Positions 1 through 64,000 of a DNA stretch of 64,000 nucleotides are shown here, one piece after another. A model generated the notes under the pieces. That model saw nothing but the letters and a program-made list of their open reading frames with translations, was not told the origin of the DNA and ran no database searches. The first letter of the stretch is position 1. Every line of letters begins with the position of its first letter. The position numbers and the translations under genes were made by a program. The DNA lies in NCBI GenBank assembly GCA_022264855.1, contig JABYQU010000044.1, positions 278,952 to 342,951 on the forward strand, in the 5' to 3' direction. This DNA is from Lenzites betulinus. Lineage: Eukaryota > Basidiomycota > Agaricomycetes > Polyporales > Polyporaceae.

Positions 1-3
1 GCC

Positions 4-3000
4 ATGGGGGATCAACAACGGGAGATCGTGCAACATATGCAGGATAGGGAGCGTGTCGACGATACACTCCTCTGCGCCGCGCACAAGCATGGCACTATGC
101 TCGTCGAGGTCCGGGAACAGCTCGGTAAAATCGATTTGGCAAACGATAGGGTGGGTTCTCGCTTTCGGGATCCCCTTGTTTATTCGCTCGTGTGTTGAGT
201 ACTGGATGCTAGTTCCGCCTATGCATGACCGAGGTGAAGCTCCTCGAAGACGTGGATGAGGACTGGGAGATGGGGGAAGATGTTGGACAAGAGACAACAA
301 CGGCCGGGTGTAGCATTCGAGGTGGGACAGAAGGCATCGTCCGCTACCGCGCCGAGATGTATGCCGATAAGAGCCCCCTCATCGTGAAGCGATTTCCTAG
401 GCGGGGTCGAACGTTCACGGACGAAGTCGAACTTGTTAAGCAGCTATGGTAAGCTCGTCTCGTGATAGGTGGACGTTGAGAATCATCTGCTTATCCCAAG
501 GGCGACGGTTGACATCACAGGCATCCGAATATCGTGCAGCTGAGAGGGTATTCGCACGATCCAGAGATCGCGTTTATTGCCTACAACATGGAGCGTGAGC
601 ACTATCTCTGCTCGGTCGTCGACCTATGGCTACGGTTGCTAATATCCAGAGACGGTACAGAGCATGTTGGATCGTTTGAGGCGCTCGGCCATGAAATGTC
701 CGGCGTAGAAAGGCTGTTGTGGGTGCTTCATGCGGTACGTGCGAAGTTCGCTCTACACATTTAACATGAGCATTACATTGATAATGCGTCGGGATAAAGA
801 CCAAACAGGTGCATGTGCGTTCTTTTCCCCTTCACTTCTGATATACTTTGGGGCTGATATGCAGGCATGTGTAGAGCGCGCTCCAGCACCTTGCCAGCCA
901 GTCTGCGCTCTTTCAATGGACTGAGGACCATTCAGATGTGAGGGCTCAACCTATTTTCTCGTCTCATTGGGGGTAGTCGTACTGACTTGCGTGCGTATGC
1001 CTTTTTATAGTGCGCCCCGCTCACCGGTGGAAGCGATCTGGTCGTGAGGCCGAATGCGAGCGTGGTGCTAGACGTTAGCCGGTGGGAGGTCAATCAACAT
1101 CAACTTCCGAACCTCGTGGTCTTGTATGACTGGGTAGGTCTCTCGGACACAGTAGGGACCTCTTGTTGACATCATGTGTTACAGGTGATCCTGCTAAACA
1201 GCGCTGAGAGAAGGCTCATCCAAGGTGCGTGATCCTGGTTGTCCATCCGCTCGCCTCTCTATCGGCTCCAAATTCTAGACTGAAGCTCGTCCGATTCACA
1301 GGAGTGAAGAAGGATCCGCTCGCGCACGTCCCCGTCCACAAGAAGCGACGCGTGCTGACCACGCTATGGCGGCAGGTCGCCACTATCGCAGACTTCGCGC
1401 GAGGGGACTCCGTGCCGTGGCCGGTGGCCCCACCCACGGGTGCCAGCTGGAGAAGTAATCCGGTTGGGACGCGCGTGGTGTGCCCTGGAGAGTGCTTTCT
1501 ACGATCTATCGGAGAGATACAGGATGGGCTGGAGTACGAGAAGCAGGTCCGGGAGAGAACGCTCTCTGTGGAGCGATTCCGGGCGGTCATGATACCTGTG
1601 GCGATACCCGTACAGGAGCCTGAGAGTGGTGGAAAGGACGATGATGGGAACAGGGGAGAAGGTAGCAGCAATGGCAGAACACGAAGGCAGCAACCGCGAC
1701 GGAGAAGAAGGGATGAAAGAAGACCGCGAAACGTGGAGGACGCCGAGGTCGTGCAAGAGGTCCCGGCAAGGGATCTAATCTCCAGTCAACCGCTACAGGC
1801 GTGTGCGGTGAAGGTGCATTGGCGACGGTAAGACTTTCGTCTGACCTATTCTTACCCGCGAGGCCAGTACTTAATTTATACAAAGGTATACTGTGTATGG
1901 TATGGCCCCCGACTGGACGCTGCGCACGTCGACAAAGGTGGCAGGTGGTAGCGACTGTATGGAGTGGTTACTCATGCATGCGCCGTCGCTGTGTGACCTC
2001 CCTATCGACCTGGACGATTTAGCCATAGGTGAGCGCCGTTTTTGCCACACACGAGGTTCGAAGCGGGCTGACGACCTGCTAGCGACAGCGCTGCGGTTCA
2101 CGACATGCACATACGTCATCGACACATACGATGGGTACGGTGGACGAGGGCCCTCACGACCTCCACCGCCAACCCTGTACTTCTACGAGCGGGTGCACGA
2201 TAATCCGCGGGCTACGCTCGGAATGGACGGGCGGACGGACTGGCCGTGGGCGTTCTGGTCGACGGAGGACGACGACCGGTGCGAATTCTACCGAGCAGCG
2301 GACGCTCACCGGGCGGGGCGGAAACACTCCATCGTGTATGTGGGCGTGACGGAGGGTGTGTTCCGGTGGACGCAGATTATAGGCGAGTACGTCATGCACA
2401 TTGACGTGAAGTGAGTACTATTCTCAGTATCACTATGGTTTGCGGTCTTGGTGCTGATGACCGGGATTCGGACAGGGTGGAAGTGGAGTACTCTCAGTTC
2501 ACGCGAGACGAGTGTTTCATGTTGGATGAGATACAGGAGGCATCCATTGCGGAGGATGAGCTGCAATCTGATCCATGGAGAATGGAAGTCGATGAAGAGG
2601 ACGAGGAGGATAATGAGTCGTGGATAGAGCCGATATGGGAAGAGGAAGACATATCGATGGACGAGCGGCGGCATCAAAATGGCGGGTACGATATGGAAGA
2701 CGAGGAAGGATGGTACCGGGAGAGTGAGATTGCACAGGACCTATACTGGTTGAACAAGGAGAGGGTGTATCCGGTGTATGAGGTGATGCCGTACAGGCGG
2801 TGTAGAGGTGAGCATTTGGGACGCGAATACTTGTTTCGCGGTTGGCTAACGAGATTACGGCTGTATAGAGGAGCCAATGAGGCTCGCTGCCGGGCGAATA
2901 GTAGGGTGTTGGGGAAACGCCAGACCTGCTGGAGCACGGTATACAGGGATCATCGCCGCACATTAGCATATATTTCATTTACTATCAGGCGTGGAGGGTA

Positions 3001-3019
3001 TGCAGAGCGTCGGACATAG
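4..3019 (+). CDS. Protein kinase-like protein, multi-exon, possibly 5'-incomplete
   Basis: A multi-exon gene at the left edge. The first ATG is at 4, but earlier exons may lie outside the window. After a short helical exon, the exon at about 225-452 carries a kinase N-lobe pattern: a VAIK-like lysine in LIVKRF, then an alpha-C-like glutamate in DEVELVKQLW. A spliced exon continues with HPNIVQLRGYS, a very typical beta-4 kinase string. Later exons (about 1045-1137, 1229-1830, 1893-2410, 2477 on) can be joined in frame; for example the intron 2411-2476 restores a lysine codon and leads into an acidic Glu/Asp-rich segment. I see no HRD or DFG motif, so catalysis is doubtful. The family resembles the divergent kinase-like proteins expanded in agaricomycetes. 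The exon chain is tentative and two adjacent genes cannot be excluded. Confidence 0.5.
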
Positions 3020-3385
3020 TTATCGGCCGCGGTCAGCGGTCAGCCACGGTGATGCGACCGCGGTGTCGACCGTGACTCTACCTGCATTTACGATGTAGTA
3101 TCGTGTTTGTATCTTCATAATGCGAACAATATATGGCACGCCTATATGATACTGTAACGACTTGTGGAGCTGGTGATTGAACGGAACGGCTTACTAGGTG
3201 ATCAGAATGGGTCCAAGCTTCAACCTTGGCTTGCGACAGACCTCTTGCCGCAGTGTTCGAGCGACAGGTCGTGCGGACTTAATCGTATGTTGCTTTCGAA
3301 GAACCAGACATGCGTTACATATTACCTTGAGTATGGTATCATACACAAAGGCGAAGCGAGTCCGCATGCTGCACTGTACATGCAC
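3020..3385. other. Intergenic, convergent 3' ends
   Basis: This lies between the 3' ends of two genes facing each other. I see no coding pattern or structured repeat. Confidence 0.5.
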
Positions 3386-4782
3386 TCACTGCGGTGTCGC
3401 GCCCGCCCCGAACACTTCTGCATGTATCCTGCCGCTCTCTATCCCCCTCATCTTGAGCCCCTCGATCATATCTGTCATGAATCCCTCCGGTCCACACACA
3501 TAATACTGCGCGTCTGCTACATCCAGCCGGAGAATGTCAGTCGGAACGCGCTCCAGCGCCAGCCGCCCGCGCGAGTCAAAGTCCCGGCCCTCCACCGCGT
3601 CCGCGCCCGGCTCGGAGTAGAACACATGTGTCCGCACACGCCCAGGGTGCGCCTCGCGCACGGCGCGGACGTGTGCCGCGAACGCGTGCACGCGCTCGTT
3701 GCGCACCGACTGCACCCAGCTCACCTCGCGCCGCTCGTCTGCCTTCACGAGGGTGTTTAGAATCGCGAGTAGCGGCGTGAGGCCGACGCCAGCGGAGAGG
3801 AGCACGACGGGCGCAGACGAGGCGTCGAGGAAGAACTCGCCGAAGGGGAAGGCGACGTCGAGCGTGTCGCCTTCGGATACGGTCGCGTGGAGCAGGTTGG
3901 ACAGCCAGCCGGGGTGCGCGGCATGGGTGGTATCGGCTGTACCGGCAGGTGCGGTCACAGGCACGCCGGGCTCGCGCTTGACGGAAATACGGAAGTACTC
4001 GGCGTTCGGCGCGTCCGAGAGGGAGTATCTGAAATATATGGTATGTGAGCCGTGGAAATGAGCAGAAGGAGAGTGCGTACTGCCTAGACTGTTTGAAGCC
4101 GAGTTCGGGGATGAGCTTCTGGACGGAGATGTATTGCCCGGGTCGGTACGGCTCGAGGGGCTTGCCGTCTTTGGGCTTGAGGTAAAAGGACGTAATCTCG
4201 TCCGACTCCTTCACCTTCTTGGCAACGATAAACGGGCGCCAGCCTGTCCATTGCGCGGCCTCGTAGAGCTCGCGTTCCCGGTCGATGAAAATGTGGGCAA
4301 GATTCCAGTAGGCGGCGCCCCAGGCGTCGTACAGGTCACCCTTGAAGACGTCGGCACCAATGACCTGAGTGATGGCCTCAAGAAGGAATTTGCCAACAAT
4401 GGCGTACTGCGAAGGGACGATGTGGACAGAGGTGTGTTTGTGTGCGATGCGCTCTACGACGGGGAGGATCGGGGACAGGTCCTCGATGTTAGCGGCGTAG
4501 GCGTACACGGCGCGCGCGAGAGCTCCTGCTTGGTGGCCAAGCTGCGATGCTAAGTATTCATATGTACCAGACGGAGGTGAACGCTCGAACCTGCTGTTTG
4601 CTGTGGCTGAAGACATTGCGGAGTTCGGGGTGTGCGTCAAGCATCTGCTTGTAGAACAGAGTGGTGATAGTAAGACCGTGTTCTGCGAGAATTGGCACGG
4701 TGGCGGTAATGAGCTTGCGTTGCTCCGGGGAAAGAGGGGGAGGCCGGGGGAGACCCTCGCTGGACTCTATGATTCTGGACAT
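3386..4782 (-). CDS. YHB1: Flavohemoglobin (nitric oxide dioxygenase)
   Basis: Three exons (4782-4591, 4541-4081, 4028-3386) join in frame to 431 residues, the normal length for the family. The enzyme oxidises nitric oxide to nitrate with O2 and NAD(P)H, protecting against nitrosative stress. The N-terminal third is a globin domain, with a distal region NVFSHSKQQ and the proximal histidine region VERIAHKHTSVHI followed by YAIVGK. The middle has the ferredoxin-reductase FAD module: YRPGQYISV, then RQYSLSD formed exactly across the second intron. The C-terminus has the NAD(P)H module with SAGVGLTPLLA and QYYVCGPEGFM. Both introns (49 and 52 nt) have GT-AG ends. The start at 4782 gives the expected short leader before the globin fold. 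No damage is seen. The family call is secure; the symbol is that of the yeast orthologue. Confidence 0.95.
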
Positions 4783-5764
4783 GGAATGGTGTGGATGATG
4801 TGACGCAGCTTGATATTGTGCATTCTGCCGGCCTGGGGCGGGCAGTTATATAGGCCATCGGGTGGAGGCACGATAGACGCAAGCGCGCACCGCTCGGAGG
4901 CACGACGGTGTGTCGAGGGAGAAGACGGAGAGTGCGACCTGCGTCCAGGCCGCACCAGTCCTCCTCCCCAGCGCCGGCCCGCGCGGCACGGGGGATTGAA
5001 CGTTTTCGATCGGACCCACCTTGACCCTTTGTCAAGCGTTTACGCAAACGCCGCTCTGGGATTGGCTGGGGACTAGGTATGGCGCAAGAAAGTGTAGTGA
5101 ACGCCGGAAACCGACACATACTCCGGATCCTGCTTACCTCCAGGCCACCGCGTTTCTTGGTGAGCACTTGCTTGCCAGCCGTATTCACCCGCGGAGCCAG
5201 CGCCCCTAATATTCGCTTGTAGTTTCCCGGTGGGAATGTACACCTCATCTATAGTGCGTTGCACCACCTTTGTCGCGTTACGCGTACTTTGCCGGGGATT
5301 GACACTACTGTCAGCCACAGTGGAGACTAGTAGTTCGCGTCGGTGGTAAGTAACAGGTAATGATGCTTACAGATGTATTAATTACTGAGTCGAATAGATG
5401 GCTCGAGTCTCGATGGAGCAGCTTCGGGCAAGTTGTTTCGTTCTGTTCCTTTGACTTGGTAATGGCTGAGCACTAGTCATCAGGATAGCGACATACCGTA
5501 GTGCGCATGTGTGCTGTAAGTGGATGAAGGAGTAGAGTCGGCGTATATCATGGCATGCGCATCACAGTCCGGCCAAGACGGAGTCGGGTAAGAAGAGGGC
5601 CGACGCCCGGAATGTGGGGAAACGCGCGCCTGTCTGAGCTACAGTACGGTACAACAACTACTGAAGCTGATCTTGAATTCAAGACATCATGCACATGCCC
5701 TTGCCGGTCTCCTAACCAGCATCCTACACCCCACCAAGACGTGCGCCACCCCTAACCTCCCGAC
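4783..5764. other. Divergent intergenic region
   Basis: This is the shared upstream region of the flavohemoglobin (leftward) and the thioesterase (rightward). I see no convincing coding exon. A stretch of pyrimidine-rich sequence lies just ahead of the thioesterase ATG. Confidence 0.5.
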
Positions 5765-6597
5765 ATGTCCTCCGAAGACGTCGCAGCGAAATTGCCCCAG
5801 TTACAAGGCGCGGCGACGGATCTCTCTCCCAAGCAACGTGCTGGCATCCTCAAATATCTGAACATTCTCCTACACGCAGACGGCGGGAAGTTCGCGCAAT
5901 CCGTAGCCTCTCGCTTGGAGATGACGGAGTTTGAGGTGTACAAGCGCGAAGAGGACGGCAAGACGCAGGTCCGGGCGGTGTTCGAAGGCGTTGTGAGCGA
6001 AGGTGAGTTGAGTTACATGGGATGTGTTCGGGAGCTATCGCGCACTGCATGGTTTCATTGAACGCTAATTCTGTTCGGACCTTCCTTGCAAAGATATGCT
6101 CAACGCGGCGGAGAACATGCATGGTGGCTGCTCTATGTACCTAATAGATATGTAGGTCCCCTCATCATCATCTTGCTTCCCCGTAGTGCTTACACGTGCA
6201 CCGTACGCATCTTCGTCGTAGATGCTCGTCCATCGCTTTGGTCGCCCTCAGTATCACGCTGCACAATGACGCCCGGTTCGTGTCGCAGGCCATACATACG
6301 GTCTTCCACGCGCCGGCGAAGATGTGCGTGATGCTAGATACGCCCCTACCTTACCGTATCATCTAATCTCATTACCCAGAGGAGCCAAGCTTCGTATCGT
6401 CAACAACACAATCTCTTTCGGCGCGCGGACGGTCTCCGCACGTACAGAGGTCCGTTTCATGTCTCTTCAATGTGCATATCAGACGCGCTCATGCACGTAC
6501 CTGTTTCCTCGCAACATAGATATGGGACATGACAAACCGCAGGCTGGTCGCCTCGGGTTTGCACAACCAGATGCAGCCCTCTGCGCCGAAGCTATGA
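5765..6597 (+). CDS. Hotdog-fold acyl-CoA thioesterase (4HBT/ACOT13-like)
   Basis: About five exons join to a protein of roughly 170-180 residues. The first exon (5765-6001) has a helical N-terminus ending in the strand TQVRAVFEGVVSE. The next exon gives NAAENMHGGCSMYLIDM, the conserved HGG(C/A)xxxLxD motif of the PaaI/ACOT13 hotdog family. It is followed by SSIALVALSITLHND, a strand with GAKLRIVNNTISFGARTVSARTEV, and the terminal strand IWDMTNRRLVASGLHNQMQPS with stop TGA at 6595-6597. Such enzymes hydrolyse acyl-CoA to free acid and CoA, often in mitochondria or peroxisomes. No obvious targeting signal is visible. Introns are 50-90 nt with GT-AG ends. Substrate preference cannot be read from the sequence. 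Confidence 0.85.
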
Positions 6598-7237
6598 CTT
6601 GTAGCGCAGGACATGGCCCTCTCGAGTGTTCGTACCTTTGGGACAACAATACATGCTGGGATCTGCTGCGTGCGCCTGTGCAAAGAAGCTTGACGGCTAC
6701 GGCGCCCGAGGATTGTCGAGATCGAGTCCCACGCCGCCGACCACAAAGATCATCGACAGCACGGAGTCGCGCAACGGCCGCACGCCGGTGTTATCGGCCC
6801 TGCTTATTTTGCGATGTTGCTCAGGTACGTCCATATACAATCCATTCAGTTCTGGGCTGTGGATTTCGCGAGGTGAGATGTCCTACCGGCTGCGAAGATT
6901 GAAGCGCGTGGGTTTGCCGCACCTTTAGTACCCTGTGTAGCAACCTTGCGTTGTGCCTGGGCTTACGCGGGCTAGTTCCACTTGTGCAGCATGTGGAAAC
7001 GTTCACACATAACTTCTTCGTGGCCTCAAAACCTCCGCGAAATGTGGTGCATCCCCTAGGTCGTCGGACTCGCCTCGTGGTAAACCAGTGAACTAGACGG
7101 TGGGCGCTGTTCGAACGTCTTTGTGCGTATATGCGAGCGTGTCGTCTTGTGCCATTGGGGGAAGGAACTGGCAGGTATAAAGATCACCTCGGGTACCGCT
7201 CAGAGGACATACCTAGCTGGGCTTCTCTATCCCCAAA
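6598..7237. other. Intergenic region, no gene seen
   Basis: I examined both strands and found only short open stretches without recognisable motifs. It holds the 3' flank of the thioesterase and the promoter side of the first DUF6533 gene. Confidence 0.4.
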
Positions 7238-8925
7238 ATGTCCCTGAGTACTGAGTTCAGAGCAATGTGAGCACGCTATTTTTCATGCATGGATGAGAGT
7301 CATACTCACTACGGAACACAGTGTCATACAGAAGACGTCTATTGCGGCCGTGTTCAGTACGTTTCATCGTACTCTTGCCACTCTGGTGGAACTTTTACCA
7401 CCGTCATCGTACAGCCCTATATGTGTACGAGGTGCTGATCACGTTTGACCGCGAGGTTGAGTTGTTTTGGCACATGCCATTCACGCGGACGACAGCGATG
7501 TTCCTGCTCAATCGTTATGTATCGCTGTTGAAGTATCCTGTGACACTCACGACGTATATACACGTCTCGCAAGAGGTATGTTTGGCTCGGCGTTCGATAT
7601 ACTTGACGGAAACAGTATCTGACCCATTTATAGAGGTACGACGATAACCGTGTTCACGGGGACGCGTCTTGACATGTCGTTTGACAGCTGCATTGCAATA
7701 ATTCGACTGGGAGAGGTTTTGGAGATGACTCCGTACATTGTGTGGGCGTGTCAGTACTACTACCATCGCTCTCAATGGTATATGTCCTAACGCTGACATT
7801 CACTTTCAGCATTCTCCGCAATGCGCACGCATGCCCTCGTAGCGCGCACGTGGACGCTATCCTTGGCGGTGTTTATCCTCCTGTGCGTTCCAGTTGTCAC
7901 AAACATCGTGAGTAACGATTCTGCAAAGGTTATATGCGATCGAGAAGTGAATCATCTATGCGCCTTAGTATTTCTTTACCCAGTCTATTCCGGAGGTCTT
8001 TGACCGCCCCGTGCAGTGTCTGTACATTGACCAATTCCCCACAGACGTTTACATCCCGTACGTGCTTCGCATTGCCCCGCTCAGCCTATCCGGATTTTAC
8101 TCATACCCATCCCCGATACGCGACGCACACGCCTCAACAGAAGTGAGCACGACTTGTCGAGCCAGGATGCACATATCTAACTAGCAGCAGTTCTCCTCTT
8201 CACGCGCATATCCGCGATATTGGGCGACGCGATCGTCATCGTCGTGATCTGGTGCACGACCTTCCGGGGGTGGCGTGCCGCAGTTGCGGCGAATATGAAA
8301 GTATCGCTCGCTCAGATGATCATTCGCGATGGTGAGTCCACCCTGATCCCAGCACAGCTCGCTCACTGCTGACGGCGGTGTTCCTGTGCGCAGGATCAAT
8401 ATACTTCGTGTATGTCAGAGCGTCGAAATCAGTGTCTCAATGACAGTAACTAACGCACGGGCCTTCATAGAGTTTTGTTGACGCTTAACGTGTTGCATAT
8501 CATCTCGGCAATTACAACCGTGTTCAGTGGGAGTATCGCATACTTCGAGGAACCGTAAGCATCTTCCCGCAGCTTTTCAATACTGTGTACGCTGACCGCA
8601 GCCCTACTGGGGCGCTGCTAGGCTCATCGCAATCATCATCTCCCGTGTCATGCTCAATCTACGCGGGGTAGATCAGGAAATCCACAACGCGCAAGACGGA
8701 GATGCGAATTTTTCGGAACTCGAGTTCAACCTCCGGAGCCTGGGAGGAGTGGCTGAGGCAGTGCAGTTCGGAGATGGGCAACTCCCAGTGGATGGCATGG
8801 AACAGGTGCGCGATAGGGCTGGTTCAAGCACTCCCTCCTGCACTCCGGACGAAGGTTCTGATACGCCTGCTGTGTGGGAGATGTGGGGTACCGTAGAATT
8901 AGACGAGACAGCTGGTACCGACTAG
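7238..8925 (+). CDS. DUF6533 domain seven-helix membrane protein, copy 1
   Basis: The gene contains the DUF6533 signature: YEVLITFDREVELFW followed by FTRTTAMFLLNRYVSLLKYPV. This is the first two transmembrane helices of a fungal 7TM-like family that is common in agaricomycetes and has no known ligand. Later exons encode AMRTHALVARTWTLSLAVFILLC, an ILGDAIVIVVIW helix, and the end-of-domain string ISRVMLNLRGVD. A hydrophilic cytoplasmic tail stops at 8925. The likely first exon is MSLSTEFRA at 7238, with introns of 50-70 nt. The neighbour at 9534-11263 is a tandem paralogue in the same orientation. The middle exons are divergent and one or two could be lost, so the model is approximate. Confidence 0.7.
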
Positions 8926-9533
8926 GAGGGTGGACGGGAGTCTGTGACGTACGGTCGGAACTTAGAAGAGCCTCATTGACTGCGAACGAAACGTTGTATC
9001 TCGGTATACAGTCCTGAAATGATGAGTTTCCTGTAAGATTTGCGAACATTACGACTGATCAGTGATGACGGACATGGAAGGACGTCGTGCGAGGGGAGCG
9101 TTGAGCGCCTCCTCACGGTCTTGCCACGACCACGATGATCTGCCAACGCCGGCACCGCATATCCAACCCAACGCTCATCTCTTCCCCTGGTTCAGGACTG
9201 TTCTTGATCGAGATCATCTTGCTGTGATTGACCAGTGTAACGACCCCTGTCCTATGCCATTACTACGGTCGTGCTTCCGAAAGGCTAAGTGTCCGAATCG
9301 AACTTCCTACCTGCAGCTCTAGGTCCATCTTCGCCTCGTGTATGCAGGCCCGACCTGCGCAGGCCTGTGCTAGATGATCTCTTATCTATACCCGCCAGGG
9401 GCCTTGGGACAGCTCCTCGACGTCGAAGCTTGATGAGCCAAGTCTCTATACTCTGCCTCCGTATATAAACCGTTCAAGCTAGTAATGACTCGCCAGTTTG
9501 CTGGTCCATTCTCGCATTATATTCGCAAGCAAC
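8926..9533. other. Intergenic region between tandem paralogues
   Basis: This is the spacer between the two DUF6533 genes. I saw no coding motif. A TATA-like string lies at about 9461-9467, some 70 bp ahead of the next ATG. Confidence 0.4.
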
Positions 9534-11263
9534 ATGGCCGATTTCGCTAGTTATCAAGCTTTTATCGAACTTCTGGAAAATTCGTAAGTTTGCCAATCTT
9601 CCATCCCATCGACTTTAGGACCACAGTTTCTGATCAAATTTTCAGGACTTTAGCGGAAAGGTCGCAACTCGTAGGATTGCTCGGTGGGCAGTGGGCACCG
9701 CCCGATGTGACAATGAACTTGGCCGCTGACTAGCGCTATCGTCGTTCATTTAAACGTTTAGCTCTTATGCTGTACGAAATATCAATCACCTTTGATCGCG
9801 AAGTGGAACTTTTCTGGGGCATGCCGTTCACCCGGACCACTCTGATATTCCTCCTCAACCGGTACATATCACTGATGAAATATCCCGTGGCTCTTGCGTC
9901 TCTTGGTGTTACTGCACAAAAGGTCAGTCTTTAGTGCTCCCTTTACTCATGGCGGAAATTCATCGCTGCATTCTAGGGGTACGTGCTGCGTAAAATGGTC
10001 TCGACTAATCGAGCGCGGTATACTCACTGCTCGTTCGACTCCAACCTATCTATAGCTGCAATGTTGTGAACATGATGGGCGGAGTGGTAGAGCTCATTCC
10101 ATATCTCCTGTGGGCTAGTACGTGTCACTGTTCTTGGATATCTTGGACTGATTGCTAAGTCTGATTCCAGTATTTTCTGCTATGCGCGTGTACGCGCTCT
10201 CGGAGCGTAACGCGTTCTTGGGAATCATAGTGCTATTGCTGCTTTGTGTGCCAATCGGTACGAATGTAGTACGTCCCTCCGGGAAATCCCAGTACACTTC
10301 CCTCCTTCTAACGTTCGCATTCAGTACTCTTTGTCTATCTCGACCGCGGAGTACCTTGGCGGCTCACTGGGATGTATAACCCTCATTTCTATTCCTTCAG
10401 CGCAGCTCAACCTCGCGTAAGTCACCCGCCATATCCTGATGACGTTCATATAAGCTAATCAACTTTGCTCTGACTCTATGCTACAGATGTTAGTATACAC
10501 CTACCAGTGCGAAAAGACGAACACCCCTGACGCAGTCACACAGTGCTTCTCGTAACCCGACTGTGTGCAATCTTGGGAGATGCCATCGTCATCACGGTGA
10601 CGTGGTACAAGACATACCGCGTCTGGAGGGCTGCAGTCTCGGCCGGCATGAAGTTGTCGCTCTCCGAGATGATCATACGTGATAGTGAGCAGTTCCTCCA
10701 CTCTTCCTCTGCTTCCGCTAATGGACCGAGTGCGTCAGGCTCGATATACTTTGTGTATGCTTTACTTGTCTCGTATCACGGTCTCAGGGCTGATCCAAAA
10801 TTGTGTAGGGTCCTCCTGGCTATCAATGTTTTTCATATCGCCGCGACACTTACTTCGGTTTTCAAGGGGAGTGTAGCATCTTTCGAGGAACCGTAAGTCC
10901 AACTTCCGGACCCACGCTGCGAGACACTGAAGTATCGTCGGTTCTCCTCATCTTAGCTTGGCTTCCATAATGATATCCCGGGCCATGCTCAACCTTCGTG
11001 AAGTGGACCAGTCGCCAAGGGACGCGGCATCTGGACCCGACGGCACACTCGTGTTCGAGCCTGCTACACATTCCGTAGTCCTGTGGGGTGACGGAGCCTA
11101 CCATGATGGGTACCTCGGAGGAGACCTTGAAGGTGGACCAATCTGTATGTCTCCGTCCTCTATCGAGGACTCGGATGTATTCCGAGCCTCCGCCGCCTCT
11201 CTTGATTGGGAGGAAGAGCACGACGCGCAGTACCGGTCCACTGTTTTGTCTCGGACGTCATGA
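9534..11263 (+). CDS. DUF6533 domain seven-helix membrane protein, copy 2
   Basis: This is the tandem paralogue of the preceding gene, with better conserved helices. The ATG at 9534 opens MADFASYQAFIELLENS. The DUF6533 core follows: LMLYEISITFDREVELFW and FTRTTLIFLLNRYISLMKYPVA. Later exons give MRVYALSERNAFLGIIVLLLLC, TRLCAILGDAIVITVTWYKTYRVW, a helix VLLAINVFHIAATLTSVF, and ISRAMLNLREVDQ before an acidic tail ending at 11263. The same exon order and matching strings (CAILGDAIVI, SFEEP, SRAMLNLR) show the two copies arose by local duplication. The family is predicted to sit in the plasma membrane; its function is unknown. Confidence 0.75.
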
Positions 11264-11856
11264 CACTCAATCTCGACGATCACATAACGCCTTTCTACGT
11301 GTCATTCCCAACCATGTTGTATAATGTTGATGTACGTGTCCGCTCGCGGCGCGAGGTGTAATACTAGACTTTCCTTTTTCGGCTCAACACTAAAAGTACA
11401 TCTGGCGCTTATTCGGCAGATGTGCTCGTCTCGCACTCTCATGTCGTCGTTCCGCCTTCCGCGTCGGATGCGGAATAGGCGGGGTAACACGTCGGCTTTG
11501 CCTGTGCCAAGATTACAAAGTATGCCCTTCGCCCAACATGATTCGCCTGGGATGTGTGCACTGTGGCCTTTGTCAAGGAGAAGCTGCTCGCTCGTTTGTG
11601 CGACTGTCCGTGTCGGAAACGAAACGGAAACGTCCGTACTCTGACTAAAATGGCAGTTGCAGAGTGGTGAGTGGTTCCGTCGACCATGCCGAGCCGATTC
11701 CGATATTGAAGTCCTCCTGCAGACATGTTCCCCAATCTGGGGCCCCGCACTATATATGCAGAGCATGCAGAGAAATATTCTGAACAATCCGCGCTCTGCT
11801 AAGGCCTCTCCTGCTTCGCTTGCTCGCTGCTCTACGTATTGCTCAATCTTGTCGTG
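11264..11856. other. Intergenic region upstream of the MFS gene
   Basis: No supported gene. A leftward open frame crosses this region but overlaps the start of the transporter and shows no domain, so I treat it as chance. Confidence 0.4.
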
Positions 11857-14131
11857 ATGGAAAAGGCACACCTCAGGCAAAATCCTGCGACGGAGGCTGA
11901 TGACGATGACGCTGCTCCAGCAGTCGAGAAGCCCGAGCCCGGTCATGTCACACTATCGTCTAGACCAGGCAATCACGAGCATGCTCCTGCCTCGCATGAC
12001 CCAGATCGTCCGGATCTCAGCTTCCCATTCCAGACGACAAATACCGCCGAGGGTGGCTTCACCGACGAGTACCGCCTTGCCTCCAAGACAGGATTTATCG
12101 CTGCCGACCTCGCCCTCCGACCAGTGCCTTCACACTACCACAGGCTTCCGGCTGTTCTTGCGGATCCTGAGAAGGTCCTCCGGCTGAAGGAGGTCAGGCT
12201 TGTTACCTGGTATGAGAACGACCCCGAGGATCCGCGTAATTGGAACAACGCGTATAAGTGGTGTAAGCACCCAACAATTCGCTTTCGAGGGCGCGTCCTA
12301 TCCTGACGATTTCTCCTACCGTATAGACATCACGTTCGTATGCGCGCTTTCCGTCGTGTCTATCGCATTTGCTACGGCAATCATCGCGGGAGACTTCGGT
12401 GATGTCATGGAGGAGTTTCAGGTCTCCGAAGTGGTCGTTGCACTCAGCGTCTCCCTGATGATCATCGGCTTTGGCCTTGGGCCCCTTATTCTTGCCCCGT
12501 TGGTGAGTTGTTCTTAGGCCGTATGTCGTGCATTATCTGATAGCGTTTGTCAGAGTGAACTTCACGGACGACGCCCATTCTGGGTCGCACCATTCCTTGT
12601 TTACATCAGTACGTACGGCGGCGATTCTGAACTGTTCATAACGCTAACAAAATTTGTAGTCTTCAATATCCCTTGTGCGCTGGCGAAGAACATCGGGACT
12701 CTACTTGTCTCACGATTCCTCTGCGGCCTCTTTGGTTCGGGACCGTTTGCATTGGCGGGCGGTGCCATCGCTGACATTTGGGACAACAACGAACGCGGAT
12801 TCGCCGTGGCGCTTTTTGCTGCCGCGCCCTATGGGTGAGTATGGGTCCGAATCTTTCAGAAGCCGTGCTCAACTTGAGTTATAGTGGCCCAGTTCTGGGA
12901 CCAATCGTCGGCGGTTTCATCGGAGAGACCGTGGGCTGGCGTTGGATATTCTGGGTAAGTGATCCATCGATGGACGTTCTGCTTAAGCGTCTCATTCATT
13001 TTTTGTAGGTTAACATGATGTTCGCGGGTGTTGTCGTATGTCTGTGCGCCACGATCCCCGAGACGTACGCACCTGCCATTCTCCTCAAGAGGGCGAAGAG
13101 GCTTCGGGTCGAGACGGGTGACCCGCACATCACCACCGAACAAGAGCTGTTCCGGAAGTCCTTGAAGGAGATCGTCGTTGAAACAGCTGTGCGACCGTTC
13201 GGTACGTGTTGGTCCCTACACTAGCCCTTGTCCGCGAGCTGATATTTCTGCAGAAATGATTGCGACGGAGCCCATCTTGACGCTCTTGTCCCTCTATGCG
13301 TCGCTAATCTACGGTCTCCTGGTGCGTTCAGCGTGATTCTCCATGTGTCATGACGAGTTCTCACGTACGTGCAGTATGCGTTCTTCTTCAGTTTCCCAAT
13401 TGTGTTCTCGGAGGGATATGGGTACAACGACGGCATCACCGGGCTCATGTTCTGCTCTGTGCTCATCGGAGTCGGCCTCGCGCTGTTCGTCACGCCCCGT
13501 CTGGAAAGGGATTACCTCCGCCGAGCAAAGGAGAAGGGCGGGCATGCCGATCCCGAGGATCGTCTCATAGGCATGATGATCGGATGTTGGTTCATCCCTA
13601 TCGGTGAGTTTAAGCCGGACATCGCTGTGGAATCTTATGCTAACACATTGTCAGGCATGTTCATCTTCGCATGGACGAGCCCTCCTACGGTCATGCCCGG
13701 AGGCGGGAATTGGGTCGGCCCATGCTCTGCGGGCATTCCCTTCGGGTTCGGAAGTGAGTACCCGAAAATGCTATGCATCCTCCACAACGTTACTGATGCA
13801 CGTACCTAGTGGTCGTCCTCTACTTCTCCGCCAACGCGTACATCATCGACGCATACCCGGGCTACGTCGCGTCGGCTCTCGCGGCGAAAATCGTCATCCG
13901 CTCCGGGCTCGGCGCCGCAACCCCCCTCTTCATCACGGCGATGTTCCACAACCTCGGGAACGGATGGGCGGCGTCCGTCTGGGGCTTCATCTCGCTGGGA
14001 CTGGTGAGTCGCCGCGTATTTGCTTCCGGCGGGGCGCGAGACTGACACAGCACGCGTGCCAGATCCCGATCCCCTTCTGCTTTTACCGCTATGGGAAGTG
14101 GGTGCGCAGCAAGTCAAAACGCGCGATATGA
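11857..14131 (+). CDS. MFS transporter, DHA1 drug/polyamine exporter type
   Basis: Starting at ATG 11857, a long hydrophilic cytoplasmic N-terminus leads to VTWYENDPEDPRNWNNAYKW, the conserved entry motif of fungal DHA1 (TPO1/FLR1-like) exporters. Twelve hydrophobic helices follow across about ten exons. The first are VCALSVVSIAFATAII and VSLMIIGFGLGPLILAPLSE. Next come the motif-A-like region LHGRRPFWVAPF and motif C, GPVLGPIVGGFIGETVGWRW. The last helix (IPFCFYRYG) ends with KWVRSKSKRAI and a stop at 14131. Introns are 50-70 nt; for example donor GTAAGC at 12263 pairs with an acceptor before 12328 to read WYITFVCALS. Such carriers export drugs, polyamines or metabolites by proton antiport. 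No frameshift was seen. The substrate is unknown. Confidence 0.9.
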
Positions 14132-16127
14132 GCCCTGAGGGACCGCCGGCCGCCGGCCTCCATCCAACCCGCTGACAGGTTCTGATCCTGGCTGGTAGGG
14201 GTGAGACGCATCCACGAGGTGGTGTGAGTTTACACTATACACTCTTAATGCTACGCTGTACATAGACACAGAGGTTCATAACTTATGACATAAGTACGGC
14301 CTGCTAGCGCAACTTGGCGCTCCAAGCGACATCATCATCATGGCCCCGGAGGACACGACGCCCACGCATCTGCTGCTAGGCCCGCGACGCATGTGGGCGT
14401 CGCGGCAGAACCGCCAACCGTCGTCGGCAAGCTCGGGCACGCCCCCCAGCTCGTCCTGGGGATCTCGCGACGGACCGGGATATCGACGCAGTGTGAGAGC
14501 GCGCGGCGGGGCCGAACGCGCAAGGGCCGGCGGCGCACCCGGAGGACCCACGGTGACGAATCAGCTCCTCAGGCCTCACTCCTCAGGACGCATCGCGCGA
14601 TACGAGCTCCGGGTTCGCGAATTGAATTTGAGCATTGATGCCTGCGGCCTGAAGACTCCTGTGGTGAGGATCCGCTGCGCCGTTGCACCGGTGTGTCGTT
14701 ACCCTCGGGTCCGACGGCTCGCACCCGTCTGCACAGCGGCGGCAACTGGCAACATGCGGGGCCGCGGGGCCGTCGGAGGCGAATGTGCGGTTCGCGATCG
14801 CTATCTGAGGCGTCCCAAGCTCCGGGAGGAGTGGGGCGGGCCACGCTGGGCCACGATGTGCGGCGGCGATCCAGCTAACAACTTAGATAGAGTGCGTCGG
14901 TGAGGGGGAGGGTTTACCCGTGCCCGCCTGATGGACGTTCGTAGTTCGAACGGACAAGTTGGCCCTTGGGGCACGCGGGAGCATGTGATTTTGTGGGACG
15001 CGGGGTATCGGACTTTACGCGCGTTACGTGGGGGCGAGTACGCCGACTTGATGAAGGGAGAGTGTTGGTGAGCAGAGAGGCAGATGCCAGGCCTCTCGGG
15101 GGGAGGGCGGAACATGTACGGCGACGACGGTGTCGTCGAGCAGATGCGCTAGCGCGTTCTGCCCACGACCGCACCCGCACGGGCTAGCCCATGATTGGAG
15201 GCGTGACGGTTGTGCGCGTAGAAGCACGTCAGGAAAGGAGCGTGCGCGCGACCACCTGCGATGGAAGGCCGGGACGTTCGACGGACGGCGTGCCTGGAAG
15301 GTAGCGGAGCGCACGCAGTGTCGTCCATATGCTGCACTGCAGGGCGCGGAGGGGGCGCGGCGCGCGAAGGTTCGTTGCAGTAGATAAAGTTGGATTGGCA
15401 TTGCACGAGACGGTGCGGCAGCATGTGCGCGTACGGAATACGGTACGTGAGGTGTAGCGGGTGCAATAGGTGGCGGCTGGAGCACACGTCCGATGAGGGC
15501 TAGAAGCGTGCAAGGATGACCTGCAGTGGATCGTAAGCCTGCGCGATACCCTGCAAGTATCGCGTCGAGGGGGATAGAACGGTAAGCTTACGGATAGGAG
15601 CGCTTTACCTTTCATGAGATCACGTTGCAGACGTCCATCTCATTGGGATGACGACTGGGTATAACGGGCGGATCGCGCGGTGGTGACCATCGAGACGACG
15701 GCGGGCATGAGAGGGTCGTTAATGAACTTGGAAGGCGCGTCGGACAGACCACCGCCACGGGTTGGCGACCAACCCGTAGTACGGCATCAGGCGCGTCGTG
15801 CACGGCATGCATTGTTCTGCTTGTGGAAACGAATCGATGAGGGAGTGGCAGATGGACGCGGTCGGCGATGCGCATAAGATTGAGTCGGACGCCAGCACCG
15901 CCGTCGCGTCTCCCAGTATGGACACCGTCTGTGTCGTCGGGATGACGCGGGATCATATGTCGGGCCAGCAAGTCGGCGCCGCGGAGGTTCCCGAAGAAGC
16001 GCTACCTGGCCGGGGCTCGAGGCTGGAGTGCCGCGCGAGGGTGCAGTATCGATAGGTCTGGAGAAGGTATCGATAAGCTTCCGGATCCGAGCGCAGTCGA
16101 TACGAGGGATCACCTCGTCGACACTGT
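14132..16127. other. 2-kb intergenic region, no gene supported
   Basis: The sequence is GC-rich with several open frames on both strands, but they are arginine/proline-rich, lack motifs and overlap each other, as expected by chance in such composition. I see no repeat structure until the mobile element at 16128. Confidence 0.4.
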
Positions 16128-16916
16128 CGTGCGAAAGGACCCCTGAAAGTCCCTATAGTAGTCCGGACCCTAGTCCGGACAGCGTCTAGCGATTTGTGGG
16201 CTTTAGGCCTGGTCATAGTCCGGACACAAAGGCCCAAAAGTGGTCACCTAGCCGGCCGGCCATCCGGACATGGGGTTATTTGATCCCCAGAGGCCGGTCG
16301 AGCAGTCCGGACATGCGCATGAGGCCCGGCGGGGCCATGGGCGCCCAAGGCCCGATGTAAGCCGACTTATAGGTAGGGTAGCAAATAACAGAAATCTGAA
16401 GTTAGGCCGGATCAATCCTTGAACGAAAGCCGGTTTCAAACTTCAAATCTTCGATACTGATGCGTGTATCCTTCTACTACTTGTCAGTAAGAAATAGTCT
16501 TACTAATCACCGGCATCTAAAGCGCGCAAGCCGTCACCACTGCGAGGTTCCACAGGCTGAAATCCGCCGTATTAGTAATGATCTCAGCATCATAAAGCTT
16601 TCATGAAGCGTGAAAGTCAACAGCTTGCCCTTTTCCAGGATCATGCTGCAAAACCTGGGGCAAAAAACGAGGCCGAACGCACTGGTCCGGACAATTTTGC
16701 TACAAAAAATAGGCCAAACAGACCGTCCGGACATAACACCGGCCCCGAAGGGGCCGGACGGAAAATCCGGACACGGCGACGCGAAAAGTAGGGGCTGGGC
16801 GCAAGTCCGGACAAAATTTGAGCAAACCCCCAAAAATCCGTCCGGACACGAAGCTCGAAATTTAGGGCGCTTAGGATACGGCCTCATATAGGGACTTTCA
16901 GGGGTCCTCGTGCGAA
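16128..16916. mobile_element. Nonautonomous hAT-like element (MITE) with 8-bp target duplication
   Basis: A 773-bp element spans 16136-16908. Its ends are perfect 22-bp terminal inverted repeats (beginning AGGACCCCTGAAAGTCCC at 16136-16157, reversed at 16887-16908). It is flanked by identical 8-bp direct repeats CGTGCGAA at 16128-16135 and 16909-16916. Eight-base duplications are the hallmark of hAT transposition. The interior has no long coding frame, so it must be moved in trans. Ten copies of TCCGGAC, nine of them TCCGGACA and all in direct orientation, lie near the ends at 16162, 16174, 16219, 16263, 16306 and 16686, 16726, 16766, 16806, 16841. They look like subterminal transposase sites. 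Perfect repeats imply a recent insertion, about 200 bp beyond the phosphatase gene. Confidence 0.9.
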
Positions 16917-17122
16917 TCGCGACGGGCTGCGTGCACGCGGGTGCGTGCTTCGACGCATCTTCCATGTGTCCGAGTTGTAAATCGAGGCCTGCGTGCCGAA
17001 TGGCCGGTAGCGCAAATGTCCGCGGCACAAACGCGCGTCGGATGTGTGAGTGACCCACATGTCCATCCTCGAGCACGGGATAGGACACAAAATGGATAAG
17101 TTCAATATAACACACGAGCGTT

Positions 17123-18240
17123 CTATACCAAAAGGTTCTGGCGGATGCGTTCGAAGTCTTCGTCGACGAGCGATGTATGGGTCTTCAAATAGCCCTCTAC
17201 CCCGCCGTGCTCGCGACGCACGGACTCTAAGAACGCCTGCATCGTCTCCGGCCTGTGCACATGCCGGTACGGTGAGTGCTTCCGTGCGCAGGCGCAGCAC
17301 GCGACGGAATCGGACACCTACTTCGAGCTCCCCAGCCTGAGCGCCCCCGCCCAGTTGTCGCGGAAGACGGCCTCCTTCTGGAGGCGCGCGCCGAGCATCG
17401 GCAGGACGGGCTGCATGCCGACCTCGGTGAGCGCGTAGTCCGCGACGATGTCTTCGTCGCGCGCACCGAGCAGCTACGGGCGGTGAGTTAGGGGGTGGCG
17501 GTTGGGTGGGTGCAGATGTGACTATTATAAGCACCGTGAGGATGACGGCTGCGAACACGCCTGTTCTGTCCTTTCCGCCTGTGCGGAACGAATCAGACGG
17601 TCGCAGACGGTGTGTGGATATGTACGGACCTGTGCAATGTATGAGGCACGGCACATCTGCGTGATCACGTAGGTGGAGTAGAACTTTCTCAAGCGCAGAG
17701 GTGCCACATTCGAGAATCTGAGTGTATGTTCTCATGAACGCCTGTAATCCGTCGGTGAGTATTTCGACAAGAAGGGCTGGAGACAAACCCCGAGCGGGTC
17801 TTCCTCGAACTGCTTGAGCCTGCATGGAGTAAGTCATTGTGAGAGCACTGCAAGATGGAAGATGGTTACCTCGATGCCATCTCGTCTGACCCCCATCCGC
17901 CTTGGACGATAGGGGCTCGGACGACATCGACACCTTCAATCTGTCTCGTCGCCGTCCTGTTTTTCGCGATCTCAGAGTCGACTCTGAGGTCGAACACCTT
18001 GGCGATCGCGAGGGCCCGGAGTTGCTCGATCCCGCGCTCGGTGATATGTGCGACCTCTCCGGAGCGGAAGAGGGTGAGCGGCTTGATGCGCCGCGTGGCG
18101 TCTGCAGAGACGGGGCGTCCTGCGCCGAAGTCGCGGACGTTGAAGACTCCTTCGATCTGGATGAAGGGCGGCGAGGACAAGGTTTTTTGGACGAGATCGG
18201 GGTCTGGAACGGTGGGTGGAGTAGATTCTGTGGCGGACAT
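17123..18240 (-). CDS. Tyrosine/dual-specificity phosphatase (Y_phosphatase3 type)
   Basis: The ATG at 18240 opens MSATESTPPTVPDPDLV, then the family landmark IEGVFNVRDFGAG and LFRSGEVAHITERGIEQL, followed by VFDLRVDSE. A later exon reads MRTYTQILECGTSALEKVLLH and PCLIHCT. The next exon starts GKDRTGVFAAVILT. Together they give the catalytic P-loop HC(T)xGKDRTG with its nucleophilic cysteine and arginine, split by an intron. Downstream exons give DEDIVADYALTEVGMQP and the C-terminus FLESVRREHGGVEGYL. The protein ends at 17123. This matches the bacterial/fungal Tyr-phosphatase family often described as protein-tyrosine-phosphatase-like or phosphoinositide phosphatases. One exon junction near 17760-17800 is uncertain because two frames are open. 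It is otherwise intact. Confidence 0.85.
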
Positions 18241-21200
18241 AGTGAGGGAGCAGAAGGGACGAGAGCAGGAACGCTGCCGTGGGTTATAAGGAGGCAAAGG
18301 ATGCTTGCAGATGACGGCGCGTGAGAGGCACCGTCGGATGTAAGGTTGCTGTAAAGCTTGAGAGAGAGAATGAGCATAGATGAAAGAATACGGTGATGTA
18401 CATCAGGCGCAGTCAAGAAGAGAATGTATTGAGTGAGAGCGGCCAATGCGAAGCGTGGCTACGTCATGCTCCGTTCCTGAGAGTAGTTCGTCCGCGGAGC
18501 ACGCCTGCAAGTACGTTGAACTTGTTTGAGAAGGTAAATTTATGGGCGCGGGGAGGAGTCCGCGGAGCCCGTCGTATAAGTCCTATACAGTTGAGTTTGA
18601 GGGTTTGAGGGTTTGAAATTTGAGCTGATCCTAGCATGTCCTAGCCTCCCGATGGTAAAAATTATGCACTGCATAGTTGTTCTGAGAGAGATATAGCAGC
18701 GCATACCATCACACTAATGCACGCTCGAACAGTGGTGGTGATGGTGGCGGAAGGATGCAGACCGGCGTCTTCAGACTCTTCTCCAAAATGGATGCAACCG
18801 GGCCGCTGCTTCGACTGCAGCCCGCGGCCCGCACTCATTTTCTTCATTGCCCTCAATACATGCGTAAGTGTTCAGCGTACCTCGTCTCGGTGGAACATCC
18901 ATGTTGCCACACGCTTCCAGCGCAAGATCAAGCAACCCCGGTCAAATTGATTGCCCAAAATGAAGGAAGTCGGATGCAAGTAACGTCAACGTGGGCACAC
19001 ACATGCAGTGCTACAGCCCAGGTCCCTCCGAGGACGCCGGAGAGCAGGGCCTCGCAGGCAGACATATCGGGAGGAAGGAAGGTGAGTAGCATGTGGGTAT
19101 GTTTTGCGGAGAGATCGACCGGTGTCTAAACGGGGCCAGATCGACGTCCGGCCTTTATGTTTCCGTCCGACGCCCTCGCCGCACGTCTCTCCGCGGACGA
19201 ACCCAGCCTCCCGCACTCGTTCCATTCCAGACACAGCCCGTTCCCTGCATCCCAGTGCATCCCTCCTCCTCCACCTTGCAAGTCGGGGCCGAGAGCAGCC
19301 GGCGTTCTGGTCGCCGCGGTGGCCCGGCATTCAAAGCACAGAAACACATGGAGGGCCGATCGCGGGTGCACATGGCGACCGCCGCCACCAGAGCGTGGGC
19401 AGCCCGACGCCGACGTCGCGCTCGCGCGCGCCCTCGCCGCAGGGCGCGACGGGCTGCCTGCAGGCGCGCTTCCAGTCTAATAACGCCGCGTTATCGTCGG
19501 GCGGGCGACGCGCCCTGTCTACAGGCACCCCGCCGCGATCCCCCTCCCGCGCTCCCACAACCAGCCACAGCCGCAGGCCTGGCCTCCCGGGCGCGCGCAG
19601 GCTGCTAGCGCGTTTGCGCAGCGACGGCGACCGATCCCGCTAGCGCCAGCCAGTCCGCACCCGTGAACGCCGTTTGGAGTTGCTCGTCGTTCGAGTCTCG
19701 CTGTGGGACGGACGTGAACGGACGTAAGTGGGCTGTTGGCTGCGTGCGCAGAGCTCGATCACCTCGTCTGACGCGAGAACGGCGCGCGTCTGCGCTATGC
19801 CCGTCCGCCACCGTCCGCGGGCGATCGTGTCCTGCCCGGGGCGCGCGGGTGCGGGGGCGCGCGACTTACGAGGATGGCGACGCGCGTTCGTGCTGTGGTA
19901 CGAGTCCTCCGTGCTCGGGACGCGTCATTCCGCCCGCGGGTACGTGTAGCTCAGTAAGCCACAGACTGAGACGAGCAGATAGCGTAAGGGGCGCGGTACA
20001 TAGTTACAGTAAGCTCAGGAGCACTTGCCTCCCGCCCCCCGGGTCAACCAGGCAGTGGACTGTGACTGTGGCTGCTAGCCCCGCGCCCGATCCCCGGGCT
20101 CGGGATGCGATCAGTGATTGGCACGCCGAGGAGGGCCGCGAGCCTTGGGGAGCGCGACCGTCCGTCCGTCCGTCGTCCGCCGCGCGCGGCCGCGTTCTGG
20201 CAACGGTCGCCGCGTCTGATGGCTCACGGTGATGGCGCGCGCTAGCGGGCGCGGCTGGCTCGTGTTTGTCGGGATTGGATGCAGGGGAGATGGGAGGGGA
20301 GGGGAGGGGAGGAAGCGTAAGGGACGATCGCATCGCGCGCGGCGCGTTGGAGTGGCCGACGAGGGGAGGCGGAGGGTGGGAGGAAAGGTGTGCTTTGGGC
20401 GCTGCGACGCGGCACCGTGGACGGCGGTGGGGATCTCATCTCAGGCCGCCACTGCGCAGTGCGCATCTGGCATCTGGGCGGGCGGACGGGACGGGTGATT
20501 CGAGCGTAGGACTCAGTTCGGGCGTGTTACTGCGTTCGGTGTGCGGTTACTGCGTTGAGGCGGGCTCTTGTTGTGATGCGTGTATTACATCGGGACGGCG
20601 CTCGCCGCTGATCCCCTCCGCTTCGCGACATTACTGAACACCGGACGCTCGGCGCGTACTCATTGAGGACGAGAAGGACGCGCATACTCCGGGGCGGCGC
20701 GGGGAGATAACGCGTAGCGCAGCCCGCTGATGTGTGTAGAGCACGGCGGGGACAACGAGGCGATCGGGGGCGCCGCAACGTTCAAATAACGGCGCGAACT
20801 CGACAGTGGGACATCGTGCATCATGGCTGTGGGTGCTGGTTTGCTCGTGTCCTGTATATAGACTGCTATCGGACAACAGAACGAACGTACGTTCCGGCTT
20901 ACCCACGGTCGGCAGGGATGCGGGGGACAGTGCATTTGACGGGGAGCAAGGACAGAGCGGTACAGGCGGAGCGCGACGGGTTGTGCTATTAGCGCCGCAG
21001 CAGAGCGAGCAGCCGGAAGCGTCCAGCTGCGAGGCACCAGTGCAGAGTATGCAAGAACAACTTGAACAAGTACCAGCGAGCCTCCGGAGTTAGCCCGAGT
21101 CGTGAAGCGCGATCTGAGCACGTCTTTGCGCCGCGCAAGCGAGTGATGGCCTGCAGATCATCTTGACGGGCTGTCGCCGGCTGGCGTACGCGAGGGCGGG

Positions 21201-23905
21201 AACGAGGGCGGATCTGGCAGGCGGGCGTGAGGATGCGCTTGCGCGCCCGGGATGCGAGAAGCAGGGCACAGGGACGCGTTGGCGCGATGCAGGGGCGAGA
21301 TGGGGATGGCGCGGATGGTGGGGTGTCGATGGGGCGATGCTGCGTTGTGCAGACGCGCGCCGGGAGCCGGAAAGACATGCCTCTTTGCGTCTGCGCGCGC
21401 GGATTCGGAGAGACCTACCGGTGAGTTTTTTGCGCGTCGCAGAGTCACGTTGTGGCCTGGCGTTGTTTCGTGGCTCGGAGGGAACGCTGGGACGCGCGAG
21501 CTGGGAGATCGCCGAGGCGAGGGCGGCTGCGTTGTCCGCTGTCCGAGGCTTACAGCGATATACCGAGCGACTCGGAGCGATCGATGACAGGGAAAACGGT
21601 CAGCGGAGCTTACCGTGAAATTTCGTGGTCGACCGCGGCGCTCAGCGGTCGGGGACGGCCGGAGGGACGTGTAGTTTGCAATCGGAGGACGTGGCGGTGC
21701 TCACCTTTCGCGAACTTGCGGTCTCGACGTACTTACTGGGCGGTGCACCGCGGCGCAGGAGCGAAGACACGGGTGAAGGGGATTTCCGCGGCGGGGAAGG
21801 CGAGGGCCCGATGTGCGAGGGAGGGTGGCGACCATCCCCCGCAGCGGACGAGGGAGATGAACGGGGCGGTGCGGTGCGGCGCCGGCGCGCGACTCTGCGG
21901 GCGAAGACTTACCGTAGGGTGTCTGCATACGTATGTGGAGGGGGACGCCGCTGTGCGTCTCCGCCGATAGTTTGTTTGGGTGACGGACACCGCCTGGGCG
22001 TGCCCTAGAATTATTTGCGTGCGTCCGGGGCAAGAATAACGCGTGCGTCAGAGCAGGCGGACGGCGCAGCGTAGCGCGACGTGGAGGAGAAATAGCGGGC
22101 ACGGATGTCGTTGACGGTGCGGGGTGGGGCGCACCGGCGATCTAAATAGACAGCAGGCCAGGTGGGCGGAGGCAGCTTGGCTTCGCGCCCTGGCCCGCTC
22201 CGTTGGAGAGGGCGAGGGCGGGAGTGGTGGAGTGGGTAGCGCACGCGTGGGGACGCCATGACGACGTGCTCTGGGCAGGGCTGGAGAATGAATGCTCGCG
22301 GGTGGACTTACGGCAGGGGCGTGCACGGGCAGCGGGTCGAGGCGAGATAGAGTGCGTTTAGGAGTAACTACGGGAGAGGAAGCGCGCGAGACCTTCGCGC
22401 GGGCGGGGACCTGGGGCTCGTGATGGACGGGGTGACGCGGGCGCGGGGAAATGGGTGCTGTTTGAGTGGACGTGGCAGTTGGACGGCTCGAGGCGGGCGT
22501 GTGGGAGGACGAGGGGCGGGCGTGGGTGGCTGGGCGGACATGTGATAGCGCGTATTGCTCGCCCGAGCCTGGCGCGCACGGCGGCAGGGTAAAGGTAGGG
22601 ACTACTAGTACAGGCTGCTACGGGCTGTCCGCCACAGGATCAGCGGTGGGGCATGGAAGAGCGCGTCGGGGCGAGGGAGGGCCCGGTGGGCGAACGAGGG
22701 TGGTATGAATGCCGGAGGAGGGAGGGCGAGGACGATCGAGGCGGGTGAGTTGCCGGGGCGTCCGCGGAGGGGCTGCGGCTGCGAGAGATGGGTCGGGAAT
22801 GGATCTGGGCGGGAGGGAGTGAGATGGGTGGGCGCGCAAAGGGAGATGAGGCGGCGGCGGGAGGCGGTAAGAAGCAGGATGGATTGGAAGGGGGCAACGG
22901 GCGATCAAGGAGGGATCCGAGCCGAGCAGGCGGGTTGAAACGATGAGGAGGCGCAGGGGGATGACGCGGACGGGGAGGGCGAGGTACGCGGCGGCTGATC
23001 AGAACGCGAAGGGGCAGAGGATGAGCGGGATGGGGCGACGCGCGTTATTCTAAAACGGGCAGAGGACGTTGACAACACGTGCGACGGGAGTAGCAACAGT
23101 CGTTCTGGTCAGGAGAGCACCCAGCGGGAGATCGTCGGCGAGCGCGATGGCCAGCGAGGGGGCTTGGCGGGCCTCGCGCGGTGAGGGGCGGGCGTCGACG
23201 AGGGTTGCGCGGGCGCGGCGGGCCAACAGGGGCGCGCGATGGAGGGGACGGCGGAGGGCGGAGGGAGGGGCGGGGAGTGGGATATGTCGAGGGATATGTT
23301 TTGGATATGGATTGATGGGAGAGGGGACCCGGAAAGGGAATAGGGCCGGGGATGGCCGGGGGCGAGATATATGGGCGACCTCTCGCGCTCGCTCGCTCTC
23401 TTCTGTCGGAGCCCCCCAGTCCTCGTATGGTTTTCGTTTGAAGGCCCCGCCCCTCCTCCCCCCTTCCCCACCTTGCTTTCTTCATCCCGCCCAGCCCTGT
23501 CGGACCAAGGATACCGCCTGCATGTGAGTACCTCTCTGCGCTCCTCGTCGTGTGCTGCGCCTTATCGCGCCCCCGCCAGATCTCGCGACCCTTGCCGACT
23601 TCTCCCTCCCGCCCAACCCTACAAGCAAAGCCCCCCGCCGTCCCAAACGACCCAATCTCTCCGTACGCTTGAGCTCTGCTCGCGACACTGGCCCTCTGCT
23701 CCACACATACCCCCCACTCCCACCTCAACAACACCCGCCCCGCCCTCCCCGCCCTCGAGACTGTCGGTTTCCGCTGAGTATTCGCGTACCCGTCCTCTCT
23801 CGCTCGCTCCTCCCCCGCCCCCGACGACCACCTTGAAAACGCCCCAGCCCTTCCCATAGACGACCCTCCCCCCAGCCACCTTATCGCCCCACCAGCCCAT
23901 TTGCA
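18241..23905. other. 5.7-kb gene-free GC-rich region upstream of the bHLH gene
   Basis: I found no exon with recognisable protein features here. The open frames present are low-complexity Arg/Pro/Ser on both strands. Small tracts include a CCGT repeat at about 20159-20177 and a GGGGA-type purine tract at about 20292-20315. The right end (about 23440-23900) turns strongly pyrimidine-rich on the plus strand, which in fungi usually marks the transcription start zone and 5' leader of the next gene. The region may hold a long promoter, a long leader with introns, or noncoding RNA; none can be shown from sequence alone. Confidence 0.4.
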
Positions 23906-25401
23906 ATGGCCCTCCCCCTTGCCATCCCCGACTCCCCCTCCGGGGGCAACTCCCCCTCCTCCACCGACGGCTCGAACGGGCCCCAGACCCCCGTTTCCCC
24001 CGACTCTGCCGTCCAGACCCTCGCCCTCCCCGCCGCGGACGCCGCCCTCGCCCAGTCCGCCTCCAACGCTGCTGCTGCCGCCGCCGCCCAGAACAAGCGC
24101 AAGCCCTCGCGCCGCGCCAACACCGCCGAGCGCAGGGCCACCCACAACGCCGTCGAGCGCGCCCGCCGCGAGACCCTCAACAGCCGCTTCCTGGTGAGTC
24201 CCCCCTGATCGTCTCCACCGCCATCAATCCCCCGCTAACGCCCGCCCAGGACCTCGCCGCCCTCCTTCCCAACCTCTCCCAGATCCGCAGGCCATCCAAG
24301 TCCTCCATCGTCAACTCCTCCATCGCCCACATCCACGCCGCCCGCAGGCACCGCCTCATGGCCGCCCGCGAGCTCCGCCTCCTCAAGCTCGAGTCCGACG
24401 CCCTCCGCCGCGAGCTCAACGAGTGGCGCGACCGCTCCGGCCTCCCCCGCGTCGACGAGCCCGTCCGCGGCGAGGGCTTCCAGATGATCCTCTCCGGCGA
24501 GGTCGAGGTCCTCAGCGCCGGCCCCATCGAGGAGGACGACGGCGAGGACTACGGCGACGACGACTACGCCGGGCCCCCCACCGCCGTCCCCGGCCCCATG
24601 ATGCACGACGCCGACATGGACGGCCCCCTCCACCTCGGCCCCAAGTCCGCCTCCGCCGACGTGCACAACCCGTTCGCCCACTCCGTGCCCCAGTCCCGCG
24701 GCGGCAACGGCGGCCTCCAGCTCCAGACCATCCTCCCGCGCCCCTCGCACCACCCGTCGCCCATGGTCGTCCAGAGCCCCACCGGCGTGTCTTTTGAGAA
24801 TCCGGCCATGTCCTCCATGTACGAGCCCCACCACATCCAGCCCCAGTACACCGGCGGCAACGGCCAGTACATGTCCCAGCAGCAGCAGCAGGTCATGGGC
24901 GCCCACGTCCACGACGACAAGTGGGGCGCCGCCCAGATGTTCGGAGCGCAGGTCCCTGGCGGGCCTGCGCTCTTCACCCCTCCCGCCTCTTCCCACGGCG
25001 CGAGCAACATCGGCCCCGGCCAGCAGCAGCAGCAACAGCAACAGCAGGCGTTCCTCATGAACCTGCAGCGCCAGCACATGTTGCAGCAGCAGCAGCAGCA
25101 GCTCGACGGCTCCCCCTCGTCCGGCCCCATGAACATCCGCCGCGAGCGCAGCGGCAGCGTCAACAGCAACGGCAGCGGCTACGCCAGCCCCGTCAGCAAC
25201 CCCGGCAGCAGCTACGAGATGCCGAGCGTGATGAACGGCCCCGCCTCCGTCCCCCGCCGCATGGCCCCCCAGGCCTGGGACGACGGCATGAACGTCGGCA
25301 TGCCCCTCGGCGGCATGGCCCCCATGGGCATGATGAAGAGCGCGCCCGTCAGCGTCGGCGGCGGCGGCAACGGCCACGGCTACGCCGCGATGATGCTCTG
25401 A
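23906..25401 (+). CDS. Basic helix-loop-helix transcription factor
   Basis: Two exons (23906-24193 and 24250-25401) with one 56-nt GT-AG intron encode 479 residues. The basic region is RRATHNAVERARRETLNSRF, with the His-Glu-Arg positions that read E-box half-sites. It is followed across the intron by helix 1 (DLAALLPNL), a loop with RRPSKSSIVN, and helix 2 (SSIAHIHAARRHRLMAARELRLLK). The intron splits helix 1. The N-terminus is Ser/Pro/Ala-rich. The long C-terminal region has an acidic patch (EEDDGEDYGDDDY), glutamine runs near 24878, 25020 and 25084, and Gly/Met-rich ends, typical of activation regions. It acts in the nucleus; targets are unknown. A long leftward open frame over the same DNA is a composition artefact. 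Confidence 0.93.
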
Positions 25402-26714
25402 GCGCAGCGCATCCCCGCATGCCTCACCGCTCGCTCTTCTCCCCCCCGTTATGCCTACGTCTCGTCCTGGTTCGCCCATAATCATCATATAGCTGCTCTG
25501 GCCACTGTATCTCTTATCCCCCGCTCCCGCTTATCTATCACCGGCCCCGTGCTCGCCGCTCGCCACGCCGCCGCGCTCTTTCTTGTGCTTTACGCTACGC
25601 CCGTCGTACTCGATACCACCCCCTCACGACGCCCGCCCCTTGTACCAATGCTGCCCGCCCCACACACCCGGTCCCGTCCCGTTGCCGCCGCCGTCGGTCC
25701 TGTACTCTCCACGCTCCCTCCCTACTGCTAGCCGTAGCCAGCCCGTGTGAACTCGTGTTGTGTGTACGCGCGCCCTGCGCGGTGCCCTCTTCCGAATTTC
25801 CCCGTCTGCTTGTGTGTCCCCGCTCGTTCGCCGTCTGCAGAGAATGCGCGCCTCGCGGCGGGCTAGTCGCGTTCCGCGGAACGCACGCGCCCCCGCCTGC
25901 GTGCGCTCGCCCCCACGCTCGTTCTCGTTCTTGTCTTCTCCTTCTTCTCTCTCGCGTGCTCGTTATACCCTTCGCTCTTGGGCCGGGTGTGCCCCCCTTC
26001 GCTTGCAGCATAGGTTCGGACAGGGACTCGGACGTTGTGCGTGGCCTCGTGTACGCGGACTGGCGCGCGCGCCCCCTCAGCTTGTATCGCTACCTACCTC
26101 GATTCGTCAATACGACAGGTGTTGTGCTCGCTGTGCTGCTCTGGTGTGCACTCGGACCCGTGGCACGGCGCGTGGGCGCGCACGCGAGCGCACCCGTGCC
26201 GTTGCTACACGGCGCTGATGCTCGGGGCATTGTGGGCCATCGGAGGCTGTAATCGCGCAATGGATTGGCTCGCGGGCGGTGGCGTACGGAAAAGGATACA
26301 TGGCGGGTTCGCGCGGAGTGCGCCGGCGAACCCTGTACTAGGGAGCTACTTGCGCCTCACGCTCGTCTGATCAGATCGCTCACGCAGAGTTCGCGGGCGC
26401 GGGCGCAATCGCAATCGCAGCCGCGTCCGCATCGGGCGCGCGCAGGGCGAGTCCTGCGGCGGCGTAGTGCCGGGCGTGGGCGTAGGCGTGGGGGCGTCGG
26501 AGGACGGGCGTGCTGGGATCAGGAGCGGGAGAAGGGGCGAGTCCTCGAGGCGCAGGAAGCCCGCGAACTTGATGCTCGCTCGGGCTCGCCGGGGACAGGC
26601 GGTTCGTGGCGCGGTCAGCAGGCCTGCAGAACGAGAACAAGGTTGCACCCGGCGCAGCCGGGACGGCGGGCCCGGGCGTGCGATCCCGAGGGGTGGGCGG
26701 GGTGCGACGCGCTG
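25402..26714. other. Intergenic region, convergent 3' flanks
   Basis: This is the 3' flank of the bHLH gene, pyrimidine-rich in its first half, running to the 3' end of ribonuclease H1. No coding exon is supported. Confidence 0.4.
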
Positions 26715-28072
26715 CTAGGCGAGCTCTGAGAGCAGATCGGCGTCGCTCACGAGGCCTGCGGCGTATGCCTGCAGTAGAGCGTCAGCGTAGGAATATGTGC
26801 GCGGAGAACGGTGCGCGAGACTCACCTCGAGCTCCGTCTGCGACATCGCGACGCCCGCTGCTGCCGGCTTGTCGGTCTTGGGCGCGAGCTATGGGCCCTC
26901 GGTCAGCGGAGATGGGCGAGTTGGCGTGCGAGTACGTACCTTTGCGTTCATGAGTGCCTCCCAGTCGCGCTCGGGTTCCAGAGGGAGTGTGGCGCCCAGG
27001 TTTGCAAGCTGATCGGCGCCCTCGTTCCCTTCATGCCCTGCATGGCCCTTGATGTACTGGAGATGTATCTGCAGGGACGCCCGATGAGCGCGGCGGCGGA
27101 TTGTAGAAGTAGAAGCACTACCTTTTGGCCTTCGAGCGCGCGCTCGTCGAGCAGGGCCGACAGGTACCGGATGAGAGGCGCATTCTTCACCGGCTCGCCT
27201 GACGCAGTCTTGAAGTTATTTTGCAGCCACTTTGGCATCCAGTGGCGGAAGCCTGGAGAAATGAGATAGCGAGCTCGCTCACGTCGTGAGGCAACTTACA
27301 ACTTATGCTGTATTTCGAGTCCGTCTTGATGAGCAGTGGCCGTTTGGTATGCGGCGTGGTCTCGAGAACGCGCACGATCGCCTAGAGAGGACGGTTAATT
27401 ATGCGAGACGGGAAGAAAGAGCACGACCCACGATGAGCTCCGCGCGGTTGTTCGTTTGGCCACCGGGGCACCTCTCGGCCAGATTCCTGCGCGCGTGTTA
27501 GACGGGGTTAGTCGTTTACGCACAGACGCACCGTGGATCGTTCTGTCCCCACCAGACACCGACACCCGCGACGGGGTTTGATTTGCCGTTACCTCTACAT
27601 GACCCGTCCGAATACACGACGTCCCAGCCGGATTCGTCCTCGATGACTTCCGAGGCGAGCGCGGCCCATCTCGAGTTGGAGCCGCGAGAGTCCTGGGATG
27701 ACTTGCTCACGGAGGGCTGAGTTCGTGCGTATGGCGTACTGCCGTGGGTGCGGCCGCGCAGGGCAGCGCCGTGTTGCGGCGTACGCGAAGAGGATGCCAC
27801 TGGTGCGGGAGGCGGGGCGGGCGAGTGGATGGCGTTTGCTGGAACGCCGTTCTCGGTGAGGTAGAGTTTGGCCAGCTCAAAACTGGGGAACTTTTGGTGC
27901 TTGTTCCCTGCGAATCCCGCCGTCTGCGCCTGGCATTCATCCCTGCAGTCGGAAAGCAATGTGAGTACACTGAAAACAGATGCACAGAGCGGCGGACGTG
28001 CCAGGATGAATAGACTCCCGGGACACGCCCGCGTGCGACGGCATAAAAGCCTGGCTTCCCAGCCTTTGCCAT
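26715..28072 (-). CDS. Ribonuclease H1
   Basis: The ATG at 28072 begins MAKAGKPGFYAVARGRVPGV, the hybrid-binding (caulimovirus viroplasmin-like) N-terminal domain, completed in exon 2 by a CQAQTAGFAGNKHQKFPS string. After a Ser/Pro-rich linker comes the catalytic domain: first aspartate in VVYSDGSCRGNG, glutamate in NNRAELI, second aspartate in LIKTDSKYSI, and the fourth acidic residue in GHAGHEGNEGADQLAN. All four metal-binding carboxylates are present. About seven exons are separated by introns of 45-110 nt; the last codons read AAGLVSDADLLSELA with stop at 26715-26717. The enzyme cuts RNA in RNA-DNA hybrids in nucleus and mitochondria. It appears intact. Confidence 0.93.
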
Positions 28073-28500
28073 GATGGGTGGAGGAGGGGCTGGTATGCGT
28101 AGTTTCTGAGTGGGCGTGCACGCTATTCGCTGAGCGGCTGGAGAAGATCTGAGAGGGAGAGCGCGGATGAAAGGTGAAAGCAAGCGGGAAAGTCGGGGGA
28201 ACAGTCTTCCAGCCACAGTTGAGGTCGTGAATTACGCGCGAACGCCTGAACACAGCACGCAGTTGAGTAGACTAGAGTGAGTGGGAGGGAGGAGGAGGGC
28301 CAGGCCTGGATCGGCGCGGACGCGGTCATGTAAGCGCGCAGACGCGTCTATGGGCGCTTGCGAACTTGGACTGCTAATTACACTGACTATCGCGTCCCAT
28401 GTTGCGCGATATGGCGTGCGTCGCCTGCGCGCGTCCTTGCTCACAAACCTCAGGCATAGTATGTAAGGGAAGTCATCAGAGATGAATAGGAACTCGCGCC
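28073..28500. other. Divergent intergenic region
   Basis: Shared promoter side of ribonuclease H1 (leftward) and the FAD monooxygenase (rightward). No internal gene or repeat is seen. Confidence 0.4.
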
Positions 28501-30285
28501 ATGATTGTCCCGCTCTCCTCGAATCCCCTCCGCGTCGCGATCGTCGGTGCAGGTCCGGGTGGCCTTGCAGCTACCATCCAACTCTCGAGGCTGCCGTATG
28601 TCGAGCTGAGCGTATTCGATCAGGCCCGTGAGTTACGCGAAGTCGGCGCGGTGGGTGTCTCAGTTGTCCGCGTACGCCGCAATGATCTGACTTTACCCAG
28701 GGGATCAGCCTCAACGAGAACACTTGGAGGCTTCTTCAAGACCTTGGCGCTGCGGACAAGCTCGAGCAATTCGCTACGCGCGGCGTACAGGGGAAGCTCC
28801 TGGTCGAGCACCGGTGAGCATAGCATAGTGTAATCGATAGACCACGACGTTGATATAACCTCCTAGTAACGGACGGACTGGCGAGCTCCTCGCCCGCCGT
28901 TTCCATAACGGTGTGTATTCCTTGTTGCCACAATCCCCGTACCTCGCTAACGTGTATCTAGGTGACCCAAACAAGCCTCCCGCGGTCCGGATTGAGCGCT
29001 ATAAGCTCCAGAACGCTCTCCTCAGTCAAGTGCCGCCCGGAGTCGTTCAGCTTTCCAAGAAGCTTGTCGGCATACAAGAGCAGGCCGACGGCGTCACACT
29101 CGAGTTTGCGGATGGTAAAAAGCAAGGGCCTTTCGACCTCGTCGTGGGCGCGGACGGTATCCGCTCGGTGAGTCCCCGTCCTCTAATTTCACCCGGTCAC
29201 TAACCCCCGCATAGGTTGTCCGGCAATACGCGTTTCCAGAGCATAAGCTCACGTATACGGGCAAAGTCGCTTACCGAGTCCTAATACCACAGGAAAAGGT
29301 CGCGCATCTCCTCCCTGACCTCCCGCACGCCTCGTGCTTCTGGCACACCCGGGACACACACATCTATACTAACGTTCTCGACAACGGCCTGTTCGAGATC
29401 GCCACCCGCGCCGTCGAGTCTGAGGAACACGGCAACAAAGTCAGTTGGGGACAGGTCGTTCCAAAGGAGCAAGTTGTGCCACACTATCAGGTACGTTGCG
29501 TCCGTTTCTGCTTCGCTATGCTTTGTGTACTTATCTTACCGAGCATAGAAATACTGCCCCCTCCTTCGCGATGTTATCGACGCGCCTGATTCGTGGCTCG
29601 AATTTGCCATGTTCGGTGGTCCGCGGTTGGATTCCGTTACACGCAACGGACGGATTGTGCTTGTTGGGGATGCCTCACATCGTAAGTGATCTGTTCGGAG
29701 CTACTATCGCGACGTCACACTGACTTGACCGCGTGTGCTCAGCCCTCTCCGGTGCCTTCGGTGCGTCGTCCAGGATCAGTCTTAGGCAGCTTACTGATCG
29801 AGAGTGGGACAGGCTCGGGCGCAGCGTTCGCCTTCGAGGACGCATACACTCTAAAGTCGGTGATTGACTTCAGTCGCAAGCGTGGGCGGGACCTTGACTA
29901 CGCGCTCGAGCATTTCGACTCTGTCCGTGCGCCGCGGTACAAGGAGTTGGTATGTGGTCAGTCAGCTGGCTGCAGGTCTACTTGTTAATGTCCATCAGTA
30001 CGGCGTGCTCGACGCAAATGTTTCGAATGTCGAGGATATCAAGGCGCAAAATCCGGACATTAACGACGATGAGTTTGTCGTGCAGACAACGGAGCGCAAT
30101 TGGCAGCAGGCCGAGGGTCGCGGGTTCATTTACGGCTACAATGTGAGTCGTAGGCCACGAAGCAGGTTTCATTGCTCATGCAAGAGGCACAGATTGCTCA
30201 GGTCTGGGCCGAACACGAAGCGGCAGAGGACGCAAGAGTGGGCATTCTTGAACTTCACAATGTCGTAGCGCCAGTAGCAGCATAG
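28501..30285 (+). CDS. FAD-dependent aromatic monooxygenase (salicylate hydroxylase-like)
   Basis: The ATG at 28501 leads directly to the Rossmann FAD motif RVAIVGAGPGGLAATIQL. Exon 2 has GISLNENTWRLLQDLGAADKL. The class-A flavoprotein monooxygenase DG motif is VVGADGIRS (about 29140-29170), and the second FAD motif is RIVLVGDASHP (about 29650-29680). Further exons carry AFAFEDAYTLKSVI and a C-terminal helix ending IAQVWAEHEAAEDARV...VVAPVAA, with stop TAG at 30283-30285. Around eight short introns are present. These enzymes hydroxylate aromatic acids with NAD(P)H and O2, relevant to lignin-derived aromatics in a wood decayer. Total length about 420-440 residues is normal. The substrate is not readable. 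Confidence 0.9.
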
Positions 30286-30852
30286 GTACTCGTGTCGCTC
30301 CTCCGTCACCTGTGCGCGTCCCAGCTCATAGTTCAACATACATCTGCGAGCTGATATGCAGTAGACGGGCCTACTTACCGAATACCATCGCTGCTTGACA
30401 CCCAGCACCCACAAGTGTATCGTCATCGATCAACGTCTTTCTCCCGCCGGGGCCTGCACGGAGTCGACACTGACGCATCCCGTCTCATCCAGGTGGTTGG
30501 TCCCAGTAGATTCGCTCATTGCCGGACCAGCTGCTCCGAACACGACCCGATCGACACCGTTTAGCTATCCTCTCCGGTAGTCTTGTACATTCGTCCGAGG
30601 GAGTGGGCATTGAATGACCGCAATCCTCGCACAGTTCTCTTTATGTAATCACTGTCTCGCCTGTGATGTTTTCTTTGTCTTGTAGAGTGTCGACCTAGGT
30701 CTGAGCGAGATATGAACATGTACTTACTTCACTGGTACAAGCGTTGTTATCAACACTGATACCCTGTATTGAAGGCATCACGAACACATCCGCGTTCCCG
30801 ACTAACTAGTGGCTGGGAACGCAAAAGCGGAGACGACTAAGTGCTCTCAAGA
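30286..30852. other. Intergenic region, no gene seen
   Basis: Convergent 3' flanks of the monooxygenase and the next gene. No coding or structural signal was recognised. Confidence 0.4.
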
Positions 30853-31686
30853 CTAGCCACGAAAAGCCGACGTTACATACCCGGCTTCGACTGGCGCTAC
30901 TGCCGACGAGGCGGCAATATTGCTGTCGTGGTATCCGTACTCGTCTTCGTCGTCGTACTCCTCCTCTACCTCCGGATAGCGGTCGCGGTACTTCTTCTCG
31001 ATCTCGGCAGCCCACTGGGCCTCGAGCTCATGCGGGACGGGGAGCCCGCCTAGCGATACAGACCCCTCGGGCATGAGGCGCCAATCGCCGCTCCGGGCAC
31101 GATCCCGAATCATGCGCTCATGCGCCACCGTCTTCGGCGCGTTCATGCGCAGATCGTCCGAAAGGTAGTCCAAGTGGAACTGCTGTATGTCGGCCGGCAG
31201 GCGTGCCAGGAATTCCGGGGTGGCGAGCACGGGACAGTGCATGTACATGTACGCGATCTGGACGGTCAGATGCTGCCGGTGATCGAAGCAGTCCGTGTCG
31301 AGGAAGCGCTGCGCGAGCGCGTTGTAGAGCTGGACGAGGGTCGGATAATGGTCGCGGTCGTCTGCCGCGGCGGAGGGGGTGATGTCCGCCCACGTATGCG
31401 CATCCATCAGGACCACATGAGACGACTCAATTCCGGGGTACCCCAGAACGACTTGCTCGTCGATAGCGGGATCGTAGTATTGCGATGTGTACATCGGGAC
31501 CTCTCCCGGAACCCATCCGGCGGACTGCAAACACGTGTTCGAGGCGGTGACTGAGTCGACGAGGAGGTAGACGGAGAAGAGGACGGTTTTGGAGCCGTAG
31601 TGGCGGAGGGCGTACTCGTACCAGTAGGTGTATGGGATGTGGTGGGCACGGAGGACGTCAGTGGCGCAAGGGACCGTCTCAGACAT
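30853..31686 (-). CDS. Conserved fungal protein of unknown function
   Basis: A single uninterrupted frame of 277 residues opens at 31686. The N-terminal part (ARGIP-like HHIPYTYWYEYALRHYGS, then TVLFSVYLLVDS) resembles a large family of agaricomycete proteins that look like degenerate nucleotidyltransferase folds, with no established function. The middle has hydrophobic helices (QIAYMYMHCPVLATPEFLARL) and the C-terminus a Glu/Asp-Tyr cluster (VEEEYDDEDEYGYHD). The lack of introns contrasts with the neighbours. It is divergent from the CLF1 copy that begins about 300 bp away. I am confident it is a real gene from codon pattern and length, not of its role. Confidence 0.7.
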   Translation of the reverse strand: MSETVPCATDVLRAHHIPYTYWYEYALRHYGSKTVLFSVYLLVDSVTASNTCLQSAGWVPGEVPMYTSQYYDPAIDEQVVLGYPGIESSHVVLMDAHTWADITPSAAADDRDHYPTLVQLYNALAQRFLDTDCFDHRQHLTVQIAYMYMHCPVLATPEFLARLPADIQQFHLDYLSDDLRMNAPKTVAHERMIRDRARSGDWRLMPEGSVSLGGLPVPHELEAQWAAEIEKKYRDRYPEVEEEYDDEDEYGYHDSNIAASSAVAPVEAGYVTSAFRG

Positions 31687-31778
31687 GATCTATATCGCTC
31701 AAGGTGAGCACTATGAGATGCAGAGTGGAGGCCAGAGTGGGTGGTTGGGTGGACTTTCGTGCGAAGGTGCGGAGGCAG

Positions 31779-31809
31779 GAGTGAGTGAGTGAGTGAGTGA
31801 GTGAGTGAA
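31779..31809. repeat. GAGT microsatellite
   Basis: Seven or so tandem GAGT units lie in the divergent promoter region between the gene ending leftward at 30853 and the CLF1 copy. Confidence 0.9.
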
Positions 31810-31983
31810 TATTCGTCCCAGTAGCGTACGTGAGTGAGTGAGGTGTATTTCGCTGTGTGTAGGCGCTGGCGTGTGTGGGCGCTAACCCTAACCCACGGCG
31901 TGTGCGGGCGCTTAGGGGTCAGACTCGCTTCTCCTCGACGTCCACCTCCCCCCCTCCCCTCCCCCAGCGCGCGACGCGACACC

Positions 31984-34065
31984 ATGCAGGACGGACGAGC
32001 GCCGCGGTATGTGTAATGACGTCCGCCATATGCACGCAGACCGACCTACCTTGATTTCCAGCATCAAGAACCGCGCACCTGCCGCCATCCAAGTCACCGC
32101 CGAGCAGCTCCTTCGAGATGTCTGCGCACTCTACTGCACCCTTGAGCACCCTACCGCTCACTCAACTTGCTACCTTATAGGCCCAGGAACGCCAAGAATC
32201 GCAGTTTCGCGCCCCGAAACAACGCGTCGAAGACTTTGAGGAGCTTCATGAGTACCGAGGGCGAAAACGCGAGGAGTTTGAGAAGCGGATCAGGCAGACC
32301 CGAGGTAGCATGTGAGTCCCTCCCTGCAGCTCTCTCTCTACTTCCCTAACACATGTGCAGGAAAGAATGGCTTCAATACGCGAACTGGGAGGTACGTGCT
32401 CCCGCTCACGCCTGCTCTCGTCATCATGTGTGTCTGGGAGAGCGGCCATCAGGGCCGTCCAAGAAGCACACCCTGTCCGATGGGTTTTGTGTGGACATCT
32501 GGAGGTCCCTCACTGCAAGCTTAGTCCCGCGTTGCGTAGAGGTCGCAAGGGCGACGCGCGGAATCTCCAATGCGTGCCTTGTGCGCATCCCGACCGCTCT
32601 CCCCCCAATAAGCCGTCAGACCCGTGGTGGCACGATTGGTCCCCCTCTCACGGCTAGTTTTGAGACTAGTCATCAATATCGAGCGGCGTCAATGCTGAAC
32701 CCTCTTCACAGGCTAGTCAAGGCGAATTCCCTCGCGCACGCTCGGTCTTCGAGCGAGCGCTCGACGTCGACCCCCGCAGCGTCCAGCTCTGGCTCTCCTA
32801 CTCGGAGGTCGAGCTCAAGAGCCGCAACATTCAGCACGCGCGCAACCTCTTCGACCGCGCCGTCACCCTCCTCCCACGCGTCGACCAGCTCTGGTACAAG
32901 TACGTGTACCTCGAGGAGCTGCTCGGGAACGTCCCGGGTGCGCGACAGGTGTTCGAGCGCTGGATGCAGTGGGAGCCGGACGACAAGGCGTGGCAGGCGT
33001 ATATCAAGCTCGAGCAGCGGTACGACGAGCAGGACCGCGCGAGCGCGATTTTCGAGCGCTGGGTCGCGGTGCGTCCCGAGCCTCGCGTGTGGGTCAAGTG
33101 GGGCAAGTTTGAGGAGGAGCGCGGGAAGCTCGATAAGGCGCGCGAGGTCTTCCAGACAGCGCTCGAGTTCTTTGGCGACGACGAGGAGCAGATCGAGAAG
33201 GCGCAGGCGGTGTTCAACGCGTTCGCGAAGATGGAGACGCGGCTGAAGGAGTACGAGCGGGCGCGTGTGATCTACAAGGTGCGTACCGTCCGCCCGATTG
33301 CTAGATTGCTCTGCTCATTACTTGTGCAGTTCGCATTATCCAGGCTTCCTCGTTCAAAATCTGCCGCGCTATATGCGGCGTACACCAAATTCGAGAAGCA
33401 GCACGGTACGCGTTCCACGCTCGAGTCGACTGTTCTCGGCAAGCGACGCATACAGTACGAAGAAGAGCTCTCCCACGACGGCCGCAACTACGACGTGTGG
33501 TTCGACTACGCACGACTCGAAGAGGGCGCGCTACGCGACCTGAGGGAAGAAGGGTCGACCGGTGAGGAGGAGGAGCGCGCGACAAATCGAGTTCGCGAAG
33601 TGTAAGAGCGCGCGGTCGCGCAAGTGCCGCCAGGAGGGGAGAAGCGTCATTGGCGACGTTATATCTTCCTCTGGTTGTACTACGCGCTGTTCGAGGAGAT
33701 TGAGACCAAGGTGCGTCCGCATCGCGTGCCCGCGACTGCTATGACGCTCACTTCGCGCTAGGACTACGAACGTGCGCGGCAGATCTACGAGACCGCGATC
33801 CGGCTCGTGCCCCACAAGCAGTTTACGTTTGCGAAGCTGTGGATAACGTTCGCGCGGTTCGAGGTACGACAACTCAAGCTCCCCGCGGCGCGCAAGATCC
33901 TCGGGACCGCGATCGGGATGTGTCCGAAGGAGGCGCTTTTCAAGGGTTATATCCAGCTCGAATTCGACGTACGTTGTCGCTTTCTGTCGACGGGGTCGAT
34001 ACTAACCGTATGTTACAGCTGCGTGAATTCGACCGTGTCCGGACGCTGTACGAGAAGTACCTCGA
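31984..34065 (+). pseudogene. CLF1: CLF1/crooked-neck splicing factor copy, truncated with a nonsense codon
   Basis: CLF1 is a scaffold of HAT repeats in the NineTeen/Prp19-associated spliceosome. The copy starts properly (MQDGRAPR spliced to IKNRAPAAIQVTAEQLL) and continues through SMKEWLQYANWE and many HAT repeats ([34 protein letters not shown]). At 33603-33605 the frame meets TAA exactly where the family has Tyr in VREVYERAV; the frame then continues with [10 protein letters not shown]...RYIFLWLYY. Homology resumes through [16 protein letters not shown] and stops at 34065, losing about the last third of the protein. One intron (about 32392-32711) is 320 nt, unlike the other 45-70 nt introns. 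CLF1 is essential, so a full copy should exist elsewhere. A 45-nt GT-AG segment (33562-33606) could in principle splice out the stop codon. Confidence 0.85.
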
Positions 34066-34517
34066 GGTAAGCCGCATCTTTTTAACCTCTCACGGATGCT
34101 GACGCCACCTACACCGCCAAACATCCGTTGGACTGCCACCAGGTTTGACGCCCGGCTGAGGCTCATCTCCAAGCACAGCGCCGAGTCAGCTGGAGGCGGC
34201 ATGTCGGGAATCTGACAATCTCGCTCGTGAGAAGTATGCCTCGCCAGATCACACCAAGAGGCGAGTAAGATGATGAAGACACCCTTGGCCGCATTGTCGC
34301 AATATGAACGATCAGGTGGCGGTCATACTACCGACTGCCTGTAATGAGCAGGTCAAGGCTTGTGAAATGCATGTGACTAGGCAGCTCGCCACGGGAGCCA
34401 TGCGAGGTTGCCAGGTGGCTACATGCTGCCAGGCAAGAGATTGCAGCCGTCATCAGCTCATATTAGGACAACACACGCGCAACTAAGGAGTTTGTATTAG
34501 ATGTACAAGTTCCACAA
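34066..34517. other. Junction region beyond the CLF1 break
   Basis: After a good donor site at 34066 no CLF1 exon follows. The sequence up to the transposase-like gene is unrecognised and may include that element's terminal region, but I could not identify its end repeats. Confidence 0.4.
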
Positions 34518-36258
34518 TCAATCGACGCCCCTCGCTTCGCCATCCTTCGCGGTTTTGTTGCGTGCACGCGTCTCCGCAGCCTTGGCTTGAGCTTCAGCAC
34601 GCTTCAGAGGGCCGGATACTCTCATAGCAGCGGACCGTTCCTTGTGGTGAGCCTCGCGGTCAGCTACGTAGGCGATTGGTGCAGTGAGAGTGCGGGGTAG
34701 AATGGATCGGATGAGAGCGGCGTTATGGAGGGCGTGCATATTGACTAGATAGCGATCGGTTGGCTCATGCATAAGAACCTTTCGAGTTCGTTCGGTGAGC
34801 GTCCTCTCTTGCCTGATACGCTGATCCTCGAGCCGTATACACTTGCAAGCGCGGCAGTCATGCTGGGCATTGAAGATGAAGGAGACAGACTAGATTGCGC
34901 ACTTTTAGCGGCAAAACGAGCGATGAATCGACAATGCGAGCACCGTGGATACGCACCTGAACAGGGATCTGTGTAGATAGACCGTGGCCCTCCGGGTCGC
35001 ATGCACGATGTAGGACGGGCATGTTGAAGTATGGATCCCGTGTAGTATCGATGTTGTATCTGTCGACGATTGCCACTGCTTGTTTCTCTTCCATGCACGA
35101 GAGGATCTTGCTGATACGACCAGCATGAGAGACCTGTACAACAGCCGTTATATATGCAGTGTGACGACCTACTGTGAGCACACGAGAAGCGATCAAATAT
35201 AGGTGTACGCTCACCCCAGCTCCGTCGCAGAAGAAAATCCATGAACCCGGCTTGCAGATGTCGCGGGATCTTGCGATGAGGTACTTACAGCTGTACCAGA
35301 GACATTCTGTTGGCTTCGAAAGCCCCACCGGCGTTGGAATCTCAGCAGTCCCGCGTGCAGAAAGCCAGGTGCATGGAGCTTGTAGTTTGCTGGGTAACAA
35401 CTTGACCGTGCCTAAGGAGTAGCATCAGCGGCGGGATACAAGATTAATAATATTTGATATGTGGCCTGGTAATGTAAACGCACCGGGAGTCAAAACCAAA
35501 GGGCTGACCCATCCAAGGCGACGTTGGAGAGCTGGATGTTGCTGTAGGAAGTTGCGCACATTCTCCCCAGCGCGCGTGTAGGACGATGGCGAAGTTGGAC
35601 AGCCGTCCAGGTTCTCGAGCGGCGGATCAGGTGCAGATCGCGGGTTGGATCGTCCGGCGGCGGTGGTGGTGTCCTCTTGCAACCACCAGCCTCCGCTGAC
35701 TTGGTGCTTAAACAGCTCGATTCCCGCCATTCGTCTTGCGATGTCGTGGCTAGCACCGTGGTGGTTTAAGTATACGCTGCATAGGCGAAAGATGGCGTTC
35801 CAGCACTCAAATATCTCGGTCGAATACAGAACAGCGGGTCCATGCCGACGGATATTCTCGATAAGGTGCACGAGAACGTGGAGTTTCTGTTTCACTATGA
35901 TACGATTAGGGTCGACAGTAGCCCAGATATCAAGCAGGTTTGCGATATATATCTTGAGGTCCGCCTAGCAAAACGATTCAGTGAGAGCAGACTTGATATA
36001 CAACACGGCAACCCACCAGATACTCATCGAGGTTCTCGATTTTGTGGAACCAGAGGACGGCGCCCAACTCCCCAGTAGCCTTCCAGAGATCGAACACAAG
36101 CGGTGGGCAGACACCGTCATAGAGCTGGAAGACAGCGACCTGCTGCAGAATTTTGAAGTGCTTTCCGAGTAAAGAGTTGGGATATCGGAGGATGAAGTCA
36201 TTGAGCATGGACGTGATCGTGAGTCCATCGATTGTAGACGCCCGCAGTCGGACTGCAA
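34518..36258 (-). CDS. Transposase-like protein, C-terminal part of a basidiomycete DNA transposon
   Basis: Several leftward exons form one chain. The upstream part reads LLGKHFKILQQVAVFQLYDG and FHKIENLDEYL. The centre is KQKLHVLVHLIENIRRHGPA, then YSTEIFECWNAIFRLCSVYL and DIARRMAGIELFKHQVSGGWW. The 3' part holds MHALHNAALIRSILPRTLTAPI and a Lys/Arg-rich tail with stop at 34518. The central block (HLxxxIRxxGPAxxYxTExFE) looks like the C-terminal module of large Tnp2/CACTA-type or related basidiomycete transposases. The N-terminal catalytic half is absent, because the inverted repeat at 36308 begins right after the first recognisable exon. It is probably a remnant. The superfamily assignment is from pattern memory and is uncertain. 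Confidence 0.5.
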
Positions 36259-36699
36259 ATGTTTGCTCGTTCTTCTTGTCCCACTCGCACCTAAGGCATG
36301 GGCACCAAGTATCTCTTAGACTAGTTGATTGCTCATGGGAAAGTCATCTGACAGATACCCTTCCGCCGAACGTTTGAAGCCCTGTCATCCCAATCGGGAT
36401 ATGATATTCCCCCTTCCAATGCATGAATTCTAATTGTTCCCCCCCGCTCCCCAGCTGCAGGATATTCAAATTCTGGTGGGCCCAAGTCCCCGCAATAGTA
36501 CCCAGGAGGTGTGATTCAGTCTACAGCCATACAAAATGCACTTTATTTGCAGCTGAACCACACCAGAAGGCGGTTTATGACCATGTATCATACTGCGAAC
36601 ATTCGAGTACACTTTTAATAATTCATTTATGACACGTTTAGCGACAATTTCTAATGGAATGTACATCGAAATGTTTACCCAAACATTTGAATAAACGTC

Positions 36700-36950
36700 T
36701 GAAGAAATGTCAGTCGAAATGTCCAGACGAACGTCCGAACAAACGTTCAAGCAAACGTTTGCACAATTGTTTGCGGGCGCTCCCTGCCGTCGGGAATGCC
36801 GCCGCGCGCGGCGTTCGGGATACCCTGTACGCTGTCGCGGACGGCGCCGACGCCTAGCGCCCGCGCGCCCTCCCGTACTTGCCGTCTGTATATGGTAAGT
36901 GGCCCCTCCATCTCGCGACCTCCCCTTACCGGCACGGCTCTGGCTCCACC
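36700..36950 (+). repeat. Highly conserved GC-rich core of the giant hairpin, left arm
   Basis: The core starts with an AT-rich series of AACGTYYGA-like steps about every 10-12 bp, turns GC-rich, and includes a donor-like GGTAAGT. The right-arm copy (38225-38475, reversed) differs at only a few bases; the 63-residue open frames on the two copies differ by a single residue. The contrast with diverged flanks suggests gene conversion or selection on this part. Confidence 0.75.
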
Positions 36951-38224
36951 GTTTTCCCTTCGATTACATTGTTTCTTTTTTTGTCTGGTAAGAATTATGT
37001 ACCGCTACATACCGCGGGCGTTCCGAAAGTTTTCCGTGTAATAGTGCCGCCGGTACAGGCAATATAACATAGCTACAGACATCTGGAGTACAAAGTAACA
37101 TACAGATCTGGCAGAATGTGTATTTAAAATGCAGACACAGTGCTACAATGTGACACAAGGGTATTGCCATCAGTGGAGCCAATTTGCGCGAGCTTACGGC
37201 CAACATACACAAAGATATAGCTCAATCTTTTCAGCTATAACATACCTTGAAGGCTGATCGTGCACCGGCTGCCCCTGGCGGGCGCGTTGCAAACAAACTG
37301 CATATATTGCTTTTATGTAGTGTTGGGGAGATTAAAAAGTTTGATTCAAGCTCCCGCCGTCGCATTCAGTGGTGAACAGTTGATATGTTTTGGGAGGTGT
37401 GTTTTGAACAGTAATTCGCACATAACATGCGTAGATCAAGCTCGAAGCTGTTCAAACAAACGTCGCTCAATAGGTCTCATCAATACGCACATAACGCGCC
37501 TTTTTTTATGTTTCTACGTCACCTACATTGCAAGATATGCCCAGAGAACCCTCAATTTGCAAGAGGATGGCATCTGAAGGCATCAAAATGCAGCTCGACT
37601 TCTGCACAAACCGGACACTTGCGAGGTATTTCGACTCTATCATACCTAAATACTAACTTAGGGAGACGGAAAATGGCGCGTTCTGTGCGTATTGAGTAGC
37701 ACTATCGAACAACGTTTGTTTTAGCAATGACGACCATGATCTACGCATGTTATGTGCGAATTAACGCCGAAAACATACCCTCCAAAACATATCCCCTATT
37801 ACACCACTCGATGTCGCGGCGGGGGAATATCATAGGCTCTAAGGCTCACTGGCAACAAATAAAAGCGATACATACCGTTTTCTTGCAACGCGCCATTCAG
37901 GGGCAGCCTGTACGTGGTCGGCTCTTGAGCTATGTTATGGTTTGGAAGAATGGATTATATCTCCGTCTATAATAACTTTAAGCTCGCAAGCAAAAGTTCT
38001 TGTGTTTGCTAGAGCATTGAGGCACATTGTAGCACTGTCTTTGCATTTTATAAACCCATTCTTCCAGATCTGTATGTTGTTTTGTCCTCCAGATGTCTAT
38101 AGCTCCAGCATATGGCCTGTAGTGGCGGTAGTACTACACGGGTAGCCTTCGGAACACTTGAGGTAGGTAGCAGTACATAATGCGCACCAGATAGAAAAGG
38201 AACCTGGAGAATCGAATGGGAAAC

Positions 38225-38475
38225 GGTGGAGCCAGAGCCGTGCCGGTAAGAGGAGGTCGCGAGATGGAGGGGCCACTTACCATATACGGACGGCAAGTAC
38301 GGGAGGGCGCGCGGGCGCTAGGCGTCGGCGCCGTCCGCGACAGCGTACAGGGTACCCCGAACGCCGCGCGCGGCGGCATTCCCGACGGCAGGGAGCGCCC
38401 GCAAACAATTGTGCAAACGTTTGCTTGAACGTTTGCTCGGACGTTCGTCTGGACATTTCGACTGACATTTCTTCG
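38225..38475 (-). repeat. Highly conserved GC-rich core of the giant hairpin, right arm
   Basis: Reverse-complement partner of 36700-36950, nearly identical over about 250 bp. Confidence 0.75.
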
Positions 38476-38815
38476 GACGTTTATTCAAACGTTTGCTTGA
38501 ACGTTCGGACAAAAGTTTTTGTAGATTGTCCAATTTAACACTTGTCGGAAGCTTTTGAACAACGTTTGCAGAGTGTTATAGGGCAAAAGGTGACCGTTTA
38601 CAGAGCTTCACCTGTGCATAGGGCTGTCTTGGCTGTCTTGTAAATTACTTACTATATATTGGGCACTAATCTAGACATTTGTGTGGCTTCAGATGCCTCT
38701 TATATGAGTATTCTGCACCCGGGGAGTACTGGGGAAATGACTGAAATTAAGAGGCGGGAGGCTTGAAACTTTGTGTCCCGATTGGGATGACAGGGCTGGA
38801 AGCGCTAGGTGGGAG

Positions 38816-38867
38816 AGTATCTCTCAGATTACTTTCCCACGAGCGATCAACCTATCTAAGAGATACT
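38816..38867. repeat. Small inverted repeat at the hairpin terminus
   Basis: AGTATCTCTCAGAT (38816-38829) is mirrored by ATCTAAGAGATACT (38854-38867) around a 24-nt loop. A weaker counterpart exists at the left end (36308-36359). Such nested terminal repeats are usual for fold-back elements. Confidence 0.7.
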
Positions 38868-38897
38868 ATCCATATAATACTGGAATCTACATGTAGA

Positions 38898-39285
38898 TTC
38901 CGGATGCAAGCGGATGCAAGCACGGATGCAAGCGCGTTTTTGGGACAATGGCTAGGGCAATCTTAGGGATGACAATCAGGGATCGTAGCCCTCCTTTAGG
39001 GCTACAAGATGCACTTGGTTTCATGTCTGTCGCTGCTTTCCCCGTGCCACAATGCCCTTGCATCCGTCGGATGCAAGCGTTTTGATACCCCCTGTTCCAC
39101 GGATGCAAGGCTGTTTCTCCACAACCACCTGGACAACTCCTTGGATCCAAGGCCTTAGATTGTAGCCCTGCTTCAGGGCTACCCAGAAATGTAGCTCTCA
39201 TGGCTGTGCGATGTTTCCCCGTCCCACAACGCGCTTGCATCCGTGCACACCTCCATATTTCGACTTTTTCAGCGGATGCAAGGGC
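38898..39285. repeat. GGATGCAAG repeats and a tandemly duplicated hairpin unit
   Basis: GGATGCAAG or its complement CTTGCATCC recurs at least eight times, including a palindromic pair around 39058-39080. Two diverged copies of a unit of about 100 bp (about 38962-39067 and 39150-39243) each contain a small stem, GTAGCCCT...AGGGCTAC (38985-39005 and 39162-39182), followed by TTTCCCCGT and CTTGCATCCG. Confidence 0.75.
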
Positions 39286-40267
39286 ATTGCTCCACAACCA
39301 CCAAGTCTGAAAGCATATAAGTAGGTGATCTAGACTCAGATAAGCTCTGGCTACAGGCCACAACTTTTCCGGAGCAAATCGGTGACCTTCACTGACGGTC
39401 CAAGTTACAGAAACGCCCCCCCCTTTCTTTAATACTCACTTATCTTAATGACTAGTAGGGCTATTAGTACATAACAAAGTGCTACTAGTACAGATCTAAT
39501 TGGCCGACATTTTGAGATTGTCAGGTGGCTGTGCTAGTGAAAAAATGCGACAGCCATCAATACGTGTCCTAATACACAGGGGCAAAAGTCGAGTGGGTGA
39601 GGGTTAGGGAGAGGCTAAGCGCGGGGGGGCTAGGTTAAGCGCTGATGGATGGGCGGCAAAACCGTGATGGGCAGCCACTTTGTGATGGCTCAGCCACTTT
39701 GTGATGGCGATGTCTCAGATGCCTGCCTGCAGGCTGCGCTGTTCACTAGAAGCACAGCACCCTCCCTGCCCATTCCCTATAGATATATCCAAAGGGTAGA
39801 AATGTATAAGTAGCATATTGCCCAAGGAGGAGCGTGACACGCAGGGTTATTAGTGCCTGTGTTGTCGGCTGCCTTGGCTTACTATAGTAGACAGCAGGGC
39901 GGCGGAACATGTAGATAATGATATTACTGTATAATAACTATCAAAGGTCCTATGAAGAACGGATGGACGATGCATGCAGATAAGTAAAATGGGCGCAGGG
40001 TAGGGATTGGTGTGCGGCTTTGCCCGAGTGACTTACCGAAAAATGTTTCGGGTCAGCCTGTATGGGTGGGTCGAAACTTGGAAGGGGACGGAGGGGGAGT
40101 AGAATGGGTGATTATACTCTGCATGTTCTGGAAACCGTGCACCTGTGCGGACGCGGACACCGTCGCCAAACACGCACCCGCTCGGGGCCGGGCAGGCGCG
40201 CGGGCTCGGATGCATGCGTGAGAAGCAGGCACGCGCCAACGGCTTGGCGTTTAACACACAAGCGCTC
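39286..40267. other. Subtelomere-like noncoding region
   Basis: No gene is supported. A telomere-like GGGTTAGGG occurs near 39601-39609, next to short direct repeats (CAGCCACTTTGTGATGG, about 39674-39705). Confidence 0.4.
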
Positions 40268-40691
40268 GCCGCGGTCGCGCACTTGCGCGGCCGCGGGTGG
40301 CCTGCTTACACGCGGCCATGTTCCCGCGGCCGCGGGTGCGCAGCTCACACAGAGGAACGTGCCCGCTTCCGCGCAGATGCGCGACCGCGGGCTCCCATCT
40401 CCCACGCGGATAAGTGCCCGCGGCCGCGCAAGTGCGCGGCCGCGGGTGTCCGGCGCACACCCGGGTAAGGTCCCGCGGCCGCGCACCTGCGCGGCCGCGG
40501 GGTCCGATCTTCCACGCGGATAAGTGCCCGCGGCCGCGCAAGTGCGCGGCCGCGGGTGTCCGGCGCACATTCGGGTAAGGTCCCGCGGCCGCGCAGGTGC
40601 GCGGCCGCGGGTGTCCGGCGCACACTCGGGTAAGGTCCCGCGGCCGCGGGGTCCCATCTCCCACGCGGATAAGTGCCCGCGGCCGCGGGGT
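40268..40691. repeat. Palindrome array A (family 1, 55-bp period)
   Basis: Nine units start at 40268, 40323, 40362, 40417, 40472, 40527, 40582, 40637 and 40676. Full units are perfect or near-perfect palindromes: arm CCGCGGCCGCGCA, two variable bases, then its reverse complement. Units at 40323, 40637 and 40676 lack the central 16 bases. Full-unit spacing is exactly 55; after a short unit it is 39. The 25-nt spacers alternate between two types, one containing CGGGTAAGGT and one containing CGCGGATAAGTG. The array lies between the hairpin region and the 3' end of the gene at 41238. Confidence 0.95.
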
Positions 40692-41237
40692 ACGATCTCG
40701 CGCACAGACGCGGGTCCGCGACCCCGAGTCGGCAGCCCAGGCTCATGGGCACGGGCTTGGGAGGGCGGTCAACATTCACGCGTGTGGCCTCCGAGGAGCA
40801 CGGGCGCGGCCTCAGGCACAGTGGCGACGGAGCTGCACTCCCCACCCGATGGGCTGAGCGCAGCTCCACCATCCGTCAGCCAGTTTGCGCCAATGCGGGT
40901 TCGTTCGAGCATGCTGGCTTTCCGCATCATGGGATAGCAATCTTCGCGCCGATGCGACAAAGTCCAGCTTGCCTACCCGCCATGTGGCTGCAATGGCGAT
41001 CATGCTACTAGCACTTAAATCGTGTTGAGAACATATGTATTCGTATTCAATTCCATATTCGTGATCGACGCTGCTACACAATCCGACACCAGTACACTGT
41101 CCAACGTAGTAAGACATATCGATGCAGGTATACATTTCGACGCGGTTACACATACGGAGTTGGAGCCCAGAGCACGTTCGCATACAAGTACAACGTATAT
41201 AACTTCTCCCCACAATGTCTGACTCCAAAAGCGTCCT

Positions 41238-43417
41238 TTATCTCCCCGACGTGCGTGGGGTAGGGGCGGCGCGTGGTTGGGCAGGGCCACCGACGGCAGC
41301 AGCACGTCTGATGGCAATAGTGCGATGGATCTCATCGATCTCCTTCTCAGTGTCGGCGACACGACGGAAGGTGGCCTCCTGGGCGGCGATGAGGGCTGGG
41401 ACGGGCTCGTATCCGAGCAACGCTGCCGTGATACGAGCGGATGTCGTTTGTAGTTCATCTTTCAGTCCATGGAGCCGCAGGAGCAGCTCCTTGCGGCGGC
41501 TCTCCAACGCCGCTCTGGACGGCGAAGTGATGGCAGCGGCGGCGGGGGCGATGTCAGTGGAGGTGGAGGCGGGGGCGGCGACGGGGGCGGGGGCGGCGGA
41601 ACGGGCAGCAGGGGCGGCGGCAGAGCGGGTGGCAGGGGAGGTGGCCGCGACGCTCCCGGAGAGAGCAGCGGTGCGGGTAGAGGAGGACGGGCCGACGGCG
41701 GGCGGGGATGCTGTGGATCCAAGGCCGAGGAGGCCCGTCGGCTCAAATGGCTCGATGGAGCCAGTCGAGCGCTGCGGCGTGGGGCTCGTCAGCAACTCCG
41801 CTGGTGGAAGGGGGGGCCAGTAACCGGACCGAACGTGTGGTTGTGGGGGAGGACGATGGTGGGCAGCGCGAGGAGCTCTTGATGCGCTTCGTACCCGAGC
41901 GCCTTCACGGCGGCGATGGCCTCTGCGGACCATGTCGTTGCCTCGCCTTTGATGCCGCCGTTCTGGGTGTGGAGGTGTACGGTGTTGAGCATGAAAGGGT
42001 GGCTCACCAGCGTCTTCGTGGCGTCCGCGATGGCCCGGAAGATGTCCTGGAGGCGCCGTTGCGAGTACTGGTGTTGGGGTACCGTGAAGCCGAGGCCGTT
42101 GTACCATGCGGCGGTGCGGCCGGAGGAGTCTTGAAGTGGTGTAAGCAGAGAACAAGAGCGGAGGAGTGTACACTTACCGAAGACCTGACCCGACAGCGTA
42201 ATTCCGTGCCAGTCGCAGCCCCTGTGCGCTGCACCGCACTCCGAGCAGCGGCCTCGTCCTGCGTCGAGGACACAGCGCGCTGACATGGTGGACGTGTTTG
42301 TGCACACCGTACACTGTGGATCTCAGCATGGTGAGCGCGTACATGAAGAACAGGAGCTTACCGCGAAGTTAGCGTGAAGAAAGGCGATTGCGCCGGTGCC
42401 CGCCTTCCACTGGCTCATGGCAGGGATGGCGCGGCGAGTCCCCCACTCGCGGTAAGAGCCGGCGGCGATGTGACGATCGACTGGCAGACAGGGACAGTGT
42501 CAATATCGGGTGAAGCTGCGGGATCGTGTATACTCACATTGCGCGGTGAAGTCCCTGAAGTTGAGGCCGGCGACAACGGCTTCGTCCTTTGCGAGCACCA
42601 CACGACGATCGGCCTGCACGAGCCGGGCTTGGCTGTCCGGCGTGAACTCCCTCTGGAAGAGCTCACGCGCCTCGGTCGCCCGCATCACCGCCTCGTCGTG
42701 CTTGCGGTTTGCCTCTTCGAGGGCGTCCGCATAGAGCTTCTTTCCGTTCGGCCGGGTGAGGCGGACGTATTCCTCCATAAAGCGGCTGGCCATCGCTCGG
42801 TCGTCGTTGAACTCGAGGTGGCGGCGAAAGAACCGTTCGAAAACGACGTCGGAATTGGGTGTGTACCCGACCAAGTTCTAAGAAACATGTTAGTTGTGCT
42901 GTATGTGAGTGTGCGTGAAAATTAACGCACCAGAATGCGCTGCATCTCCTGGAACCAGCCCGTGAGGTGCGGGTTGGTGCACTTGACAAATTCGTCGCTG
43001 AATTTGGACAGAGAGAGAAAGGAGGCCTGCATGCTCAGCACAGCGTCGCGGGAGAGGGCCATTCTGGCAAGCAGGTAGGCGGACAAGGGTGTCGGTGTGA
43101 TGCCGTCGACGAGAGACCGCTGGCGATAGCGACACCGTCCGATGAGTGACCGCCTCCCTTTCCCATGGCCAAGTTAAGGTGGCAGATCGAACTGTAAGTT
43201 GTCCCAAGTATAGATTTGGGACGTGTGGACCCGACTACAGCGCTAGCCGCCACTCCTCCTCCAGCGGGTGCTGCAGAGGTAGACGATCATTCAGTGCATG
43301 CGCCAACGCTCCGTCCCACGACATTGAAGTGGTGAGGGCAGAGCGATCGATGCAGACGGCGCAAAGGCGGCGCAAAGATTGCTGAACACCAGCTGCGTAC
43401 CTACTCTTGCGTTCCAT
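41238..43417 (-). CDS. Unrecognised basidiomycete protein with a Cys-rich knuckle, one homopolymer frameshift
   Basis: Probable start ATG at 43417 (MERKSR). Exons then read SLVDGITPTPLSAYLLARMA and KFSDEFVKCTNPHLTGWFQE, then NLVGYTPNSDVVFERFFRRH, a helical ALEEANRKHDEAVMRATEAR, and REWGTRRAIPAMSQWKAGTG. The Cys-rich segment CTVCTNTSTMSARC, then CSECGAAHRGCDWHG, looks metal-binding. After AAWYNGLGF and LHTQNGGIKGEATTWS the frame fails in a run of seven G at 41810-41816. Adding one base lets it continue through an Ala/Pro/Ser-rich region and a helical C-terminus (REIDEIHRTIAIRRA-like) to the stop at 41238. Gene reality is supported by consistent splicing. No function can be given. Introns are short. 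Confidence 0.6.
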
Positions 43418-43579
43418 TTACACTTCCTACAGCATTCCAAGGGCGGGTGTGGATTGAATCCTACGATACATCATGTGGATATGATTATTTCATGATATGT
43501 TGAACACATGCAGGAATGTACGATGTGCTGGGGGTACAGGCCGCAGCCGCAGGTCGCGCGAGATGCCGGCTGATCTCCT

Positions 43580-44208
43580 CCGCGGCCGCGCAGGGGCGCA
43601 GGGGCGGGTCACGCGACGTGCCGGGCCAACGGGCCGTGACCGCCGAGGTTCGCGGCGGGGCGCGCGACGTGCCCGAGGGTCTCGTCCGCGGCCGCGCAGG
43701 TGCGCGGCCGCGCGCCGCTCGATATACTGGAGGGAACGATCCGCGGCCGCGCACTTGCGCAGCCGCGGGGCGCGCCACGTGCCGTGGGGTCTCGTGCGCG
43801 GCCGCGGGGCGTCCAATGTGGCGGAGGGTCTCGCCCGCGGCCGCGCACTTGGGCAGCCGCGAGGGCGCCATGTGGCGGAGGGTCTAGCCCGCGGCCGCGC
43901 AGGTGCGCGGCCGCGGGGCGTCGGATGCACTTGAGGGGCCGCGCCGCGGCGCGCGCGATGTGCCGGAGGGTCTCGCCCGCGGCCGCGGGCCGCTCGACAG
44001 CCTGGAGGATACGAGCCGCGGCCGCGCACCTGCGCAGCCGCGGGGCGCGCGATGGGGCGGAGGGTCTACCCCGCGGCCGCGCACCTGCGCGGCCGCGGGT
44101 CGCTCGATGTATCGGAGTGGACACGCCGCGGCCGCGCACATGCGCAGCCGCGGGGCGCGCGACGTGCCGGAGGGTCTCGTCCACGGCCGCGCAGGTGCGT
44201 GGACCCGC
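43580..44208. repeat. Palindrome array B (family 1, 55-bp period)
   Basis: Units start near 43580, 43686, 43741, 43796, 43835, 43889, about 43940 (degenerate), 43977, 44016, 44071, 44126 and 44181. Most steps are exactly 55 bp (43686-43741-43796; 44016-44071-44126-44181), with 39 bp after the centre-deleted units at 43796 and 43977. Spacers fall into two types, one with CGCTCGA and one with GGAGGGTCTC, which tend to alternate. The array sits between the 5' end of one large gene and the 3' end of the next. Confidence 0.93.
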
Positions 44209-44514
44209 CTCGCGCAAGGGTACATGGAAGACGTGTCCGTGGCTGGGCATCGCCGCGGACACGGGGTGTGCGGCTTACACCGTCTCGGCCCTAGTAAGAC
44301 GCATTCACAGGAACGGGTGGATGAAATATATGGTGGTTAAATGACCCACTCATTATTGTATTTATGATCACGGCAGACATTCTAGCACTATATGGGAGCA
44401 ATGGCAGATGACGACTGGGACACAGGGCAAATGAGAAGAGAGCAAATACGTAGGGTGAGGCATTAGGGATAGGAAGTTATATACACGTCCATAGGAGATG
44501 TAGCGCCAAAGAAT
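44209..44514. other. 3' flank of the 1,484-residue gene
   Basis: Short noncoding stretch between palindrome array B and the stop codon of the leftward gene. Nothing else recognised. Confidence 0.4.
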
Positions 44515-47500
44515 TCATTGCAGGCGGCGGCGGCGGCTGGGGCGGTAGAATTCTCCAGCTTCGGGGTCGCTTTCGGTACAATACCCATCGCCATCGTCAT
44601 CGTCATCATCACTGGAGAGCAGCCTCTTCGAACTGGAACCAGAGGGAGCGCGCTGAGCGGGCGCACGAGTCACCGGGCGCGCGGGTCGGGTCGCAGTGGG
44701 CGTGTCGGGGAAGTGTCCCATTTGAACAAGGTGGTTGGTGCCGTTGGATCCAAACATCGACCGCACGAGGGCGAGTGGCCCGGCAGCGGAGCTGGTGAGC
44801 AGCTTGAGGACTTCTGCATGACGCTCTTTCAGCTGAGCTTCGCTGAACATTACCCAGGTCGTATTCATCTGCGTCTTCTTGAGGACCCCCGAGGAGAGTG
44901 GGTATGCGATGCCCAAACGAATGAAGTTGACCGGTGTGAGCGACTTTGGTTCTACGCGAGAGGTGAGCGATGTGAGGCAAGCAAATGCAGTAAGTTGAAC
45001 AGCGCAACTCACGATGTTTGCGGCTCCACGCATCGCCAAGTGGCTCTCCACTGTCGAGTCGGCGGCGGAGAGGGGATGCAGTGTTCATCCACAAGAGCAG
45101 GACGATGGCGGCGTGCACGAGGTACAGCGACTCGTCCTTGACGCCCTTGACGCCCTTGCGGACGATCCACGGAACGCTGCGGATGAGCTCGATGGCCTCG
45201 CGAATCTTGAACACGTTGGCGGCGGACTCCTTCCCCTTGCCCTGGGGCGCCTTGAGACCGATGCGCGCGATTGGCTCCTTGAGCTCTTCCTTCATGGCGT
45301 CGTTGAACCCTACCATGGGCATCATCTTGGACAACAGGAAGGCGAGGTGGAAGGCGAGATCGCACATCCAGTCGCTGCGCTTGCTCTTGAATTGTGTTTG
45401 TCCCCATGCATAGGCCTCGGCGATCCAAGGTATCGTTTTCGCGCCGGTCGTGTCGGCGGGAACGGACCAGTTGGCAGGAAGGGATGCCCGACCGAGGTAC
45501 TGGGGGTAGTCGGCGATGACGATCTCCGTCGTGTCCCAGGAGCTGTTGGGGTCGGCGCGCATCTCTTCAAGAGAGTTCTGCGACATCTGATACTGCAGAC
45601 GTTCGGCGTGGGTGAGGGGGGCAGAGCGCCCAGCGACAGGGGCGTGGACCTGGGCGCCGAGAGTAGACCACGACCGGATGGATGGCTGTGTCGAGGGGAG
45701 GCGGCGGCCCTCGGTGGGGGTGAGGGCGTCCGGGAAGAAGCGAATGCGTCGCTCTTCGACAATATATGTGAATGCCTCTTTGAAGAGAGCCATCGTATCG
45801 GCGGGACTCATACCGGCGCGCGTGCCGCGAAGGTTTGCGTCGCCGAAGGCCGCGCGGAGAGCGGGCCAGCACTGGCCCTTGTTCCACAACGGTGGACGGA
45901 CGCTGCGGAGGCCGGAAGTGGAGGCGATGTGGATGAGTATGTCGACCAAGTCCTTGACGGACATCTGCCCACGGGCGGACTTGGCCAGACCGCGCGCCGC
46001 CTCGATTTGATCGCGAGACACCGCCTGAGTGAGGACGATGCGGGTGTCTGCTTGCACTCCCCAGTCCAACGGGTGGTCGACATCGAGCCACTTCCGGAGA
46101 GCGACGCGGCGCGTGCGGGCGGCCAGCAAGTCGTTGTGGCCGCGGTCGGCGAGGATGGGGTCGATTTCTGCGCGCACCTGGGAGGAGACGAGCTGAAGGA
46201 CGTCCTTGACGAATGCGCCCATCACGATGTCCGCGAGGAGGCGGAATTCGCGTCCAAGGCTGGATGCATCGGCCCAGCGCGTCTTCGGCATGCGAGCGAT
46301 AGCAACCTTCATGTAGAGCAGGGTCTCGTAGGCCTGTGTGGACGGACACGTGTGAGCAAGATGGAGTTGGTGCTAAGACGAAGCGGGGAAAGGACTGACC
46401 ACAAAATGCGGCTGACCGTACGTGATCTCCTGTGTGCGGCGGGAGGAGACCAGTGGGCGGTGAGTAAGCTCATCCACGGGCCACATGCGCATGTCAATTG
46501 ATGGAGGACGTCCGTACGATGAGCCGCCGGGGATGAAGCCTGGCCAGAGGACGGGGAATCCGGTATCCATGATGCCGCGGAGGGGCCAGAGTTCCATCAT
46601 GAGGCGGCGTGGGAGGACCTTTGCCGCGCCGGTGTAGTTGTAGTTCAGGAGACGTTCGAGTACGCTGATCGCCTCGACGTAGATCGGGTTGGGCATGCTG
46701 GGGGTGGACGCGCCTGCTTCACTCTGGATGGACCCGTTGACGGCGGTGGCCTGCGAGCTGCCTGCGACGGCGGTGATCTGCGAGCTGCCTGCAACGGCGG
46801 TGGCCTGCGAGCTGTTCGACGACCTGGTCTGAGAGCTTCGAGCAGCCGTTCTCGCAGCGGGAGCGTTGTTTGCGGTAAGATTTGCGTTGGCCTCGATGCA
46901 TGGCTGGACGTGGGCCTTCCACAGCATCTTCATGGTGACCGCGAAGGGGTGGCCGCACCAAACGTATGCGTAGGGGAAGCACTGAGGGAGGGAAGGCGCC
47001 GAGGTGATCAGCAACGGACACGACGAGCGATGGGCACGGGGAGGCGTGTGCAGGGGGAGGACTTACGTCATGGGTGAGAAGAACGGACACGCTCTTGATG
47101 GCCTCGAGTAAAGAGCTGCGTCGGCAGAATGCCTCGTACTTCATGATGAAATGGCGATAGATGTCGCCGCCGTTGTGGAACTCCCCTCGCAGGTGGTCGA
47201 AGTCGATGAGGAAGTTGTTCTCGACACGCAGGCAGTTGTCGGAGCCGAGAAGGAGCTGGTTGACGAGGCGTTCGTGGGGGAGGCTGTAGCTGACCTTGCC
47301 GAAGAGCTTGTCGGCGGTGTTGCGAGCCTTCGGCGTGGTTGCCCAGGGCCCTGCAGACGTCGCGGTGAGCATCCCCTTCTGCGCAAGGTGATGGCGGGCA
47401 CTGAAGCGGGTGCTGTGGGCGATGGTGTTGTAACACTGGGAATTCAGTGCGACGATGGCCTTGCCGCCAGAGTGAGGGCGAGAGAGCTCGTTGGACAGGG

Positions 47501-49803
47501 AGCGGATGAGCGGCATCATGGGCTGCATCACGCCGTCGGCCTGCCACTGTCCGATGTTCTTGGAGAAGAAATGGGGGTAGGAGGTGTAGGCGACGTCCTC
47601 GAGGGGAGGCAAGCGACGGGCATACTGCATGTTCAGCTCGTGGTCGACGTCGTTTATGTTGCCCGGGTTATGCGCGTCAGGGTCAACGACGGGATCGACT
47701 TCCATGAGCTCGTCGTCCAAGCCAGAGGGAGCGCAGAAGAGGCGGTGGATGGCACTGAGATCCTGCATGATGCCGCAGCGTTCGGAGGAATGAAGACCGA
47801 CAGCACGCCTGCGTTTGATGCGTGTACAGTCGGGGGCGTAAATACGTTTCTCAAGGCCATTCCCATCGACGAGAGGATATGTAAGAATGTCCTGGATGAG
47901 GGTGCGACTGTTGGGGTCGTCTGAGTCGTAGATCTCGGGATTTGCGTCCTTGATCCGTTGAGCGTTGTAAGGACGCCAATCCTGAACTGGGACGGCGCTG
48001 CAGTACACATGGTGCAAAGTCAGATGCAGATATAGCAGAAGAGGGTCAGAGACAGGGACGGAGCTTACGCATAGTGGGCCGCAAGGGCAATGGTCATGCG
48101 CCAGACAGGCTTGTAGTCGATTTCGCGATCCCAAAACTCGGCGACCTGATCGATGGTCTGGGCCGTGCCGACCTCTCGGTTCTGGCCATAGTTGAGGATG
48201 GCAATGACAGGGACGGAGTCTTCGAGCTCCGGAAAGCGGTAGCTGGCGGGAGCGCCCTCGTACCATGTGTCAAAGTTCTCCTTGTACGCCTTTGCAAACT
48301 TCTTCATCTCCGCAATGGACAACTTGAATGTACCGCGATCTCTGCGCATACGAATAGAATAAGTACACAGTACAGACAGAATGATCATCAATCGATGCGA
48401 CACTGACTGCCCGCGGCCGCGGATGGTCCTCCAGGACGGACGCGTGTCCCGCGGCCGCGCACCTGCGCAGCCGCGGGTGGTCCTCTGAGGTCGACGCTTG
48501 TCCCCGCGGCCGCGCAGGTGCGCGGCCGCGGGTGGTCCTCAAAGGCCGACGCTTGTCCCCGCGGCCGCGCAGGTGCGCAGCCGCGGGTGGTCCTCCAAGG
48601 CCGACGCGTGTCCCCGCGGCCGCGCAGGTGCGCGGCCGCGGGTGGTTCTCCAAGGCCGACGCGGGTCCCCGCGGCCGCGCACCTGCGCGGCCGCGGGTTT
48701 CCTAACGTGCGATGCCGGGCCAGGCTCATGATACCTGTCCTAACATAGTGGCGAGACTTACGAGCAGTCCCAGGCCCTATTGAGGTCTTGCGGTGAGTTC
48801 ACCGGCGGATAGTTTTGCGTCAGGCGTATGTCCTTGATCTTCGCCGTGTGGAGGGCGTATAGGACTGAGGCGATCATCACAAGTGAGAGCTGCGCTTTCA
48901 TCACCGTGGTCTTCTTGCTGAGCACGACACGGTGCGGGTGAACTGGGTTGTCGAAGCAGTCGCTCGGAACCAGAGACAACCACACGTCCTCGTCCGACTG
49001 TGTGTGTCCGATACGCAACATGCGTCCCGCCATATCGCACCCAAACATGCGCACGTCGCCGCCGAACTGATGGTGTCGCTTCTTCATGTCGATGGTGAAC
49101 TGCCATGTGTGGTCGTACTGGCCGCCGGGCCTGGTGTTGTTGGGCAGGAGGACGTCAAACCCGAGCTCGCGGGCAATGATGAGCCGGTGGTCCAAATACA
49201 CCTGCAGCGCGGAGCAGTTGGGTGAGGTGGTGCGCGAACACGAACACATGGACTCACGCCAGGCATCATCCACATGATATTAGGGTCAAAGGGGTCGATC
49301 TTGTACTTCGCATCGATCACGAGACGATTCTTTCGGGCAGCGATCTCCATAGCCTTCTTGTATTTGCCGCGCCTGTGGACTTCCTCCAACTCGGAGAGAT
49401 AGATGGTATGCATCTTGGCCTCCTCGTACTTTCGCGCATTGCGGGACTGCTGGAGCATGTCGTCCTCGATGCTGCGCGTGATCTCTTCCTGCTCGACGCC
49501 GTCCTCGGCGACCATGGTCACCGGCACGCCATCCTCGACCAGCGCGTCGGCGGGCGCGAGCTCATCCTCGCGGGCGTTTCTGAATTCGTTGAACGCCTCT
49601 GCGCCGAGCACCGCTTGCTCCATCGCCTGCTCGAGCGCGACGATGTCGGCGTCCTCGCGGTCTCTGCAACGCGCAAATATTATTCATACGCATAAGAGGC
49701 AGGGCGTGGTAGCAGACAGTAACTCGAAACTAGCGTACCTGCCATCCCCGTCGAACTCAAACAACTCGTTGTCGCTTTGGAAAGGTGAGGAGCGGTCGGA
49801 CAT
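44515..49803 (-). CDS. Large unrecognised protein, about 1,484 residues, eight exons
   Basis: Exons 49803-49739, 49663-49258, 49201-48762, 48341-48069, 47997-47067, 46981-46400, 46333-45013 and 44951-44515 join in frame with GT-AG ends to 4,455 nt. The N-terminus is acidic (FQSDNELFEFDGDG). It is followed by a charged helical stretch and then globular regions such as RLIIARELGFDVLLPNNTRP, FGGDVRMFGCDMAGRMLRIG and PYAYVWCGHPFAVTMKMLWK. Near the end are SKRLLSSDDDDDDGDGYC and a basic RRRRLQ tail, suggesting a nuclear protein. I recognise no domain. The seven introns are 56-85 nt, except intron 3 (48342-48761, 420 nt), which contains palindrome array C. The frame is undamaged, so the gene looks functional. 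It shares strand and style with the genes on either side. Confidence 0.75.
48411..48697. repeat. Palindrome array C (family 1), inside an intron
   Basis: Units start at 48411 (centre-deleted), 48449, 48504, 48559, 48614 and 48669. The last five are spaced exactly 55 bp. Spacers are near-copies of one sequence containing GGTCCTC and AAGGCCGACGC. The array fills most of intron 3 of the 1,484-residue gene. Confidence 0.95.
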
Positions 49804-50266
49804 GGTGTGTAGTGGGAGAAAGCGTGGCTGGAGTGGTTGGGGGAGGGGCTATGGACTTCGGTCCTGTGCGGTCGTGTGCCCAGGGTCGAGGTGCACAAGC
49901 GACTCCGACATTACGCTGAAACATCCCCACATTGTCGGATGTGCGGACCAGCACCTCCTCGGCCATGGATCCGTGGAGACGCACAATAATTACTCGCATC
50001 AAACACACTAGCATGGGAAGAGTAGCGCGGGTTGCGCTTGGTGCAAGCTCCTCATTTGGCGTCCCTTCGGGAAGCGCGTGCGCTTGTAAAGACAAGAAAA
50101 GACCGTGTACGTTTATTAACTAGCTAGTAGATGGAAGACATAGATGCGTTGGACGACATATGGGAATATCTCAACGGGGACAGACATGTAGCATACAAAC
50201 AGAAGATACGGATGCGGGGTGCGAGAGCGCGCGCGAGGAGGGGCGCGGACGGGGGCCAGACCGTGT
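49804..50266. other. Intergenic region between two large leftward genes
   Basis: Promoter side of the 1,484-residue gene and 3' flank of the next. No gene or repeat recognised. Confidence 0.4.
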
Positions 50267-53200
50267 CTACACCGCCGAATCGTTAGCCGCATCCTCAAAC
50301 TCCTGGTCGCTGGTGACCAACTCCTCGTGCTCCGTCTGTATCGGAAGCGCAGACGCGGACGCCGGGGCCTTCCCCTTCCCCTTGCCCGATGTGGGGGGCT
50401 TGGTGCACGCGGTCGAGGTGCTCGCGGCCGCCCACGCAGTCGACGCGCGCCTGGTCCGCTTCGCCGGGGGCGCGTCCTCGGGAGCGACGGCGGCGGCGCC
50501 GCGCTTCATCGGCGATGAGGCAGCAGCAGCGGCAGCTCTGGCAGAGGTCCGTGTCTCGCGAGTTGGCTTTCCTACACCATAAATACATGTTGTTAGCGGT
50601 TTGCGGTTGTACAACACTATGACAGACTTACGGGGAGAGGGCGTCGGCGTCGACTGGGGCTGGGAGGACGGAGGAGGCTGGGAGGACGCCTCCGGCGTCA
50701 ACTCCGCGTCTTGGGACGGGGCGGGGGTTTCAGGCACAAGAACGCGGCCTTCGGGGGGGTCCATCGCCCGCTGAATTGACGCGCCGCGCTGGGGTGAGTT
50801 GATGACGCTGGGCCGCGGGGTCTCGAGGTCCATGTCGACGTCCATCGGCAGCTTGGGGAACAGAGGCGACTCGAGGAATCTGTCCCAGTCCTCCTGCGAC
50901 GCTGCGCAAGGTGTACACGCGGGCGTGAGGTCAGGCTCGCTCTGGCTGCAGTCAAGCACCCTGGGGAGGTTGCGCAACCAGGCGGGTCTGGCGATTGCGT
51001 TGTTGAGCACCATGGCGGCGGCCACTAAGGCCCCCCCCACCGTCGGTGCCGCGTCCACTCCTCGCCGAAGACGTCCGCGATTGCGCGGTAATAGTCGTCA
51101 TGATACTTGGGTGCGAGGCCAGCAGGGGGCAGGGTGGTGACCTGGTCGCGCTCATTCTTGACCAGAGGGCACACGCCGATCGCAAGGGCATAGTCCACGG
51201 CGTCGGTGTCGTACTTCTCCGCATCCCGGATTAAGCCATACAGCTCAGCGGTGGAGTAATCGAACACCTCGTCCCATGGGTTCGTGGAACACAGGCCCTT
51301 CTTGCCGACCCCGGGGTGCCGATTTATCAGACTCTCCATCCGTCCACGAGCGATGAGGACGGCGGCGGCGGTGATGTACTCGACAGGGGAGCGCGTGATG
51401 CTCTCCTCAGTGCGGACGATGTGCTGAAGGCCGAGGGGGGCGCCTTCATCTGGGTCCGCGCTGGACAGAGATGCGGCGAGCTGCGGCTCCCACTGCGATG
51501 GGCCGTCGGTGGCGGGCGGGGGCTGCTCGGGCGCGGACGGTGTCTGAGCGGAGGCGTGCGAGGGCGAGGGGGGAGACGGCGGGGGAGAGGTCGAGTGCGG
51601 TTGCGGAGGTGCGGAGGCGGAATTCGCGGGGGCCGCGTTGTCCTGCTGAGTGTCTTGGGGTGGCTCCCTCGCACCCTTGCCGTCCTCACCGTCTACATTC
51701 GGCTCGTCTTCCGGGTGCGACTCCTGCGCGGCCTTGTCCGCGCCGCGCGCCTTCACGGCCGCCTCGCCCTCGTCGTCGTCGTCGTCGGAGGAGGAGGAGG
51801 AGGAGGAGCTCTTGTCGCCGGACTCCCCTGTGGTCTTCACATCGTCGCCCATCTCCTCGTCGGCGTCCTCCGCGCCCTCGGCGTCCGCGCGGGAATCCTG
51901 CGCTCCCTCGGCGGCCTCGCGCATCGTCACGTCGCCGTCGTCCTGCGCAGGCTCGTCTGCGTCGCGCATCTCGACGTCGGCTTGACCCTTGCCTTTGTCC
52001 GGCTGCGCGCTCGCCTGGGTCTTCGAACGCGTGACGACCGGCGTGGCGGTCCCTGACGTGGGCGTGGAGTCCTTGCTCATGTCCGGCTCGTCGTCAGAGA
52101 AGTCGAGGTTGTCGAAGAAGGCCGAGGAGATCTGCTTCTGCGCCTTCAGCGCGCGTTCAGACTCCTTCTTCTGCTCCTCGATGTCGCCGTCGGGGTCCGA
52201 CTTGGAGGGTGGGATGTGCTGGGGCCGGATGGCAGACAACTCGAGGATCTTGAGCTTGGGGTTCTTCTCCTTCTCCTCCTGCAGCTTGAGGTGGTGGGCC
52301 TTGCGGTTGACGACAAAGGCGTTGTACGCCGCGGGATCGTGCGCCTTGAACGCCTCCAAGTCGGCGAACGCGAGAGGGTCAGGAGCGGACACGAGGGGCT
52401 TGCAATTGAGAAGGCGGAGAGATGGGCCTGGGTTGACGTACACTCCGCCCTCGGGATGGAGCCTGCGATACTCCAGGCGGTTGGCGTTGCGAGTGATCTC
52501 CTGTTATTGTAGGGATCTGTAGTTAGTCGTGCGTATACAAGACCGAATGAAACGATGTAAAAAATATGGAACGCACCAAGAGCAAGTTGTCGAGGGCTGC
52601 CGCGACCGCAGGGTTCACCGCGTCCTTCTCAGCGGGGAAGGCGCGCGCGGCGGTGCTCTTCCTGACGGTGCTGACAATGTTCTTGGCGTCCTGGGCGTAT
52701 TGGTCCCAACGCGCTATCTCGTCCTTCTTCGCCTGCAGATCGAGGGCTTCCCGACGATCAGTGGGTGGGGGCGGGGTCTCCATCATGATCTCCTCGACAT
52801 GCTTTGTATCCCATTGGGGGCGCGTCGGCACGGGGCGGGAGTCGGTCTTCTGTCCGGGGGCAGGTGCCCAGTGCTGCTGGAGGAAGTCGAGGAACTCCTG
52901 CCGGAGCCGCACGCCAGCGGGTGTACCGAGCATGTGCTTTGTAACACGATCGTAGATCGCCCGCGCCACATACACCCAGAGGGCGAGGACCGCGAAGTCG
53001 AGGCCAATGTTGTGGCTGTCGACCGCGCGCCACTCGACGACATTGCGCGTCAGCAGACGCGTCGCCTTGTTGTTATCGGTGAAGGATTGGTGAATCGGGG
53101 CGGACATCTGGTGGTCGGCGCGGCGGCCATTGATCCTTGCGCCCAGGACTTTCGCCGGGACTACGAGGTTGGTGGGCCGACTGACTGGTCCGTACTTGTA

Positions 53201-55021
53201 GTCCTTGAAGTGCCGGTGGATCGTCTTGACGTCGTCTGTATCATAGTCCTGCCAGTTGTCCCTCTCGTTGAATGCGTCAAGCCAGAACTTTGACAGCTCA
53301 ATGAACTTATCCAGGTCTTCGTCCATCATGAGAGCCTTGGCCGTGGGACGCAAGCCGTTCATCATGACGTTGAAGAACCGCGTGTCCTCGACCTTGACGA
53401 CACTTTGCATTTCGAGGTCGGCCTCCTGGAGGTCGTTCAAATGGGCGAAGATCCACTGCCAGAGCTGTAGCGCAACACAGCGGATCCCGTAAGTACATAT
53501 GACAGGCCATGGAGCGAGCATTGGATACTGACGTGGAGCACACCGTTCACGGGTGTGTGGCCCATGAGCACAGGGTCTTGAATGAACACCTGCATGTGCG
53601 AGGTGTGGTCATAGATGTCGGTGTCCGCACCCGTGATGGCCTTGTCGACGAGTGGGTCCATGATGCGGCTGATCTGTGAAGGACATGTAAGTCTGGATGT
53701 CACAGAGACGATAGGAGAGCGCGCGTCACGTCATCCCCGCGGCCGCGCACCTGCGCGGCCGCGGGCCCCAGGTGCGTGACTCTTCGTAGTCCCGCGGCCG
53801 CGCAAGTGCGCGGCCGCGGGGGTTGCTGACGTGGCGGGTGGAGAGTCCCGCGGCCGCGCACCTGCGCGGCCGCGGGCCCCAGGTGCGTGCCTCGTCGTAG
53901 CCCCGCGGCCGCGGGGTACGAATACCCACATGATGAACGTTCCGCGGCCGCGCAGCTGCGCGGCCGCGGGGCGCTCTGCGCGTGACTCGATGCGAGAGGG
54001 GAGATGACTCACATATTGAATTCCGAACGACGCCTCATGGAGCACGTTGTACATGTCCTCTATGGACGATTTCGTCGGCAGTGGAAGGTCCATTGTGTGG
54101 CCCATCTTGCGCCGGAACGCGAACCACCTGAACTTGGCGTGGGCGTGTTTCTTCGCCAGCATCGTTGCCTCCGTCGCAGGGCCGTGTGCCGGCGCCCTCC
54201 ACCATGCCATACAGAGCCTCTCCGTCCGTTCCCAGTAGATCTCCGCGGCTCTCTTCCACTTCACACTCGCCATCCGCCCGAAGTCGGTCCGGTCCGGACG
54301 CAGTAACTTCACGTACACGTCGTCGATCCGGTCCATGAGGGTCGGATGCCAGATCTCCTTCTGCTCGATCGACGCGTTCTTGAAGGCCGGCTCACGGATT
54401 GCCTCGTAGTGGGTGAACGATTGCTCGAGCTTTTCCGCCTTGACCTTGTCGCGCTTCTGCCACATCAGCGCGAACTTCTTCAGCATTACCCACTGGTCGA
54501 CCAGCTCGGTCTCGGTGATGTTGCCGTTTCCATCGCTCATCGGCCAGTAGGCCGCCATCGCAATGTCGAGCATGTCCTCGACCTGCTTCTCGATGACCGC
54601 AGACCACATCTAAACACATAGGTCAGTCCATCCATCTGCTGCACGATGCACGCGTGAAGCAACGTACCCCGCCAACCACCTCGTGTCGCCGCGGCTTCTC
54701 GATGTTCTTTGCCTCCACCCGCGGGCGCACCAGACGGTCGCGCAGCTCCTGGATCTTCAACGTTTGTCCGTCACCAAAGTACGTGAGCTTGAAGACGGTC
54801 GTGAGGAAGTTGAACGCGCGCGGCGACCTGAACAGCCGGTCCCATCCCCTCCGGTTGGGGTCGTTCAACCCGACGATTGGCTTGACGACCTGCGTGTCCC
54901 AGTCATCGCTGCCGACGACCAGCTGCCACCCCTTCTTCTGGTACTCGCGCAGCTTCTCCACGCACGTGAAGTGGCAGTTTTGCAGCCGCTCCTCCGGGGT
55001 CGCCTTGTATGTCGCGGTCAC
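50267..55021 (-). CDS. Large unrecognised protein, 5'-incomplete and frameshifted in a G8 run
   Basis: Exons 55021-54668, 54609-54013, 53673-53533, 53464-52577 and 52500 onward all join in phase. Segments include CVEKLREYQKKGWQLVVGSD, FLTTVFKLTYFGDGQTLKI, QWVMLKKFALMWQKRDKVKA and DRTDFGRMASVKWKRAAEIY. A long acidic Ser/Asp region (SSSSSSSSDDDDDEGE) suggests a nuclear protein. The frame ends at 51025 in a run of eight C on the plus strand (51031-51038); one extra base opens it through ALVAAAMVLNNAIARPAW to a basic tail ending at 50267. No ATG precedes 55021: an in-frame stop lies about 40 bp upstream with no acceptor between. The 339-nt intron 53674-54012 contains palindrome array D; other introns are 58-76 nt. 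No domain recognised. It may be a recently damaged gene or one with sequencing errors. Confidence 0.65.
53737..53969. repeat. Palindrome array D (family 1), inside an intron
   Basis: Units start at 53737, 53792, 53848, 53903 (centre-deleted) and 53942, giving steps 55, 56, 55 and 39. The first and third spacers are near-identical (CCCCAGGTGCGTG...), the second differs, repeating the alternation of array A. The array is the bulk of a 339-nt intron. Confidence 0.94.
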
Positions 55022-55083
55022 GTCGTTGCCGGCGAGGTTATGAGGACATGCCAGGGGTCACAGGGGTCAGATTATGGGCCAAA

Positions 55084-55115
55084 CCTAACCCTACGGTGCG
55101 CACTTTTAGGGTTAG
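55084..55115. repeat. Inverted pair of telomere-like motifs
   Basis: CCTAACCCTA (55084-55093) and TTAGGGTTAG (55106-55115) face each other across 12 bp, about 60 bp beyond the point where the large leftward gene loses its 5' end. Confidence 0.8.
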
Positions 55116-55249
55116 CACTTGCCTTATTGGGACGTCGGTCATAAAATATATTTTGCTACAAGTACCGTATAGTGCGACACCACTTCACGTATCACTGATA
55201 ATATTTGCGTACCATATTGCAATGTATCGTAATCATATATTATGACAAG

Positions 55250-55830
55250 GGGTGTCTCCCGGAGGCTCTGCTGGTGTGTAGTACACAGCTTCATATGCAC
55301 CGTGTGTGTACTCGGAACAGATGTGTGTACAGAGCATGTCTCCAGGAAGCACCCCCTGCGCACATGGACACACCGTACTTGGAGCGGATGTGTGTACGGA
55401 GCATGTCTCCAGGAGACACCCATGCTCACACAACCGCATAATGCTCTGAGCAGGTGTGTGTGCAGGGGGTGCTTCCAGGAAGCACCCCCTGCGCACATGG
55501 ACACACCGTACTTGGAGCGGATGTGTGTATGGACCATGTCTCCAGGAGACACCCTGTGCTCACCAGGTGCGTGTGCAGGGGTGCTTCCCGGAAGCACCCC
55601 CTGTGCATGTATACACACCATACTCAGCGCTTGGAGCGGGTGTGTGTACGGAGCATGTCTCCAGGAGACACCCCATGCTCACACAACCGCATAATGCTCT
55701 GAGCAGGTGTGTGTGCAGGGGTGCTTCCCGGAAACACCCCCTGTGCACGTGTACACACCGTACAAAACTGCCTAATGCTCTGAGCAGGTGCATGTGCAGG
55801 GGTGCTTCCCGGAAGCACCCTCTGGTCATA
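55250..55830. repeat. Palindrome array E (family 2, TCC(A/C)GGA core)
   Basis: At least eight short palindromes of the form GTGTCTCCAGGAGACAC or GTGCTTCCCGGAAGCAC occur, starting near 55335, 55402, 55467, 55535, 55578, 55654, 55718 and 55800. Spacers repeat strings such as GTGTGTAC(G/A)GAGCATG, CGCACATGGACACACCGTAC and ATAATGCTCTGAGCAGGTG. The two palindrome types largely alternate. Lies between the large leftward gene and the BAH-PHD gene. Confidence 0.9.
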
Positions 55831-55941
55831 TATTTGTACTGTGCTCTGAGCGGGTGTCAGTGTTAAGAATGTAAGCAGCCTATGTCTCAGTTATGCTCTA
55901 TCGGAGATTTCTATAAATTGTATACAACCCAAGTTAAACTA

Positions 55942-57211
55942 TTATATATCATTTCCACAAATAGGGCATTCATAAATGTCCTCCGGTTTCCAACCCTGCA
56001 ACATAGCCAACGCCTCCTGCGGCATCAGCGCAATATCCTTTGCCACACCAATATTCTCCAGAAGATACTCTTGAACGTCATTGGGGCAGCCGTTCTGAGC
56101 ATCTTCTTCACGAATCTTGCTGACGATGAGCTCAAATGAGAGCGGGTAGTTGAGGCCTGGCATGCCACGTTGGATGGGAAGTGTGCTGAGCTGCTGCCAA
56201 AGCAACCAGTCGAATGGCCCATATTGAACACGGTTTCCGCATCGCATTTGAACGGCCTCCTCGACTGTTTGGGGCTGAAGAGGACGGGTATCGCGAGGGA
56301 GGGGGAGGGAGACCTCGACAGCATTGGAGCGCTCGCAGCAGGTGGTATGAAGCCACTTGTTGCACCGAAAGCACCACCGAAGTATGTCGCCCTCAGCTCC
56401 CAAGGCCGGTAGGGTGTACTGGCCGTCGCAGGTTTCGGTGCACATGCTGAACACACAGCTCTAAAGTTAATACATATTAGAAATAGATTTGAGCAAATAC
56501 GGGGGGAAAGAACTCACGAGTGGCAGCTCATAGCGCTCAAGGGTGGGGTTGTTCATGTTGAAGCTGCGTATGAGAGTCTTGTCACCCCTGGCGAAAAGGG
56601 TGGCCGCATCGATCACTGGGAAGGAGATGGCAGTGGGGGTCATATTGATGACCCGCTCGAGCGAATGGATGCGTTCGGCGAATGTGTATGTGTCATGGGA
56701 CAGCGATACAAGCTCGTTCTCCCCCTGGGACACGATAAAGTCCCGCCCGACTTGGTTGGCCATCTCGTCAGGGGTAAGCTCCCCATAGGAGAAGAACCAG
56801 TGGAGCTTGACAAGCTATGTGCAGTCCAATGTGAGAGATAGCATATTACATGTTGTATATATACTTACCGAACCCAGTTCAGGATGCTTGCACAACCCAG
56901 CGATGCGTGCATACATCTTGCGGTCGAACTTGATTGCATCATCACGTCCGGACCCGTCAGGGTAAATGGAGACACTGCAAGCAAACCATTAGTGTCTGTG
57001 CACAAATGGCAGGGAGAGCCATACTAATCGCGACATTTGATGTAGAAGCTTTCACCAGGTTCTGGTCGACGGCCTAATAATTCAACTTAGAAAATACACC
57101 AGAATGCTAGCGGGATGAACACTTACACAATAGGCCCTGCACAACTTCACCTGCACGGAATGCATCGCTCCATTCTATGGCAGAGCGAGGGACAGCTGCA
57201 AGCGTAGGCAT
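55942..57211 (-). CDS. BAH domain plus PHD-like zinc finger protein
   Basis: The ATG at 57211 opens MPTLAAVPRSAIEWSDAFRA. Spliced exons continue GESFYIKCRDYVSIYPDGSG, then MYARIAGLCKHPELGS and LVKLHWFFSYGELTPDEMAN, DFIVSQGENELVSLSHDTYT and ERIHSLERVI. This order (strand, IARI-type strand, KLHWFFxxxEL, NELxLSxH, INSI-like end) fits a BAH domain. The C-terminal exon has MCTETCDGQY, then RWCFRCNKWLHTTCC, the second half of a PHD-type finger, and ends ECPICGNDI with stop at 55942. BAH-PHD proteins bind nucleosomes or modified histone tails and usually take part in silencing. Five exons with 45-75 nt introns. The BAH call rests on pattern only. It sits between two palindrome arrays. Confidence 0.7.
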
Positions 57212-57779
57212 GGCGAAGGGGGAGAACTCAGGGGGTGAGAGGGGGAACCTAAGGGCAAACAGCTCACATTATATAGTAAAAGTCCAGTGGCTATCAGTCG
57301 TATCAGATGATCGGGATCACTGATGGTGTTGTGGGGTGATCGTAATCACTGGGACTCCCCTGTGGTTTATACATTGGACGTCTGAGTGTTTGGCGGCAAG
57401 ACGGTTCCATGAGGAGCTTTCAAAAGGTATCAATATTAAGGGACAGAACATATATTTGTTACTGCTGCTACACAAATGTAACACTTGGGGGAATATATTA
57501 TAGTACATATTTGCAATCATCCGTGTAATTATATATATTTGAATCATGTGGCAAGGATCCTCAGAGCCACGTCCCAAGGCGCTAAGGTCACGTTTTTTAC
57601 TCTGAATGACAATACATACCCCGACCTCTACTATACTGTATTAATGCTATATCTTTTGGTAATTTATAGTACTGCATGACCTGGTTAAGTACAAACTCAA
57701 TTGTATTTATTATTACTCATACTTGTACCCAAATGTTTTACTTGTATTCTGGGCAGCCCTATTCGATTGCGCGGGAACG
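57212..57779. other. AT-rich intergenic region
   Basis: Promoter side of the BAH-PHD gene, markedly AT-rich compared with its surroundings. No gene recognised. Confidence 0.4.
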
Positions 57780-58550
57780 ATGCGCAGGCGTGCCTCCGGG
57801 AGACACGCCCGCGCGGCAGCCACAGGGTGCCCGCGTAATTGCCCGCGGGTTAGGCCGTTCGAACGCGCGTGAACGACGCGCCCGCGGGATTTCCCACGGA
57901 TCGGGACGTTCAAGTGGGCGGGAACGTCGCGCAGGCGTGTCTCCCGGAGGCACGCCCGCGCGACGGCCAGAGAGCGCCCGCGGGCTTGCCCGCGGGTCGC
58001 GCCGTTCGAATGCGCGTGAACGACGCGCAGGCGTGCCTCCCGGAGGCACACCCGCGCGACGGCCAGGGAGCGCCCGCGGGATTGCCCGCGGGTCGCGCCG
58101 TTCGAATGCGCGTGAACGACGCGCAGGCGTGCCTCCCGGAGGCACACCCGCGCGACGGCCAGGGAGCGCCCGCGGGATTGCCCGCGGGTCGCGCCGTTCG
58201 AATGCGCGTGAACGACGCGCAGGCGTGCCTCCCGGAGGCACACCCGCGCGACGGCCAGGGAGCGCCCGCGGGATTGCCCGCGGGTCGCGCCGTTCGAATG
58301 CGCGTGAACGACGCGCCCGCGGGATTTCCCGCAGATCGCGCCGTTTGAATGCGCGTGAACGACGCGCAGGCGTGCCTCCCGGAGGCACGCCCGCGCGACG
58401 GCCAGAGAGCGCCCGCGGGATTGCCCGCGGGTCGCGCCGTTCGAATGCGCGTGAACGACGCGCAGGCGTGCCTCCCGGAGGCACACCCGCGCGACGGCCA
58501 GGGAGCGTCCGCGGGATTGACCGCGGGTCGCGCCGTTCGAGGGGGCGGGA
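57780..58550. repeat. 96-bp minisatellite with palindromes (array F, family 2)
   Basis: About seven copies of a 96-bp unit (clear starts at TTCGAATGCGCGTGAACGA near 58005, 58101, 58197). Each unit contains the palindrome GCGTGCCTCCCGGAGGCACGC or a close variant, a second stem CGCCCGCGGG...CCCGCGGG(T)CGCG, and CGCGTGAACGACGCG. One internal copy (about 58290-58360) lacks the TCCCGGA palindrome. Because 96 is a multiple of three and the unit is very GC-rich, frames stay open on both strands; I do not read this as coding. Confidence 0.92.
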
Positions 58551-59385
58551 ACTTAGGGCGCGAGGAGCGTACGGCGAGGAGGTTCCGGGGAACACGGTGA
58601 GAGCACCTCGTCGTCCGGCTTGCGCGAGGCATTGGGCGCGTCTCGGGGGCGAGCTTCCGGGAAGTACACGAGTTGCGTGCCGACGGAAATATTCCGAACG
58701 CGCGCGACCGACGTCCGCATTATACTGGTTAGGTTATGAATACAATAACGAAGACTTACTTGCTACCCATGCCGCCTACGTTCCGCGTCAGTACCTTAGC
58801 CCGCACTATTATTCGTATAGGAGTGGACGCCGTCTTTAGCGCGTGCAAGGGGGTATGAGGACTCTAGAACTGTCGAGGAGTGGACGTACTTACGCCGAAA
58901 GTAGTGCGCGTAGGTCGATCTGATCCAGAATTAGGGTTTAAGCTTTCCAAGGCCGCGTGAATTCCACGTGAGTGAGGCTAAGCGCCGCTGCACCGGTTAG
59001 TTCAATTGGCTGAATTTGGCAGGAGCTGTCTTTGAGATACTCACCGACGATTTTGTTGGTATCAGGGTTAAACACCACTGCCCCGTCCTGTGAGATTACA
59101 TATCAATGTCTTGTTTTCCACGTTGTTCCGCTCCATATCAAGCCACCGACATCATGGACGAAGCACGTATTCGGGCGTATCGATCACCCAAGACAGCTAG
59201 TCCGATCCTCTAAGTTTTCGCGTCGTATGGTCGGGGTGAAAGATCTGCCCGATTACTTCAGGATGGACGGTTTGGGTGGGTGGGGTGGGCTATAAGGGAT
59301 ACTGCGCCCGGGGTGCGTCGCCGCAGAGCTCCTGCTGCTGCGCTCTAACCCCCGCTCACCTTGCTCTCCCATCCTACAGCTTGCG
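58551..59385. other. Upstream region of the terminal helicase gene
   Basis: No exon is supported. A TATA-like CTATAAGG lies at 59290-59297, about 90 bp ahead of the helicase ATG, with pyrimidine-rich sequence following. It probably contains the promoter. Confidence 0.4.
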
Positions 59386-62300
59386 ATGCCCACGGACCAG
59401 TATTTCGAGGCGTTCTTACACCTCGCCGCGTCCACAGACATCGACGAGCCGGCTCCCTTCTGGTGGGCGGAATGGCGTGAGTGCGTCGTCGACACTGTAC
59501 CCCCCTGGGCCCTCTCCGCCACGCCGGCCAACAGTGGCGTCTCCGCGGATAATATCGACAAGATCAGGGCGTTCGCGCTAGGATACTACGCGTTGTCCAA
59601 CGCAAAGGATCGGTCCGCCTATTGTCAACGTCGCGGAGCGCACAACAACATTGCCGGGCGCGATGCCATGATCGCGTACATCGGTGACCAATGGGCTAAG
59701 TGGGGTATCAACGAAATAATCGACAGCCTTCTCAAAGCCAACGACATAGACATGTACACAATGGCCGAGCCGGGAATGACTAAGGTGCGTGGTTATTCTT
59801 GCCTTCGAACCCACGCGGTGCTGAACCCTCCAACCCAGCTCTATGCCCTGGACCTTTCACCCGCAGTCGCTCTCTATCGCGACATCGCCGTCAAAATATT
59901 CGGCGACGATGCATACCAGAATAGTCTAATGATCAAGGAGCCCGCGACCCGGTTTGTCCGTACGCTCTGTGCCGGGTACTGGAAACGCATGCGCAACAAA
60001 CTCACGCGCGAGCGCGCGGCCTTGAAGAAAGCGCAGGACAATGTGGAACGTGAACGCGACAGTACGTACTTGCCAGACATGTCAAACCATTACTGAAACC
60101 GTTGCTTAGCTTTCGAGAGAATGGACGTTCCAAGCAGCGCCGCGGGCCTACGCTACGTGCGCGCCTTAGAAGTATGGCTCAACCGCCTCAGCAAATGGAA
60201 GGTGGACCATCTCGGAGCGCAACACGCAGAGGCCGAAGAAACACTGGAGGGAATCAAGGACCAGCTGCAAGGAGTGCCCACGACGGCCTCGAAAAGTAAG
60301 TCTGACTTGCTATTGTGAGACGACGCTAATCCTCTTCTACAGAGCTTCCTCCTGCATTGGCCGCGGCGATGGCGACACTCGCAACCATGGCTGAGCGCGC
60401 CCAGGTCCTAGGCCTCATTCTGGAACTAATCGCAGCGCACAACCGGGACGAGGAAGAACCCGTGATGCGCAAGGCTGACCAGTTAAAGGATTGGAGCGAC
60501 GGTGTGGAGGCGTACTACGAGCTCGGGGTCGACGACATCGCGCGCGCGCTCGGGTTGGCTTCCCCGGAGCTCCCGTTCTTCAACCCCTTGCAGGACCCAG
60601 TTGGGGAGCTCGATCCTTGGTCAGAAGCAGGGTTAGCCGCGCTGCACCTCGCCACGGCCGAGCCTCTGAAACCAATGTGGCATCAATGGGTGGGCATCCT
60701 CAAGATCACCGACAACTTGTTCGACAGAAAGAACATCCTCGTGATGGACGAGGTCGGGGTGGGCAAAACACTCCAGGCCGTAGGCGCAGTCGCCATGTTT
60801 GAGTACCAGCGACTTCATTTCCAGCAGTATGGGAAGCACACGGCCCGGTTCGGTGAGTGAAGATTGGCTTGCAGTCGATGTTTAATGTCTAACTGTCCTG
60901 TAGTTACACATGCTGCAGGGAAGGCGGCGCTCTCGGAGGACACGCATCTCTTCGTCGTTCCGCCGGGGCTCATGCACCAATGGATCATGGAGTTGCATCG
61001 GTATCTCAAGCACGGGTCGTTTAGCATCTTGCCATACACGGGGACATGCACGATTGAAGGACGACAAGCGTTCTGGAGATTGTACAACACGGTTGCCCGA
61101 CCAACGATTATCCTTGCGGCAAGCACAGTGAGTGCAGTACGCGGTTCGCCGGCGTTTTCTGCTGTTAATACTTATCACAGGCCGTCAAGTCCGATCTCGA
61201 TATGTGTTTCCGGAAACCGTCCAAGGGAGTTCGCCCGAAGCGCAGCACTGCGTGCCCGCAAGGCCTGGTCGAGAACACGCTCTTCTCGGACATGCGGCGC
61301 TACGGGATATTCGTCCTCGACGAAGCACACTACGCACGAACGCCGAACAAGCTCCGCGCTGCCTGCGTCGAATTAACTGAACGCTCGAGGATGACAATCG
61401 CATTGTCCGCCACTCCGGTCATGACAGGCCCGATGGTGAGTGCTGGCGTTTTTGGCGATGTTCAGTTCTTGACATCACACACAGGACTTGGTGAACTTGG
61501 CAACATGGCTGAAACTCCCGCGTGTGGTCGACTCAGAAATGCAGGGATACAAGCGCAGCCTGGAGCGTGCGCGCCGAGCAGAACGGAAGAAACGCCTTGA
61601 GGGAAACGGCGACATGCGACTCGCGCGCGCGGTCGCTCTCGGCAAAGTTCCCAAGGACGTGAAAAAGGACGACATCAAGAAGGTCCACCACGAGTGGATT
61701 ACCCACATCCGCGCGATCTTCCAAGGCTACATGATGCGTCGCACCATCTACTCGAAGGACAACAAGAAGCAGCCGATCTCGGGGCTCGAGCCGTGGGTGG
61801 AATCCTCGATCCTCATCCCACTGAGTGAGATGGAAATGGATGTACAACGCCACCTCGCCGAAAATCTAGCGGTGGAGGGCGTGTCCGTCGACTCTCACGG
61901 CGCCGTCGGGGTGAGTGTATTTCGTTTACGGCTGTGTCTAGGGGCAATGGACACTCGGGCATGTGCTCGCGCAGTTTCCCGTGTGTTCATTAACGCCGCC
62001 ATGGTGCCTATTAGATGTACACGCTGGGGCGACGAGTGCGTGTCCGTTAAGTTCTCGTTAGCGGTGCGATCATGCCGTGAGCTACGCGCATGTAGTGGCG
62101 AACCGATATCGTGTTGGCGAGGTGCACGCGGGGAGTGCTTCAGGGAACAGAGCGTGTCTCCTGGAAGCACGCCCCCGCGCAGTACTCATCATACCCGCAT
62201 GTACTGCCCGTCCTGCCACCATTCACGTGTCTCCGGGAGGCACGTCCGCGGGCACGACCATGCGCGCTTCTGCCATTAGGGCTGCAGTGTGCGGGCGGGG

Positions 62301-63857
62301 AACGTGTCTCCCGGACACACGCTCTCCGGGCAAGATGGCGCGTCTCCATACTCGGGCCGCAGCCTGTATGACGCAAGCGTGTCTCCGGGAAACACGCAAC
62401 CTGCTACCGACCGTTCAGGGACGTGTTGGGCGATTGTTCCCACAATCTCCTCGCTTCACCAGCGTCGCATAGCGCGTGGCTCCCGGAAACACTTCGTTAA
62501 GCAGCGGAGTGAATCGGCGCACATGCATTAATTGCCGGCGTGGGTCCTCTCTCGCGCATTCGAGCTTCCCGGAACCCCGGATCGTCCGTCATGAATCGCG
62601 TTAACTCACACTTTCACAGACTTTCTACCTCAGTATTCGTCAAGCGTTACTGCACCCCGGCTTCTCCGGAATCACCCCTTACAAGTTCACCGCTGAGGAC
62701 GAGCTTCAGCCCTATTCGACACACCCGTCGACCAAGATCGACGTGGTCCTTCGGCTTCTACAATGGCACATCGATCACTTCTGCCGACCACCGCTCTTCT
62801 ATGATCCCGAAGAACAGCAGTTCGCCCCCATGAACAACGACCAATGGGAGCTTACCAAACCATCTCCGGGCGACGAGGTCCTAACCGACAAGGCGATTGT
62901 ATATCTGGCTTTCCCGAGTCTTAACTGGCTCATCAAATCGGTGAGCTTGGTTTCGGTGGGACCCGACGGCGCATGCTAACGCTTTTGCTAGGCACTCGAC
63001 GAGCAAGACATTCCCTACCAAGAGATTAATGGGCTCCTAGGAACCGCACAGCGTGCGGCCGCGCTGACAGAGTTTCGTACCTCGAAATCAGTACACGTTC
63101 TGCTGCTCTCCGGAGTGGGGCTGTGCGGACTGAACATGGCGTTCGCAAATATCGTCATCATCGTTGTACGTTCTAGCGCTACATATCTTGCTCTCTTACT
63201 AATAATGCTCACAGGATAATCTGTGGTCTGCCCAAGAGGACCAACAACTCATCGGGCGCGTCTGGCGTTATTCGCAGATGAAAAGAGTCATCGTGTACCG
63301 TGTCATTGCACAGGAAACGTCCGATGTGTTCCTTAACAACATCGGATTCCAGAAGGGGAATTTGCATAGCGAGTTCGCCGGTATCGAACCCGCTATCCGT
63401 ACGTTCTGCATCCCTTTTGTTGATTCATGGATGTTACAACTGAAACCTGTTCTAGGCCGCGCTTTCGAGCCAACGACAGACCCCTCGATTGAGGTGGACG
63501 ACCCAGAAGGTGGGTCCGAAGGCGACAAGGCGGGCGACAAAGACAACACCGACGTGGACGGCAACCAGGGCGCGGACAGCGGTAAGGCCATAGACCGCGA
63601 GAACGTCACTGAGGCGACAGACCAGCCGGAACCTAAGAAGAAACGACAACGCGGTCGGTCTGCGACGACGAAGCCCGCCGCAAAGCGCGCGAAGACCTCC
63701 GCCGCAGCTGCCGATGGCGGGCTTCGTCGTCGCAGACCGACCGCGTTGTCGTTTCTTCTTAGGTTCCGGCTGGTCTGTCGCCTCAGTGACGTTCTCGCGG
63801 TCTATGGCCTTACCGCTGTCCGCGCCCTGGTTGCCGTCCACGTCGGTGTTGTCTTTG
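59386..63857 (+). CDS. SNF2-family helicase/ATPase, chromosome-terminal gene with rearranged 3' end
   Basis: Eleven exons join in phase: 59386-59784, 59839-60061, 60110-60295, 60343-60852, 60904-61127, 61181-61435, 61485-61910, 62620-62940, 62992-63165, 63215-63398 and 63457 onward. Motif I is MDEVGVGKT, preceded by HQWVGIL; motif Ia is LFVVPPGLMHQW; motif II is VLDEAHYARTPN; motif III is ALSATPV. The second lobe has YQEINGLL, LLLSGVGLCGLNM (motif V) and QQLIGRVWRYSQ (motif VI). These define an SNF2 ATPase. A nuclear-signal-like PKKKRQRGRS and AAKRAKT follow, then the frame enters the reverse copy of its own exon at 63716 and reads on into TTAGGG as Leu-Gly with no stop. About 1,053 residues are native. 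Introns are 47-58 nt, except 61911-62619 (709 nt), which holds palindrome array G. Likely acts on chromatin; terminal helicase genes are common in fungi. Confidence 0.88.
62131..62492. repeat. Palindrome array G (family 2), inside the helicase intron
   Basis: Imperfect palindromes of the form CGTGTCTCC(G/T)GGA(G/A)(G/A)CACG start at 62153, 62226, 62303, 62378 and (weaker) 62475. The first four steps are 73, 77 and 75 bp. They share the TCC-GGA core of arrays E and F. The array explains why this intron is 709 nt while the other nine are about 50. Confidence 0.85.
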
Positions 63858-63858
63858 T
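63537..63858. repeat. 143-bp perfect inverted repeat abutting the telomere
   Basis: Positions 63537-63679 are repeated exactly, reverse-complemented, at 63716-63858 around a 36-nt loop. The left arm is the last coding stretch of the helicase; the right arm is its mirror copy. The right arm ends in GTCTTTGT and the telomere follows at once with TTAGG, sharing one T. The arms have no mismatch that I could find. Confidence 0.95.
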
Positions 63859-64000
63859 TAGGTTAGGGTTAGGGTTAGGGTTAGGGTTAGGGTTAGGGTT
63901 AGGGTTAGGGTTAGGGTTAGGGTTAGGGTTAGGGTTAGGGTTAGGGTTAGGGTTAGGGTTAGGGTTAGGGTTAGGGTTAGGGTTAGGGTTAGGGTTAGGG
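63858..64000 (+). repeat. Telomere (TTAGGG)n
   Basis: One short TTAGG unit at 63858-63862 and then 23 perfect TTAGGG units (63863-64000) run to the end of the window. The orientation (TTAGGG toward the right) is that of a right chromosome end. Confidence 0.99.

What the first reader, a model, noticed from the sequence alone, without database searches (positions are those of the whole stretch)
40268..53969. Family of GC-rich palindromes in four separate arrays with an invariant 55-bp period
About thirty palindromes share arms CCGCGGCCGCGCA around two free bases. At four loci up to 13 kb apart, with unrelated spacers, units start 55 bp apart almost without exception (for example 40417-40472-40527-40582; 48449-48504-48559-48614-48669; 44016-44071-44126-44181; 53737-53792). 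A conserved period without conserved spacer sequence means spacing itself is constrained, either by the mechanism that makes the arrays or by a protein that reads them (55 bp is about five helical turns). I know no named fungal nuclear element with this architecture.
Basis: partly seen in the sequence, partly recalled or inferred. Interest (0 to 1): 0.92.

Follow-up and report, generated by a model that had tools for sequence, protein, structure and literature searches.

The report
Palindrome arrays in stacked chromosome-end elements
Evenly spaced arrays of DNA palindromes near the chromosome ends of a wood-rotting fungus turn out to be built-in parts of large, repeatedly shortened elements stacked one way towards the chromosome tip, a layout known from telomere-attaching mobile DNA but here without any reverse-transcriptase gene found inside.

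Summary
The arrays are real. The window is the end of a contig of the polypore Lenzites betulinus and ends in TTAGGG repeats. In the seven stretches scanned, 87 of 116 close start intervals are exactly 55 bp and 142 of 170 gaps between neighbouring palindromes are exactly 27 bp; the 39-bp step is a 12-bp short palindrome plus the same gap. The four arrays of the window have mutually unrelated spacers, but most arrays elsewhere share one spacer family, and homologous arrays differ by whole units, as minisatellites do.

Two arrays lie inside introns, two between or behind genes. All four belong to an element with a base-exact end: 14 copies, all pointing to the contig interior. Shortened copies are cut on the tip side; 7 of 9 are joined there directly to another element's exact end. 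A second element family does the same with an unrelated 31-bp palindrome (steps 54-55 bp, but one array has 63). No reverse transcriptase was found in these elements. The layout matches telomere-attached elements (HeT-A, Terminons, MoTeRs), but membership tests fail. Whether the spacing is read or merely inherited is open.

The parts
39572..40145 (-). 3'-terminal domain of element T1; base-exact terminus at 39572 (...CCCTAACCCTCACCCACTCGACTTTTGCCCCTGTGTAT on the minus strand)
   Evidence: 14 copies genome-wide end at the same base, 13 different joints
40269..40688 (.). array 1 (behind gene C, before the terminal domain): 6 long (28 bp) and 3 short (12 bp) palindromes, 8 of 8 gaps 27 bp
41238..43062 (-). 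gene C (approximate model, no Pfam match)
43541..44264 (.). array 2 (between genes C and A): diverse spacers, some degenerate units
44515..49803 (-). gene A, 1484 aa by my splicing, 7 introns; relatives found only in Lenzites, Trametes and Cubamyces
   Evidence: the NCBI protein P0002 agrees across the array intron
48342..48761 (-). intron 3 of gene A (GTAAGT...CAG, 420 bp) that holds array 3
48411..48696 (.). array 3 inside intron 3: 5 long and 1 short palindrome; gaps 26, 27, 27, 27, 27
50267..55035 (-). gene B, apparently cut off at its 5' side at the joint 55036 (no Pfam match)
53674..54012 (-). intron of gene B (GTGAGT...CAG, 339 bp) that holds array 4 (read by eye, no independent annotation)
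53737..53969 (.). array 4 inside the gene B intron: 4 long and 1 short palindrome; gaps 27, 28, 27, 27
55036..55085 (-). exact terminus of another element (T4, ...GGCATGTCCTCATAACC) joined to gene B
   Evidence: 6 places, one with a mismatch
63857..64000 (+). telomere repeats (TTAGGG)n at the contig end

Best explanation
The window's arrays are internal parts of mobile, chromosome-end elements. Element T1 (15.5 kb here: genes B, A, C and a 3' terminal domain, all read towards the centromere) carries one family-specific palindrome in four places: behind gene C, between genes, and inside two introns. A second family (T2) carries another palindrome in several places. Elements are added at chromosome ends by their fixed 3' terminus; erosion shortens them from the tip side before the next element is joined, giving one-way stacks (shown: fixed terminus, one orientation, graded truncation, direct joints; inferred: addition at the end, by reverse transcription primed from the chromosome end with an enzyme supplied in trans). 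The arrays grow and shrink by whole units (shown), and the palindrome, more than the spacer, is held by sequence-specific recognition, most likely by a dimeric protein of the element, possibly as RNA hairpins (inferred).
For: Terminus T1: 14 copies, all within 67 kb of a contig end, 14 of 14 pointing to the contig interior (11 '+' near starts, 3 '-' near ends, lengths); 13 different joints among 14. Terminus T2: 15 copies, 14 of 15 pointing inwards, 1 (C106, 23-kb contig) undecidable; 14 of 14 joints inspected differ. The ends of C48 and C75 do carry telomere repeats. Shortened copies with the same 3' end: T1 13.9, 9.1 and 4.9 kb against 15.5 kb; T2 8.3, 3.5 (twice, one a segmental copy) and 1.4 kb, 67 and 63 bp. 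Upstream of the cut lies another element's exact terminus in 7 of these 9 copies (T2 twice on C57, T1 three times, T4 and T2 on C73); at C75:17632 a T4-like end seen only once, with a 4-bp gap; C17:16624 not examined. 20 of the 29 arrays found lie in T1 bodies. Intron 3 of gene A is 420 bp with the array in C48 and 475 bp (one unit more) in C57, but 56-67 bp without array in four divergent copies (C10, C106, C6, C3); C10 and C3 instead carry arrays of other palindromes in intron 6. Palindrome positions 2, 10 and 12 hardly vary while 7 and 8 do. Whole-unit gain and loss.
Against: No reverse transcriptase, transposase or other mobility gene was found: Pfam found nothing above cut-off in the ORFs of genes A, B and C or the T2 ORFs tested, and none of the 150 RVT_1 matches scored (of 168 candidates) lies in a T1 or T2 body; the 5' ends of full-length elements are unknown. 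None of the 28 T1/T2 joints shown begins with telomere repeats. T1 genes have introns although they read in the sense direction; the gene A copy near the start of C57 reads against the T2 direction, and whether it belongs to T2 is not shown. Seven contig starts checked carry no telomere run. 9 of 29 arrays lie outside shown T1 bodies. Compensatory arm changes are at chance (6 against 6.1 in shuffles). No binding protein is identified. Segmental duplication explains part of the copies.
Confidence: 0.55

Rival explanations
1. Ordinary subtelomeric minisatellite: one ancestral 55-bp unit was duplicated and spread with subtelomeric segments; unequal exchange between palindromes keeps whole units, so the period persists while spacers drift. 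No function.
For: Most spacers are homologous in register (12.3-19.3 of 27 identical between groups E, E48, F, G, H against 6.4-6.8 by shifting); whole-unit gain and loss and 110-bp higher-order units; 12-bp short form explained by slippage between two CGCGGCCGCG copies 16 bp apart; segmental copies up to 99.5% identical; other arrays with 63, 67 and 96 bp.
Against: Within the same units the palindrome is about 95% conserved (mean over; biased by the 5-mismatch limit) while spacers between some arrays are at chance; fixed and free positions inside the palindrome; unrelated palindromes share steps of about 52-55 bp.
Confidence: 0.35
2. Spacing read by a protein array: cooperative binding to palindromes about five helical turns apart.
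For: 25 of 25 within-cluster steps of the second palindrome's exact cores are 54, 55, 109 or 164; 7 of 10 of the third are 51-52; diverged spacers of array 2 mostly keep 27 bp; indels per substitution in the terminal domain are 0.057, so more length changes than seen would be expected between spacers.
Against: 55 is 5.2 turns; the frequent 39 step shifts phase; imperfect copies of the second palindrome form an array with 63-bp steps in the T2 body, and arrays of 67 and 96 bp lie beside. The indel yardstick is rough. I lowered this from 0.25 to 0.2 because of the 63-bp array.
Confidence: 0.2
3. Subterminal repeats of a DNA transposon (CACTA-like) bound by its transposase.
For: Array about 550-700 bp (T1) and 207 bp (T2, 6 of 6 copies measured) inside a fixed terminus; host gene pieces (OST48, C2, ABC_tran) upstream of three T1 ends.
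Against: Only one fixed end; no inverted second end in the stretches held; single orientation; no transposase found.
Confidence: 0.1
4. Assembly artefact or CRISPR-like acquisition.
For: CRISPR-like look: 28-bp palindromic repeat, 27-bp spacers.
Against: Spacers are shared and tandemly related, not unique; same structure on 8 contigs with different unit numbers.
Confidence: 0.02

Closest known systems
Terminons / Athena (EN-deficient Penelope-like giant telomeric elements of bdelloid rotifers)
   Same: Giant multi-ORF units at chromosome ends, head-to-tail, 5'-truncated, host genes between units (passages of PMC6431247); T1 and T2 3' ends hold a CCCTAACCC motif
   Different: No reverse transcriptase found, no hammerhead match, joints not at telomere repeats; the word search 'palindrom' had 0 hits in that paper's main text
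HeT-A/TART/TAHRE of Drosophila (recalled; listing and abstract starts seen only)
   Same: One-way stacks, fixed 3' end towards the centromere, 5' truncation; HeT-A also lacks its own reverse transcriptase (recalled)
   Different: Here: introns, several large genes, TTAGGG telomere present, no poly(A) end
MoTeRs of Magnaporthe oryzae (PMC7367193, passages); FoTeRs of Fusarium (listing and abstract start)
   Same: Fungal chromosome-end elements with 5' truncations
   Different: MoTeRs are retrotransposons in telomere repeats, with telomere repeats at their 3' ends; 'palindrom' has 0 hits in that paper's main text
Mitochondrial double-hairpin elements / GC clusters (recalled)
   Same: GC-rich palindromes
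   Different: These arrays are nuclear, evenly spaced and element-borne
Subterminal repeat arrays of CACTA transposons (recalled)
   Same: Repeated motifs inside a terminus, family-specific
   Different: One fixed end only, no transposase found, also in introns

Membership tests
Terminon / Penelope-like telomeric element | Penelope-type reverse transcriptase in the element | tested here: not met
   150 of 168 RVT_1 candidates scored, none in T1/T2 bodies. The 5' part of full-length elements is unknown
Terminon / Penelope-like telomeric element | One-way stacks, 5' truncation, fixed 3' end | tested here: met
Terminon / Penelope-like telomeric element | Hammerhead ribozyme at the 3' end | tested here: not met
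   no hammerhead among matches up to E = 1 (window 39500-41300; L036, L038, L042)
Terminon / MoTeR | Attachment to telomere repeats | tested here: not met
   none of 28 T1/T2 joints; one T4 joint (C2:12031) does
DNA transposon (CACTA-like) | Two terminal inverted repeats and target-site duplication | tested here: inconclusive
   only one end found in the stretches held
DNA transposon (CACTA-like) | Transposase | tested here: not met
   no Pfam match above cut-off in the element ORFs tested
Minisatellite | Tandem units; homologous arrays differ by whole units | tested here: met
CRISPR array | Unique spacers of foreign origin | tested here: not met
   spacers recur within and between arrays; foreign origin not searched

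The most novel reading that the evidence does not exclude
A so far unnamed class of chromosome-end element in polypore fungi: giant, intron-bearing, without its own reverse transcriptase, joined to chromosome ends by an exact 3' terminus, each family marked along its length (3' region, intergenic, intronic) by its own regularly spaced palindrome, which an element-encoded dimeric protein reads to pick its own DNA or RNA; palindrome and protein diverge together.
Probability: 0.25. Interest if true: 0.87.

Novelty: new variant of a known kind. Interest (0 to 1): 0.68.

Why it matters
If right, it adds to the short list of elements that build chromosome ends, in a fungus that also keeps TTAGGG telomeres, and it does so without a recognised reverse transcriptase, which makes the joining mechanism a direct question. 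The family-specific palindromes with kept spacing, some in introns, give a sharp test of whether non-coding spacing is read or merely inherited. Subtelomeres of related polypores could be annotated with these termini at once.

Tried and rejected
CRISPR-like reading: rejected, spacers are tandemly related; I did not search spacers against foreign DNA. RNA-pairing selection: no excess of compensatory changes. Known RNAs: nothing at gathering threshold in the window, only sub-threshold hairpin-like matches (mostly microRNA families) at the termini. Fold of gene A: AlphaFold model of P0002 with 7 sequences had mean pLDDT 44 and pTM 0.29, so no fold search was run. Prokaryote and viral contigs: 1 match place in a bacterial MAG contig and 0, not followed up. 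Short shared bases at element joints: 4, 4 (same event), 2 and 2 at four of eight joints, none or unresolved at the other four; not used as evidence. Two key papers (PMC5850863, PMC1890498) are not held.

Full report
WHERE IT IS. The window is G000:C48:278952-342951, the last 64 kb of a 342,951-bp contig, and ends in TTAGGG repeats at 63857-64000. Protein P0002, on a contig of the same length, is named Lenzites betulinus. So this is a nuclear chromosome end.

THE OBSERVATION. Four arrays of CCGCGGCCGCGCANNTGCGCGGCCGCGG lie at 40269-40688, 43541-44264, 48411-48696 and 53737-53969. Genome-wide the 24-bp core has 58 exact matches (reversed control 0); the 50 places listed are on C2, C17, C19, C48, C57, C73 and C75. 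A variant pattern added C89, another one C17:20781 (not fetched). In the seven stretches examined, 87 of 116 close start intervals are 55 and 14 are 94, and 142 of 170 gaps are exactly 27 bp. The 39-bp step is a 12-bp palindrome CCGCGGCCGCGG plus 27 bp; it follows from the long form by loss of 16 bp between two copies of CGCGGCCGCG. One 60-bp gap in array 2 reads 27 + CCGCGG + 27.

SPACERS. I grouped the 27-bp spacers by context. Five groups (E, E48, F, G, H) share one spacer family in register (means 12.3-19.3 of 27 identical, 6.4-6.8 by shifting). Array-3 spacers resemble that family weakly (9.5-13.3). Those of arrays 2 and 4 are at or near chance. A second type (GTCACGTATGG...) occurs beside the first in groups E and G; tested on five examples of each it is at chance (5.7 against 6.7). 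Homologous arrays on different contigs keep unit order but differ by whole units and by long-to-short changes.

PALINDROME. In 164 copies (60 distinct; at most 5 mismatches by construction) variation is concentrated at positions 7 and 8 (C to T in 31 and 35) and their partners 21 and 22; positions 2, 4 and 10, which are CpG, change to T in 3, 0 and 1, though position 4 changes to A in 11. Double compensating changes are at chance (6 against 6.1). This looks like a recognised sequence rather than pairing alone.

GENES AND INTRONS. Genes A, B and C read on the minus strand, away from the telomere. Gene A (1484 aa) was spliced by hand and P0002 agrees across the array intron: array 3 lies in a 420-bp GTAAGT...CAG intron. 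Array 4 lies in a 339-bp intron of gene B (my reading only). Arrays 1 and 2 lie behind and between genes. Relatives of gene A above threshold: 2 and 5 proteins in two searches, all from Lenzites, Trametes and Cubamyces (about 8000 candidates scored each time). Pfam found nothing in the ORFs of A, B and C tested.

OTHER PALINDROMES. Divergent gene A copies (34-39% identical over the main exon) on C10, C106, C6 and C3 have an intron 3 of 56, 56, 56 and 67 bp. C10 and C3, the two read over the gene, have arrays in intron 6, where the window's copy has 66 bp. Their palindromes differ: GTCTCTCCATCGGCANTGCCGATGGAGAGAC (C10) and GTCTCGCTGGCGGACGTCCGCCAGCGAGAC (C3). Genome-wide the first has 43 exact cores, 25 of 25 within-cluster steps being 54, 55, 109 or 164; the second has 16, steps 51-52 in 7 of 10, the others 166, 210 and 227; controls 0. 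Against a universal rule: with up to 3 mismatches the first palindrome also forms an array with 63-bp steps (C57:12776-13028, C17:13048-13363), and arrays at 55.3-55.8 and 57.8-58.5 kb of the window have steps of about 67 and 96. The C10 array is itself an inverted repeat of its spacers (read).

ELEMENTS. Next to array 1 a 570-bp domain ends at 39572, at the same base in 11 further copies held; genome-wide 14 copies, all within 67 kb of a contig end and all pointing inwards. 13 of the 14 joints differ; the neighbours on C48 and C27 are related sequence joined at different bases. The C10-type palindrome sits 207 bp inside a second exact terminus (T2; 6 of 6 copies measured), 15 copies, 14 pointing inwards and one undecidable. 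Telomere repeats were seen at the ends of C48 and C75 (156-bp run, 1.4 kb from a T2 terminus), not at seven contig starts checked. Shortened copies: T1 13.9, 9.1, 4.9 kb against 15.5 kb in the window; T2 8.3, 3.5 (twice), 1.4 kb, 67 and 63 bp against the copy at C57:1-15208, which is supported as one element only as far as C17 matches it (7042-15208). Directly before the cut lies another element's exact terminus in 7 of 9: T2 (C57:23606, C57:15208, C73:4391), T1 (C17:7265, C57:20132, C57:37512), T4 (C73:2990). At C75:17632 a T4-like end was seen only once, with a 4-bp gap; C17:16624 was not examined. The window's own copy abuts T4 at 55036. C57:1-41 kb thus reads T2-T1-T2-T1-T2, all the same way; part is a segmental copy. 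Seven further T1 ends share only about 0.7-1.06 kb with the window's element; host gene pieces (OST48, C2, ABC transporter) lie upstream of three. Of 29 arrays 20 lie in T1 bodies; for 9 (C75:1895 and groups F, G, H) this is not shown.

READING. A fixed 3' end, one orientation and graded loss at the other side are what addition to chromosome ends gives. Reverse transcription from the chromosome end is the best known way to get it, but no reverse transcriptase was found inside, so it would have to act in trans, and none of the 28 joints shown is at telomere repeats. I therefore do not file these as Terminons, HeT-A or MoTeRs. The window's arrays are parts of such an element, since T1, and likewise T2, has its own palindrome in several places of its body. 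Whether the spacing is read or only inherited remains open; recognition of the palindrome has a moderate chance, recognition of the spacing a lower one.

LITERATURE. Nine searches were run. No listed paper, by title or abstract start, describes evenly spaced palindrome arrays in fungal subtelomeres; the lists were cut (20 of 39, 20 of 81, 12 of 265, 12 of 31). Passages read: PMC7473861, PMC6431247, PMC7367193. Subscription papers are mostly not held, so this is no proof of absence.

Noticed in passing
window 55241-55850: Another palindromic array (GGGGTGCTTCCVGGAAGCACCCC and TCTCC-GGAG forms, steps often 66-67 bp) in the next element outwards (T4), near its terminus and a small gene at about 55945-57227.
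   Followed up: partly
window 57762-58540: 96-bp tandem array with long palindromes and a shorter one between them.
   Followed up: partly
window 61910-62618: Long intron of the telomere-side helicase gene holds degenerate GTGTCTCC-type motifs 73-77 bp apart.
   Followed up: no
window 59381-63500: Helicase-like gene next to the telomere (a similar ORF on C75 matches SNF2-rel_dom).
   Followed up: partly
window 63537-63858: Fold-back: about 160 bp before the telomere are an inverted copy of the preceding 160 bp (94%); real or assembly artefact not tested.
   Followed up: no
window 36680-38495: Large inverted repeat, arms 826 bp at 81% identity.
   Followed up: no
L033 2573-2900 (C10): Intronic array whose spacers read A B C B' A', so the whole array is an inverted repeat.
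   Followed up: no
C2:12031: T4 terminus joined to CTAACCCTAA telomere-type repeats, the clearest such joint seen.
   Followed up: no
C57:12776-13028 and C17:13048-13363: Array of imperfect copies of the second palindrome with 63-bp instead of 54-55-bp steps.
   Followed up: no
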